Assembly (NCBI RefSeq): GCF_032854445.1
Contig: NC_088296.1
Location: forward strand, 7,121,435-7,185,434
From: Liolophura sinensis
Taxonomy: Eukaryota > Mollusca > Polyplacophora > Chitonida > Chitonidae
Length of the DNA stretch: 64,000 nt
Direction of reading: 5' to 3'
This document shows positions 1-64,000 of the stretch, one piece after another (positions within the stretch are counted from its first letter, which is position 1; each line of letters begins with the position of its first letter). The position numbers and the translations under genes were made by a program. The notes beneath the pieces are model-generated. The model was not told the DNA's origin and did no database searches. It saw only the letters and a list, made by a program, of their open reading frames with translations.

Positions 1-733
1 GATATTTCCCTTACAGTTTTTAGGTTAGATGCGAGCATTGATTTTCTGCAATAATTCTGTAGCAAATCTTCAACTTTTACAATATACATATACCCTAAAC
101 TTTCGCGTGGTGCCTTGCCATACCTCCACATGTAGCTTGACCTTTAGTCTACAACATTCTCAGCTACCATTTTTTTTTAGCTGTGGTAGTGAAGTCATAA
201 CATTTCTTACCTAAGTAACCTTTGAGATATGGGTAATGGTTGTAATGGTTGGGGATAACCCAGGGCCTTATCTGTCCATCGGAAAGGCAGTGGGTGGAAT
301 CACCGGTGAAGGGCACCTCATTGTTGAATATTTTGATATATCTGCCATCCGGATGACATGTGCATCTGATCATCACATTGTATCATAGCTACCCCAGGCC
401 ATCATTAAAAAGTTGTTTGTTGCAGGTAACAAACCCTGTTTTTTTTTTAAAGTCGGGTTGGTCGTCATTTTTTTTTTTTTTTTGAAAGTAAATTGAAAGT
501 AACCCGGTCCACGTAATCTGAATGATAGTTGAACTATCGCGCCTCCAATTTTCGTCACCTGCTTCAGGCACACGTTCCAATTTTAAATTCTCTTTAAAAA
601 CTTTGTGTTTTGATAACCAAGTTCTTTCACAGTGAACTCAAATATTCCTTATTGATTCTGGGTCCAACATTAAATTTGAGAAAATTTACAAACTTTAAAC
701 CTAAACAACTGAAGTTGAAAGGCATATATTGCT
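1..733. other. Intergenic, no gene seen (unit 1)
   Basis: AT-rich spacer with poly-T runs near 471-483. It lies downstream of where the previous unit's TRIM gene would end. Short ORFs on both strands differ between units and have no recognisable domain. Confidence 0.6.
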
Positions 734-810
734 TTCGCCACTGTGGCGAAGGGACGTTCCCTCGAAAAGGGCACTTCGAGGGAACGGCAGCGTCCGGTAA
801 TGGGACGCTG
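734..810. other. Three consecutive perfect stem-loops (unit 1)
   Basis: Three inverted repeats lie end to end. Hairpin 1 is 734-740 with 744-750 (7 bp, loop CTG). Hairpin 2 is 755-766 with 775-786 (12 bp, 8-nt loop). Hairpin 3 is 788-795 with 803-810 (8 bp, 7-nt loop). The GC content stands out against the AT-rich surroundings. It could be a structured RNA, a DNA foldback element or a MITE fragment. I recognise no known RNA family, and the strand is undetermined. Confidence 0.6.
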
Positions 811-2015
811 AGAAGGGCTGGATTAGGGCCCTGTAACCCATGGTAAATACCCCAAAAAGTAGTCCAGTTAAGATAAGACACTCACAACCTGATCCAGGGC
901 CTCCGTTGGCACTCGTCATTGTCGCAAATTTAGAACAGTTTTTTGAAATGGCGATAAAATTTGAAAAAATGTGAATGCCTTTGGTGACAAATTAATTTAC
1001 TTAAGAAAAGATACAAAACGTTTTACAAAATCTAACAAGAAAGTTTTCTGGGGCTGTTTGCAGATTTTCGCAATTTTTCTTATGAAAAAATCCACTTAGG
1101 CCTACTTTCATTTTTAAACGGCCTCATGTCGGCAAAGTGAGGCAGGATGATAAGCATTTATATTATAAATTATAAATATTTCCTTTCCACGAGATTTCCA
1201 TGTAAGTGCTGTGATGTTAGATTATATGCATTACTACACATTGTATTCACTGCCCAGGTAGATCCATATCCTGTAAGTATTACACCGTGTGTGATGAATA
1301 TATGTGATGACACTGTGATAATTTCGCCCAGTGCAAGTCATATGTTTTAGATGTATTAGATGCTTTTCTTAATACATGTATATACGTTGATTACATGTAT
1401 GATGTGTGTCAGTTGTTTAAGAACTTTGTTCAGAATATAGATCGTGTTTGGTTTGGATGTGCTTAGTCCGGTGAACTGATAGGTGTATCGTTGTTACACC
1501 GTTTTTATTTTTCAAATTTTAATGTAAACAATACTGTCCATAGTTTTTCTTTAAAAAACCTGATCAGTTGTTGTTGTACATGTACTGAGCGCTAATTCTC
1601 TTTTATTGCATACATGTATGAATAACTACAAGATGAGCTGTCTCCTTCTTATGTTTACTTAACTTCATTCAGATCTGTGGACCTACACGTGCTTAAGTTA
1701 AAGTAAATTGACATGTATAATATACACCCTGACATTATCTGCTTCTAAGACACTCACAGCCAGCTTGTAATGGCATGTATCACCATGTGTGCTCTACAGA
1801 ATTGGTAGATAGCTCCATTTTAAGTTTAACCTCAAAGACCACCATTCGTCTCCAAGTTGATGTCCAGCTCATGTATCCAAGCGCTTAACATGTTGCCATG
1901 TGTGACTTTGTTTTGCTTCAAAATCCCCGTACATGTATGTTAAAACACACAACTTCGCAAATGTGTGAGTCTAGCTTTGGGTAATTCTATATCAGTGACA
2001 TCTAAGTGGCATTTT
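811..2015. other. Intergenic, no gene seen (unit 1)
   Basis: AT-rich DNA with many ACATGTA-type motifs, conserved at 59763-60987 but largely replaced in unit 2. No credible ORF, splice pattern or RNA gene was seen. Confidence 0.55.
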
Positions 2016-2200
2016 GTTTACCTAATTCTGCTTAAGCCATGGTTTGAGGGGGCGTGTGACTTGTTACTGTTTATGTATTTACATAAAGAGTTAGAATAAA
2101 ACCCTGACTGAGGTAAATGGACAAGAGGCCATATTTCATCGGTTACATGCGGCCATTTGCCAGCAATCACACTGTTGTCGCTGCTCTGCTTTTACTCTCT
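2016..2200. repeat. Dispersed ~185-bp repeat, + orientation (unit 1)
   Basis: This stretch recurs in inverted orientation inside promoter module 1 (13360-13541), and in direct orientation at 31228-31388 and 60988-61170. Shared landmarks are a CCATGG-containing start, a palindromic ATGTATTTACAT and a TTGCCAGC motif. It has no coding capacity. It could be a non-autonomous transposon or a duplicated regulatory block. Confidence 0.7.
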
Positions 2201-2268
2201 GTGAATGAATGATTATGGCTTAACGTCACATCGGCAATATTTCAGCATATTGTGACGATTTACTCTCT
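2201..2268. mobile_element. Short SINE fragment with target-site duplication (unit 1)
   Basis: A 58-bp insert (2201-2258) is flanked by TTTACTCTCT at 2191-2200 and 2259-2268. It begins with GAATGAATGATTATGGC and resembles the 3' core of molluscan SINEs. Unit 3 carries it at about 61173-61231. Unit 2 has the uninterrupted site near 31375-31385. Confidence 0.75.
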
Positions 2269-2689
2269 ATGCTGTCCGTCTTTAATTATATTGTACCTTA
2301 TTTACGTGGTCATCACTAGTACTGTAGTTATGACAACATGTGGTCAAGATTATGAGGTCATCTATTACCTCATTGCGTCATTGCATCTATTTGGTGTTAT
2401 TTTGATGTCAGTTGTATTTGTATTCATCTACTTGTATGATTCAGTGATATTTTCCTATTTTCTGTCCTTTGTGTTCCAGCTTCTGAGAAATATGCTAGAT
2501 AAAAATGAATGATTGTGTATTATGTAATCTTTTGTTTGAATGATTGAATTAGTGTCGGTGAAATGTCATGAACCGTATGTAGTATTTTTACACGATTTTT
2601 TACGTATACGAACTTCATATTTAACGTATTCAAATTGCTGGATGGGTACCTTATCAGTAGTGCTGGTTTCCTCTCAAATACCCGAGTAC

Positions 2690-3090
2690 TTACATTACCC
2701 GATGAGTATCTTCTCAGGAGAGCTCGTTTTCTTCTCTTTCTAATACTGGGTTCACACATTACCTGGTGTGTATCTTCTCTGGAGAGCTCGTTTTCCTCTC
2801 TTTCTAATACCGGCTCTATACATTACCTGATGTGTATCTTATCTGGAAAGCTGGTTTTCCTCTCTCTGTAATACCGGCTCTATACATTACCTGATGTGTA
2901 TCTTATCTGGAAAGCTGGTTTTCCTCTCTCTGTAATACCGGCTCTATACATTACTGATGTGTATCTTCTCTGGAGAGCTGGTGTTCCTCTCTCTGTAATA
3001 CCGGCTCTATACATTACCTGATGTGTATCTTATCTGGAGAGCTGGTTTTCCTCTCTTTGTAATACCGGATCTATACATTACCTGATGGGA
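2690..3090. repeat. 64-bp minisatellite (unit 1, about 6-7 copies)
   Basis: Direct repeats with a 64-bp period: TACCGGCTCTATACATT begins at 2808 and again at 2872. Each monomer contains GGTTTTCCTCTCTCTGTAA. The array ends sharply at the shared boundary sequence GATGGGATGAAGTAATG. Apparent ORFs here are repeat artefacts. Confidence 0.92.
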
Positions 3091-3414
3091 TGAAGTAATG
3101 ACGGTAGAAAACTACGAACGTGTCAAAAATCTCCAGTCAACGAAATTGATAACATTTACTTCAAAATTAGAAGAATTAGGGTATTCAAGAAATCGGCTGT
3201 GAACTTTTAATATTGAGTAATTTCTAGTTCAGTGGCCTGCGCGTGTTTGTAGATTCAGAGACCAGATTTTCGGGCTACCACCTTTACAATTAGGAAAGCA
3301 AAATGGAAAGAAAAACGAAACGCAAAGGTGATTTGAAACAATTAACTTTAACACATTAATTGTTTGAGTGTACATGATATTATCTCCGCACCGGGTTCAG
3401 ATCATTCCTTACGT

Positions 3415-3550
3415 GGACAGTCATTGGTCAAATGTTCAACGGAATATGAACGTGAAAGAGCCACTGACCAATCAGAAACGAAGATCTGTTAATGTTTGGC
3501 CCGGAAGTCTTCTGTCTGACAAAAGCAACAGCTGCATGGCGGAAGCTTGA
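3415..3550 (+). promoter_or_regulatory. Promoter-like block upstream of gene X (unit 1)
   Basis: There are two CCAAT boxes in opposite orientation (ATTGG near 3423, CCAAT near 3469), an ETS-type CCGGAAGT near 3501 and ATGGCGGAAG near 3536, the spacing and type seen in TATA-less promoters. Further down are more ATTGG boxes (3968, 4113) and a perfect CRE palindrome TGACGTCA at 4134-4141. The ATG at 3536 opens only a five-codon frame (M-A-E-A-stop). Assignment to gene X is inference from order and strand. Confidence 0.35.
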
Positions 3551-4242
3551 GTTATACGGTATATTGGTAAATGAAAAGTTTTGGTCGCTAACGGAATACA
3601 GGCTGGTTTGCATGGAGTATGGAGGCCAAATCACTGGTTACAAAACCATTAACAAACATGATAGAGACCTTTATATACTATTATCAGCTGGATATTTCAA
3701 GTTTTTCAAGTACAAGTGACCGATACACCAAGACAACGTATCTCTACCATATGTGTCGTCGTGACAGTATGACATAGACAAGTAGTATCGCAATCTGTTT
3801 GTCTTAAAATGAATTAAAATTTTGGCTATACTTGCACACGTAACTTCAAGTTCTGCAGGAGTCCCAAAGCCAATATCCAATGACACATGAACTTAGCCTA
3901 ACAGAATAAGGGAGGTAATCCAGCCCAACAACGTCATATCATGTTGAGGAATCTATTCTGACGTTTTCATTGGCTGTTTCATTGACTTCCAACAAACGCG
4001 ATAGCCCATTACCCTTAGGCTCATTTTTATAGTGTAACAAAGAAGAGAGAGGCAATCCAGGCTACGAACGTCATATCACGATGAATTTCACGGGAATACG
4101 TTACAGACGTTTCAATTGGATCATACGGTCATGTGACGTCAACTTGTATTTTGATCATCGTTTTGGTTCAGGTTTCGACCAGCTGAGACGTGAGTATTGA
4201 TCAATTTGCAGCACAGCGACAGCAAAACTTCCTGTGAAAGGA

Positions 4243-4570
4243 GTGAGTGAGTGCTTGCGGTTTAACGTCGTACTAAACAATTTTTCAGTCATATGACCAC
4301 GAAAGAATCCTTATGGTGTATGTAATGTGCCTCCTTGTCACAAGACGGATTTCCGCCGCTCTTTTATCTAGTGCTGCTTTACTGAGGCGACTTACCAAAG
4401 ACAAGTAGGCCGACCCGCCAGAGCCATTATACTGATACGGATCAACCAGTAGTTGCACTATTCCCTTCATGCTAAACGACAAGCGAGGGAGTTTGTTGGA
4501 GACCCGACGCAGGATTGATCCTGGATCTACCAAGCGGACGCTCTACCAACTGTGCTATCAGGGCCGGTCT
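4243..4570 (-). mobile_element. tRNA-derived SINE, family A (unit 1)
   Basis: On the minus strand it begins with a tRNA-like head (A-box-like TAGCACAGTTGGTAGAGCG) and runs into the core AGTCATATGAC and a TGAGTGAGTG-type tail. It is flanked by near-perfect direct repeats ending TTGTGAAAGGA (4231-4242 and 4571-4582). Present at the same site in units 2 and 3, so it inserted before the duplication. Confidence 0.88.
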
Positions 4571-4589
4571 CTTGTGAAAGGAAGAAATC

Positions 4590-6060
4590 ATCTGAAAGCT
4601 GTTATTTTATCAGGTAACGGACCATTTGTACCATCCGAAGATGTAAAATCACTCGAAAATTACAAGGATTTGTAAAATCGCCTAATTGTGTAAAACATTA
4701 CCCCAAGATGTAAAATTTTGGATACAAGCAAATATAAAACATTTACCTGAATATGTAAACAGGCAAAACATATTAGGATTTATAAAAAGTTATCCGCATA
4801 TATAAAATCATCTTAGCTGTTCCTTCCCGCTGCTGTGAGCCAAAGTATTTAATTACACTTAAACTGCAAGGAGCGACTACATTCGTAACCGTCTTAAGCG
4901 CTCAAATCAAGGTTAAAAATCGATTCATATTGGCTTCCTCTCCGGACATACAAGGGAAGATCTGCCAGTAACCTGCGGATGGCGTGGGTTTTCCCCCGAT
5001 CTGTGTCGGGTTTCCTCGTTCCATAATGCTAGCTGTTGTCGTATAAGTGAAATATTCCTGAGTACGGTGTAAAACACCAATCCAACAACAAAAAAGAAAT
5101 AAAATAAATAAACACCTTTCACCGACAATATGCCCCTACTTCCATTTTTTAGCGCCTTTTAAACAAACAAATAAATAAATAAATTTACATTTTAAACGAC
5201 ATGCATGTATTTCCGTTTGAAGAAATATAATCGACTAATTTTCATATGACAGACCAGGATAAATTCCTCTTTGCCAGTTAGTGTTATCTGAACATCTAAA
5301 ACTTTTCTTTCAGTGTGGAAATTAAGTTAAAATTTTGAAATGTATCCTACCTATATTACCTATATGTGGCATTTCATGTCATGTACGCTCCTAACACATT
5401 TAAGCAACTTCTAGTAATTTTCGTGTGAGGGTGTGTTATTTTACAAATGCTGGCAACTGAAAATGTAAAACTTACTCCAGTTAAGTCAGTAGCTAACAAA
5501 CGTAAGACAATTTCGTGATATTATATAACTTACAGAGATTATTTAACCTACAGAGAACACCTATTGTCTTTTCAAGATATATGTAACTACAAAAATTTAA
5601 TGATCGGGATCATGGTTTTACAAATTCTAGTAATTCTGTCCAATAACCGGAAGTATAAAACCTGTCCCATCTGAGCCATTATCTGACAAACTTAAAGTTT
5701 CAGACGCATGTGTAATTTAGAGAGAAAACCTACAACACATCAATTAATCCAATTTCCGACTTCATATGGGTCTATGTGGACACATATCCCAGTTTTACAC
5801 ATATCGTGTATCGTTTTACAAACTGCTAACCGAAAATATAAAACCTTTCCATCTGATTCAACTTGCAGTTTTACCAAATAATATGTGACTTACAGTGAAC
5901 ACCTATATTGCAAAATAACTTATATACATATAGAGCTGTAAACGCAAGTCCACTTTTCCAAATTTTACACTTTAAGGGTGGATGTTTTACTAATTCTCTT
6001 AAGAAAAACAAACAAAATCTTCCTCAACCGATTCATCAATTGCTAGTATTTTAAACAATA
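4590..6060. repeat. Degenerate repeat region rich in TGTAAAA/TATAAAA (unit 1)
   Basis: Dozens of TGTAAAA, TATAAAAC and TTTTACA words occur. A block beginning TTTTACAAA, followed by an A-rich TAAAACC word and then CTTACAG..GAACACC, recurs near 5437, 5615 and 5812, a decayed repeat of about 180-200 bp. No gene seen. A headless SINE (4928-5083) lies inside. Confidence 0.55.
4928..5083 (+). mobile_element. Head-truncated SINE, family B (unit 1)
   Basis: Contains the family B body (GGCTTCCTCTC, GGTTTCCTCGTTCCATAATG, GTAAAACACCAATCC) without the tRNA-like head, then an A-rich tail with ATAAATAAA. Copies sit at the same place in unit 2 (35103-35260) and unit 3 (63915 to window end). Confidence 0.8.
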
Positions 6061-7084
6061 AATAATTTAAAAAATTACATAATTTCACAAAATATCAGTC
6101 TGTTGAAAGACGTTTCAGAGACTTTCAGATAACGGTAGTTACACACACGCTGACGACACCACAGGCGAAGATGATGGCTACGAAAGATGAAATGGCGGAA
6201 TACAAAAAGCTCGTAAAGCCAAGAGAGAGCCAGTCAGGTGACCTCGATAAGACACGAACTTTGGTCCGGTTAAGGGGAGCAGTACAATGTATGTGATAAG
6301 TTTTTTTCGTTCCATTGCGTCTGTCACCAGGGAATATCATTATACTGCGCTCTTTTTTTCTGACGTGCACTTTCTACCGTCAGAACTATCCAATCAATAC
6401 TTGGTATAGAAAAAGAAAATGATAGCAACGACTTCTCTGGAATGTAAAATTTTCTGTGGGTAAACTAAGGATGCTTGGAAACAGGCAAACAAATATCACA
6501 ATTAAGCCAAATAAACATAACCAAGATCACGGTCATTGGACGTTATCACCCACGGGGTGGAGCTCAGGGAAAAACAAGGGTTCAGGTCGCCTCTTCCAAT
6601 CAGAAAACGACCGTTTTGAGACGTCCTGTGGAGATCTAAAATCGGAGCAATATAGTACTTAGCTGAAATCACATGTTAACTGAGTCATGACCTTCCTTGC
6701 CAGGCTAATGCATATAAACTATACTAAGTTGCTATTTTATAAAAGGAAGTGGGGGGGGGGGGAGTATTTCTTGTCAAGGGTGTGTTTTCAACAGAGAAAA
6801 AAACAGGAGTCTCAAAAAGTGAAAAAAAACCTCTGTGAAGAAAACACTGAGACAAAATGCAAAATACACTTGACTAGCTATAATTTTACCAAAATTACGA
6901 GGTATTGTAAACAAAGCTTCAGAATTTTCTTTTGTCCGTCGTTTAAGAAACTCTGTTATGGTATACTTGAATACATTTTCTGTGTCTGTAGCGGCCTTCG
7001 ATAATGAATTAGTTGATTTGTTTGCCATATGATGTTATGGTGCGATATAGATGTACTTAAAAGACATCTATTTCGGCGGTGTCA

Positions 7085-7190
7085 GGATTATTTGCAATCT
7101 GGCCTAACCAGAGAGGATGCCAGCATGATCTGGAATTCAACTCACGGGGACTGCATTGGTGAGAGGCTCCTGGGTCATTGCTGGGACAAG
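7085..7190 (-). mobile_element. Diverged SINE family B fragment (unit 1)
   Basis: Matches the internal part of the family B minus-strand sequence (GCATTGGTGAGAGGCTCCTGG and neighbours) without head or tail. Also at 37256-37361. Confidence 0.6.
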
Positions 7191-7501
7191 ATGTGACAAA
7201 CCATACATATAACGTACAACAGAGGATAAAATTGGCACCAACATGGTATCACGTATTTTTAATTTACAAAGTCTTCTAAAAATTCTTCCTAGAAAGTAAG
7301 TGTTTATGTCGGAACACAGCTCTTATTGGATATTCTTTTTTGCTACAACGTTTTTTTTTCAATGAAGTATTTACCAGCATATAATTTGATTGACTAAGGT
7401 ATTTACTAACACTCAATTAATAAGGTAGAGTTTACCAACATGTGAAATGATTTGACGATACCGCTAAAACCTTTGTGAGACGTCATTTGTTTACTTCTTC
7501 A

Positions 7502-7864
7502 ATGTTTTTTTGCTTTTTCTTTCTTTGTTCTTCAGTCTACCTTTCTCGAAAGGGCTACAATAATAACTTGTTAACTCGTCTGGACAAGGCTGACTTAGAG
7601 CCGGAAACCGTTCCTGATAGTTTGGATATAGACGTCAAAGACTGCCCGGATGCCAAACTACTCATCAGGGCCATGAAAAACAAGGATTACTCCGGCTTTT
7701 GGTCGGACAATACGAGCAGCTACGAAGGAGAGAAGCAAATCACCCACGTGACCAACGAGCGGAAATCTCGTCTGGAATCCTTCAGGGCAATTCCCGAGCG
7801 CAAGACGGAAAAATCTGAGCAACGCTTAGTTTCTTCGTCCAAGGGAGAAAGTTTCCACCAATAA
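7502..7864 (+). CDS. Gene X, internal exon or 5' exon (unrecognised protein, unit 1)
   Basis: Open frame of 120 codons from the first ATG. A strong polypyrimidine tract followed by TTCAG ends at 7535, so the coding part probably starts at 7536 as a spliced exon. The alternative is that the hydrophobic run after the ATG (FFCFFFLCSSVYL) is a short signal peptide. The rest is charged and low in hydrophobics, with Glu, Lys and Ser-rich stretches. No domain recognised. The frame ends at TAA 7862-7864, but a second frame beginning just before the stop reads a plausible acidic peptide (VDELEDPDLYVSRR) and a third continues to about 8008, so the downstream part may be frame-shifted or spliced. Unit 2 has the same frame and the same breaks. 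Confidence 0.4.
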   Translation: MFFCFFFLCSSVYLSRKGYNNNLLTRLDKADLEPETVPDSLDIDVKDCPDAKLLIRAMKNKDYSGFWSDNTSSYEGEKQITHVTNERKSRLESFRAIPERKTEKSEQRLVSSSKGESFHQ

Positions 7865-8700
7865 CATTAAGGTAGACGAACTGGAAGATCCGGATCTGTA
7901 CGTTTCACGCCGCTAAAAAAGGTCCAGAATTCCAGTGAAAAGGACAGCAAGTCTCCTCAAGACTCAGCAGGAAATGTACGGATAAACTGCCTTGTGTAGT
8001 CAAAATGACCCCAAAACAGAGACATGGCAAGAACCTGTCCCATAAACAGGGAGAAGCCATATCACGGAGGACAAGGTATGCCGTGGCGAACTGAACACCA
8101 GGATGGAAGCCAAAAGATTCATGTGAGTATTCTACGGTGATCTTTAGAACACAAGGAGAGAGAATGCAGGCTGGAGCAGGAGGGGGACAGCTTCTGATTT
8201 GGAATATCTAGCAAAGCTTAGAAATGTACGGAATCATGTTGAGAAAATCATGGAGAAACAAAAACCTGAGACAGAAGCCATGTTCTTTTGCCGGAAGATC
8301 GCAGGCGATGGCAGAGTATTGCTCTCACGTTGCGATGGTACTGACCTGATATTGGACAAGCCTCTGGCTCCGTCACCTACCCACTACTGACCCGTATTTC
8401 CTCAGGAAAAACATAGTTATGAAGGATTAGTGGAGAAGCCATGGTCGCCAGAACCTCTGAAGAGCAAGACATCTGCTGGACTGCCGGAACCAGTGTCAGT
8501 AAACGCTGGCCCTCATGTGCGCGTGCACTGTTCGTTAGAAGATGGGGGCTACCAAACCAGTTTCCATTCAGTCAATGGTGGCAAGAAATCCGAGAAAAAT
8601 CAAGCTGACACACCATGCACACGCCCTCTACCCACTTCAAACTTACTAGTCAGAACTTGCCCCCAACTCAAAGTCTGAGACAACCTATACCCCACACAAA
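7865..8700 (+). pseudogene. Gene X, decayed or unresolved exon region (unit 1)
   Basis: Protein-like stretches appear in changing frames: about 7903-8008, 8052-8130, 8199-8390 and 8430-8678, the last after a possible acceptor CCGTATTTCCTCAG. Frames are interrupted by stops at the same places in unit 2. Unit 2 also has a deletion of about 235 bp corresponding to roughly 8270-8503. This fits either a decayed gene or several short exons whose borders I cannot fix. Confidence 0.3.
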
Positions 8701-8780
8701 ATATGGAGCCCAACACCCAACAGCTAACAGCTTGGGAGGGTGTAGGACAACTCCTGTGGCAGTGAATAATGGTAATTAAG

Positions 8781-8827
8781 TTTATGTATGTATGTATGTA
8801 TGTATGTATGTATGTATGTATGTTTAT
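8781..8827. repeat. (TATG)n microsatellite, SINE tail (unit 1)
   Basis: About ten TATG units in unit 1, about five in unit 2 (38727-38751). It forms the 3' tail of the family C SINE at 9076-9431 and was the landing site for a family B SINE. Confidence 0.85.
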
Positions 8828-9075
8828 TTATTTATTTATTTGATTGGTGTTTTACGCCGTACTCAAGAATTTTTCACTTATAGGACGGCGGTCAGCATCA
8901 TGGTGGGAGGAAACCGGACAGAGCCCAGGGGAAACCCACGACTATTCGCAGGCGGCTGGGTGACCTTCCCACCACCATGAGCTGGACTTGAACTCACAGC
9001 GACCGCATTGGTGAGAAACTCCTGGGTCATTACGCTGCGCTAGCACGCTAACCAAATGAGCCACGGAGGCCCCAT
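8828..9075 (-). mobile_element. SINE, family B, full length (unit 1)
   Basis: The minus strand starts GGGGCCTCCGTGGCTCA (tRNA-like head), has a B-box-like GAGTTCAAGTCCAGC, and ends in CCAATCAAATAAATAAATA. It is inserted into the TATG tail of the neighbouring family C SINE, with ATGTATG on both sides. The short ORF through it is an artefact. Confidence 0.85.
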
Positions 9076-9431
9076 ACATGTATGTATATGTGGATGTATG
9101 TGTGTATGGGTGGATGTATGGCGTTTAACGTCGTAGATAACAATTTTTTAGTCATATGATGACGAGGAGTCATTAATTGTGTGTTCTTGAGGCAGGGTAA
9201 GTCCATACCGCTGACGTGCTTCCACCACTGAAGTATCATGTCGAAAACACTAGGTATGACATCCCATCTAGTGAGATTATACTGACACCAAGTCAACCAG
9301 TCATGTGTCCTGGATTTAATCTCTCACTGCTGAGTACCGCGCAAGGCAGCAACAAATAGGCCTGCCATTTTTAAAGTGTTTGTTATTACCTCATTTCGGG
9401 GCGGACATTGTTACCACTAGGCCACCGAAGC
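9076..9431 (-). mobile_element. SINE, family C (unit 1)
   Basis: The minus-strand head GGTGGCCTAGTGGTAACA is tRNA-like. The body shares AACGTCGTA and GTCATATGA with family A. The whole nested insert (8788-9431) is flanked by an identical 17-bp target-site duplication, GGTAATTAAGTTTATGT, at 8771-8787 and 9432-9448. Confidence 0.85.
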
Positions 9432-9899
9432 GGTAATTAAGTTTATGTCTTCGCGGTATATCATCTGGTATCCAATTACCCTAATTCTATCAGTATCCAA
9501 ATCAAACCACCGTGAGGATATCAGCGGGTAAAAGTAATATCCACAGTCAGTTTGACAGAAAGAAAAGGCACCATTGCTGAAAACAGTTTGCAGCATAACA
9601 CGAAGTCTGAAAGCCAATCGGTTATTGAACTACCTTCATATTGCTGGTAAAATATATCAGAACATTGGACGGCTGGAGTGTACGGAAGTGTAGTCTGTTT
9701 GAGCGAGAGAGCGAAGTTCTCCCCTGGCGGCTGGAAGCCTGATTGCAGAGACGTTGTCGAATTGAATTTTATACCTTTACTTCTTTACATACATTTTGGG
9801 ATAGAGGTATATTTCATATAGGGTTGACTTATTGTTTACGAGCTCCTGTGCTTTAAGTTATAAAGTATTCAAACTCAAGAATGTTGTTTTTGTGTTCAG

Positions 9900-10345
9900 A
9901 ATTTAGGCCTACTGGCCCAAGACCAACAAGAGGCAAATTCCCACACATGGGGAGAGGCCGTGCGTGTCTGAAGCCGACGTTGGCTGCTAACTTCGCTCGT
10001 CATCTGCCACAGCCCGATTCCTCCTTAATCCGGAAGCAGCCAGCGACCAGTCCAAACATTATCCGTGACTGTCGGGAGATCAGGCCAACAAGATGTGGAC
10101 AACAGTCAGAGCAGACGACCAGCCGAGTTCACCCAAGTGACACGGGCAATGACGTCAACTCCAGCCAGGCCAGCCGTGAGCCGTCGTCGACTCAAGTCAG
10201 GTCGGATACTGTGAGATCGCCTGGGGGAGGGCCAGATCAGATTCAGAGGAAAAGCGTTGGAGAGAGACTTGTTAGCTTTGTCAGGCGACGCTGGAATCAA
10301 CTCCAGCAAAGTGCCAAACGCTTAAATTGTGCTGCAGAGCCTTGA
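9900..10345 (+). CDS. Gene X, last coding exon (unrecognised protein, unit 1)
   Basis: The frame is open from ATG 9881, but a good acceptor (TTGTTTTTGTGTTCAG) ends at 9899, so a spliced exon from 9900 is preferred. It encodes about 148 residues rich in Arg, Ser, Pro, Gln and Thr, probably disordered and basic, ending in a basic segment that may be helical (VGERLVSFVRRRWNQLQQ). No domain recognised. Stop TGA at 10343-10345. Poly(A) signals follow within 90 bp. The copy in unit 2 differs by only about two bases, both changing residues. It could be the C-terminus of gene X or an independent short gene. Confidence 0.45.
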
Positions 10346-10430
10346 ACTTAGCAATAAGTGTCCTCTGCATGATGGTAGTTATCTTTTTATCTCTGTTTAT
10401 GTTTGCGTTTGTTCTTAGCTTTGCTTTTTT

Positions 10431-10441
10431 ATTAAAATAAA
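10431..10441 (+). terminator. Poly(A) signals of gene X (unit 1)
   Basis: Overlapping ATTAAA (10431-10436) and AATAAA (10436-10441), about 86 bp after the stop codon of the last exon. Unit 2 keeps AATAAA at 40367-40372. Confidence 0.5.
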
Positions 10442-10599
10442 TTTCCTAAAACATATATAAATTCTTTGATAATTCATAAACAGTTATGAATTTATAGTTA
10501 TGTATTTAGCAAAGCATAGTAATGCAATGTATACGCTCGAATGTCTGTGAAAAAAGTTAAAACTACAACTGAGAAACCAGAATTGTAATGTATTGTCGA

Positions 10600-11645
10600 G
10601 GCGGATGTATTGTCACAGAAACTCCATAGCAGCGATGGCTGACACAATTTTTCAGGACGCAAGAGATCGTCCGTGCTATGGATAAAGACGCCTGCGCAAG
10701 ATCAGTGGATTCGTTTGACACACTTCAGAAAAAGACGTCAAAAGTTTGACACACCTCAGAAACTTCAGGACAAACAGCCCTAGAAACCGTTCGAATCATT
10801 CCACACCATCCCCATATAATCCCACAAACCGTATGAAATCGTCAATGGGATATTGGGTTGTGCGCACATCGCAATGCGTCGTAGACGCCAAAACATGGTC
10901 AAGCAAGGTTGCAGTGGTGCAAACAGGACATCAGACGCCTTGCAAGCTGGTGACAAAATGTACTGTTTAGGGACAAATTGCGTTTTCACCTTTCCCATTC
11001 AAATGGACGTCTACGCCAGTGTCGTCGTCCGGGTGAGCCTTACTTTGATGCAGTTGTTTTTGAGAGAAGCCGTTTTGGCGGCGGGTCAGTGATGGCGTGG
11101 AGAGGTGTCACATTTCGCCACCGTACTCTTGTTGTTGATGACGGTAATTTGAATGCTGCAGGTTTAACCGAGACCAGATCCTTCAGCCCGTTGTCGTTCC
11201 TTTTATGCAGCGTCGTGGCCCCGGGATGACATTACAACAGAGTAAATCTCATCCCTCGGGTGACAGGAGCATTTATGGATGCAAACACCTTTAACGTGGA
11301 CCCTTGGCCTGCAAATTCACCTGATTTATAGCATCTATTTAGCAAGTTAATTACGAAATGCACCTACGCTTGAGACAGCAGCGACGCCAGCTCCAGCAGG
11401 TTGACGCAATAGCTGGACACCTAACCAGGATCTGGGCGGAGATTCCTCAAACATTCCTTGTTCGTCTGGCGACTTCATTGATTGATTTGTTTATTTATTT
11501 AGTTGGTATTTTACGCCGGACTCAGGAATATTTCACTTATACGACGGCGGCTAGCATTATGGTGGGAGGAAACTGAGCAGAACCCGGGGGAAACCAAGGC
11601 GACTTCATTGAGACGGAGATACACGGAAACCATCGAGGCTCGTGT
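10600..11645 (+). pseudogene. Tc1/mariner-type transposase remnant (unit 1)
   Basis: Shifting frames encode pieces typical of Tc1-like DDE transposases: a HSNGR..RRPGE segment near 10990, FGGGSVMAWRGV near 11080, a DGNLNA segment near 11145, PVVVPFMQ after a frameshift near 11190, DANTFNVDPWPANSPDL near 11278, and a C-terminal RQQRRQLQQ helix near 11370 continuing after a SINE insertion to about 11645. The N-terminal DNA-binding part is poorly preserved. Multiple stops and frameshifts mean no active enzyme. Also present in unit 2. Confidence 0.85.
11482..11597 (-). mobile_element. SINE family B fragment inserted in the Tc1 remnant (unit 1)
   Basis: A 116-bp 3' part of family B is flanked by an exact 14-bp target-site duplication, GGCGACTTCATTGA (11468-11481 and 11598-11611). 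The transposase frame reads on across the second copy. This is a dated nested insertion shared by both units. Confidence 0.93.
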
Positions 11646-11649
11646 TGAC

Positions 11650-12149
11650 CAAACCCCGTTACTGAGTTTTCCGATCTTCATTTTGACCCTTCCTCCGTCA
11701 ATGACCTTGAAAACATGTTAGCGACGCGTGACTCGAATAATCATATCAATTACAATACTTTGTTCTTCAACCATGAATATAAAAAAGACAGAATGTATTC
11801 GAAAATGGAAGAACAACACATTTATATCTACGTACAGTTACTTAGTTGAATGGGTGTATAATTGAATAGATACCTAAGCCGCGAGAGCCACATTAGTCAC
11901 GGCAGATCATCACTACTAAGTACATTTAATGTACGTGGCCAGACGACTACATTTGTGAGCTGCCTGCGGCAATCCATAAACAATTCAAACTGTGTGAATG
12001 TTGAGCTATGGTAGTAGAAAAAAAACTTTACTGTGGGGTATTTAAGTACCAACTTGCTGGAGTGGTCTTTGGTATGCAAATTGCTTCCCATGACTGGTTG
12101 TCAAGGGTAGCACCAACCGTTAAAAACAATTTTTTTTAATTGGAATTTA
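11650..12149. other. Intergenic, no gene seen (unit 1)
   Basis: AT-rich spacer between the Tc1 remnant and the first promoter module. Only short, non-conserved ORFs. Confidence 0.5.
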
Positions 12150-13912
12150 TATTTTAGGATTTAGGCCAATGGCCCTCAAGTATTTCATGATGGCATTGAG
12201 AGTGAGGCTGTCAAACAAAACATGTATAGAGTTGACTCTTTGTCGAACATCACCTGCACGTGGGGAACAAACCAATTTATTTCTACATTGACCATTGCCA
12301 TGTCCACACTTTTTTCATGAAACGAACCTAGCCGGATTAGGTATGTGCATGTCTACTTGGACATTGTGTGGCCATATTGAGATCGACTGAGGACCATAAA
12401 GTTTATTAAATATCGATAAGTTCTTGTTAAGTTTGCCGTTACTGTATTTTTTTTTCTTGGATATGTGAAATGCCTGACATTTACAACCCCTTTAGATTTT
12501 AGTTCGAAGTACATTTCCTCCAGCCGATTAGTTCAATTGGACCAGTCCAACCTCCCGCCTTTATCTAAGCAAGGGTCATGTGCAGTGTTGGGCTTGAAAA
12601 TGTCGCAAGACTAACCTGCCCTCAACTACTGGTATCCCGTTCTCTCCTATTAAGGGTCGCAACCCACAGCAAACAGGTACACCATGATCAACAGGTATTA
12701 CACGAACCGGGAAGATATGGGTCTATTATATTCACATGGGCCACATCGGGGAGCTCTAGGTTAGTCGCCTTGTACGACAAGGTTGACCAGATTTCACCCC
12801 GGAGATTTCATTGGAGTAATGCCGCTTGAATTCAGTGAGCAACTCTTGTAGCTGTAGCCTAATCTCATTATACTGATTTTAGAAAATCCATCCACCAGTT
12901 CTCAACTATTTTTCAAAAAAAAAATAGTTGATAATAACCAAAAGTAATAACACTTACACATAATTTGAACACATGTAATTTTGTAGAAAATTGGTTCTTT
13001 GTTGAAATGTGACACTTGCATATAAAGTTGAAGGCGATGCTTGCAAACTATTGTTGAGATGTCACAGTGTATAAATGTGAACAAACATACTGAGGGATTT
13101 ACCTCCCTTGCATAGGTCACGTCCAATTCTCAGAACTAAGTATTTTCTATGTCAACCTGTTCACTCTGATCAACTTGTGAAGCCAGGTGGTATTTGTGTC
13201 GACAGGTAAGTCATTTAAGACGGGGTTGGTGTATTTGGGGCGGAAATATTTGTCAATCTAAGGAGTTGTTTTTACTTGATCGTTTTACCAACTGTCAGAC
13301 AATGCTTAGTTGGACGAGTCGTCCTCACACCTACACACTATAAAGAAAACGTTCAGCTTAGAGAGAAAAACAGAGCAGAGACGACAGTGCGATAGCTGGC
13401 AAATGGTCACACGTAACCGGTGAAATACGACTCTTGTTAATTTACCTCAGTCAGGATTTTATTCTAACTGTTGAAGTAAATGCGTATATGGAAGTAAATT
13501 GCACGCCCCCTACACCATGGCTAAAGCAGAATTAGGTAAACATTGCAGACTGACGACTGGGGCGTGTCTTTTACAGATTCTACCGTTAGCCTGTGTGTGA
13601 ATCTATAGCACTGTCGATAAACAGTCTGAATATTTACGTCAAGGAAAACAACTGGATTGGGTTCAGGTTCATACTGTTTATTTATGTCGGTCTTGTCACT
13701 ACATGTATATGTATAGAGCGATGGGAGGCCTCTATTTTATTAAGTTTCTGAAGCTTTGACATTGAAAGGCCTTATACAGAGTTATGTTAAAGGTCGATTA
13801 CTGGCGGTGACGTGTCGCCTGTGGTACACAAAGCCCGAACGTATTGCCTTGATCATGCATCGGTGTTTATTGTTTACTTAACAATGTTCGGCTGTCCGGT
13901 CCAAATATAAAA
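12150..13912 (+). promoter_or_regulatory. Upstream module M1 with TATA box and leader-exon donor (unit 1)
   Basis: First of three diverged repeats. It contains TATAAAT at 13070-13076, a conserved segment ATTTACCTCCC, and about 130 bp later GTGTCGACAG followed by GTAAGT (donor at 13206). A second TATA-like TATAAAA lies at 13906-13912 after a shared GTTTACTTA..GTTCG block. An inverted copy of the 185-bp dispersed repeat (13360-13541) is inserted after the donor. Inferred role: promoter plus non-coding leader exon (about 13100-13205) for the TRIM gene 7 kb downstream. Confidence 0.45.
13360..13541 (-). repeat. Dispersed ~185-bp repeat, inverted copy in M1 (unit 1)
   Basis: Reverse complement of 2016-2200, including the CCATGG start and the TTGCCAGC word. 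Absent from modules M2 and M3, so it is an insertion in M1. A shorter trace remains at about 43130-43190 in unit 2. Confidence 0.7.
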
Positions 13913-14947
13913 CTGAGACCTACATGTATTATACTGTCGTCCTGACTGTTCAGCCTGCTACACCTTCCATTATCCGTGAGCGCTGAACGAGGCTGTAATA
14001 TCTGTTGATTGAGCTTAGCCAGTCAGTGCAGCCGAACATCTGCATATAGGCTTGCTTATAGATTACCTAGGGCTGTCTTTGCGAAGATATAACTGTTGCT
14101 GACCTCCTTGTAATGTCACCGTAACAACACTGCAGACAATATCTTTGACTCCATTATTAAAATGGCCTAGTGTTTACCCCCATATATGGTTGGAAATGTT
14201 TTGGATGATTGGAAAAACAACACAGCAGTGATGTTAACTGTTACATATTAGACGTTACTCGAACGTCCATCTTGATTGACGGTTGGTATACGAATGTTTG
14301 TTTCCACGCATAGATTTGCACATTTAGTTTCAAAAATTATAACAGGGGCAACAAAAGTGTAATTTGCTATCAAATATGGCTCCTGAAAATCTGTTTTCAG
14401 TTCTCAATTTTCACTGGTTTACCGTAAAAACTTACATGAAGTTCTGTTTACAACAAAATATCGATGGTTTTAGATGCAGAAAATCTAAAACCATTTTCAA
14501 CTGCCCATCTCTTGGTCTTATTGAGACAAAGTTGCAGCTGCCTTTCGATGTAACTCTTGTATTATCAAAATCATCAAAATATAAGAACCCTCTGTAAAAG
14601 ATGTATAGCTTTTTGACAAGCTATTAATTTTGAAGCTAAACAGTGGTAGTGAAAATATACCGCCCTGGAGTACAGCCGTTTTAGCTCATGAGAGTCACAA
14701 AGATTGTACGTACTCGTATTCTAAACTGGCGATCAGATAAAAGTTCTGATACATGCATAAATAATAATAAGCGATAAGTTCAATACCTGAGAGGTCTTTT
14801 AAAACACCGAATTTCCATGCGGTGTCGAAGGTCGGTGAGCGTTTTAAGGACGAAATATATTGATACCACATGTTCATTATTTATTATATCAATGCGATTA
14901 TAAGTTTAAATGCGACAAACTTTAAATCGAATATGAGGATAATCACC
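13913..14947. other. Spacer between M1 and M2, no gene seen (unit 1)
   Basis: The first 250 bp resemble the sequence after module M3 (19290-19500), so it belongs to the repeat module. The remainder is AT-rich, with a short ORF at 14364-14597 that is not preserved in unit 2. Confidence 0.45.
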
Positions 14948-15200
14948 TTAAATATTAGACAATAAACTGTTGGTCTCTAAATACCAAACAAGTCTATCGT
15001 TTATTTTTCGTTCCATACTCTTAACCACGCTGGTAAGAACGACGGGGCGGTAATTAGACGGCTCGCTATGATCCTTACCGGGTTTTGGAACCGGGATAAT
15101 ACACGCCTCCTTCCATGACGGTGGAAAAAATACCACTAATCCAAATGTCGTGATTAAACAAGTCCAAGAGAGTCTCCAGTGGCTCGGATGACAAATGGGT
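14948..15200 (-). pseudogene. LINE reverse-transcriptase fragment (unit 1)
   Basis: On the minus strand a reading frame encodes WKEACIIPVPKPGKD, then NYRPVVLTSVVKSMERKIN and RLVWYLE, the finger and palm entry motifs of non-LTR retrotransposon reverse transcriptases (Jockey/CR1 type). A T-run causes a frameshift just upstream of the PPSWKEA segment, where a second frame supplies the preceding residues. Only about 80 codons remain. Unit 2 keeps about 90 bp (46072-46160). Confidence 0.85.
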
Positions 15201-15432
15201 TAGAAATTTAATAATAAATATTATTATGACCACACGTACTATAAGTTGTTACGATCATAAATCCAAATAATAAAGCCCACCCTGAGGTAAAGATTAGGAA
15301 AAATGAAGTTAGATCATAATGTGGAGAATTGTTTAGCATTTTTAGATCTGACAGCTAAAGATTCAGGACGTCCAGAAGCAAAACAATGCTATAGCTCCAG
15401 ACAAAGCTATTGATAACGGCGCTGGAGATGTT

Positions 15433-15697
15433 TATTTAGTTTTTTGATTGATGTTTTACCTCGTACACAAGAATATTTCACTTATACTACGGCGGTCAGC
15501 ATTATGGTGGGAGGAAACCGGGTAAATCCTGGTGGAACCCACGACCATTCACAGGCTGCTGGAAAATCTTCTTACGTCCAAGCCGAGAGGAAGACAGCAT
15601 ACGCTAGACTTGAATTTACAGAAACCGCATTGGTGAGATCCCCCAGTCATTGATTGCGTCGCGCTGGCACACTATCCACCTCGGCCACGGGGGCCCT
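15433..15697 (-). mobile_element. SINE, family B, full length (unit 1)
   Basis: Complete element from a head like GGGGCCCCCGTGGCCGAGG to the AAATAAA tail, flanked by GAGATGTT at 15425-15432 and 15698-15705. The same insertion is at 46333-46588 in unit 2. Confidence 0.85.
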
Positions 15698-16039
15698 GAG
15701 ATGTTAAAAAGCGTAGGTCCAGTGATGCCTTGATTGAGTGCAGAGACAGATGAAGGCGTAGTATTATTGACAGGTTAGTTAATATATAGTTTTTGACAGA
15801 TGTTGTTTTAGGTTTACCGTCACCAACAATCGGCAAGTCAGTGATATCTGAGTGTCAATAAATGTTTTCAGGACAGTGCTCGAGGAAGGGATGAGGCGAT
15901 GTGCTTCTTGAAAAGTTGTATGGTTTTGAACTTTCAAGGTAATGACCTGTTTCTCTTTTATAAAGAGAGAACAGCCGACAGAGGAGGTCATGTAGACTTC
16001 GTCGCAATTTTAACATTTTATTGTCTTAGTAAAGGCAAA

Positions 16040-17445
16040 CCCTCATGGCCTTCTCCTGCACAACCGAAGCAAAACAGTTTATTTCTACATTGGCCATTAC
16101 CATGCTCAACTTTGGGCATGTAAATCACCTAGACGGATTAGATACGTACAGGTCTACTTGGGCATGTTACCTGCAAATTGAGATTGACAGAGGAAAAGAG
16201 GGGTTATTAAATGTCGATAAGTACGTACGGAGTTTTCTATCACTGTCACTTTTATGTTGTGAATCGCTTGACATTGACAACCCCTTGTGATTTTAGTTCG
16301 GAGGATATCTTCTCTAACCGATTGGTCAAACTGGGCCAGTCCGATCTTCAGTCTCTAACTAAGTAAAAGCCGAAGTGGAGTGTTGGGCTTGAAAATCTCG
16401 CATTTAAGGGTTGCAACCGAGGGCAATCAGGTAGGCCTACTCCTCTATAGCCCCTCATACAGAGATGGGAGATGTCACCGAGTTCTCACGGCAGAGCTCT
16501 AGGTTACGACAAGCTTGCCAATAAAACTCAGGCCCTTTTCTTTTCAACCCGGAGACCCCACGAGGGTAATGCCGATTGAAATCAATGGGCAACTATTGTA
16601 GATATAGCCTAATCTCATTATGCTGGTTTCAGAAAATCCATCCGACATTTCTCAGCTATCTTTTCAATGTATTCTGTTTAGAACTAAACGTGATGAATAT
16701 AAATGATTTGAACCTATTTACTGAAATAATTTTGTGGGAAAGTGATTGTTTGTTGAAAGGTGACATTCACATATAGGCTTAAAGTTAATGGCGAGCTGCG
16801 GAAACCAATCTTGAGTTGTCACAGAGTATAAATGTGTACAAACATAGGCCTAGGGAGGGATTTGCCTCCCCTGCACAGATCACGTGCATTTCTCAGATCT
16901 AAGTATTTTCTATTGCAATCTGCTCAGTTACACAAAGATCTGAAGTCAAGTTGGATCTGTTTCGACAGGTAAGCTCTGTAAGACGATTATATGTAGTTTG
17001 GATGGAAACGATCACTCAGGTTAAGGAGTTGTCTTTACTTGATCATATCACCGACTGTCAGACACAATTTAATGGCTTGGTAGTCCATGAATCGACACAA
17101 TGTAGATATACGAATGGGGCGTTTCCTTTATAGACTTTAACATTAGCCATGTCAGCCTGTGTGTGAACCCCAAACTGTCGATATTCTCGTATAAATGAAA
17201 ACGACAGATTTTTCTTCAGGTTCATACTGTTTAACTGTGTCAATCTTGTCACTGTGTATACAGGGCGACAGTACGTCATTAATGTGAGGTTCTTAAACTT
17301 TGAACATCCACTTATGCAGTTATGTTGAAGGTCGATTACTGGCGGTGACGTGCCGCATGTGACACACAAAGTCTGCATATCTTGCCTAAATGGATCGCTG
17401 TTTGTTCACTTACAACGTTCGCCTGTCTGGTCCAAATATAAAAAG
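16040..17445 (+). promoter_or_regulatory. Upstream module M2 with TATA box and leader-exon donor (unit 1)
   Basis: Second repeat of the module. TATAAAT lies at 16827-16833, followed by GATTTGCCTCCCCTGCAC and a CACGTG E-box, then TTCGACAG with donor GTAAGC at 16969. The second TATA-like TATAAAA is at 17437-17443. This is the most intact module. Inferred leader exon: about 16858-16968. Confidence 0.45.
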
Positions 17446-17542
17446 TGTGAATGTAAAACAGTCATGTCAAGGGTATAAGCGTTCTCCTAATCCATGTAGG
17501 TCAGTCCGTCTGTTATGTGATATGTTATATCAGTTGCTCATA

Positions 17543-17805
17543 GGGGCCTCCGTGACCGAGGGTATTAGCACAACAGAACGGCTCAATGACCATGAAGCCT
17601 TTCGCCAATGCGATCGCTGCGAGTTCAAGTCCAGCTGATGCTGGCTTCCTCTCGGGCCGTATGTGGGAATGTCTATCAGCATCAAGCGGATGGTCGTTGG
17701 CTTCCCCCACACCCCAGTTTCCTTCTACCATAATTCTTGCCGCTGTCGTATAAGTGAAGTATTCATGAGTACGGCATAAATCAAATACATAAATAAATAT
17801 TGTTA
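17543..17805 (+). mobile_element. SINE, family B, full length (unit 1)
   Basis: Plus-strand copy from GGGGCCTCCGTGACCGAGG through the GAGTTCAAGTCCAGC B box to the AAATAAATA tail. Shared with unit 2 (48266-48521). Confidence 0.85.
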
Positions 17806-18059
17806 GAGGTAATTGTTATTGATCATTGATCTGTGAGCCATCCGATCAGCTGCAGTTGAAACAGTACTTTGCAACTAATGGCCTTTGTGAGGGCCAACAT
17901 TTTTACGGTTATGTGCACATTCTTGAGTTTGGCACAAAACTAAAATAAATAATTAAAATCTATTGCCCATAATGTGTGTGTACGTAATTGGTGCTAAAAG
18001 TAAATAGAATCTTAAAATTATGTACAGATGTGCACACATTATTTTCAGCCCTACTATTA

Positions 18060-19045
18060 TATATATAGGTGATGTCTTCGTAAGACTGTCTATTGGACAG
18101 TGTTTAGACGCAAATCTCCATACAAATATAAATGAATTGAGCTAAACTACTGAATTCATTTTAGGGAAACTCCATGGTAGTTTGTTAAAATATGGTATTC
18201 GCATATAAAGTTAAAGGGGAACTGTGCTAACCATTGTGGGGATGTCATAGATTTATTTATTTATTTGATTGGTGTTTTACGACGTACTCAAGAATATTTC
18301 ATTAATACAACGGCGGTCAGCATAATGGTGGGAGGGAAACCGGTCAGAGTCCTGGGAAAACTCACGACCATCCGCAGGTTGGGATTGTCATAGAGTGTAA
18401 AAGTGTAAAAACATACTGAGGGATTTATCTCCCCTGCTCAGATGAGGTGTAGCCTATTTCTCCGAACCAAGTATTTTCTATTTCAATTTGCGCAATTTTA
18501 TCAAGTAGTGAAGCAAGGTGGAGATTGTGTCGACAGGTAAGTCCAGTGAGATATGGTACGTCTATGTTTATGACGGGATGTTTGTTTGAGGTGAGGGAAT
18601 TGTCTTACTTGATCGTATGCCCGACTCTCAGACAGTAATTAATTGGTCTGAATGCCCTCAAATGGACACGAAGTCGATGTACGACTGGGGTCGTGTCTTT
18701 ATATAGACTCTACTCTCGGCTTGTGTGTGAACCTCTGATACTGTCTACAAAACCCGGAATATTTTCTTCTCAAGCAAACGACTGATTTAATTGGGTTCAA
18801 GTTCATACTGTCTAATTATGTTGATCTTCGCACTATATCCAGAACGATGGTACGTTTTTAATGTACTTTTCTGAAGCTTTGACCTTGAGACGCATTATGT
18901 CTGGTTTTGCTGAAAGTCGTTGGTTGCCGGCGACGAGCTGTCTGAGGTTGGGCCTACATACATATTAATAGCCACAACAACTAACCTATATGGATCGCTG
19001 TTTGTTTACTTATAAGGTTTGCCTCTATGCTTCAAATATAAAAAC
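18060..19045 (+). promoter_or_regulatory. Upstream module M3 with leader-exon donor (unit 1)
   Basis: Third repeat of the module. The first TATA word is degraded (TGTAAAAG near 18396), but GATTTATCTCCCCTGCTC and GTGTCGACAG with donor GTAAGT at 18537 are kept. The second TATA-like word is at 19037-19043. A SINE fragment (18251-18378) with a short duplication TGTCATAG is inserted just before the TATA position. It is the module nearest TRIM exon 1 (1.8 kb). Confidence 0.4.
18251..18378 (-). mobile_element. SINE family B fragment in M3 (unit 1)
   Basis: 3' half of family B between two copies of TGTCATAG, splitting module M3. In unit 2 the fragment is cut down to about 42 bp (48973-49014) by a deletion that also removed the TATA position. 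Confidence 0.8.
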
Positions 19046-20328
19046 TTTAATAGTTAAAAATTTCTAGTTAGGATATATATGTCCTCTTTCCGAAGTGTTT
19101 GGTTTGATCTTGGATCTTCCGACTTCAAGGCGGGCTTAAACAGAAGGGGTGTATTACACTGTATAAGTAAATCTGAAAATTATGTACTGAATTGCACAAA
19201 GGATTTTCAGTGTTGCAGAGCTGGAAGGCTACGTGTATTAGTAACTTCTCACTCAGCAAGCATTACATCCTCGCCCATTGATCACCAATAATGGGGTGTG
19301 TTATATGACACAGCTTAACCAGTCAGGACAGCCGTATACTGCACGTAGGTCAACTTATACATTAGCTCGAGCTGTCTGTATGAAGGTATCGCTGACGCTG
19401 ACCTACATCTACAGTCTACCTGAGGTTACATATCTCCAATCCACGCTTTTAGGTTCTCTTTAAACTGTCCCTGTCATAACACTGTATCTAACTGGACGTG
19501 TACTTGACACTTCTACAGTGGAGCGAAGTCAGCATTAACGGTTTAAACATTTTGTTTGACCAGTGGTGATCAGAGGGTGTAGCAGCTCTGCTGTAGTCTG
19601 TACTTCTGTGGTTCCTGACAACTAATCAAACACTGGGAGCTGGAAGACTTTGACCTTAATTTATATCCGTTTTAATCTAAGTAAGAAATGTTCGTGTTAA
19701 TCATCACTATTAGTAATGTGATAGTTATTGTATCTCTATAATCTTTAATTATTTATTATAATTCTGTAGATAGAGCTGTTCCAAATGTTTTGCCCAATTA
19801 TCATAAAGTATATGGAATCAAGTTACCTTCATAACCAATGCAGTTCACAGGCTTGGCAAAATTATCATACTGAGTCAAGTCCCGACATTGGGGCTGAAGA
19901 AGATTTCGCACTGACTCTCTGCAAATCTACTTTTAAACCGCGACAGGTTCGTTTTTACACACGAATCTGTTCATTATCTGGATGGGAGCTATATGTCTAT
20001 CGAACATCAGTATCAAACACATCTGCCCAAACTGGCTTGACCAGACCATTGTCAAAACAGTCTCTCGTGCGCAATAAAAGGTTGGATCGCTAAATTTCTA
20101 ACTGACCAGAATGGATTCCTTTTCAGAAAAGTGATTTGCGCACACTCTCCTCATACATGAATAGGTACTTTAATGCTTTTTAAATGAGAATAGGAGAATA
20201 GCAACTAAAAAGTAACGTGTATAATGTTGAAATAGACGGAGGCTGTGTGTTGTCTTGAAAGTTAATATTTTTTAAATAGGAACACCCTCACAGGTGCCAA
20301 TCTGAGCGATTTGTCGTTTTTATTTCAG
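19046..20328. other. Spacer before TRIM exon 1 (unit 1)
   Basis: Probably intron of the TRIM pre-mRNA if a module donor is used. A 102-codon ORF (19785-20093) is not kept in unit 2, where a stop shortens it. A clear acceptor TTTTTATTTCAG ends at 20328. Confidence 0.5.
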
Positions 20329-20351
20329 GAAAAAAAAACCCTGAGCAAATT

Positions 20352-21017
20352 ATGGCCGAGAGCAAGCAGAATCGGGATGATGTTCTCACATGTTCTATAT
20401 GTATGGACACATTCCGGGAACCAGTAATGCTACCCTGTCAGCACAGTTTTTGTAGGGAATGCATTGGGATGTATGCCGACAAGTCCAAATCTGTGCAGAT
20501 AGATGAGACCTCCGATACCAGGGGGAATGATGACGTCCATCTGATGGCATGCCCTGTGTGTCGGGCACCAACGAGCCTGGGGAGAGAAGGTGTGGCTGGA
20601 CTGGCTCTTAACTTTCATTTGGCAGAAATGGTGGAGAGGTTCCCTACCGATGTTAATGTTGAGGATGACATCCCATATTGTTCTCTGTGTGAGGAGGACA
20701 ATCATGCTAAAGGTGTCAAGTTTTGCACCATCTGTGGTGTGTTCTACTGTCAGGAATGTCTTGCAAATTTCCATCCAATGAGGGGGCCTCTAAAACGTCA
20801 TCGACTGATTTCGGCTCTGGAGTACCTCTCCCAGGAAACCTCACAGGGTGAAGTCAGCAGGGACCAACACTCAACTCAGCAGCCGTCATGTGCCAGACAC
20901 GGTCAGCCGTTCGTCATGTACTGTGAACCGTGTCGGATGGTGATCTGTGTGGGGTGTGTGGTTGAGCATCCGGGACATGCTATGCGGGATATACCATCTG
21001 CAGCTGAGAATGACAAG
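20352..21017 (+). CDS. TRIM exon 1: RING and two B-boxes (unit 1)
   Basis: 222 codons. C3HC4 RING ligands are Cys14, Cys17, Cys29, His31, Cys34, Cys37, Cys67 and Cys70, with a long acidic insert between the last pairs. B-box 1 ligands are Cys110, Cys113, Cys125, Cys128, Cys133, Cys136, His141 and His150. B-box 2 ligands are Cys180, His183, Cys191, Cys194, Cys199, Cys202, His206 and His209. All are intact. The donor is AAG followed by GTAACT at 21018. The 5' part of the exon probably starts at 20329. Against unit 2 I count about 46 base differences and about 25 residue changes, none at a zinc ligand. Confidence 0.95.
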
Positions 21018-21931
21018 GTAACTCAAAAAAGACATTCGTAAATCAGCCATCAACCAAAATCGATGTTCTGAGTCATTAATCATAAGGTCAACTCTCAATA
21101 CAACGATTAACACGAACCAGGAAGAAACTAAAATTTGTGCAAATTCAAAATTACGTTGGAATCACGTAAAGAGATTTGGTAAACAGTTTTCAATGATGTT
21201 AAAAAGATGCAAGGAATGTTTTGGGCGAATAACTTAAATCACTATCTAAATCGTGTATCATGTCAGTATATAGGTCGATAATCAAAATAAATATATCATG
21301 ACTTGGAACTATATATTAACCCAAAGGTTGTCATCTATAGTGAAGAATGGGTCTTTGTGTCCTGTACTGTAGTGAGTCATTTGAAAGGCGGATTTTTTAA
21401 TGTAGCGTTTTTTCCATTACAGCCAGTTGTTTTGAACAAGACGAGTGAACTGGAGAAAGTGCTACAAGAAACTAAAGAATCACTGTCAGGAGTTATGAGG
21501 CTGCACAATAAGATACAGGTTGGTATTTTCCATGACACCTGTTCAGCCTGTGTTGTACTGCATACGCTAGTGACTCATTTTGACTATGTGGAGTATTGCT
21601 ATCATTCAGAAATCCGGGTAACATACAGCTGCCAATCATCTAGTCTTAATAAAGCTGTCTTCTGTCACATATTATATATGTAGATTACAATCAAAGAGTT
21701 AAACCTGAACAGTGACGATTTTTATAAAAACAGTATACTACACGGTTTGATGCGGAGATGTATTTGCATGAAGGACGAGTTTATTTTGTCTATTTCTGGT
21801 TTATCTAATAAGACTATCGTATCATTATTATGACTTTCTGCTAAGTAACACACAAGCTATATGCCCATCTCAGACAGCTCCATTTGATGTATTATCGCCG
21901 ATAATACGCTGTCATAATAATATCTATAATG

Positions 21932-21993
<62 letters not shown>

Positions 21994-24900
21994 GTTTTGA
22001 GTGGACACTTACATGTACATCCCTAAACTAGAGGGAAATCATCTCCATCCCGGAGATACATTGTAGCTACAGTTGTGTGGCGCTTATATTTCACCCTGTT
22101 ACACATACATATATAACTTCTTGAACACACATATCTAAAGGTCTGGATGAGGCAGTAAGCGATTTTTCTGTTTGGTAGGAAAACCAGGAACTTCACACTC
22201 AGGAGGTAAAAAAGGCTTATTGTGCAGCCTTGGAAGCTTTACAAGCATGGAAACAACAGTCCTTAGATGGCATAAAAACCCGCTATTCACAGTGGAACCT
22301 GGAGTGTAGCGCTATACTCAAACATTTTCAGCTACAGACCCAGGAAATGGAGAGGATGGTACAGGCTTCCAAAGATTTGTTAGCGTCAATGGATGTCGAG
22401 TTTTTGCAGGTAAGTCAAATGTGCACATTCTCAAACACTGGTTCAGCTGCTTCAACTCCAGATGTTACCCATAACCCAACCACCCTTAGGAACTGTTATC
22501 AGGTGTTCAAATCCATCTCATGCTGCCAGATCTACTAACGTTGATTCGAGTTCAACAGTTTTGTTTTGCTCAGTAGTACCCTCCGGTCGCTGTCAACTTT
22601 TCTACCCATAACCGAACCACTGTCCGATTAAAGCAATAGAGAAGCAACATGCAATGTGAAAAAGAACATACTGCATGCTTTTTTTCAAAAACAAGGCTTG
22701 TATGAAAACAGATCTTTTGGGGAAAATTACATTGCATGAAACACCATGGAATTTATTAATCGGAATTGAGAGCTGATGTGAACTATGTAATAGAATGGAA
22801 TGTAATTGTAATCAGGGAATGGTCTAAAAGTTTTTATAACTGTGTTCTTCTAATATGTTGAGGTGAAAGTATGGCTACAGTATCTCAGTTTCGGTTATCA
22901 TCTTTACATGATTTTATGTGTTTTCAATTCTGTTTGTTGACAGGGTTCCACAGACTTCACCAAAACGTATGTATAAATGTGTTCTACCTATCTAGGTTTG
23001 TTATACATGTGCACATGACTATTGTCAGCAGATGTGTTTCTGTAACACTTAGTACCAGCACTGTAGTTGTCCAAAACATGACCCAAGTGTAAAATATATC
23101 TAATGTTTAAACATACGTTTGTCCAGACAAATCAGATCTAATCTACGTTGCACACAAGATTACTGCACGACTGTGTCTCTTTGTTTTCTCTTCTCTTCTC
23201 ACAGAGTTGATGACCAGCTGAATGATATAAGAACAGATCTGGATAGACATGAGGTCAGCAAACAGAAGCTTCTAGATTCTGTACAACATGACCACGTTGT
23301 CCCTAGACAGGTGACTGTAAAAGAGACAGTGCAAGAACGTCAGGGCTTAGAACAAGCCGTCGGTGGACAAATATCACCCCTACGTGTTACTAGTAAGTTC
23401 GTATATGTGTGAAAGGTATACAGTAGGGTGTGCTCAAAAGTCATAAACGACTGTAGGCTTTACATTACTATGTGCATCAAGGGAGTGAGAGAGTGCTTGG
23501 AGTTTAACTTCGTACTTAACAACTTTTCAGTCATATGACGACGTCATGTGCATCGAAGACACAAACATAAAAGTATGAGGTGTACGCTAGGGTGTGAAAA
23601 AAACACAGACTGATGTCAGATTTTCACTAGGATGTGGAAAAAAGAAAAAACGTAATGCAAGGTGTAAGTAGGGTTTACACAGAAGGCACAAACTAATGTG
23701 AGGCATACACTCGGGTGGGCAAAACAAGATACAAACTAATGTGAAGCATGCAATAGGGTGGGCAAAACAAGATACAAACTAATGTGAGGCATGTAATGGG
23801 ATGAGCAAAAATGTACAAACTAATGTGAGACATGCCATTTTGTGGGCAAAAAAGGTACAAAGTAATGGGAGACATACACTAGGGTGGACAGAAAAGATGC
23901 ATACTAATGGGGGGAATGCACAAGAGTGGGCAAAAAAGGTACAAACTAATATGAGACATGCAATACAGAGGGCAAAAAGTTACAAATTAATGTGAGGCAT
24001 GCATTAGGGTTGGCAAAACAGATACAAACTATTGTGAGGCATGCACTAGGGTGGGCAAAACAAGATAAAACCTAATGTGAGGCATGCAATAGGGTTGACA
24101 AAACAGATACAAACTAATGTGAGGCATGCACTAGGGTGGGCAAAACAAGATGCAAACTAATGTAAGGCATGCAAAAAGGTGGGCAAAACAAGACACAAAC
24201 TAATGTGAGGCATGCAGTAGGGTGGGCAAAACATATGCAAACAAATGTAAGGCATGCAAAAGGGAGAGCGGAAAAGGTACAAACTAATGTGAAGCGTGCA
24301 CTAGGGTGGGCAAAAAAAGATACAAACTAATGGGAGGCATGCAATAGGGTGGGCAAAACAAGATACAAACTCATGTGAGGCATGCGATACGGTGGGCAAA
24401 AATATGCAAACAAATGTAAGGCATGCAATAGGGTGTACACTGAAGACACAAACTAAAGTCAGGCATGCACTAGGGTTGACAAAACAAGATACAAACTAAT
24501 GTAAGGCATGCACTAGGGTGGGCAAAACAAGACACAAACTTATGTAAGGCATGCGATGGGGTGGGCAAAAATATGCAAACAAATGTAAGGCATGCAAAAG
24601 TGAGGACGAAAAAGGTAAAAACTAATGTGAGACATGCACTAGGGTGGGCAAAACACGATACAAACTAATGTGAGGCTTGCAAAAGGGTGGGCAAAACAAG
24701 GCACAAGGTGAGGCATGCAGTAGAGTTGGCAAAAAAGAGGAAACGAATGTAAGGCATGCAATAGAGTTGTTAAAACAAGATACAAACTAATGTGAGACAT
24801 GCAATAGGGTAGGCAAAAATGGTACAACGTAATGTAAGACATACACTAGGGTGGACAGAATGCAGATGCAGACTAATGTGAGGCATGCATAAGAGTGAGC

Positions 24901-27900
24901 AAAACAAGATACAAACTAATGTGAGCCAAGCGATAGGGTGGGCAAAAGAAGATACAAACTAATGTGAGGCATGCACTAGGGTGGGCAAAAACAGATACAA
25001 TCTAATGTGAGGCATGTAATATCGTGGGCAAAACAAGGTACAAACTAATATGAGGCATGTACTAGGGTGGGCAAAAGAAGATACAAACTAATGTGAGGCA
25101 TGCACTAGGGTGGGCAAGACAAGATACAAACTAATGTGAGGCATGCAATAGGGTGGACAAAACAAGGTACAAACTAATGTGAGGCATGTACTAGGGTGGG
25201 CAAAATAAGATACAAACTAATGTGAGACATGCACTAGGGTGGGCAAAACAAGATACAAACTAATGTGAGGTATGCAATAGGGTGGGGAAAAGAAGGTACA
25301 AACTAATGTGAGGTATGCAACAGGGTGGGCAAAACAGATACAAACTAATGTGAGGCATACTCTAGGGTGGGCAAAAGAAGGTACAAACTCATGTGAGGCA
25401 TGCACTAGGGTGGGCAAAACAGATACAAACTAATGTAAGGCATGCACTAGGTGGGCAAAACAAGATACAAACTAATGTAAGGCATGCACTAGGGTGGGCA
25501 AAACAGATACAAACTAATGTGAGGCATACACTAGGGTGGGCAAAACAAGATACAAACTAATGTGAGGCATGCACTAGGGTGGGCAAAACAAGATACAAAC
25601 TAATGTGAGACATGCAATAGGGCGGGCAAAACAAGATACAAACTAATGTGAAGCATGCACTAGGGTGGGCAAAACAAGATACAAACTAATGTAAGACATG
25701 CAATAGGGCGGGCAAAACAAGATAGAAACTAATGTGAGGCATGCAGTAGGGTGGGCAAAACAAGATACAGACTAATGTAAGGCATGCAATAGGGTGGGCA
25801 AAACAGATACAAACTAATGCGAGACATGCAATAGGGTGGGCAAAACAGATACAAACTAATGTGAGGCATACACTAGGGTAGGCAAAAGAAGATACAAACT
25901 GATGTGAGGCATGTAATAGGGTGGGCAAATCAAGATGCAAACTAATGTGAGGCATGCACTAGGGTGGGCAAAACAAGATACAAACTAATGTTAGGCATGC
26001 AACAGGGTGGGCAAAAGAGATACATTCATACAGTAAGGTGTGCCAAGAACACACAAGCTGACACAAGGTATACAGTAGGGTGTGTACAGAAGATACAAAC
26101 TAATGTAAGGTATACACTGGGGTGTGCCTAGAAGAGACACACTAATGTGAGGTATACAGTGTACTGTGTCCAGAAGACGCAAACTAATGTGAGGTATACA
26201 GTAGGGCGTGCACAGAAGACAAATACTAATGTGAGGTATACAGTGTGCTGTGTCCAGAAGACAAATAGTAATGTGAGGTATACAGCAGGGTGTGCACAGA
26301 AGACACAAGCTAATGTGAGGTATAAAACAGGGTGTGTTTAGAAGACAAAAATCAGTGTGATGTATACAATAGGTTGTGTACAGAGGACACTAAATAGTGT
26401 ATGGTACTCGTAAAGTGTAAAGGGGGCTCTCTGAAGTCTAAAGGCATTCAGTAGGCCATTCTAAGAAATATAAAGCCAGTGTAAGCTATAAACACAATGG
26501 TTCGCTAAAAATTAATAAAAATGTAATTTATACAACAGTATATTTATGTTTGTTTTAAAAATGGAAAGCACATTGCAGAGTAATATATCAGCAGCTGTAC
26601 AGTTAGCGCAGGACAGATTGTTGTGTACCCCTGAGTGTCTGAGTGATATTTACCTCGTGTACAAATCAGCTGATGTACTGTTAGGACAGAACAGATAACA
26701 TATTGTAGTCTACCCCTCAGTGTGTAGACCTGTGATATTTAACACATTACTGATAGCAGAATATATTTCAACTTTCTTAATTATTAATGAAACAAGCATC
26801 CAAGTTAAAACTGAGTATTACTTACCAGACTCAAATGTAGTCAAACATGTATTTCAAAGGCAAAAACACCCTCATATCTGTTTCATTACTAATATTAAAG
26901 GGTTTCCATCTATGTATAAAGAAATAATTGTTGATCTAGATATATTTCCTCACTTGATATAAGTTTGCTTTTAATATTTAAATATATTAACTGTCTTTTA
27001 AAAAAATATATTGGAGAAACTTCAATAGTTAGAAGATTCCAATACTTCTTTATTACTAATAATTCTGATGGATTAAATAGTCTTTCGAACATTGTGGTAA
27101 AAGAATGTCACTTGGTAAGTTATGTGTGGCGAGTTAGCTCCCTTACTAGAGGACGGCTTCGGTAGCTGGTCACTCCACGAATGACAACAGGTCTACCACA
27201 GCTTCATAGTGAGTTTTGTGTTCAAATGTGCCATAACTGATAACTAAAACCAAGTATCGGATAGAGGAAGGTATTGTTCTTGTTGTAGGTAATAAGTTTC
27301 AAACAAATTAGAGCGCTAAATGTCTGTATTTTAACGCATTACTCGGCCTATGTCGTACCCGTCAGTTAGTTATATATCCAGTTCTTGTCGAAGCACAACT
27401 CTTTTAAACTTGCTGAAAATGACAGAAATCAGTGTATAAATTACATTCATGTCAGCAGTATATGTTATTTTATTCCAAGAGATTGTGTGGAAAAAGTAAA
27501 ACCACAGTATGTATACAAGTATTTACACCTAAGCCTTACAGTGTGTGTTTATGAAGTGCTGTTGTTTATACTGCTTCTGTTGTGTGTTTGCAGAGCCGAC
27601 GCTGAGATTCACAGAGACAGACGATAGTGAGCTGAGAATTACTGACAGCGGCTCTGGGGTAGAGGGTGTGGGCTTGTACAGGGGGTTGTGGAGAGCTGTG
27701 ACAGACGGGGGTTACCAGACGGGCAGGTTCTACTGGGAGATACACATCACCTGTTCACCTGGCTGTTACTATCATGTAGGAGTCACACAGGAGAGCTGTG
27801 GCGTGAGTGAGGAGACAGACCCTGGCCGCAACACCTGGTTCATTGTGATGGAGTACCGTGGTGATGAGGTCAGCTGTTATACTCACAGTGGTGGTGGTGA

Positions 27901-28171
27901 GATCAAACCTGGCTATCTACAGTGGAGACGTTACACACGACCTCATCACCTGGGTGTGTACCTGGACTGTGATGACCAAACACTGACAGTCCTGGACTGT
28001 GACAACAACCAGGTAATGTACACTGACAGTGGTGTTATCGTCACAGAGCCTCTCGTGCCATGGGTTGGGTTTTATGTCTGGTCTGGATCTGTGTCTGTGT
28101 CTGCTCGTCTGGTAACGGGTGACTCTACAACTCTGCCTCCAGTTCTCTGTGATATGATAAGCACTTCCTGA
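20352..28171 (+). CDS. TRIM protein, RING-Bbox1-Bbox2-coiled coil-SPRY, six coding exons (unit 1)
   Basis: Joined exons 20352-21017, 21423-21518, 22179-22409, 22944-22966, 23205-23392 and 27594-28171 give 1,782 nt, a 593-residue open protein with every junction in phase (0, 0, 0, 2, 1). TRIM proteins are cytosolic RING E3 ubiquitin ligases that dimerise through the coiled coil and bind targets through the C-terminal B30.2/SPRY domain. Many of them act in innate immunity. Here RING is at residues 14-70, B-box 1 at 110-150, B-box 2 at 180-209, coiled coil at about 223-340, linker at 340-401 and SPRY at 403-593. The start is the first ATG after a strong acceptor (20328), with A at -3 implied by AAATT and G at +4. 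No single TRIM orthologue is claimed. The substrate is unknown. Confidence 0.95.
21423..21518 (+). CDS. TRIM exon 2: start of coiled coil, 96 bp (unit 1)
   Basis: 32 codons between acceptor CATTACAG and donor GTTGGT. The length equals the 96-bp coiled-coil exon of vertebrate TRIM genes. Heptad-like Leu and Val spacing. Identical base for base in unit 2. Confidence 0.93.
21935..21988. repeat. (TA)n microsatellite in TRIM intron 2 (unit 1)
   Basis: About 27 TA units without interruption. The unit 2 counterpart (52545-52641) is longer and interrupted. Confidence 0.95.
22179..22409 (+). CDS. TRIM exon 3: coiled coil, 231 bp (unit 1)
   Basis: 77 codons between TTTGGTAG and GTAAGT, rich in Glu, Gln, Lys and Leu, with an amphipathic helical pattern. 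The 231-bp length is again the classical TRIM size. Four residue changes against unit 2. Confidence 0.93.
22944..22966 (+). CDS. TRIM micro-exon 4, 23 bp (unit 1)
   Basis: The 23-bp exon lies between TTGTTGACAG and GTATGT. It supplies seven codons plus two bases, and only with it does exon 3 join exon 5 in frame. Its length matches the well-known 23-bp TRIM micro-exon. It sits inside an apparent short ORF in another frame that should be ignored. Confidence 0.9.
23205..23392 (+). CDS. TRIM exon 5: linker, 188 bp (unit 1)
   Basis: Acceptor CTTCTCACAG, donor GTAAGT at 23393. Encodes about 62 charged residues linking coiled coil to SPRY, with no recognised fold. Length differs from vertebrate TRIM linker exons. 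Four residue changes in unit 2. Confidence 0.9.
23406..26400. repeat. 43-bp minisatellite array in TRIM intron 5 (unit 1)
   Basis: About 70 head-to-tail copies with a 43-bp period (for example CATGC at 25568 and 25611). The consensus contains GGGTGGGCAAAAC, GATACAAACTAATGTGAGG and CATGCACTA. The centre is homogeneous. Both edges (before about 23700 and after about 26000) carry older variants with TACAGTAGGGTGTG. Monomers lack stops, so long minus-strand frames with a 43-residue repeat appear; these are artefacts. The array ends about 1.2 kb before the SPRY exon. Confidence 0.95.
23482..23545 (-). mobile_element. SINE family A tail fragment in the 43-bp array (unit 1)
   Basis: About 64 bp carrying TGCTTGGAGTTTAAC and AGTCATATGACGACGT, between TGTGCATCAA and TGTGCATCGA, which look like a target-site duplication. 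Also in unit 2 (54132-54203). Confidence 0.7.
26401..27593. other. End of TRIM intron 5 (unit 1)
   Basis: Near 26591-26745 a block of about 80 bp is repeated twice in diverged form (CAGCTG..GACAGA..CCCCTCAGTGTG). The rest is AT-rich, closely conserved with unit 2, and shows no exon that fits the phase. The acceptor follows at 27593. Confidence 0.6.
27594..28171 (+). CDS. TRIM exon 6: B30.2/SPRY domain (unit 1)
   Basis: 191 codons and a stop in one exon, acceptor TGTGTTTGCAG. The PRY half begins PTLRFTETDD. The domain signatures TGRFYWEIHI (WEVE motif) and HLGVYLDCDDQTLTVLD (LDYE motif) are clear. The C-terminus ends in a Thr/Ser/Leu-rich tail. Compared with unit 2, changes cluster between conserved strands, for example right after the PRY start, around GCYYHVGV, and in the WVGFYVW segment. 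Confidence 0.95.
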
Positions 28172-28572
28172 CCATCGGGTAATTATTCATTACATCTTTT
28201 CCATCATATTATAATTTGTTGACATATACTTTGATTAGTTTTTTTTTTCAAGCAAACTGACCAATTTGTATAGTTTCTTCTGCGAAGTGGTCAGTGATCT
28301 GTCACAAGCTTACAGCTTGGTGTAGTTATACACAGTCTGTCTGACTTGTCCTGAACATCAATGTCAGGTTTCTTTCAGACAAAATACATGTAGATAATGA
28401 CAGGGTAGTTTTATTTTTTAGTAATGGTTTGTAAATCAGCATAATCAGGAGTGTCACTGAGCAAAACATGTCACAGTTTATACATGACAATACATATAGT
28501 CAACATGGTGCATGTAGTAATTCTTGTTGTATTATCTAACTTAAGTTTCTGAGGGAAAAAAAGTAACTGAGA
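28172..28572 (+). other. 3' UTR and downstream of TRIM (unit 1)
   Basis: Similar to 58523-58962 apart from indels. No AATAAA is seen in the first 600 bp. The first canonical AATAAA is at 28825-28830 and may or may not be used. Confidence 0.4.
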
Positions 28573-31227
28573 GATATATTCCCTTTTAGGTTAGGTTATG
28601 TAGTAAATCTTCAACCTCTAAAATGTATATAAATGTATAACTTTCGTGAGGAATCTTGGCATACCTCCACATGTAGCTTGCACATCTGTCTACAACACTC
28701 TCAGCAGCCATTTTTTTTTAGCTGCAGTGGCTGAAAGTGAAGTCATAACATTTTCTTACTTTGGTAACCTCTAGAGATGTGGATAATAACACTGGGGTAA
28801 AAGTTTTCTGTTCTATCCATTACAAATAAAATTCGGATGTTAGATGCAAAGTAGAACAGCAAAAATTTATAATGTATGAACAACTTAAATCCCTCTGTGT
28901 CACCTTTATCCAATCAGTCCTCCGACTTCAGTTCAGAAGGAAATCTTGAACCCAATTTCCCGAATTGCACACATGTAACCTATAAATAGGACAAATTTTA
29001 AAAATGTTTTGTTAGTAATATCTTTATATGGATTTGGCACTAATACCAAAATCTTACATGGCTAATGGCAAATGTCAAATTTCAGGGCTGTGGGTAATGG
29101 CCCCCTGGGCTGATACTCTACACGTAAGAGTCTGGGATAGGATGTTTTGCGGAAAATGGGGTTTAAATTTCTTTTCTGTCAAAAAGAAAATCTGCAGAAA
29201 TGAAAATTTACCCTGTATTTCCTTAAAATACAACACTTGTTGTCCTTAGATGCTAAAATTTTACCAGTTCTGTTGCTGCGCAGAAGTTCTGTAAGAATTG
29301 ATAAGCCTATCTCCACTTGTACCTGTAGGAAGGAATTAAAAAAAATAAACAAATTTTTATAATTATTGTTGCACAGGCAGCACATTTAATCAAATTTCAT
29401 CAAAGATATGAAACAGATCAACTTTCAAACCTATTTTGAAACACAGCATTAGCATATTTAATGTTGTAAATTCACCTTGCATATAACAAAAATGCGTTTC
29501 CATACTGTCATACATGTATGTAGGTGTTTCAGAATATGTGATAAAAATAACTTGCTACGTCTATCTGTATAAATCTTGAAACAGTTCTGGTTTAATAAAT
29601 GCAATCTTACACTCACCTTTGTAAATGAAATTTGGAAATGCAAGCCTTGTAAGTGTGAGGGGGGAATTTTGCATAAATAGCGGGATGGGGTGAAGGGGGA
29701 AGGGGGGGGGGTAGACAGGGTTGGGATTGTAATGGTTGGGGATAACCCATAGTAGGCCTAAATACCCAAAAAGTAGTCCAGTGAAGATAAAACACTCACA
29801 ACCTGACCCAGGGCTTCCGCTGGCACTCGGCGTAGTCGCAAATTTAGAATTTTTTGAAATGGCGATAAAATTTGAAAAAATGCGAATGTTTTTGGTGACA
29901 AATTTATTTACTTAAGAAAAAATACAGACGTTATACAAAATCTACCATGAAATTTTTCTGGGGTTTTTAGCAGATTTTCGCAATTTTTCTAATGAAAATA
30001 ATCCACTCATTTTCATTTCAAACGACCTCGTCACGGCGAAACAACAACAACACAGTTGTATGGCGATTACTTGACAGAAATCTACAAAGAGGGTTCAGCA
30101 TTGTTACAAGTTGTCTTACATTAAATAACGCTTGAAAATTCTTTTTGTTAAATAGCGAATCATGGCATATTGGGGAATGCCTTTCATTGCCAATTGTAAA
30201 AAAAAAATTATCAAAGAAAATAAATCAAGGTAGAGTTACACCTGTAAATAAAGTTACCTCCCATGAAAAATTTAAACTTTTCCACTTAATAAACTATTTT
30301 TTTGTTTGGATCCGCAATAAATTAAATGTTTCAGAATATGTGCCGTTACATAAATGTGTTCGACGTCTGGTTTTCTTCTGTCAGACTGTATTACTCCAGT
30401 GCACTGATCATAATGCTGAATTGAAATGAACTGAATTTACAAATTTATTTTGTAACAAATTTTTCTGATAGAGGAAATTACATTTTACTAGGATCCTACA
30501 GACAGGTTGAAAAACGGATTGATTTTTTTTTCAAAATAAAATCAAAAAAACAAACACATGCTGCCAAGCATTGGTCTATTATTTTGAGGGCAATTGTTCT
30601 AAATGTAACGTTTGATAAACTCCAGATATAGCTGGAACAGACCAAACTGATTCTAGCAGCTACACCAAAGCAGACAAAAACAAATTACAGATGGAGACCT
30701 ACAAAAATCATGGATACGGCTTCCATTCAAAGAGATGATGATCACAAAAGATTAAGTCAAGGCTGATGAGGAAGTATGGCTAAAGAAAAACAGCATTTGC
30801 TACAAAATCTGATGAGTGGCTAAAAAGTGACCGGCTAAAAAAGATACTGACCCAGAGGAAGCCCTGCTGACGTTATCACAATAAAGGTGATCAGGCGAAA
30901 TTGGGTTTTTTGGGATTTTCTACTGTTTTTCTATACACTTTAGATGTTTGTATGTGCTCACACTTTACAAATTCAGCCCCAGGAAGTATCAGTCAGTGCA
31001 TAATAGGGTTCTTTTTCCACAGCCTGGAACATGCACATTGTTAAGGACAGCCATCTTTGAATAATCAGGGACAAATGTACATGTAGCCATGCTCTGTGTC
31101 CATGTAAAATCAGCTGGAAAATCATTTTTGATTTCTGAACTTGCAGATGTGAAAGTCTGGCTTTGAGTAATTCTAGACCAGTGACGTGTATTCAATTGCA
31201 ATTAAAATCACTGCCTTTTTTCTTTTA

Positions 31228-31388
31228 CCTAATTGTGTAACTTACTACTGTTTATGTATTTACATAAAGAGTTAGAATAAAACCCTGGCTGAGGTAAATT
31301 GACAAGAGGCGGTATTTCGCCGGTTACGTGTAACCATTTGCCAGCGATCACACTATTGTCGCTGCTCTAGTTTTGCTCTCTATAGTGT
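31228..31388. repeat. Dispersed ~185-bp repeat (unit 2)
   Basis: Same orientation as 2016-2200. It lacks the 58-bp SINE fragment that follows it in units 1 and 3, showing the empty site. Confidence 0.7.
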
Positions 31389-31799
31389 CCGTTTTTAATT
31401 ATATTGTACCTGATTTACGTCGTCATCACTAGTACTGTAGCTAAGACAACCTGTGGTCAAGGTTATGAAGTCATCTATTAGCATATTGCCCCATTGCTTC
31501 TGCTTGCTGTTATTTTGATGTCAGTTGTATTTGTATTCATCTACTTGTATGATTCAGTGATATTGTGCGTTTTTCTGTTCTTTGTGCTCCAACTTCTGAG
31601 AAATATGCTAAATGAAAATGAATGATTGTGTATTATGTAATTCTCGTTTGACTGATTGAGTTAGTGTCAATGAAATGTAATAATACACACGTAAAATCAT
31701 GAACCATATGTAGTATTTGTTACACGATGTTTTACGTAAACGAACTTCATATTCAACATATTCAGGTTGCTGGATGGGTATCTTATCAGTAGTAATGGG

Positions 31800-32254
31800 T
31801 TTCCTCTCCCTAGTCCTCACATTACCCGATGAGTATTTTCTCAGGAGAGCTGGTTTTCCGCTCTTTCTAATACTGGGTCCACATATTACCCAATAGGCAT
31901 CTTCTCAAAAGAGCTGGGTTATCTCTCTTTCTATTACTGGGTCCACATGCACATTACCTGATGTGTATCTTCTCTGGAAAGCTGGTTTTCCCCTCTCTGT
32001 AATACCAGATCCACACATTACCTGGTGTGTATTTGCTCTGGAAAAGTGGTTTTTCTCTCTCTGTAAGACCGCATCTATAATTACCTGTGTATCTTTTCTG
32101 GAGAGCTGTTTTTCCCCTCTCTGTAATACCAGATCCACACATTACCTGGTGTGTATCTGCTCTGGAAAAGTGGTTTTTCTCTCTCTGTAATACCGCATCT
32201 ATAACTACCTGTGTATCTTTTCTGGAGAACTGGTTTTCCTCTCTCTGTAATACG
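31800..32254. repeat. 64-bp minisatellite, first array (unit 2)
   Basis: About seven diverged monomers that belong to the divergent upstream block. The array stops in mid-monomer at GTAATACGG. Confidence 0.9.
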
Positions 32255-32394
32255 GTAGTGTCGGTGAAATGTCATGAACCGTATGTAGTATTTTTACACG
32301 ATTTTTTACGTATACGAACTTCATATTTAACGTATTCAAATTGCTGAATGGGTACCTTATCAGTAGTGCTGGTTTCCTCTCAGATACCCGAGTA

Positions 32395-33240
32395 CTTACA
32401 TTACCCGCTGAGTATCTTCTCAGGAGAGCTCGTTTTCCTCTCTTACTAATACTGGGTCCACATATTACCCGATGAATATCTTCTGAGGAGAGCTTGGTTT
32501 TCTCTCTTTGTAATACTGAGTCCACACATTACCTGATGAGTATGTTCTCTGGAGAGCTGGTTTTCCTCTCTCTTTCTAATACTGGGTCCACACATTACCT
32601 GGTGTGTATCTTCTCTGGAGAGCTGGTTTTCCTCTCTCTGTAATACCGGCTCTATACATTACCTGATGTGTATCTTATCTGGAAAGCTGGTTTTCCTCTC
32701 TCTGTAATACCGGATCTATACATTACCTGATGTGTATCTTATCTGGAGAGCTGGTTTTCCTCTCTTTGTAATACCGGATCTATACATTACCTGATGTGTA
32801 TCTTCTCTGGAGAGCTGGTTTTCCTCTCTCTGTAATACCAGATCTATACATTACCTGGTGTGTATCTTATCTGGAGATCTGGTTTTCCTCTCTTTGTAAT
32901 ACCGGATCTATACATTACCTGATGGGTATCTTATCTGGAGATCTGGTTTTCCTCTCTTTGTAATACCGGATCTATACATTACCTGTGTGTATCTTATCTG
33001 GAGAGCTGGTTTTCCTCTCTTTGTAATACCGGATCTATACATTACCTGTGTGTATCTTATCTGGAGAGCTGGTTTTCCTCTCTCTGTAATACCGGCTCTA
33101 TACATTACCTGATGTGTATCTTATCTGGAAAGCTGGTTTTCCTCTCTCTGTAATACCGGATCTATACATTACCTGATGTGTATCTTATCTGGAGAGCTGG
33201 TTTTCCTCTCTTTGTAATACCGGATCTATACATTACCTGA
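32395..33240. repeat. 64-bp minisatellite, second array (unit 2, about 13 copies)
   Basis: Starts after a second copy of the array leader (32255-32394, matching 2552-2690) and is roughly twice as long as the array in units 1 and 3. Alternating TGTGTATCTTATCTGG monomers suggest recent local expansion. Confidence 0.92.
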
Positions 33241-33570
33241 TGGGATGAAGTAATGACGGTAGAAAACTACGAACGTGTCAAAAATCTCCAGTCAACGAAA
33301 TTGATAACGTTTGCTTCAAAATTAGAAGATTTAGGGTAGTCAAGAAATCGGCTGTGAACTTTTAATATTGAGTAATTTCTAGTTCAGCCGCCTGCGCGTG
33401 TTTGTAGATTCTGTGACCAGATTTTCGGGCTACCACCTTTACAATTAGGAAAGCAAAATGGAAAGAAAAACGAAACGCAAAGATGATTTGAAACACTTAA
33501 CTTTAACAGATTAATTGTTTGAGTGTACATGATATTATCTCCGCACCGGGTTCAGATCATTCCTTACGTG

Positions 33571-33710
33571 GACAGCCATTGGTCAAATGTTGAATGGAAT
33601 ATGAACATGAAAGAGCCACTGACCAATCAGAAATGACGATCTGTTAATATTTAGCCCGGAAGTCTTCTGTCTGACAAAAGCAACAGCTGCATGGCGGAAG
33701 CTTGAGTTAT
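33571..33710 (+). promoter_or_regulatory. Promoter-like block upstream of gene X (unit 2)
   Basis: Same two CCAAT boxes, CCGGAAGT and ATGGCGGAAG as in unit 1. CRE TGACGTCA at 34289-34296. An ATG present in unit 1 at 3492 is lost here, so the ORF starting there is not conserved. Confidence 0.35.
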
Positions 33711-34396
33711 TTGGTATATTGGTAAATGAAAAGTTTTGGTCGCTAACGGAATACAGGCTGGTTTGCATGGAGTATGGAGGCCAAATCACTGGTTACAAAA
33801 CCATTAACAAACATGATAGAGACCTTTAAATACTATTATCAGCTGGATATTTCAAGTTTTTCAAGTACAAGTGACCGATACACCAAGACAACGTATCTCT
33901 ACCGTATGTGTAGTCGTGACAGTATGACATAGACAAGTAGTATCGCAATCTGTTTATCTTAAGATGAATTAAAATTTTGGCTATACTTGCACACGTAACT
34001 TCAATTTCTGCGGGAGTCCCAAAGCCAATATCCAATGACACATGAACTTAGCCTAATAGAATAGGGGAGGTAATCCAGCCCAACAACGTCATATCATGTT
34101 GAGGAATCTATTCTGATGTTTTCATTGGCTGTTTCGTTGACTTCCAACAAACGCGATAGCCCATTACCCTTAGGCTCATTTTTATAGTGTAACAAAGAAG
34201 AGAGAGGCAATCCAGGCTACGAACGTCATATCACGATGAATTTCACGGGAATACGTAACAGACGTTTCAATTGGATCATACGGTCATGTGACGTCAACTT
34301 GTATTTTGATCATCGTTTTGGTTCAGGTTTCGACCAGCTGAGACGTGAGTATTGATCAATTTGCAGCACAGCGACAGCAAAAGTTCTTGTGAAAGG

Positions 34397-34734
34397 AGTG
34401 AGTGAGTGCTTGCGGTTTAACGTCGTACCGGTACTAAACAATTTTTCAGTCATATGACCACGAAAGAATCCTTATGGTGTATGTAATGTGCCTCCTTGTC
34501 ACAGGACGGATTTCCACCGCTCTTTTATCTAGTGCTGCTTTACCGAGGCGACTTACCAAAGACAAGTAGGCCGACCCGCCAGAGCCATTATACTGATACG
34601 GATCAACCAGTAGTTGCACTATCCCCTTCATGCTAAACGACAAGCGAGGAAGTTTGTTGGTGACCCGACCCATGCAGGATTCATCCTGGATCTACCAAGC
34701 GGACGCTCTACCAACTGTGCTATCAGGGCCGGTC
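34397..34734 (-). mobile_element. tRNA-derived SINE, family A (unit 2)
   Basis: Orthologous to 4243-4570, with an exact 13-bp flanking duplication TCTTGTGAAAGGA. Carries the CCGGTA insertion shared with unit 3. Confidence 0.88.
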
Positions 34735-34759
34735 TCTTGTGAAAGGAAGAAATCATCTG

Positions 34760-36210
34760 AAAGCTGTTATTTTATCAGGTAACTGACCATTTGTACCATC
34801 CGAAGATGTAAAATCACCCGAAAATTACCAGGATTTATAAAATCGCCTAATTGTATAAAACATTACCCCAAGATGTAAAATTTTGGATACAAGCAAATAT
34901 AAAACATTTACCTGAATATGTAAACAGGCAAAACGTATTAGGATTTATAAAAAGTTATCCGCAAATGTAAAATCATCTTAGCTACTCCTTCCCGCTGCTG
35001 TGAGCCAAAGTATTTAATTACACTTAAACTGCAAGGAGCGACTACATTCGTAACCGTCATATAAGTCTTTATCGCTCAAATCAAGGTCAAAAATCGATTC
35101 ATATTGGCTTCCTCTCCGGACATGCAAGGGAAGATCTGCCAGTAACCTGCGGATGGCGTGGGTTTTCCCCCGATCTGTGTCGGGTTTCCTCGTTCCATAA
35201 TGCTAGCTGTTGTCGTGTATGTGAAATATTCCTGAGTACGGTGTAAAACACCAATCCAACAACAACAAAAAAATAAAATAAATAAACACCTTTCACCGAC
35301 AATATGCCCCTACTTCCATTTTTTAGCGCCTTTTAAACAAACAAATAAATAAATAAATTTACATTTTAAACGACATGCATGTATTTCCGTTTGAAGAAAT
35401 ATAATCGACTAATTTTCATATGACAGACCAGGATAACTTCCTCTTTGCCAGTTAGTGTTATCTGAACATCTAAAACTTTTCTTTCAGTGTGGAAATTAAG
35501 TTAAAATTTTGAAATGTATCCTACCTATATTATCTATATGTGGCATTTCATGTCATGTACGCTCCTAACACATTTAAGCAACTTCTAGTAAGTTTCGTGT
35601 GAGTTATTTTACAAATGCTGGCAACTGAAAATGTAAAACTTACTCCAGTTAAGTAGCTAACAAACGTAAGACAATTTCGTGATATTATATAACTTACACA
35701 GATTATTTAACCTACAGAGAACACCTATTGTCTTTTCAAGATATATGTAACTACACAAATTTAATGATCGGGATCATGGTTTTACAAATTCTAGTAATTC
35801 TGTCCAATAACCGGAAGTATAAAACCTGTCCCATCTGAGCCATTATCTGACAAACTTAAAGTTTCAGACGCATGTGTAATTTAGAGAGAAAACCTACAAC
35901 GCATCAATTAATCCAATTTCCGACTTCATATGGGTCTGTGTGGACACATATCCCAGTTTTACACATATCGTGTATCGTTTTACAAACTGCTAACCGAAAA
36001 TATAAAACCATTCCATCTGATTCAACTTGCAGTTTTACCAAATAATATGTGACTTACAGTGAACACCTATATTGCAAAATAACTTATATACATATAGAGC
36101 TGTAAACGCAAGTCCACTTTTCCAAATTTTACACTTTAAGGGTGGATGTTTTACTAATTCTCTTAAGAAAAACAAACAAAATCTTCCTCAACCGATTCAT
36201 CAATTGCTAG
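34760..36210. repeat. Degenerate TGTAAAA-rich repeat region (unit 2)
   Basis: Counterpart of 4590-6060, including a headless family B SINE at 35103-35260. No gene seen. Confidence 0.5.
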
Positions 36211-37255
36211 TATTTTAAACAATAAATAATTTAAAAAATTACATAATTTCACAAAATATCAGTCTGTTGAAAAACGCTTCAGAGACTTTCAGATAACGGT
36301 AGTTACACACACGCTGACGACACCACAGGCGAAGATGATGGCTACGAAAGATGAAATGGCGGAATACAAAAAGCTCGTAAAGCCAAGAGAGAGCCAGTCA
36401 GGTGACCTCGATAAGACACGAACTTTGGTCCGGTTAAGGGGAGCAGTACAATGTATGTGATTAGTTTTTTTCGTTCCATTGCGTCTGTCACCAGGGAATA
36501 TCATTATACTGCGCTTTTTTTTTTTCTGACGTGCACTTTCTACCGTCAGAACTATCCAATCAATACTTGGTATAGAAAAAGAAAATGGTAGCAACGACTT
36601 CTCTGGAATGTAAAATTTTCTTTGGGTAAACTAAGGATGCTTGGAAACAGGCAAACAAATATCACAATTAAGCCAAATAAACATAATCAAGATCACGGTC
36701 ATTGGACGTTATCACCCACGGGGTGGAGCTCAGGGAAAAACAAGGGTTCAGGTCGCCTCTTCCAATCAGAAAACGACCGTTTTGAGACGTCCTGTGGAGA
36801 TCTAAAATCGGAGCAATATAGTACTTAGCTGAAATCACATGTTAACTGAGTCATGACCTTCCTTGCCAGGCTAATGCATATAAACTATACTCAGTTGCTA
36901 TTTTATAAAAGGAAGTGGGGGGGGGGGGGAGTATTTCTTGTCAAGGGTGTGTTTTCAACAGAGAAAAAAACAGGAGTCTCAAAAAGTGAAAAAAAAAAAA
37001 CCTCTGTGAAGAAAACACTGAGACAAAATGCAAAATACACTTGACTAGCTATAATTTTACCAAAACTACGAGGTATTGTAAACAAAGCTTCAGAATTTTC
37101 TTTTGTCCGTCGTTTAAGAAACACTGTTATGGTATACTTGAATAGATTTTCTGTGTCTGTAGCGGCCTTCGATAATGAATTAGTTGATTTGTTTGCCATA
37201 TGATGTTATGGTGCGATATAGATGTACTTAAAAGACATCTATTTCGGAGGTGTCA

Positions 37256-37361
37256 GGATTATTTGCAATCTGGCCTAACCAGAGAGGATGCCAGAATGAT
37301 CTGGAATTCAACTCACGGGGACTGCATTGGTGAGAGGCTCCTGGGTCATTGCTGGGACAAG
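37256..37361 (-). mobile_element. Diverged SINE family B fragment (unit 2)
   Basis: Same fragment as 7085-7190. Confidence 0.6.
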
Positions 37362-37672
37362 ATGTGACAAACCATACATATAACGTACAACAGAGGATAA
37401 AATTGGCACCAACATGGTATCACGTATTTTTAATTTACAAAGTCTTCTAAAAATTCTTCCTAGAAAGTAAGTGTTTATGTCGGAACACAGCTCTTATTGG
37501 ATATTCTTTTTTGCTACAACGTTTTTTTTTCAATGAAGTATTTACCAGCATATAATTTGCTTGACTAAGGTATTTACTAACACTCAATTAATAAGGTAGA
37601 GTTTACCAACATGTGAAATGATTTGACGATACCGCTAAAACCTTTGTGAGACGTCATTTGTTTACTTCTTCA

Positions 37673-38035
37673 ATGTTTTTTTGCTTTTTCTTTCTTTGTA
37701 CTTCAGTCTACCTTTCTCGAAAGGGCTACAATAATAACTTGTTAACTCGTCTGGACAAGGCTGACTTAGAGCCGGAAACCGTTCCTGATAGTTTGGATAT
37801 AGACGTCAAAGACTGCCCGGATGCCAAACTACTCATCAGGGCCATGAAAAATAAGGATTACTCCGGCTTTTGGTCGGACAATACGAGCAGCTACGAAGGA
37901 GAGAAGCAAATCACCCACGTGACCAACGAGCGGAAATCTCGTCTGGAATCCTTCAGGGCAATTCCCGATCGCAAGACGGAAAAATCTGAGCAACGCTTAG
38001 TTTCTTCGTCCAAGGGAGAAAGTTTCCACCAATAA
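37673..38035 (+). CDS. Gene X, internal or 5' exon (unit 2)
   Basis: Same 120-codon frame as in unit 1; the residues are almost identical (one Ser to Thr and one Glu to Asp difference noted). The probable splice acceptor ends at 37706. The stop and the alternative downstream frame are unchanged. Confidence 0.4.
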   Translation: MFFCFFFLCTSVYLSRKGYNNNLLTRLDKADLEPETVPDSLDIDVKDCPDAKLLIRAMKNKDYSGFWSDNTSSYEGEKQITHVTNERKSRLESFRAIPDRKTEKSEQRLVSSSKGESFHQ

Positions 38036-38640
38036 CATTAAGGTAGACGAACTGGAAGATCCGGTTCTGTACGTTTCACGCCGCTAAAAAAGGTCCAGAA
38101 TTCCAGTGAAAAGTACAGCAAGTCTCCTCAAGACTCAGCAGAAAATGTACGGATAAACTGCCTTGTGTAGTCAAAATGACCCCAAAACAGAGACATGGCA
38201 AGAACCTGTCCCATAAACAGGGAGAAGCCATATCACCGAGGACAAGGTATGCCGTGGCGAAGTGAACACCAGGATGGAAGCCAAAAGATTCATGCGAGTA
38301 TTCCACGGTGATCTTTAGAACACAAGGAGAGAGAATGCAGGCTGGAGCAGGAGGGGGACAGCTTCTGATTTGGAATATCTAGCAAAGCTTAGAAATGTAC
38401 GGAATCATGATGAGAAAATCATGGAGAAACAAAAACCTGAACGCTGTAACGCTGGCCCTCATGTGCGCGTGCACTGTTCGTTAGAAGATGGGGGCTACCA
38501 AACCAGTTTCCATTCAGTCAATGGTGGCAAGAAATCCGAGAAAAATCAAGCTGACACACCATGCACACGCCCTCTGCCCACTTCAAACTTACTAGTCAGA
38601 ACTTGCCCCCAACTCAAAGTCTGAGACAACCTATACCCCA
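38036..38640 (+). pseudogene. Gene X, decayed or unresolved region with deletion (unit 2)
   Basis: Same shifting frames as unit 1. A deletion of about 235 bp at 38440-38450 fuses the frames that are separate in unit 1 (8199-8390 and 8430-8678) into one 84-codon frame (38370-38624). This removes the possible acceptor present in unit 1. Confidence 0.3.
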
Positions 38641-38751
38641 CACAAAATATGGAGCCCAACAAACAACAGCTAACAGCATGTGAGGGTGTAGGACAACTCC
38701 TGTGGCAGTGAATAATGGTAATTAAGTTTATGTATGTATGTATGTATGTAT

Positions 38752-39004
38752 GTTTATTTATTTATTTATTTGATTGGTGTTTTACGCCGTACTCAAGAAT
38801 TTTTCACTTATAGGACGGCGGTCAGCATCATGGTGGGAGGAATCCGGACAGAGCCCAGGGGAAACCCACGACTATTCGCAGGCGGCTGGGTGACCTTCCC
38901 ACCACCATGAGCTGGACTTGAACTCACAGCGCCCGCATTGGTGAGAAACTCCTGGGTCATTACGCTGCGCTAGCACGCTAACCCAAATGAGCCACGGAGG
39001 CCCC
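38752..39004 (-). mobile_element. SINE, family B (unit 2)
   Basis: Orthologue of 8828-9075, inserted in a shortened TATG tract (38727-38751). Confidence 0.85.
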
Positions 39005-39361
39005 ATGCATGTATGTATATGTGGATGTATGTGTGTATGGGTGGATGTATGGCGTTTAACGTCGTAGATAACAATTTTTCAATCATATGATGACAAGGAG
39101 TCATTAATTGTGTGTTCTTGAGGCAGGGTAAGTCCATACCGCTGACGTACTTCCACCACTGAAGTATCATGTCGAAAAGACTAGGTATGACATCCCATCT
39201 AGTGAGATTATACTGACACCAAGTCAACCAGTCATGTGTCCTGGATTTAATCTCTCACTGCTGAGTACCGGGCAAGGCAGCAACAAATAGGCCTACCATT
39301 TTTAAAGTGTTTGTTATTACCTCATTTCGAGGCGGACATTGTTACCACTAGGCCACCGAAG
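39005..39361 (-). mobile_element. SINE, family C (unit 2)
   Basis: Orthologue of 9076-9431, with the same 17-bp flanking duplication GGTAATTAAGTTTATGT. Confidence 0.85.
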
Positions 39362-39830
39362 CGGTAATTAAGTTTATGTCTTCGCGGTATATCATCTGGT
39401 GTCCAATTACCCTAATTCTATCAGTATCCAAATCAAACCACCGTGAGGACATTAGCGGGTAAAAGTAATATCCACGGTCAGTTTGACAGAAAGAAAAGGC
39501 ACCATTGCTGAAAACAGTTTGCACCATAACACGATGTCTGAAAGCCAATCGGTTATTGAACTACCTTCATATTGCTGGTAAAATATATCAGAACATTGGA
39601 CGGCTGGAGTGTACGGAAGTGTAGTCTGTTTGAGCGATAGAGCGAAGTTCTCCCCTGGCGGCTGGAAGCCTGATTGCAGAGACGTTGTCGAATTGAATTT
39701 TATACCTTTACTTCTTTACATACATTTTGGGATAGAGGTATATTTCATATAGGGTTGACTTATTGTTTGCGAGCTCGTGTGCTTTAAGCTATAAAGTATT
39801 CAAACTTAAGAATGTTGTTTTTGTGTTCAG

Positions 39831-40276
39831 AATTTAGGCCTACTGGCCCAAGACCAACAAGAGGCAAATTCCCACACATGGGGAGAGGCCGTGCGTGTCT
39901 GAAGCCGACGTTGGCTGCTAACTTCGCTCGTCATCTGCCACAGCCCGATTCCTCCTTAACCCGGAAGCAGCCAGCGACCAGTCCAAACATTATCCGTGAC
40001 TGTCGGGAGATCAGGCCAACAAGATGTGGACAACAGTCAGAGCAGACGACCAGCCGAGTTCACCCACGTGACACGGGCAATGACGTCAACTCCAGCCAGG
40101 CCAGCCGTGAGCCGTCGTCGACTCAAGTCAGGTCGGATACTGTGAGATCGCCTGGGGGAGGGCCAGATCAGATTCAGAGGAAAAGCGTTGGAGAGAGACT
40201 TGTTAGCTTTGTCAGGCGACGCTGGAATCAACTCCAGCAAAGTGCCAAACGCTTAAATTGTGCTGCAGAGCCTTGA
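39831..40276 (+). CDS. Gene X, last coding exon (unit 2)
   Basis: Same 148-residue Arg/Ser/Pro/Gln-rich frame after a TGTTTTTGTGTTCAG acceptor. One Ile to Thr and one Ser to Arg change against unit 1. AATAAA follows at 40367-40372. Confidence 0.45.
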
Positions 40277-40529
40277 ACTTAGCAATAAGTGTCCTCTGCA
40301 TGATGGTAGTTATCTTTTTATCTCTTTTTATGTTTGCGTTTGTTCTTAGCTTTGCTTTTTTATAAAAATAAATTTCCTAAAACATATATAAATTCTTTGA
40401 TAATTCATAAACAGTTATGAATTTATAGTTATGTATTTAGCAAAGCATAGTAATGCAATATATACGCTGGAATGTCTGTGAAAAAAGTTAAAACTACAAC
40501 TGAGCAACCAGAATTGTAATGTATTGTCG

Positions 40530-41570
40530 AGGCGGATGTATTGTCACAGAAACTCCATAGCAGCGATGGCTGACACCATTTTTCAGGACGTAAGAGATCG
40601 TCCGTGCTATGGGTAAAGACGCCTGCGCAAGATGGGTGGATTCGTTTGACACACTTCAGAAACAGACATCAAGAAGTTTGACACACCTCAGAAACTTCAG
40701 GACAAACAGCCCTAGAACCCGTTTGAATCATTCCACACCATGCCCATATAATCCCACAAACCGTATAAAATCGTCAATGGGATATTGGGTTGAGCGCACG
40801 TCGCAATGCGTCGTAGACGCCAAAAACATGGTCAAGCAAGGTTGCAGTGGTGCAAACAGGACAACAGACGCCTTGCAAGCTGGTGACAAAATGTACTGTT
40901 TAGGGACAAATTGCGTTTTCACCTTTCCCATTCAAATGGGCGTCTACGCCAGTGTGGTCGTCCGGGTGAGCCTTACTTTGATGTAGTTGTTGTTGAGAGA
41001 AGCGCGGGTCAGTGATGGTGTGGAGAGGTGTCACATTTCGCCACCGTACTCTTGTTGTTGGTGACGGTAATCTTAAAAGCTGCAGGTTTACCGAGACCAG
41101 ATCCTTCAGCCAATTGTCGTTCCTCTCGGCCCAGGGATGACATTACAACAGGAGTCAAGCTCATCCCTCGGGTGACAGGAGCATTATGGATGCAAACACC
41201 TTTAACGTAGACTCTTGGAATGCAAATTCACCTGATTTATAGCATCTAATTAGCAAGTTAATTACGAAATGCACCTACGCTTGAGACGGCAGCGACGCCA
41301 GCTCCAGCAGGTTGACGCAATAGCTGAAGACATAACCAGGACCTGGGCGGAGATTCCGAAAACATTCCTTGTTCGTCTGGCGACTTCATTGATTGATTTG
41401 TTTATTTATTAGTTGGTAATTTTACGTCGAACTCAGGAATATTTCACTTATACGACGGCGGCTAGCATTATGGTGGGAGGAAACTGAGCAGAACCCGGGG
41501 GAAACCAAGGCGACTTCATTGAGACGGAGATACACGGAAACCATCGAGGCTTCGTGTTGACCAAACTCCG
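40530..41570 (+). pseudogene. Tc1/mariner-type transposase remnant (unit 2)
   Basis: Counterpart of 10600-11645, with further small deletions: the FGGGSVM segment is broken near 41000 and the PVVVPF segment is shortened near 41120. A SINE fragment sits at 41393-41508 between two copies of GGCGACTTCATTGA. Confidence 0.82.
41393..41508 (-). mobile_element. SINE family B fragment in the Tc1 remnant (unit 2)
   Basis: Same insertion and same 14-bp target duplication (41379-41392, 41509-41522) as in unit 1. Confidence 0.92.
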
Positions 41571-42129
41571 TTACTGAGTTTCCGATCTTCATTTTGACCC
41601 TTCCTCCGTCAATGACCTTGAAAACACGTTAGCGACGCGTGACTCGAATAATCATATCAATGACAATACTTTGTTCTTCAACCATGAATAGAAAAAAGAC
41701 AGTATGTATTCGAAAATGGAAGAACAACACATTTATATCTACGTACAGTTACTTAGTTGAAATGGGTGTATAATTGAATAGCTAGCTAAGCCGCGAGGAG
41801 CCACATTAGTCACGGCAGATCATCACTACTAAGTACATTTAATGTACGTGGCCAGACGACCACATTTGTGAGCCGCATGCGGCAATCCATAACAATTCAA
41901 ACTGTGTGAATGGCTGAGCAAATATTGAGCTATGGTAGTAAAAAAAAACTTTACTGTGGGGTATTTAAGTACCAACTTGCTGGAGTGGTCTTTGATATGC
42001 AAATTGCTTCCCATGACTGGTTGTCAAGGGTAGCACCAACCGTTAAAAACAATTTTTTTTAAATTGGAATTTATATTTTAGGATTTAGGCCAATGGCCCT
42101 AAAGTATTTCATGATGGCATTGAGAGTGA

Positions 42130-43580
42130 GGCTGTCAAACAAAACATGTATAGAGTTGACTCTTTGTCGAACATCACCTGCACGTGGGGAACAAACCAAT
42201 TTATTTCTACATTGACCATTGCCATGTCCACACTTTTGGCATGAAACGAACCTAGTCGGGTTAGGTAGGTGCATGTCTACTTGGACATTGTGTGGCCATA
42301 TCGAGATTGACTGAGGACCATAAAGTTATTAAATATCGATAGGTTCTTGTTAAGTTTGCCGTTACTGTATTTTTTTTTTTGGATATGTGAATTGCCTGAC
42401 ATTTACAACCTCTTGAGATTTTAGTTTGGAGTACATTTGCTCCAGCCGATTAGTTCAATTGGACCAGTCCAACCTCCAGCCTTTATCTAAGCAAGGGTCA
42501 TGTGCAGTCTTGGGCTTGAAAATGTCGCAAGACTAACCTGCCCTCAACTACTGGTATCCCCGTTCCTCTCCCATTAAGGTCGCAACCCACAGCAAACAGG
42601 TACTCCATGATCAACAGGCATTACACCACCCGCTAAGATATGGGTCTATTATATTCACATGGGCCACATCGGGGAGCTCTAGGTTAGTCGCCTTGTACGA
42701 CAAGGTTGCCCAGAAACCTGATTTCACCCTCGGAGACTCCATTGGAGTAATGCCGCTTGAATTCAGTGAGCAACTCTTGTAGCTGTAGCCTACTCTCATT
42801 ATACTGATTTTAGAAAAATGCATCCAAAAGTTCTCAACTATAGTTTTCATATATTCTGCTTTGGAACTGAAAGTGATAACACTTACACATAATTTGAACA
42901 CATCTGTTGATGTAATTTTGTAGAAAATTGGTTCTTTGTTGAAATGTGACACTTGCATATAAAGTTGAAGGCGATGCGTGCAAACCATTGTTGAGATGTC
43001 ACAGAGTATAAATGTGTACAAGCATACTGAGGGATTTACCTCCCCTGCATAGACCACGTCCAATTCTCAGAACTACGTATTTTCTGTTTCCATCTGTTCA
43101 GTTTTACCAACTTGTGAAAGGGTGTATAGTAGCAAATTACACACCCACTGTCGACACCTGTCTCCATGGTTAAAGCAGAATTAGGTAAAAATGGCAATGA
43201 TGTTAATTGCAGACTGACGGCTAGGGCGTGTCTTTTATAGACTCCATCGTCAGCCTGTGTGTGAACCTATAGCACTGTCGATAACTAGTCTGACTATTTA
43301 CATCAAGGAAAACAACTGGATTGGGTTCAGGTTCATACTGTTTATTTATGTCGGTCTTGTCACTACATGTATATGTACAGAGCGATGGGAGGCCTCTATG
43401 CTATTGAGTTTCTGAAGCTTTGACCTTGAAAGGCCTGATGCAGAGTTATGTTGAAGGTCGATTATTGGCGGTGACGTGTCGCCTGTGGTACACAAAGCCC
43501 GAACGTATTGCCTTGATCATGCATCGGTGTTTATTGTTAACTTATCAACGTTCGGCTGTCCGCTCCAAATATAAACCTGT
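42130..43580 (+). promoter_or_regulatory. Upstream module M1, donor lost (unit 2)
   Basis: TATAAAT at 43007-43013 and the ATTTACCTCCC block are kept. The stretch carrying GTGTCGACAG and the donor is deleted and replaced near 43120-43190 by a fragment of the inverted dispersed repeat. It could not supply the same leader exon. Confidence 0.4.
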
Positions 43581-46071
43581 GGTTGGTATTGATTAATGGT
43601 TGTAGGGTATACAGTTCTCCTATTCTATATAGGTCAGCACATCTGTTATACGATAGCCTATACTAGTTGATCATGACGTCAAAGATTAGGAATGTCTGTA
43701 TAGGTAAATGGTGCTGAAAGTAAATCGAATCTTAAAATTATGTACGGATTTGCACAGATTATTTTATAAAATTGGGTCAAAATTACCAAGTTCCAACATT
43801 GCTTCTGGAGGTCTTTCTTTCTTTTGTTTTTTTTTTTCCTACTTTTATATCGCCAGAGTCTTTTTTACACACTGCTGTTTATAGCATAACAATAGCGAAA
43901 GTCGCCATATTTCTAACTGAGCAGAAGGGATGACCTCCGAGGCAAACCAGGCACACATACTGATATGAGTCTTACAATGCTTTTTGGATGAAAATTGCAA
44001 TAGTGAGAAAGGGTATTACGTGTTCCCCACCCCCACCCCCCATATATGGTTGGAAATGTTTTGAGAGATTACTCTCTCTGAAAAACTGGCACTACGTTTA
44101 ATATAGATTGCTAGAGAATGTATGTAGTTTGTAGAACATACATAAGTTGGAAAAAGTAACTGCGAGTAAACGATTTTATATTTAACCTCGTCGGCCTACA
44201 AACTTACATCACATGAATCCACTATTGCTTTTTGGAAGAAAGGGATACTGTGTAAGCAAACACCGCAAAACCTTATCACCATTTAAAGGGTGGTTTTATG
44301 ACAGAAAAAAAAACGCAATCATAAGCGTGAACAAAAACAAATTAGTTTTAAAAAGGAATAAATCTTTTCTGGTTAGCCAGTCATAGGTACTTCATATTTG
44401 TAAACTTCATATTTGTAAACTCATAAAACTGAATACAAAATTATGTTGACGGGTGGAAACCTGTTCTGGGGGAAACCGAGTAACTGAACACGTAAAGCCC
44501 TAAGGTTGTGACTTCAGCACAAATGACTATGTGGCTTTTTTCTTGGTTACAATATTAATAAGCAGTAAAACAGCAAACAATTGCATTCATCTTTTGTTGC
44601 CATTGTACATGTACATGTTGGGTTTCTTGCACATGTGTGTCGGATGTGTTTTGTGTTCGCTTTGGTTTTTTTTTACATACATCTAATACATTTAGAGCAC
44701 TTTGTGGGTATACTGTACGTCTGATCATTTGTGTTCTCTTTGAATTTAAATCACAAGTCATTTTCACCCAGGAGCGAGCTTGTAGAATTTTCAAAGAAGA
44801 AAGTTTTCGTTATCAACCTGAATGTGCCTAGGCTTAGCGCAACTGCAGTTTAATTTTCAGCTCAATCGCATCAGCCGCTCTGAAGAAGAAGATTTGCTCA
44901 GGTTGGCACAAAATCCAAAATGGCCACCAAATGTCCCCAAAAGCCAAAAAGCACAACTTCAGATACATTCCTAAAACATACTAAAGTTTCAGGGACGTAT
45001 CACTTGTCGTTTTCTCATAAAAGTTATCACCACCAAACTGCCTATAATGATAATAATAATTCGAACAGATACAACCGGGGCTCAAGTCTAGGGATTCAAG
45101 CCTGTATTGCTGCGGATGGTCGTGTGCTTCCCCGGCTTTGCCCGGTTTCCTCCCACCATAATGCAGACTGCATATGAAATGGTCTTGAGGATGGTGTAAA
45201 ACACCAATCACAAAAATAAATAAATCAAGCTTGTATGGCTTGAACTCCTAATAATCCGTACTATAACACTAGGTTTTCCAAACTTTTAGTTTGGAAGTCT
45301 AAAAACAAACCCCACTGCATTGATGTTAACTGTTATAGTTATACATTACTGGTTTAGAACTAGCTGTCCTTCAAAAACTGTGTCATCAGAGAATTTGAAA
45401 TTGATTTCTTATGATTACGTGGGTCAGATATTAATTCAGGTTTTGGAAGAAGCGAGAGAGGAAACGCTGGAAAAACCCGAGTCAGTGCTGGGCTGTGCTA
45501 TATAAGACTTTAACTGTATCTAGATGTTTACTTAAATGTAGTTTTGGGAATTGGCCTTGCGATTGTTGACCTCGAACGTCCATCTTGATTGACGGTTGGT
45601 ATACGAATGTTTGTTTCGACGCATAGATTTGTACATTTAATTTTAAGAATTTTAACACGGGGAAAAAGCGTAATTTGCTAATTTGCTGCGGCTGCCTTTC
45701 GATGTAATTCATAATTCAGCACAGTAGCCTATAAGGAAACCATCAACATATAAAGAACCCTCTGTAACAGATATCAAGTTTTTTTGACAAGCTATTAAGT
45801 TGAAGCTAAACAGTGTTGTCGATAGTATACTGCCCTGGAGTACACCCATTTTTGCTCATCAGAGTCGAAAAGATTGTACCTACTCGTACTCTAAACTGAC
45901 GATCAAAGTTCTGATACATACATAGATGACGACAAGTCCAGTATCCGAGAAGTCTTTTAAAACACCGTATTACGAATAAAAGTTTCAATGCGACAAACTT
46001 TAAATCGACTTTGAGGAAAACCACATTTAATATTATACAGTAAAGTTTATTATTTATTATTTGTCATTTAC
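43581..46071. other. Spacer with unit-2-specific insertion (about 44066-45310)
   Basis: Unit 1 reads continuously across this point (near 14195-14230), while unit 2 has about 1.2-1.3 kb more. The extra DNA contains a partial family B SINE on the + strand (about 45085-45225) and AT-rich sequence. No gene recognised. Confidence 0.55.
45085..45225 (+). mobile_element. SINE family B, partial (unit 2 only)
   Basis: Carries GGTTTCCTCCCACCATAATG and GTGTAAAACACCAATCAC, then an ATAAATAAAT tail. It lacks most of the head. Not present in unit 1. Confidence 0.75.
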
Positions 46072-46160
46072 TACCGGGTTTTGGAACCGGGATAATATAC
46101 ACCTTCTTCCACGACTGTGGAAAAATTACAACTAATCTAAATATCATAATTAAACAAGCC
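46072..46160 (-). pseudogene. LINE reverse-transcriptase scrap (unit 2)
   Basis: Remnant of the fragment seen at 14948-15200. Only the segment around the proline-rich PVPKPG motif and just upstream survives. Confidence 0.6.
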
Positions 46161-46332
46161 CAAGAGAGACTCCAGTGGCTGAGAGGACAAATTGGTTAGA
46201 AACTGAAACTGAAAAATGAAGTTTGAACATAATGTGGAGAATTGGTCAGCATTTTTAGTGATTCAGGACGTCTTGCAGCAAAACAATGCTATTGCTCTAG
46301 GCAAAGCTATTGATGATTGCACTGGAGATGTT

Positions 46333-46588
46333 TAATTCGTTTATTTGATTAATGTTTTACGCCGTACATAAGAATATTTCAATTATACGACTTCGGCTAG
46401 CATTATAGTGAAAGAAAGCCGGACAAATCCCGGGGGAACCCACGACCATCCGCAGTCTGCTGGAAGACCATCCCACGTACAAGTGGAGAGGAAGACAGCA
46501 TAGGCTGGACTTGAATTTACAGAAACCGCATTGTGAGATCCCCCTGGGTCATTGCGACGCGTTGGCACACTAACCGCCTCGGCCACGG
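46333..46588 (-). mobile_element. SINE, family B (unit 2)
   Basis: Orthologue of 15433-15697, again flanked by GAGATGTT. Confidence 0.83.
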
Positions 46589-46799
46589 AGACCCCGAGAT
46601 GTTAAAAAAAAGTTAGGTCCAGAGATACGTTGATTGAGTGCAGAGCCAGATGAGGACGTAGTTTTATTGACAGGTTAGTTAATTCTTTCACAGATATAGT
46701 TTTAGGTTTTAGATTTACCGTCCCCAATCATCGGCAAGTCAGTGTCAATAAATGCTGATTTATGGCCTTCTCCTGCAAATTGGACGCAAAACAGTTTAT

Positions 46800-48166
46800 C
46801 TCAACAATGACCATTACAATGCCCAAGTTTTGGCATGACAAGTTAGGTATGTATAGGTCTACCTGGGGACTGTACCGGCAAATTGAGAATGACTGAGGAA
46901 AAGAGGGGTTATTAAATGTCGATAAGTACGTACTGAGTTTTCTATCACTGTCACTTGTATGTTGTGAATCGCCTGACATTGACAACCCCTTGTGATTTTA
47001 GTTCGGAGGATATCCTCTCTAACCGATTGGTCAAACTGGGCCAATCAGTCTCTAACTAAGTCAAAGCCGAAGTGGAGTGTTGGGCGTGAAAATCTCGCAT
47101 TTAAGGGTTGCAACCGAGGGCAATCAGGTAGGCCTACTCCTCTATGGCCCCTTATACAGAGATGGAAGATGTGAGTCCATTATATTTCACCGAGTTCTCA
47201 CGGCAGAGCTCTAGGTTACGACAAGCTTGCCAAGAAAACTCAGGCCCTTTTCTTTTCAACCCGGAGACGCCACGAGGGTAATGCCGATTGAATTCAATGG
47301 GCAAATATTGTAGATATAGCCTAATCTCAGTATGCTGGTTTCAGAAAATACATCAGACATTTCTCATCTTTCTTTCCAATGTATTCTGTTTAGAACTAAA
47401 CGTGATGAATATAAATGATTTCAACGTATTTACTGAAATAATTTTGTGGGAAAGTGATTGTTTGTTGAAATGTGACATTCACATATAGGCTTAAAGTTAA
47501 TGCCGAGCTGCGGAAACCAATGTTGAGATGTCACAGAGTATAAATGTGTACAAACATAGGCCTAGGGAGGGATTTACCTCCCCTGCACAGGTCACGTGCA
47601 TTTCTCAGATCTAAGTATTGTCTTTTTGAATCTGCTCAGTTTCACAAAGTTTTAAAGCCAGGTTAGATTTGTGTCGACAGGTAGGCCTAAGTTCTGTAAG
47701 ACGATTATATGTAGTTTGGATGGAAACGATCACTCAGGTTAAGGAGTTATCTTTACTTGATCATATCACCGACTGTCAGACACAACTTACTTGGCTTGGT
47801 CGTCCATACATCGACACAATGTAGATATACGAATGGAGCGTTTCCTTTATAGACTTTAACATTAGCCATGTCAGCCTGTGTGTGAACCTCAAACTGTCGA
47901 TATTTGCGTATAAATAAAAACGACTGATTTTTATTCAGGTTCATACTGTTTAACTGTGTCAGTCTTGTCACTATGTATACAGGGCGATAGTACGTCATTA
48001 ATGTGAGGTTCTGAAACTTTGACCTTGAAAGACATTATGCAGTTATGTTGAAGGTCGATTACTGGCGGTGACGTGCCGCATGTGACACACAAAGTCTGAA
48101 TATCTTGCCTAAATGGATCGCTGTTTGTTTACTTACAACGTTCGCCTGTCTGGTCCAAATATAACA
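46800..48166 (+). promoter_or_regulatory. Upstream module M2 (unit 2)
   Basis: TATAAAT at 47539-47545, ATTTACCTCCCCTGCAC, the CACGTG E-box, and GTGTCGACAG followed by GTAGGC at 47681, a weaker donor than GTAAGC in unit 1. The second TATA-like word is changed to TATAACA near 48160. Confidence 0.42.
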
Positions 48167-48265
48167 ACTGTGATAGTATAAAAGCCCTGTCAGGGGTACA
48201 AGCGTTCTCCTAATCCATGTAGGTCAGTCCATCTGTTATATGATATCCTATATCAGTTGCCCATA

Positions 48266-48521
48266 GGGGCCTCCGTGGCCGAGGGTATTAGCACAACAGA
48301 ACAGCTCAATGACCATGAAGCCTTTCGCCAATGCGATCGCTGCGAGTTCAAGTCCAGCTCATGCTGGCTTCCTCTCGGGCCGTATGTGGGAATGTCTATC
48401 AGCATCAAGCGGATGGTCGTTGGCTTCCCCCAAACGCAGTTTCCTCCTACCATAATGCTGGCCGCTGTCGTATAAGTGAAGTATTCATGAGTACGGCATA
48501 AATCAAATAAATAAATAAATA
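48266..48521 (+). mobile_element. SINE, family B, full length (unit 2)
   Basis: Orthologue of 17543-17805. Confidence 0.85.
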
Positions 48522-48759
48522 TTGTTACTGGTAAATTGTTATTGATCGTTGATGTGTGAGCCATCCGATCAGCTGCAGTTATAACAGTACTCTGCAAATA
48601 ATGGCCTTTGCGAGGGCCAACATTTTTACGGTTATGTGCACATTCTTGAGTTGGGCATAAAAGTAAAATAAATAATTAAAATCTATTGCCCATAATGTGT
48701 GTGTACGTAATTGGTGCTAAAAGTATATAGAATCTTAAAATTATGTACAGATGTGCACA

Positions 48760-49632
48760 CATTATTTTCAGCCCTACTATAATATATATAGGTGATGTCT
48801 TCGTAAGACTGTCTATTGGACAGTGTTTAGACGCAAATCTCTATACAAATATAAATGAATTGAGCCAAACTACTGAATTAATTTTAGGGAAACTCCATGG
48901 TAGTTTATTAAAATATAGCATTCGCATATAAAGTTAAAAGAGAACGGTGCTAACAACTGTGGGGATGTCATGGATTTATTTATTTATTTGATTGGTGTTT
49001 TACGACGTACTCAAGTGAGGCATTTACCTCCCCTGCTCAGATGACGTGTATTTCACCGAACAAAGTATTTTCCATTTCAATTTGCGCAGTTTTATAAGTA
49101 GTGAAACACGGTGGGGATTGTGTCGACAGGTAAGTCCTGTAAGATATGGCACGTCTATGTTTATGACGGGATGATTCTATTAGGTGAGGGAGATGTCTTA
49201 TTTGATCGTGTGCCCGACTCTCAGACAGTATTTAATTGGTCTGAACGTCCTCAAATGGACACGAAGTCGATGTACGACTCGGGGCGTGTCTTTGCATAGA
49301 CTCTACTCTCGGCTTGTGTGTGAACCTCTGATACTGTCTACAAACACTCGGAATATTTTCTTCTCAAGGAAATGACTGATTTAATTGGGTTCATATTGTC
49401 TAATTATGTTGATTCGCACTATATCCAGGACGATACTACGTTTTTAATGTACTTTTCTGAAGCTTTGACCTTAAGAGGCATTATGCAGGGTTTTGTTGAA
49501 AGTCGATGGTTGCCGTCGACTTGCTGTCTGAGGCTGGGTATACATACATATTAATAGCCACAACAACCGACCTATATGGATCGCTGTTTGTTTACTTATA
49601 AGGTTCGCCTCTATGCTTCAAATATAAAAAAA
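48760..49632 (+). promoter_or_regulatory. Upstream module M3, TATA region deleted (unit 2)
   Basis: A deletion joins the SINE remnant (48973-49014) directly to GCATTTACCTCCCCTGCTC. The donor GTGTCGACAG with GTAAGT at 49130 is intact, but the TATA position is gone. Confidence 0.38.
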
Positions 49633-50916
49633 CTGTAATAGTTAAAAATTTCTACTTAGGATATATATGTCCTCCGTTTGAAGTGTTTGGTTTGATCTTG
49701 GATCTTCCGACTTCCAGGCTTGCTTAAACAGAAGGGGTGTATTACACTGTATAAGTAAATCGAATCTGAAAATTATGTACTGAATTGCACAAAGGATTTT
49801 CAGTGTTGCAGAACTGGAAGGCTACATGTATTATTAACTTCTCACTCAGCAAGCCTTACATCCTCGCCCATTGATCACCAATAATGGGGTGTTATATGAC
49901 ACAGCTTAACCAGTCAGGACAGCCGTATACTGCACCTAGGTCGACTTATACATTGGCTCGAGCTGTCTGTATGAAGGTATCGCTGACGCTGACCTACTTC
50001 TACAGTCTACCTGAGGTTACATATCTCCAATCCACGCTTTTAGGTTCTCTTTTAACCGTCCTTGTCATAACACTGTATCTAACTGGACGTGTACTTCACA
50101 CTTCTACAGTGGAACGAAGTCAGCATTTACGGTTTAAACATTTTGTTTGACCAGTGGTGATCGGAGGGTGTAGCAGCTCTGCTGTAGTCTGTACTTCTGT
50201 GGTTCCTGACAACAACTAATCAAACACTGGAAGCTGGAAGACTTTGACCTTAATTCATATCCCTCTTTAATCTAAGTAAGACATGTTCGTGTTGATCATC
50301 ACTGTTAGAAATGTGATCTTTATTGTATCTCTTTAATTATTTATTATCATTCTGTAGATAGAGCTGTTCCAAATGTTTTGCTCTATTATCATAAAGTATA
50401 TAGGGTCAAGTTACCTTCATAACCAATGCAGTCCACAGGCCTGGCCAAATTGTCATATTGAGTCAAGTCCCGACATTGGGGCTGAAGAAGATTTCGCAAT
50501 GATTCTCTGTAAATCTACTTTTAAACCGCGACAGGTTCGTTTTTACACACGAATCTGTTCATTATCTGGATGGGAGCTATATGTCTATTGAACATCAGTA
50601 TCAAACACATCTGCCCAAACTGGCTTGACCAGACCGTTGTCAAAACAGTCTCTCGTGGGCAATAAAGGGTTGGATCGCTAAATTTCTAACTGACCAGAAT
50701 GGATTCCTTTTCAGAAAAGTGATTTGCGCACACTCTCCTCATACATGAATAGGTACTTAAATGCTTTTTAAATGAGAATTGGAGAAAAGTAACTAAAAAG
50801 TAACGTGTATAGTGTTGAAATAGGCGGAGGCTGTGTGCTGTCTTGAAAGTTAATATTTTTTAAATAGGAACACCCTCACAGGTGCCAATCTGAGCGATTT
50901 GCCATTTTTATTTCAG
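49633..50916. other. Spacer before TRIM exon 1 (unit 2)
   Basis: Counterpart of 19046-20328, probably intronic. It ends in acceptor TTTTTATTTCAG at 50916. No gene seen. Confidence 0.5.
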
Positions 50917-50937
50917 GAAAAAAACCCTGAGCAAATG

Positions 50938-51603
50938 ATGGCCGAGAGCAAGCAGAATCGGGATGATGTTCTCACATGTTCTATATGTATGGAAACATTC
51001 CGGGAACCAGTAATGCTACCGTGTCAGCACAGTTTTTGTAAAAAATGCATTGGTTTGTATGCTGACAAGTCCAAATCTGTGCAGATAGATGAGACCTCCG
51101 ACAGCAGGGGGAATGATGACGCTCATCTGATAGCATGCCCTGTGTGTCGGGCACCAACGAATCTGGGAAGAGAAGGTGTGGCTGGACTGGCGCCTAACTT
51201 TCATCTGGCAGAAATGGTGGAGAGGTTCTCTACTGCTGTTAAGGTTGAGGAAGAGATCCCATATTGTTCTCTGTGTGAGGAGGACAATCATGCTAAAGCT
51301 GTCAAGTTTTGCACCATCTGTGGTGTGTTCTACTGTCAGGAATGTCTTGCTATTTGTCACCCAATGAAGGGGCCCCTGAAACGTCACAGACTGATTTCGT
51401 CCCAGGAATACCTCTCCCAGGAAACCTCACAGGGTCAAGTCAGCAGGGACCAACAATCAACTCAGCAGCCGTCATGTGCTAGACACGGTCAGCCGTTCAT
51501 CATGTACTGTGAACCGTGTCGGATGGTGATCTGTGTGGTGTGTTTGGTTGAGCATCCGGGACATGCTATGCGGGATATACCATCTGCAGCTGAGAATGAC
51601 AAG
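50938..51603 (+). CDS. TRIM exon 1: RING and two B-boxes (unit 2)
   Basis: 222 codons with all 24 zinc ligands conserved. Changes include Arg35-Glu36 to Lys-Lys just before RING Cys37, and several acidic or small residue swaps between RING and B-box 1. Donor AAG with GTAATG. Confidence 0.95.
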
Positions 51604-52551
51604 GTAATGCGAAAAAGACATTCGTATATCAGCCATCAACCAAAATCGATGTTCTGAGTCATTAATCATAAGGTCAATTCTCAATACAACGATTAACACG
51701 AACCAGGAAGAAACTAAAAATTTGTGCAAATTTAAAATTACGGTGGAATCAAGTAAAGAGAAGTGGTAAACAGTTTTCAATGACGTTAGAAAGACGCAAG
51801 GAATTTTTTTGGCGAGTAACTTAAATCACTATCTAGTCGTGTTTAATGTTAGTATATAAATCGATAATCAAAATAAACATATCATGACTTGGAACTATAT
51901 ATTAACCCAAAGGTTGTCATCTATAGTGAAGAATGGGGTTTTGTGTCCTGTACTGTAGTGAGTCATTTGAAAGGCGGATTTTTTAATGTAGCGTTTTTTT
52001 CATTACAGCCAGTTGTTTTGAACAAGACGAGTGAACTGGAGAAAGTGCTACAAGAAACTAAAGAATCACTGTCAGGAGTTATGAGGCTGCACAATAAGAT
52101 ACAGGTTGGTACTTTCCATGACACCTGTACAGCCTGTGTTGTACTGCACATGCTGGTGACTCGTTTTGACTGTGGAGTATTGCTATCGCTCAGAATTCCG
52201 GGTAACATACAGCTGTCAATCATCTGGTCATGATAAAGCTGTCTTCTGTCACATATTATATATGTAGGTTACAATTAAAGAGTTAAATCCGAACAGTGAC
52301 GATTTTTATAAAAACTTAAACACTCTCCGAAGCATGTAAGACTCCACCATCTCGCCCTGTTTGATGCGGAGATGTATTTGCATGAAGGACGAGTTTATTT
52401 TGTCTATTTCTGGTTTATCTAATAAGACTATCGTATCATTATTATGGCTTTCTGCTAAGTAACACACACGCTATATGCCATCTCAGACAGCTCCATTTGA
52501 TATATTATCGCCGATAACACGCTGTCACAATAATATCTATAATATACATAT

Positions 52552-52647
<96 letters not shown>

Positions 52648-55600
52648 TTTGAGTCGACACTTACATGTACATCCCTAAACTACAGGGAAATCCCCTCCAT
52701 CCCGGAGATACATTGTAGCCACAGTTGTGTGGCGCTTATATTTCACCCTGTTACACATACATATATAACTTCTTCAACACACATATCTAAAGGTCTGGAT
52801 GAGGCAGTAAGCGATTTTTCTGTTTGGTAGGAAAACCAGGAACTTCACACTCAGGAGGTAGAAAAGGCTTATTGTGCAGCCTTGGAAGCTTTACAAGCAT
52901 GGAAACAACAGTCCTTAGATGGTATAAAAACCCGCTATTCACAGTGGAGCGTGGAGTGTAGCGCTATACTCAAACATTTTCAGCTACATACCCAGGAAAT
53001 GGAGAGGATGGTACAGGCTTCCAAAGATTTGTTAGCGTCAATGGACGTCGAGTTTTTGCAGGTAAGTCAAATGTGCACATTTTTAAACACTGGTTCAGCT
53101 GCTTCAACTCCAGATGTTACCCATACCCCAACCACCCTTAGGAACTGTTATCAGGTGTTGAAATCCATCTCATGCTGCCAGATCTACTAAGGTTGATTTG
53201 AGTTTAACAGTTTTGTTTTGCTCAGTGGTACCCTCCGGTCGCTGTCAACTTTTCTACCCATAACCGAACCACTGTCCGATTAAAGCAATAGAGTGGCAAC
53301 ATGCAATGTGAAAAAGAACATACTGCATGCTGTTTTTCAAAAACAAGGTTTGTATGAAAAACAGATCTTTGGGGGAAAATTACATTGCATAAAACACCAT
53401 GGAATTTATTAATCGGAATTGAGAGCTGATGTGAACTATGTAATAGAATGGAATGTAATTGTAATCAGGGAATGGTCTAAAAGTTTTTATAACTGTGTTC
53501 TTGTAATATGTTGAGGTGACAGTATAGCTACAGTATCTCAGTTTCGGTTATCATCTTTACATGATTTTATGTGTTTTCAATTCTGTTTGTTGACAGGGTT
53601 ATACAGACTTCACCAAAACGTATGTATAAATGTGTTATACCTCTCTAGGTTTGTTATACGTGTGCACATGACTATTGTCAGCAGATGTGTTTCTGTAACA
53701 CTTAGTACCAGCACTGTAGTTGTCCAAAACATGACCCGAGTGTAAAATATATCTAATGTTTAAACATACGTTTGTCCAGACAAATCAGATCTAATCTACG
53801 TTGCACACAAGATTACTGCACGACTGTGTCTCTTTGTTTTCTCTTCTCTTCTCACAGAGTTGATGACCAGCTGAATGATACAAGAACAGATCTGGAGAGA
53901 CATGAGGTCAGCAAACAGAAGCTTCTAGATTCTGTACAACATGACCACGTTGTCCCTAGACAGGTGACTGTAAAAGAGACAGTGCAAGAACGTCAGGACT
54001 TAGAAAGAGCTGTCGGTGGACAAATATCACCCCTACGTGTTACAAGTAAGTTCGTATATGCATGAAAGGTATACAGTAGGGTGTGCTCAAAAGTGATAAA
54101 CGACTGTAGGCTTTACATTACTATGTGCATCAAGGGAGTGAGAGAGTGCTTGGAGTTTAACGTCGTACTTAACAACTTCTCAGTCATGTGACGACGTCAT
54201 GTGCATCGAAGACACAAACATAAAAGTATGAGGTGTACGCTAGGGTGTGAACTAAACGCAGACTGATGTCAGGTTTTTCACTAGGGTGTGGGAAAAAGAA
54301 AAAACGTAATGCAAGGTGTAAGTAGGGTTTACACAGAAGTGACGAACTAATGTGAGGAATACATTCGGGTGGGCAAAACAAGATACAAACTAATGTGAGG
54401 CATGCAATAGGGTGGGCAAAACAAGATACAAACTTATGTGAGGCATGCACTAGGGTGGGCAAAACAAGATACAAACTAATGTGAGGCATGTAATGGGATG
54501 GGCAAAAAATGTACAAACTAAATGTGAGACATGCAATAGGGTGGGCAAAATAGGTACAAAGTATTGTGAAACATACACTAGGGTGGACAGAAAAGATGCA
54601 AACTAATGAGGGGAATGCTTAAGAGTGGGCAAAAAAGGTACAAACTAATGTGAGACATGCAATAAGGAGGGCAAAAAGTTACAAACTAATGTGAGACATG
54701 CACTAGGGGGCAAAACATACAAACTATTGTGAGGCATGCACTAGGGTGGGCAAAACAAGATGCAAACAAATGTGATGCATGCACTAGGGTGGGTAAAACA
54801 AGATACAAACTAATGTGAGACATGCACTAGGGTGGGCAAAACAAGATACAAACTAATGTAAGGCATGCAATAGGGTGTACACTGAAGACACAAAATAACG
54901 TCAGGCATGCAGTAGGGTTGGCAAAACAAGATACAAACTAATGTAAGGCATGCAATAGGGTGGGCAAAACAAAACACAAAATAATGTAAGGCATGCAATA
55001 GGGTGGGCAAAACAAGACACAAACTAATGTAAGGCATGCAGTTGGGTGGGCAAAAAATATGCAAACATATGGGAGGCATGCAAAAGGGTGGGCAAAACAA
55101 GATACAAACTAATGTGAGGCTTTCACTAGGGTGGGCAAAACAGATACAAACAAATGTGAGGCATGTACTAGAGTGGGCAAAACAAGATACAAACTAAGGT
55201 GAGGCATGCACTAGGGTGGGCGAAACAAGATACAAACAAATGTGAGGCATGCAAAAGGGTGGGCAAAACAAGATACAAACAAATGTGAGGCATGCAAAAG
55301 GGTGGGCAAAACAAGATAGAAACTAATGTGAGGCTTGCGCTAGGGTGGGCAAAACAGATACAAACAAATGTGAGGCATGCAAAAGGGTGGGCAAAACAAG
55401 ATAGAAACTAATGTGAGGCTTGCACTAGGGTGGGCAAAACAAGATACAAACAAATGTGAGGCATGCAAAAGGGTGGGCAAAACAAGATACAAACAAATGT
55501 GAGGCATGCAAAAGGGTGGGCAAAACAAGATACAAACAAATGTGAGGCATGCAAAAGGGTGGGCAAAACAATATACAAACAAATGTGAGGCATGCAAAAG

Positions 55601-58522
55601 GGTGGGCAAAACAAGATACAAACTAATGTGAGGCTTGCACTAGGGTGGGCAAAACAAAATACAAACTAAGGTGAGGCGTGCAGTAGAGATGGCAAAAAAG
55701 AGGAAACGAATGTAAGGCATGCAATGGGGTTGTTAAAACAAGATACAAACTAATGTGAGGGGTGCTGTAGGGTGTACACAGAAGGCAGAATTAATGTGAG
55801 GCATGCATAAGGGTGGGCATATCAAGATACAGACAAAGGTGAGGCATGCACTAGGTTGGGCAAAACAAGATAGAAACTAATGTAAGGCTTGTAAAGGGGT
55901 GGGCATAAAATCTACAAACTAATGTGAGACACGCAATAGGGTAGGCAAAAAAGGTACAACGTAATGTAAGACATACACTAGGGTGGACAGAATGCAGATG
56001 CAGACTAATGAGGGGCATGCATAAGAGTAGGAAAAACAAGATACAAAGTATTGTGCGGCATGCACTAGGGTGGGCAAAACAAGATACAAACTAATGTAAG
56101 GTTTGTAAAGGGGTGGGCAAAAAATCTACAAACTAATGTGAGACATGCAATAGGGTAGGCAAAAAAGGTACAACGTAATGTAAGACATACACTAGGGTGG
56201 ACAGAATGCAGATGCAGACTAATGAGGGGCATGCATAAGAGTAGGAAAAACAAGATACAAAGTATTGTGCGGCATGCACTAGGGTGGGCAAAACAAGATA
56301 CAAACTAATGTGATGCATGCAACAGGGTGGGCAAAAAAGATATAATCATACAGTAAGGTGTGCCAAGAACACACAAGCTGATACAAGGTACACAGTAGGG
56401 TGTGTACAGAAGACACAAACTAATGTAAGGTATACACTGGGGTGTGCCTAGAAGAGACACACTAATGTGAGGTATACAGTGTGCTGTGTCAAGAAGATGC
56501 AAACTATTGTGAGGTATACTGTAAGGCGTGCACAGAAGACAAATACTAATGTGAGGTATACAGTGTGCTGTGTCCAGAAGACAAATGCTAATGTGAGGTA
56601 TACAGTAGGGTGTGCAGAGAAGACACAAGCTAATGTTAGGTATACAGCAGGGTGTGCAGAGAAGACACAAGCTAATGTGAGGTATAAAGCAGGGTGTGTT
56701 TAGAAGACAAAAATCAGTGTGATGTATACAATAGGTTGTGTACAGAGGACACTAAATAGTGTATGGTACTCGTAAAGTGTAAAGGGGGCTCTTTGAAGTC
56801 TAAAGGCATTCAGTAGGCCATTCTAAGAAATATAAAGCCAGTGTAAGCTATAAACGCAATGGTTCGCTAAAAATTAATAAAAATGTAATTTATACAACAG
56901 TATATTTATGTTTGTTTTAAAAATGGAAAGTACATTGCAGAGTCATATATCAGCAGCTGTACAGTTAGCGCAGGACAGATTGTTGTGTACCCCTGAGTGT
57001 CTGAGTGATATTTACCTCATGTGTACAAATCAGCTGGTCTACTGTTAGGACAGAACAGATAACATATTGTAGCCTACCCCTCAGTGTGTAGACCTGTGAT
57101 ATTTAACACTTTACTGATAGCAGAATATATTTCAACTTTCTTAATTATTAATGAAACAAGTATCTAAGTTAAAACTGAGTATTACTTACTAGACTCAAAT
57201 GTAGTCAAACATGTATTTCAAAGGCAAAAACACCCTCATATCTGTTTCATTACTAATATTAAAGGGTTTCCATCTATGTATAAAGAAATAATTGTTGATC
57301 TAGATATATTTCCTCACTTGATATAAGTTTGCTTTTAATATTTAAATATATTAACTGTCTTTTAAAAAATATATTAGAGAAACTTCAATAGTTAGAAGAT
57401 TCCAATACTTCTTTATTACTAATAATTCTGATGGATTAAATAGTCTTTTGAACATAGTGGTAAAAGAATGCCACTTGGTAAGTTATGTGTGGGCGAGTTA
57501 CCTCCCTTACTAGAGGACGGCTTCGGTAGCCGGTCACTCCACGAATGACAACAGGTCTACCACAGCTTCATAGTGAGTTTTGTGTTCAAATGTGCCATAA
57601 CTGATAACTAAAACCAAGTACCGGATAGAGGAAGGTATTGTTCTTGTTTTAGGTAATAAGTTTCAAACAAATTAGAGCGCTAAATGTGTGTATTTTAACG
57701 CATTACTCGGCCTATGTCGTACCTGTCAGTTAGTTATATATCCAGTTCTTGTCGAAGCGCAACTCTTTTAAACTGGCTAAAAATGACAGAGATCAGTGTA
57801 TAAATCACATTCATGTCAGAAGTATATGTTATTTTATTCCAAGAGATTGTGTGGAGAAAGTAAAACCACGGTATGTGTACACCTCAGTTTTACAGGGTGT
57901 GTTTATGGTTTGCTGTTGTTTATACTGCTTCTGTTGTGTTTTTGCAGAGCCGACGCTGAGATTCACAGAGACAGACGACAGGAAGCTGAGAATAACTGAC
58001 AGCGGCTCAGTGGTAAAGGCTGAGGACTTGTGTCGGGATGGGAGGTGGAGGAGAGCTGTGACAGACGGGCTTTACCAGACGGGCAGGTTCTACTGGGAGA
58101 TACACATCACCTGTTCACATGGCTGTTACTGTCGTGTAGGAGTGACACAGGAGAGCTGTGATGTGAGGGGGAGGACAGACACTGGCCGTAACTCCTGGTA
58201 CATTGTGATGGTGTACCGTGGTGATAAGGTCGAGTGTTATGGTCACAGTGGTGGTGAGATCAAACCTGACTATCTACAGTGGAGACGTTACACACGACCT
58301 CATCACCTGGGTGTGTACCTGGACTGTGATGATCACACACTGACAGTTCTGGACTGTGACAACAACCAGGTAATGTACACTGTCAGTGATGTTATCGTCA
58401 CAGAGCCTCTCGTGCCATCGGTTGAGTTTGGTGTCCGGTCTGGATCTGTGTCTGCTCGTCTGGTAACGGGTGACTCTGCAACTCTGCCCCCAGTTCTCTG
58501 TGATATGATAAGCACTTCCTGA
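50938..58522 (+). CDS. TRIM protein, six coding exons (unit 2)
   Basis: Joined exons 50938-51603, 52009-52104, 52831-53061, 53597-53619, 53858-54045 and 57948-58522 give 1,779 nt and 592 residues, fully open and in phase. Same layout as the unit 1 protein: RING, B-box 1, B-box 2, coiled coil, linker, SPRY. An extra ATG sits directly before the chosen start (50935-50937). I chose 50938 because it aligns with unit 1 and has A at -3 and G at +4; initiation at 50935 would add one Met. By eye about 89% of residues in exon 1 match unit 1, 100% in exon 2, about 95% in exon 3 and about 82% in the SPRY exon. A functional paralogue is likely, with a different binding surface. Confidence 0.95.
52009..52104 (+). 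CDS. TRIM exon 2: coiled coil, 96 bp (unit 2)
   Basis: Identical to the unit 1 exon although the flanking introns differ by several percent. Confidence 0.93.
52545..52641. repeat. (TA)n microsatellite in TRIM intron 2 (unit 2)
   Basis: Longer than in unit 1 and interrupted by AATA steps. Includes a spurious Tyr/Ile ORF. Confidence 0.95.
52831..53061 (+). CDS. TRIM exon 3: coiled coil, 231 bp (unit 2)
   Basis: 77 codons. Six base differences from unit 1, four of them altering residues (Lys to Glu, Asn-Leu to Ser-Val, Gln to His). Confidence 0.93.
53597..53619 (+). CDS. TRIM micro-exon 4, 23 bp (unit 2)
   Basis: Same borders and phase as unit 1, with one Ser to Tyr change. Confidence 0.9.
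53858..54045 (+). CDS. TRIM exon 5: linker, 188 bp (unit 2)
   Basis: Same borders as unit 1, seven base differences, four residue changes. Confidence 0.9.
54066..56760. repeat. 43-bp minisatellite array in TRIM intron 5 (unit 2)
   Basis: About 62 copies. 55200-55640 is homogenised for a variant with AAACAAATGTGAGG and GCATGCAAAAGGG that is rare in unit 1. Edges match unit 1 edges closely, while the interior does not align copy for copy. Confidence 0.95.
55861..56288. repeat. 214-bp higher-order repeat inside the 43-bp array (unit 2)
   Basis: A block of five variant monomers (landmark GTAAAGGGGTGGGCA at 55891 and 56105) is duplicated with a 214-bp offset, nearly identical. Unit 1 has one related block only (near 24800). 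Confidence 0.85.
56761..57947. other. End of TRIM intron 5 (unit 2)
   Basis: Counterpart of 26401-27593, including the doubled 80-bp block. No additional exon seen. Acceptor TGTTTTTGCAG ends at 57947. Confidence 0.6.
57948..58522 (+). CDS. TRIM exon 6: B30.2/SPRY domain (unit 2)
   Basis: 190 codons and stop. WEIHI and LDCDD strand motifs are identical to unit 1. Between them the loops differ: two residues longer after the PRY start, one Gly shorter in the SGG loop, two residues shorter near the C-terminal SVS. I count about 52 substitutions, roughly 40 of them changing residues. Confidence 0.95.
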
Positions 58523-59685
58523 CCATCGGGTAATTATTCATTACATCTTTTCCGTCATATTATAGTTTGTTGAAATAGACTTTGATTAGGTTTTTTTTTA
58601 AACAAACTGACCAATTTGCGCATAGATGTTTTAGTTAATGTGAGCAGTGTGGCTAATTCAGTATGTTTAGCTTCTCCCGCAAAGTGGTCAGTGATCTGTC
58701 ACAAGCTTACAGCGTGGTGTAGTTATACACAGTCTGTCTGACTTGTCCTGAATATCAATGTCAGTTTTCTTCCAGACAAAATACATGTAGATAATGACTG
58801 GGTAGTTTTATTTTTAGTAATGGTGACTTGTAAATCAGCATAATCAGGAGTGTCACTGAGCAAAACAGGTCACAGTTTATACATGACAATACATATAGTC
58901 AACATGGTACATGTAGTAATTCTTGTTGTGTTATGTAACTTTAGTTTCGAAGAAAAAAAAAAGATATTTTCCTTACTGTTTCAGGTTAGATGCAAGCATT
59001 GATTTTCTGCAATAATTCTGTAGCAAATCTTCAACTTCTACAATATACATATACCCTAAACTTTCGCGTGGTGCCTTGCCATACCTCCACATGTAGATTG
59101 ACCTTTAGTCTGCAACATTCTCAGCTACCATTTTTTTTTAGGTGTGGTAGTGAAGTCATAACATTTCTTACCCAAGTAACCTCTGAGATGTGGGTAATGG
59201 TTGTAATGGTTGGGGATAACCCAGGGCCTAATCTGTCCTCAGAAGGGCAGTGGGTGGAGTCACCGGCGAAGGGCACCTCATTGTTGAATATTTTGATATA
59301 TCTGCCATCCCGGATGACATGTGCATCTGATCATCACATTGTATCATAGCTACCCCAGATCATCATTAAAAAGTTGTTTGTTGAAGGTAACAAACCCTGT
59401 TTGTTGAAGTCGGTATTTTTTTTTTTTTTTTGAAAGTAAATTGAAAGTAATTCCCGGCCCACATAATCTGAATGCTAATTGATAAATCGCGGGTCCAGTT
59501 TTCGTCACCTGCTTCAGTGCATACCTTTCCTATTTTAAATTCTCTTTAAAAACTTTGTGTTTTGATAAGCAAGTTCTTTCACAGTGAACTCAAATATTCC
59601 TTATTGATTCTGGATCCAAAATTAAATTTGAGTAAATTTACGAACTTTAAACCTAAACAACTGAAGTCGAAGGGCATATATTGCT
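58523..59685. other. 3' flank of TRIM unit 2 and start of unit 3
   Basis: 3' UTR-like sequence to about 58962, then spacer equivalent to 1-733. No gene seen. Confidence 0.5.
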
Positions 59686-59762
59686 TTCGCCACTGTGGCG
59701 AAGGGATGTTCCCGCGAAAAAGGCACTTCGAGGGAACGGCAGCGTCTGGTAATGAGACGCTG
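59686..59762. other. Three consecutive stem-loops (unit 3)
   Basis: Counterpart of 734-810. Hairpin 1 (59686-59702) is unchanged. Hairpin 2 (59707-59738) has one G-A mismatch and one G-T wobble. Hairpin 3 (59740-59762) carries a paired C-to-T and G-to-A change (59747 with 59755) that keeps the stem. Confidence 0.6.
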
Positions 59763-60987
59763 AGAAGGGCTGGATTAGGGTCCTGTAACCCATGGTAAAT
59801 ACCCAAAAAGTAGTCCAATTTAGATAAGACACTCACAACCTGACCCAGGGTTCCCGTTGGCACTCGTCATTGTCGCAAATTTAGAACAATTTTTTGAAAT
59901 GGCGATAAAATTTGAAAAAATGAGAATGCCTTTGGTGACAAACTAATTTACTTAAGGAAAGATACAAACGTTTTACAAAATCTAAAATGAAAGTTTTCTG
60001 GGGCTGTTTGCAGATTTTCGCAATTTTTCTAATGAAAAAATCCACTTAGGGCTACTTTCATATTAAACGGCCTCATGTCGGCAAAGTGAGGAAGGGTGAT
60101 AAGCATTTATATTATAAATTATAAATATTTCCTTTCCACGAGATTTCCATGTAAGTGCTATGATGTTAGATGATATGCATTACTACACATTGTATTCACT
60201 GCCCAGGTAGATCCATATCCTGTAAGTATTACACCGTGTGTGATGAATATATGTGATGACACTGTGATAATTTCGCCCAGTGCAAATCATATGTTTTAGA
60301 TGTATTGCTAGTATATGACTTTCTCAATACATGTATATACGTTGATAACATGTATGCTGTAAGTCAGTTGTTTAAGAACTTTGTTCAGAATATAGATCGT
60401 GTTTGGTTTGGATGTGCTTAGTCCGGTGAACTGAATAGGTGTATCGTTGTTACACCGTTTTTCTTTTTCAAATTTTAATGTAAACAATACTGTCCATAGT
60501 TTTTCTTTAAAAAACCTGATCAATTTTTGTTGTACATGTACTGAGCGCTAATTCTCTTTTATTGCATACATGTATGAATAACTACAAGATGAGCTGTCTC
60601 CTTATTATGTTCACTTAACTTCATTCAGATCTGTGGACCTACAGGTGCTTAAGTTAAAGTAAATTGACATTATAATATACACCCTGACATATCTGCTTGT
60701 AACACACTCACAGCCAGCTTGTAATGGCATGTATCACCATGTGTGCTCTACAGAATTGGTAGATAGTTCCATTTTAAGTTTAACCTCAAAGATCACCATT
60801 CATCTCCAAGTTGATGCGCAGCTCATGTATCCAAGCGCTTAATATGTTGCCATGTGTGACTTTGTTTTGCTTCAAAATCCCCGTACATGTATGTTAAAAC
60901 ACACAACTTTGCAAATGTGTGAGTCTGGCTTTGGGTAATTCTATACCAGTGACATCTATTAAATTGCAGTTAACATCAGTGCATTTT
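59763..60987. other. Intergenic, no gene seen (unit 3)
   Basis: Counterpart of 811-2015, with small indels. Only short ORFs. Confidence 0.55.
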
Positions 60988-61231
60988 GTTTACCTAATTC
61001 TGCTTAAGCCATGGTGTTAGGGGGCGTGTAACTTGCTACTGTTTATGTATTTACATAAAGAGTTAGAATAAAACCCTGACTGAGGTAAATGGACCAGAGG
61101 CCGTATTTCATCGGTTACGTGCGGCCATTTGCCAGCTATCACACTGTTGTCGCTGCTCTGCTTTTATTCTCTGTGAATGAATGATTATGGCTTAACGCCA
61201 CATCGGCAATATTTCAGCTATATTGTGGCGA
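60988..61231. repeat. Dispersed ~185-bp repeat plus SINE fragment (unit 3)
   Basis: 60988-61170 matches 2016-2200. The SINE fragment at about 61173-61231 matches 2201-2258 at the same site. Confidence 0.7.
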
Positions 61232-61659
61232 TTTACTGTCTATGCTCTCTGTCTTTAATTATATTGTACCTGATTTAGGTGGTCATCAATAGTATTGTAG
61301 CTATGAGAGCGTGTAGTCAAGATTATGAGGTCATCTATTAGCGCATGGCGCCATTGCATCTGCTTGGTGCTTTTGTATTTGTATTCATCTACATGTATGA
61401 TCCAGTGATATTTTGTCACTTTCTCTCCTTTGTGATCCAACTTCTGAGAAATATGCTAAATAAAAATGAATGATTGTGTATTATGTAATCTTTTGTTTGA
61501 ATGATTTGAATTAGTGTCGGTGAAATGTCATGAACCGTATGCAGTATTTTTGCACTATTTTTTACGTATACGAACTTCATATTTAACGTATTCAAATTGC
61601 TGGATGGGTACCTTATCAGTAGTGCTGGTTTCCTCTCAAATACCCGAGTACTTACATTA

Positions 61660-62055
61660 CCCGATGAGTATCTTCTCAGGATAGCTCGTTTTCCTCTCTT
61701 TCTAATACTGGGTCCACATATTACCCGATGAATATCTTCTGAGGAGAGCTTGGTTTTCTCTCTTTGTAATACTTAGTCCACACATTACCTGATGAGTATG
61801 TTCTCTGGAGAGCTGGTTTTCCTCTCTCTTTCTAATACTGGGTCCACACATTACCTAGTGTGTATCTTCTCTGGAGAGCTGGTTTTCCTCTCTCTCTGTA
61901 ATACCGGCTCTATACATTACCTGATGTGTATCTTATCTGGAAAGCTGGTTTTCCTCTCTCTGTAATACCGGATCTATACATTACCTGATGTGTATCTTAT
62001 CTGGAGAGCTGGTTTTCCTCTCTCTGTAATATCAGATCTATACATTACCTGATGG
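61660..62055. repeat. 64-bp minisatellite (unit 3, about 6 copies)
   Basis: Variant monomers in the first half match the start of the second unit 2 array (32395-32640), which are missing from unit 1. Confidence 0.9.
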
Positions 62056-62384
62056 GATGAAGTAATGACGGTAGAAAACTACGAACGTGTCAAAAATCTC
62101 CAGTCAACGAAATTGATAACATTTCCTTCAAAATTAGAAGAATTACTGTAGTCAAGAAATCGGCTGTTAACTTTTAATATTGAGTAATTTCTAGTTCAGC
62201 GGCCTGCGCGTGTTTGTAGATTCTGTGACCAGATTTTCGGGCTACCACCTTTACAATTAGGAAAGCAAAATGGAAAGAAAAACGAAACGCAAAGATGATT
62301 TGAAACACTTAACTTTAACAGATTAATTGTTTGAGTGTACATGATATTATCTCCGCACCGGGTTCAGATCATTCCTTACGTGGA

Positions 62385-62520
62385 CAGTCATTGGTCAAAT
62401 GTTCAACGGAATATGAACATGAAAGAGCCACTGACCAATCAGATACGACGATCTGGTAATGCTTGGACCGGATGTCTTCTGTCTGACAAAAACAACAGCT
62501 GCATGGCGGAAGCTTGAGTT
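62385..62520 (+). promoter_or_regulatory. Promoter-like block upstream of gene X (unit 3)
   Basis: Both CCAAT boxes and ATGGCGGAAG kept; the ETS word is changed to CCGGATGT. CRE TGACGTCA at 63101-63108. Confidence 0.33.
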
Positions 62521-63209
62521 ATTGGGTATATTGGTAAATGAAAAGTTTTGGTCGCTAACGGAATACAGGCTGGTTTGCATGGAGTATGGAGGCCAAATCA
62601 CTGGTTACAAAACCATTAACAAACATGATAGAGACCTTTAAATACTATTATCAGCTGGATATTTCAAGTTTTTCAAGTACAAATGACCGATACACCCAGA
62701 CAACGTGTCTCTACCGTATGTGTCGTCGTGACAGTATGACATAGACAAGTAGTATCGCAATCTGTTTATCTTAAAATGAATTAAAATTCTGGCTATACTT
62801 GCACACGTAACTTCAATTTCTGCGGGAGTCCCAAAGCCAATATCCAATGACACATGAACTTAGCCTAATAGAATAGGGGAGGTAATCCAGCCTAACAACG
62901 TCATATCATGTTGAGGAATCTGTTCTGACGTTTTCATTGGCTGTTTCGTTGACTTCCAACAAACGCGATAGCCCATTACCCTTAGGCTCATTTTTATAGT
63001 GTAACAAAGAAGAGAGAGGCAATCCAGGCTACGAACGTCATATCACGATGAATTTCACGGGAATACGTAACAGACGTTTCAATTGGATCATACGGTCATG
63101 TGACGTCAACTTGTATTTTGATCATCGTTTTGGTTCAGGTTTCGACCAGCTGAGACGTGAGTATTGATCAATTTGCAGCACAGCGACAGCAAAAGTTCTT
63201 GTGAAAGGA

Positions 63210-63545
63210 GTGAGTGAGTGCTTGCGGTTTAACGTCGTACCGGTACTAAACAATTTTTCAGTCATATGACCACGAAAGAATCCTTATGGTGTATGTAATG
63301 TGCCTCCTTGTCACAGGACGGATTTCCACCGCTCTTTTATCTAGTGCTGCTTTACCGAGGCGACTTACCAAAGACAAGTAGGCCGACCCGCCAGAGCCAT
63401 TATACTGATACGGATCAACCAGTAGTTGCACTATCCCCTTCATGCTAAACGACAAGCGAGGAAGTTTGTTGGTGACCCGACCCATGCAGGATTTATCCTG
63501 GATCTACCAAGCGGACGCTCTACCAACTGTGCTATCAGGGCCGGT
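63210..63545 (-). mobile_element. tRNA-derived SINE, family A (unit 3)
   Basis: Orthologue of the unit 1 and 2 elements, same 13-bp flanking duplication TCTTGTGAAAGGA. Its body is almost identical to unit 2. Confidence 0.88.
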
Positions 63546-63559
63546 CTCTTGTGAAAGGA

Positions 63560-64000
63560 AGAAATCATCTGAAAGCTGTTATTTTATCAGGTAACTGACC
63601 ATTTGTACCATCCGAAGATGTAAAATCACCCGAAAATTACCAGGATTTGTAAAATCGCCTAATTGTATAAAACATTACCCCAAGATGTAAAATTTTGGAT
63701 ACAAGCAAATATAAAACATTTACCTGAATATGTAAACAGGCAAAACGTATTAGCATTTATAAAAAGTTATCCGCAAACGTAAAATCATCTTAGCTGTTCC
63801 TTCCCGCTGCTGTGAGCCAAAGTATTTAATTACACTTAAACTGCAAGGAGCGGCTTCATTCGTAACCGTCATATAAGTCTTTATCGCTCAAATCAAGGTC
63901 AAAAATCGATTCATGTTGGCTTCCTCTCCGGACATACAAGGGAAGATCTGTCAGTAACCTGCGGATGGCGTGGGTTTTCCCCCGATCTATGTCGGGTTTC
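63560..64000. repeat. Degenerate TGTAAAA-rich repeat region, cut by window end (unit 3)
   Basis: Beginning of the counterpart of 4590-6060. A headless family B SINE starts near 63915 and runs off the window. Confidence 0.5.

Follow-up and report, generated by a model that had tools for sequence, protein, structure and literature searches.

What sets the last exon of two neighbouring chiton genes apart from the rest of their sequence? The question goes back to a preliminary description of the window, the whole stretch of 64,000 nucleotides from Liolophura sinensis that is analysed here. It presented the PRY-SPRY exon as diverging faster than the introns, mostly at replacement sites, and offered either diversifying selection or conversion from a distant paralogue as the cause. 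Units 1 and 2 alone are insufficient to choose between them; the family data support both together.

Two TRIM genes in the window

The window holds two complete units, each with an open-frame gene (593 and 592 residues). Judged by their predicted domains, they are TRIM genes with a PRY-SPRY domain, following the class C-IV pattern of RING, B-boxes, coiled-coil-length exons and PRY-SPRY. Pfam matches to the RING finger (zf-RING_UBOX, E 8.4e-12 in unit 1 and 1.8e-11 in unit 2), a B-box (zf-B_box, 1.1e-8 and 4.4e-8), a second B-box-like finger (ANCHR-like_BBOX, 1.7e-9 and 5.2e-8) and the C-terminal PRY-SPRY or B30.2 domain (SPRY, 1e-6 and 7.3e-11) are found in both, and the exon sizes of 96, 231 and 23 bp resemble the usual layout of class C-IV TRIM genes. 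A low-confidence AlphaFold model of the SPRY domain (two-sequence input, pLDDT 52.1) has PRYSPRY domains in all of its best 27 PDB rows, with 9r11_B as the top match (E 9.8e-7). A Pfam scan of five other open reading frames of the window gave nothing over the cut-off. The features are as follows.

20352..21017, + strand: unit 1 exon 1 CDS, RING and two B-box-like zinc fingers, 222 codons (Pfam matches)
21423..21518, + strand: unit 1 exon 2, 96 bp (splice sites, open frame)
22179..22409, + strand: unit 1 exon 3, 231 bp, coiled coil expected from exon size (splice sites, open frame)
22944..22966, + strand: unit 1 exon 4, 23 bp (splice sites, frame)
23205..23392, + strand: unit 1 exon 5, 188 bp (splice sites, frame)
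23581..26420, limits approximate, no strand: 43/42-bp minisatellite array inside intron 5 of unit 1 (repeat families D1-D3)
27594..28171, + strand: unit 1 exon 6, PRY-SPRY exon, codons from 27596, putative shuffled, diversifying cassette (Pfam SPRY)
50938..51603, + strand: unit 2 exon 1 CDS, RING and B-boxes (Pfam matches)
52009..52104, + strand: unit 2 exon 2
52831..53061, + strand: unit 2 exon 3
53597..53619, + strand: unit 2 exon 4
53858..54045, + strand: unit 2 exon 5
57948..58522, + strand: unit 2 exon 6, PRY-SPRY exon, putative paralogous cassette (Pfam SPRY)

The limits first proposed for the SPRY exon of unit 1 agree with an AG acceptor, a phase-1 start and a stop codon ending at 28171. 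The SPRY copy of a further unit, unit 0 (L018), has a frame broken after codon 11 and is left out of every SPRY count.

Between units 1 and 2 the counts are close to those first given. For the roughly 52 substitutions claimed in about 570 bp of SPRY exon we find 51 in 564 (codon alignment, with five codon columns gapped in one copy) or 51 in 569 (DNA alignment), and for the roughly 40 said to change residues about 39.8 replacement and 11.2 silent changes in the codon alignment. Intron 3 differs at 17 of 534 positions (about 18 claimed), and exon 2 is, as described, unchanged over 96. The exon indeed outpaces intron 3 (Fisher p = 8e-5) and the tail of intron 5 (38/1162, p = 1.3e-6), but this does not extend to a general statement, as introns 1 and 2 together differ at 67/1061 positions (p = 0.057 against SPRY) and the 400 bp downstream as much as the exon itself (36/399, p = 1.0). 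Changes do fall mostly on replacement sites by count, but per site pN is 0.094 and pS 0.079. With dN/dS at 1.21 (Fisher p = 0.61) the replacement excess of this pair alone is not significant, and we rejected the pair as proof of selection.

The SPRY exon across the family

The TRIM family is large and centred on one chromosome. Among 93 SPRY candidates in the genome the best 40 were scored, and 39 exons with open frames were aligned, giving 741 pairs. Their mean pN is 0.0898 and mean pS 0.0423, with the choice of the best 40 of 93 biasing SPRY divergence downward, and pN exceeds pS in 738 of the pairs. The dN/dS check that the first description had called for yields 2.20 on these copies (codon-bootstrap 1.63–2.98), and all 1000 replicates exceed 1; a different SPRY alignment gives 1.97, with pN > pS in 731/741 pairs. 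When 40 codons were picked on half of the copies, their pN/pS in the held-out half was 4.1, while that of the remaining codons was 1.13. At least four amino acids occur at 44 of 189 codons, as against 0.40 expected under a neutral per-codon coalescent whose theta was taken from silent sites, and 17 codons reach p < 0.01 in the same analysis.

Does the choice of loci by SPRY similarity create this pattern? Ten loci were chosen by exon 1 instead, and a SPRY match was present in seven of the ten retrieved stretches; L047 was frameshifted and dropped, L050 and L054 are partial and L052 is cut at residue 176. Against the 39 copies, the six resulting loci show a somewhat higher pS of 0.058 and a pN of 0.111.

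The other exons of the same genes behave differently. In the 12–20 copies whose exons fell within the retrieved stretch, pS and pN are 0.27 and 0.10 for the RING/B-box exon 1 (pN/pS 0.37; 55 pairs, 12 copies), 0.22 and 0.09 for exon 2 (0.41), 0.25 and 0.06 for exon 3 (0.24), and 0.13 and 0.08 for exon 5 (0.61). The RING/B-box and expected coiled-coil exons are thus constrained, at pN/pS 0.24–0.41. Silent divergence of the SPRY exon, at 0.04, is about six-fold lower than the 0.27 of the RING exon, so that the SPRY exon as a whole cannot be called fast-diverging. No other coding part measured has less diverged silent sites, and over the 741 pairs the adjacent intron (700 bp) has a mean difference of 0.169, exceeding both SPRY pS (0.042) and pN (0.090); pN lies above this intron in 66 pairs. 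The idea that the exon generally outpaces introns is not sustained by the family.

A second property is the loss of subfamily structure inside the exon. The near-duplicates L017 and L023 (of L015 and L019) were dropped from the subfamily, 60-bp window, neutral-coalescent, GC and codon-position analyses, copies lacking a subfamily partner from the Fst-like and window analyses, and low-occupancy columns from the linkage, PHI-type, codon-position, Fst-like, window and neutral-coalescent analyses. The Fst-like measure is 0.70 in the intron and 0.54 downstream, and falls to 0.07 at SPRY replacement sites and 0.035 at SPRY silent sites, a value reached in 60/200 permutations. For exons 1, 3 and 5 it is 0.64, 0.63 and 0.60, as against 0.01, 0.03 and 0.00 in the SPRY exon of the same copies. 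In 60-bp windows, with subfamilies defined from the far intron only, it runs 0.56, 0.40 and then 0.01 at the SPRY exon start, and the first wholly downstream window is back at 0.68.

Linkage is lost as well. Beyond 15 bp, r2 in the SPRY exon is 0.032–0.036, as against 1/38 = 0.026; for 15 silent sites it is 0.035, with four gametes in 49.5% of pairs. Codon differences between subfamilies average 42.0 (sd 5.3), compared with 41.6 (sd 4.8) after permutation. Linkage equilibrium is nearly reached among the SPRY codons, at silent sites too. The closest relatives of exon 1 lie nearby, with the top seven of 40 rows at C2 7.11–7.35 Mb; those of the SPRY exon are scattered, with the adjacent unit 2 last of 40 rows. 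A PHI-type permutation test gave no distance signal (883/1000 permutations did not exceed the observed value), which is expected at saturation, uninformative once sites are unlinked, and no positive evidence. Some structure remains: the replacement value of 0.071 lies above all 200 permutations, single windows within the exon reach 0.26, 0.15 and 0.14, same-subfamily pairs share longer runs, and r2 is 0.30 in the largest intron subfamily (8 copies, including three close relatives).

A single conversion tract, raised at the outset as a possible account of all differences, does not explain the pattern, since a fully matching donor for unit 1 was not seen (among the 39 other scored copies the best match reaches 92% identity) and codons reassort almost freely across intron subfamilies. 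The PRY-SPRY last exon appears to be a semi-independent cassette, while everything else in the gene follows the gene's own lineage.

Exchange, selection and their alternatives

These observations are probably explained by short-tract gene conversion, largely confined to the SPRY exon, which shuffles the variants of dispersed paralogues, together with diversifying selection that keeps the replacements. Ectopic conversion, in tracts mostly shorter than the exon, would repeatedly carry variants between paralogues across many megabases and thereby lower silent divergence. Tracts would stop near the exon ends, presumably because the flanking intron and downstream sequences are too unlike between subfamilies to pair, and diversifying selection would hold copies apart at the predicted binding surface. 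Conversion is deduced here from lost structure and linkage rather than from tracts visible as discrete events. The products may act like antiviral TRIMs, the SPRY domain binding a foreign or variable target that the RING end ubiquitinates, which would make the family a germline repertoire of specificities, with a putative ligand and a putative immune role.

Could selection alone have done the same? If replacements arose independently and repeatedly at the same codons, family structure might be erased without exchange, and both the multi-allelic codons (12 with at least six amino acids) and a replacement excess within each of seven multi-copy intron clusters fit such a scenario. We regard it as improbable, since the silent sites are unstructured too (0.035 against 0.54–0.70 in the flanks), a comparison of limited power that draws on just 38 silent columns with many rare variants. 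These sites are moreover unlinked although they have diverged too little to have been scrambled by recurrent mutation, and a silent divergence so far under that of the RING exon needs homogenisation. Very unlikely is the opposite case of a homogenised and relaxed exon in which pN > pS stems from constrained silent sites or GC-biased conversion. The GC content of the SPRY exon (0.52, flanks 0.33) and the pN/pS of 1.13 outside the top 40 codons speak for it; against it, dN/dS is well over 1, with the excess focused on codons whose signal was reproduced in the held-out half of the copies, and exon 1, with similar GC (0.505) and GC3 (0.514), nevertheless has the high pS and low pN/pS given above. 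Of the replacement polymorphism 71% consists of A/T–G/C changes, compared with 78% of the silent polymorphism, and GC-biased conversion was rejected for this lack of an excess among replacements.

Site-directed hypermutation, changing first and second codon positions and sparing the third, would account for a third base that is almost fixed in the most variable codons, where 8 of 116 single-base replacement steps fall on position 3, as against 13–16% expected from the code. The deficit is mild, most of the pattern follows from genetic code and selection, and silent sites show no more linkage than replacement sites, which points to recombination; we rejected this explanation as hardly credible. 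Conversion through cDNA was rejected by reasoning alone: it would also mix exons 1–5, which stay subfamily-bound. A bolder form of the conversion reading makes the SPRY exon a dedicated germline diversification unit, in which a feature of the exon or its edges makes the exon a favoured target for conversion along one chromosome and paralogues draw on a nearly panmictic pool of SPRY codons. We think this unlikely; if true, it would provide a combinatorial, continually renewed TRIM repertoire to an animal lineage without adaptive immunity.

Precedents and the predicted binding surface

Primate TRIM5alpha is a RING-type E3 ligase with positive selection on its SPRY binding surface, and the chiton genes resemble it as RING-type TRIMs with positive selection on SPRY. 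TRIM5alpha is one gene compared across species, whereas the chiton diversity is among paralogues within one genome, with exchange. Selection on the TRIM5alpha PRY-SPRY is also cited in the finTRIM paper, as far as its excerpted text goes (PMC2657112). The same portions describe the teleost finTRIMs as a large TRIM family whose B30.2 domain is diversified and positively selected, as in the chiton genes, and report positive selection in part of the RING/B-box as well, together with one main breakpoint in GARD. In the chiton, unlike in finTRIM so described, exon 1 is constrained and exchange spans the whole SPRY exon. Repeated mitochondrial copies about 15.5 kb apart suggest a source other than a teleost.

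A closer parallel is the zebrafish NLR-B30.2 family, for which the sections of PMC4852459 used here report a large family located mainly on a single chromosome arm, gene conversion that differs between the B30.2 exon and the NACHT part, and positive selection on B30.2; its authors already propose that conversion tracts not reaching the length of the exon bring together substitutions from different groups. On that partial account, both families have a B30.2 exon exchanged across groups, a group-specific remainder and positive selection, a shared mode rather than shared descent. The chiton carrier differs in being a RING/B-box TRIM gene, without a NACHT/NLR core. Here the loss of structure is placed at the exon ends by 60-bp windows and extends to silent sites near linkage equilibrium, a measurement whose counterpart we did not find in those sections. 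The literature searched gave no description of SPRY shuffling confined to the exon in TRIM genes of invertebrates; this does not prove its absence.

What can be learned from this locus? One exon separates two forces, with paralogue exchange lowering silent divergence and removing linkage and selection keeping replacements. Within the same gene, RING and expected coiled-coil exons are constrained and subfamily-bound, while the SPRY exon is free of both ties. This contrast opens the zebrafish proposal to testing in a different type of gene, probably of an invertebrate, and confirmation in pedigrees would allow the rate at which the germline repertoire is renewed to be measured.

The 17 strongest codons offer a concrete map of the likely binding surface. 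The earlier placement of the changes in loops holds in part at best: invariant residues stand between several of the most variable ones, and a confinement to loops appears wrong on the low-confidence model, where 13 of the 17, mapped by hand, fall in predicted strands.

Two tandem TRIM genes and their uneven divergence

The window, G000:C2:7121435-7185434, comes from contig C2 of a genome of 609 Mb. Two tandem units lie complete within it, roughly 30 kb from each other, along with portions of neighbouring units. Each complete unit carries a plus-strand gene of six exons whose frame is open and whose splice sites are canonical. The gene encodes a RING and then two B-box-like fingers; three exons that fit a coiled coil in type and length follow, and the last exon encodes PRY-SPRY. 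The predicted products have 593 (unit 1) and 592 residues (unit 2). Stretches referred to here are, as unit 1 / unit 2 where paired:

20352-21017 / 50938-51603, plus strand, exon 1
27594-28171 / 57948-58522, plus strand, SPRY exon (exon 6)
23581-26420 / about 54200-56800, 42/43-bp minisatellite array filling intron 5, immediately before the SPRY exon
31800-33240, also 2640-3090 and 61500-62050, arrays of ~64-bp units recurring between units
7451-7864 / 37622-38035 and 9857-10345 / 39788-40276, open frames conserved between units (137 and 162 codons), for which a Pfam scan gave no match above cut-off

A preliminary description had placed the SPRY exon of unit 1 at the same position and had seen it diverge faster than the introns, mostly by replacement. 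Its counts are closely reproduced: the SPRY exons differ by 51 substitutions (~39.8 replacement, 11.2 silent; earlier ~52 with ~40 replacement), intron 3 by 17/534 (earlier ~18/534) and exon 2 by 0/96. Divergence is uneven along the pair, with 46/666 differences in exon 1, 67/1061 in introns 1+2, 38/1162 in the intron 5 tail and 36/399 in the downstream 400 bp. With intron 3 as the reference the faster pace of the SPRY exon holds (p = 8e-5), as it does with the tail of intron 5 (p = 1.3e-6); against introns 1+2 it barely holds (p = 0.057), and there is no excess over the downstream flank (p = 1.0). Because of this unevenness, and because dN/dS is 1.21 with no difference between replacement and silent rates (p = 0.61), the unit pair by itself proves neither diversifying selection nor conversion, the two interpretations offered; the earlier observation is real in part.

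Silent divergence in exon 1 (21/~151) far exceeds what exon 2, exon 3 and intron 5 show, and the pair is therefore a mosaic. Its most divergent stretch is the minisatellite array (328/2501 aligned bases), which might affect recombination. Neighbouring copies are not all intact. Upstream, outside the window, the SPRY exon of locus L018 (G000:C2:7112400-7122300) starts at locus position 8013 and its frame is broken after 11 codons, so that at least one array copy looks like a pseudogene; the SPRY exon of the next unit downstream (L047) is frameshifted too.

A replacement excess restricted to the SPRY exon

A genome DNA search with the SPRY exon gave 93 candidate places, of which the best 40 were scored (33/40 on C2); exon 1 gave 95, with 40 scored (34/40 on C2). 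The 40 SPRY copies were taken with their flanks. In 39 the frame stays open over 187-206 codons, no two of them encoding the same protein, and these 39 entered the analysis. Selection tests were tree-free; a tree would be spoiled by recombination. Averaged over the 741 pairs, pN is 0.0898 and pS 0.0423, with pN>pS in 738; across these copies dN/dS is 2.20 (codon bootstrap 1.63-2.98, 0/1000 replicates at or below 1). A second alignment gives pN/pS of 1.97 and pN>pS in 731/741 pairs.

The excess is concentrated at some codons. When 40 codons were chosen in one half of the copies, drawn at random, their pN/pS in the other half was 4.1 (200 splits, minimum 2.9), and 1.13 for the codons outside the chosen 40. 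A neutral coalescent in which each codon has its own independent genealogy, theta being taken from silent sites, predicts 0.40 codons carrying four or more amino acids, against 44/189 observed, and 17 codons reach p<0.01 against about 2 expected. In the codons that vary most, the third position seldom changes (8/116 replacement steps versus 13-16% expected), a mild deficit for which no special mutation process is needed.

Among the exons compared, the replacement excess is restricted to the SPRY exon:

Silent and replacement divergence in other exons of the same genes
Exon 1 (12 copies): pS 0.270, pN 0.101, pN>pS in 0/55 pairs
Exon 2 (16 copies): pS 0.220, pN 0.090, pN>pS in 5/120 pairs
Exon 3 (17 copies): pS 0.251, pN 0.062, pN>pS in 0/136 pairs
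Exon 5 (20 copies): pS 0.133, pN 0.082, pN>pS in 48/190 pairs

Silent divergence of the SPRY exon is thus about six-fold below that of exon 1. Since the SPRY copies had been selected by similarity, ten places chosen by exon 1, with SPRY outside the 40, were checked. A SPRY match lay in the fetched stretch in 7/10, and the six usable ones, compared with the 39, gave pS 0.058 and pN 0.111, silent change still being four- to five-fold under exon 1.

Variable residues occupy alignment columns 91, 93, 95; 98, 100, 102; and 166, 168, 170, most neighbours being nearly fixed, the alternation that one side of a beta strand should show. When both domains of the window were modelled (pLDDT 52.1, pTM 0.57), the best matches in the PDB were PRYSPRY domains of MID2, TRIM36 and others (TM about 0.44). 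By hand mapping on this model, 13/17 of the strongest codons fall in predicted strands. Given this and the alternating columns, the variable surface probably comprises strands plus loops and not, as previously described, loops alone, with the model too weak to settle it.

Loss of subfamily structure within the SPRY exon

Copies were grouped into subfamilies by the intron next to the SPRY exon. By these groups the Fst-like index of structure is 0.70 in the intron (partly circular) and 0.54 in the downstream flank, which lies outside the grouping; within the SPRY exon it is 0.07 at replacement columns and 0.035 at the few (38) silent columns, matched by 60/200 permutations. When the groups were set from the far part of the intron alone, the index in successive 60-bp windows was 0.56 and 0.40, then 0.01 over the SPRY exon start, -0.09 to 0.26 within, 0.10 over its end and 0.68 next. 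Subfamily structure is lost between the ends of the SPRY exon. Exons 1, 3 and 5 keep it (0.64, 0.63, 0.60, against 0.01, 0.03, 0.00 for the same copies' SPRY exons in the same groups). Exon 1 distance follows intron distance (rho 0.50) and not SPRY distance (0.02); exon 5 follows intron distance more weakly (0.10). Among the 40 matches listed for each, the best seven for exon 1 all lie inside 0.25 Mb, and the adjacent unit 2 ranks last for SPRY.

Codons within the exon are near linkage equilibrium. Between informative sites more than 15 bp apart r2 is 0.032-0.036 versus 0.026 under no association, 15 silent sites behaving alike (0.035); it is 0.09 in the adjacent intron and 0.17 downstream. 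Codon differences between intron subfamilies (mean 42.0, sd 5.3) resemble those with each codon column permuted (41.6, 4.8), long shared runs being slightly in excess. Some weak structure persists at SPRY replacement columns, where it exceeds 200/200 permutations, and in some windows too, and linkage is higher inside the largest intron subfamily. A PHI-type test on the SPRY exon found no distance signal, and no discrete conversion tracts were identified among the SPRY copies compared.

A probable mechanism and related systems

Short-tract ectopic conversion probably moves SPRY variants, divergence of the flanks may end its tracts, and diversifying selection probably acts on a binding surface, whose bound target could be ubiquitinated via the RING. 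A similar logic is described for zebrafish NLR-B30.2 genes, most of them on one chromosome arm, where conversion runs across groups in B30.2 and within groups in NACHT, and B30.2 is under positive selection (Howe et al. 2016, PMC4852459). Positive selection is also described for finTRIM B30.2 (van der Aa et al. 2009, PMC2657112). Next to these accounts, the chiton family appears as a TRIM version with sharper borders, and on the model of TRIM5alpha, finTRIM and NLR-B30.2 an immune use may be supposed.

On another contig (G000:C99), seven COX1 matches spaced ~15.5 kb run from 8348 to 102844, with TGA read through, features that hint at a non-vertebrate; these head-to-tail mitochondrial genomes come either from faulty assembly or from insertion into nuclear DNA.
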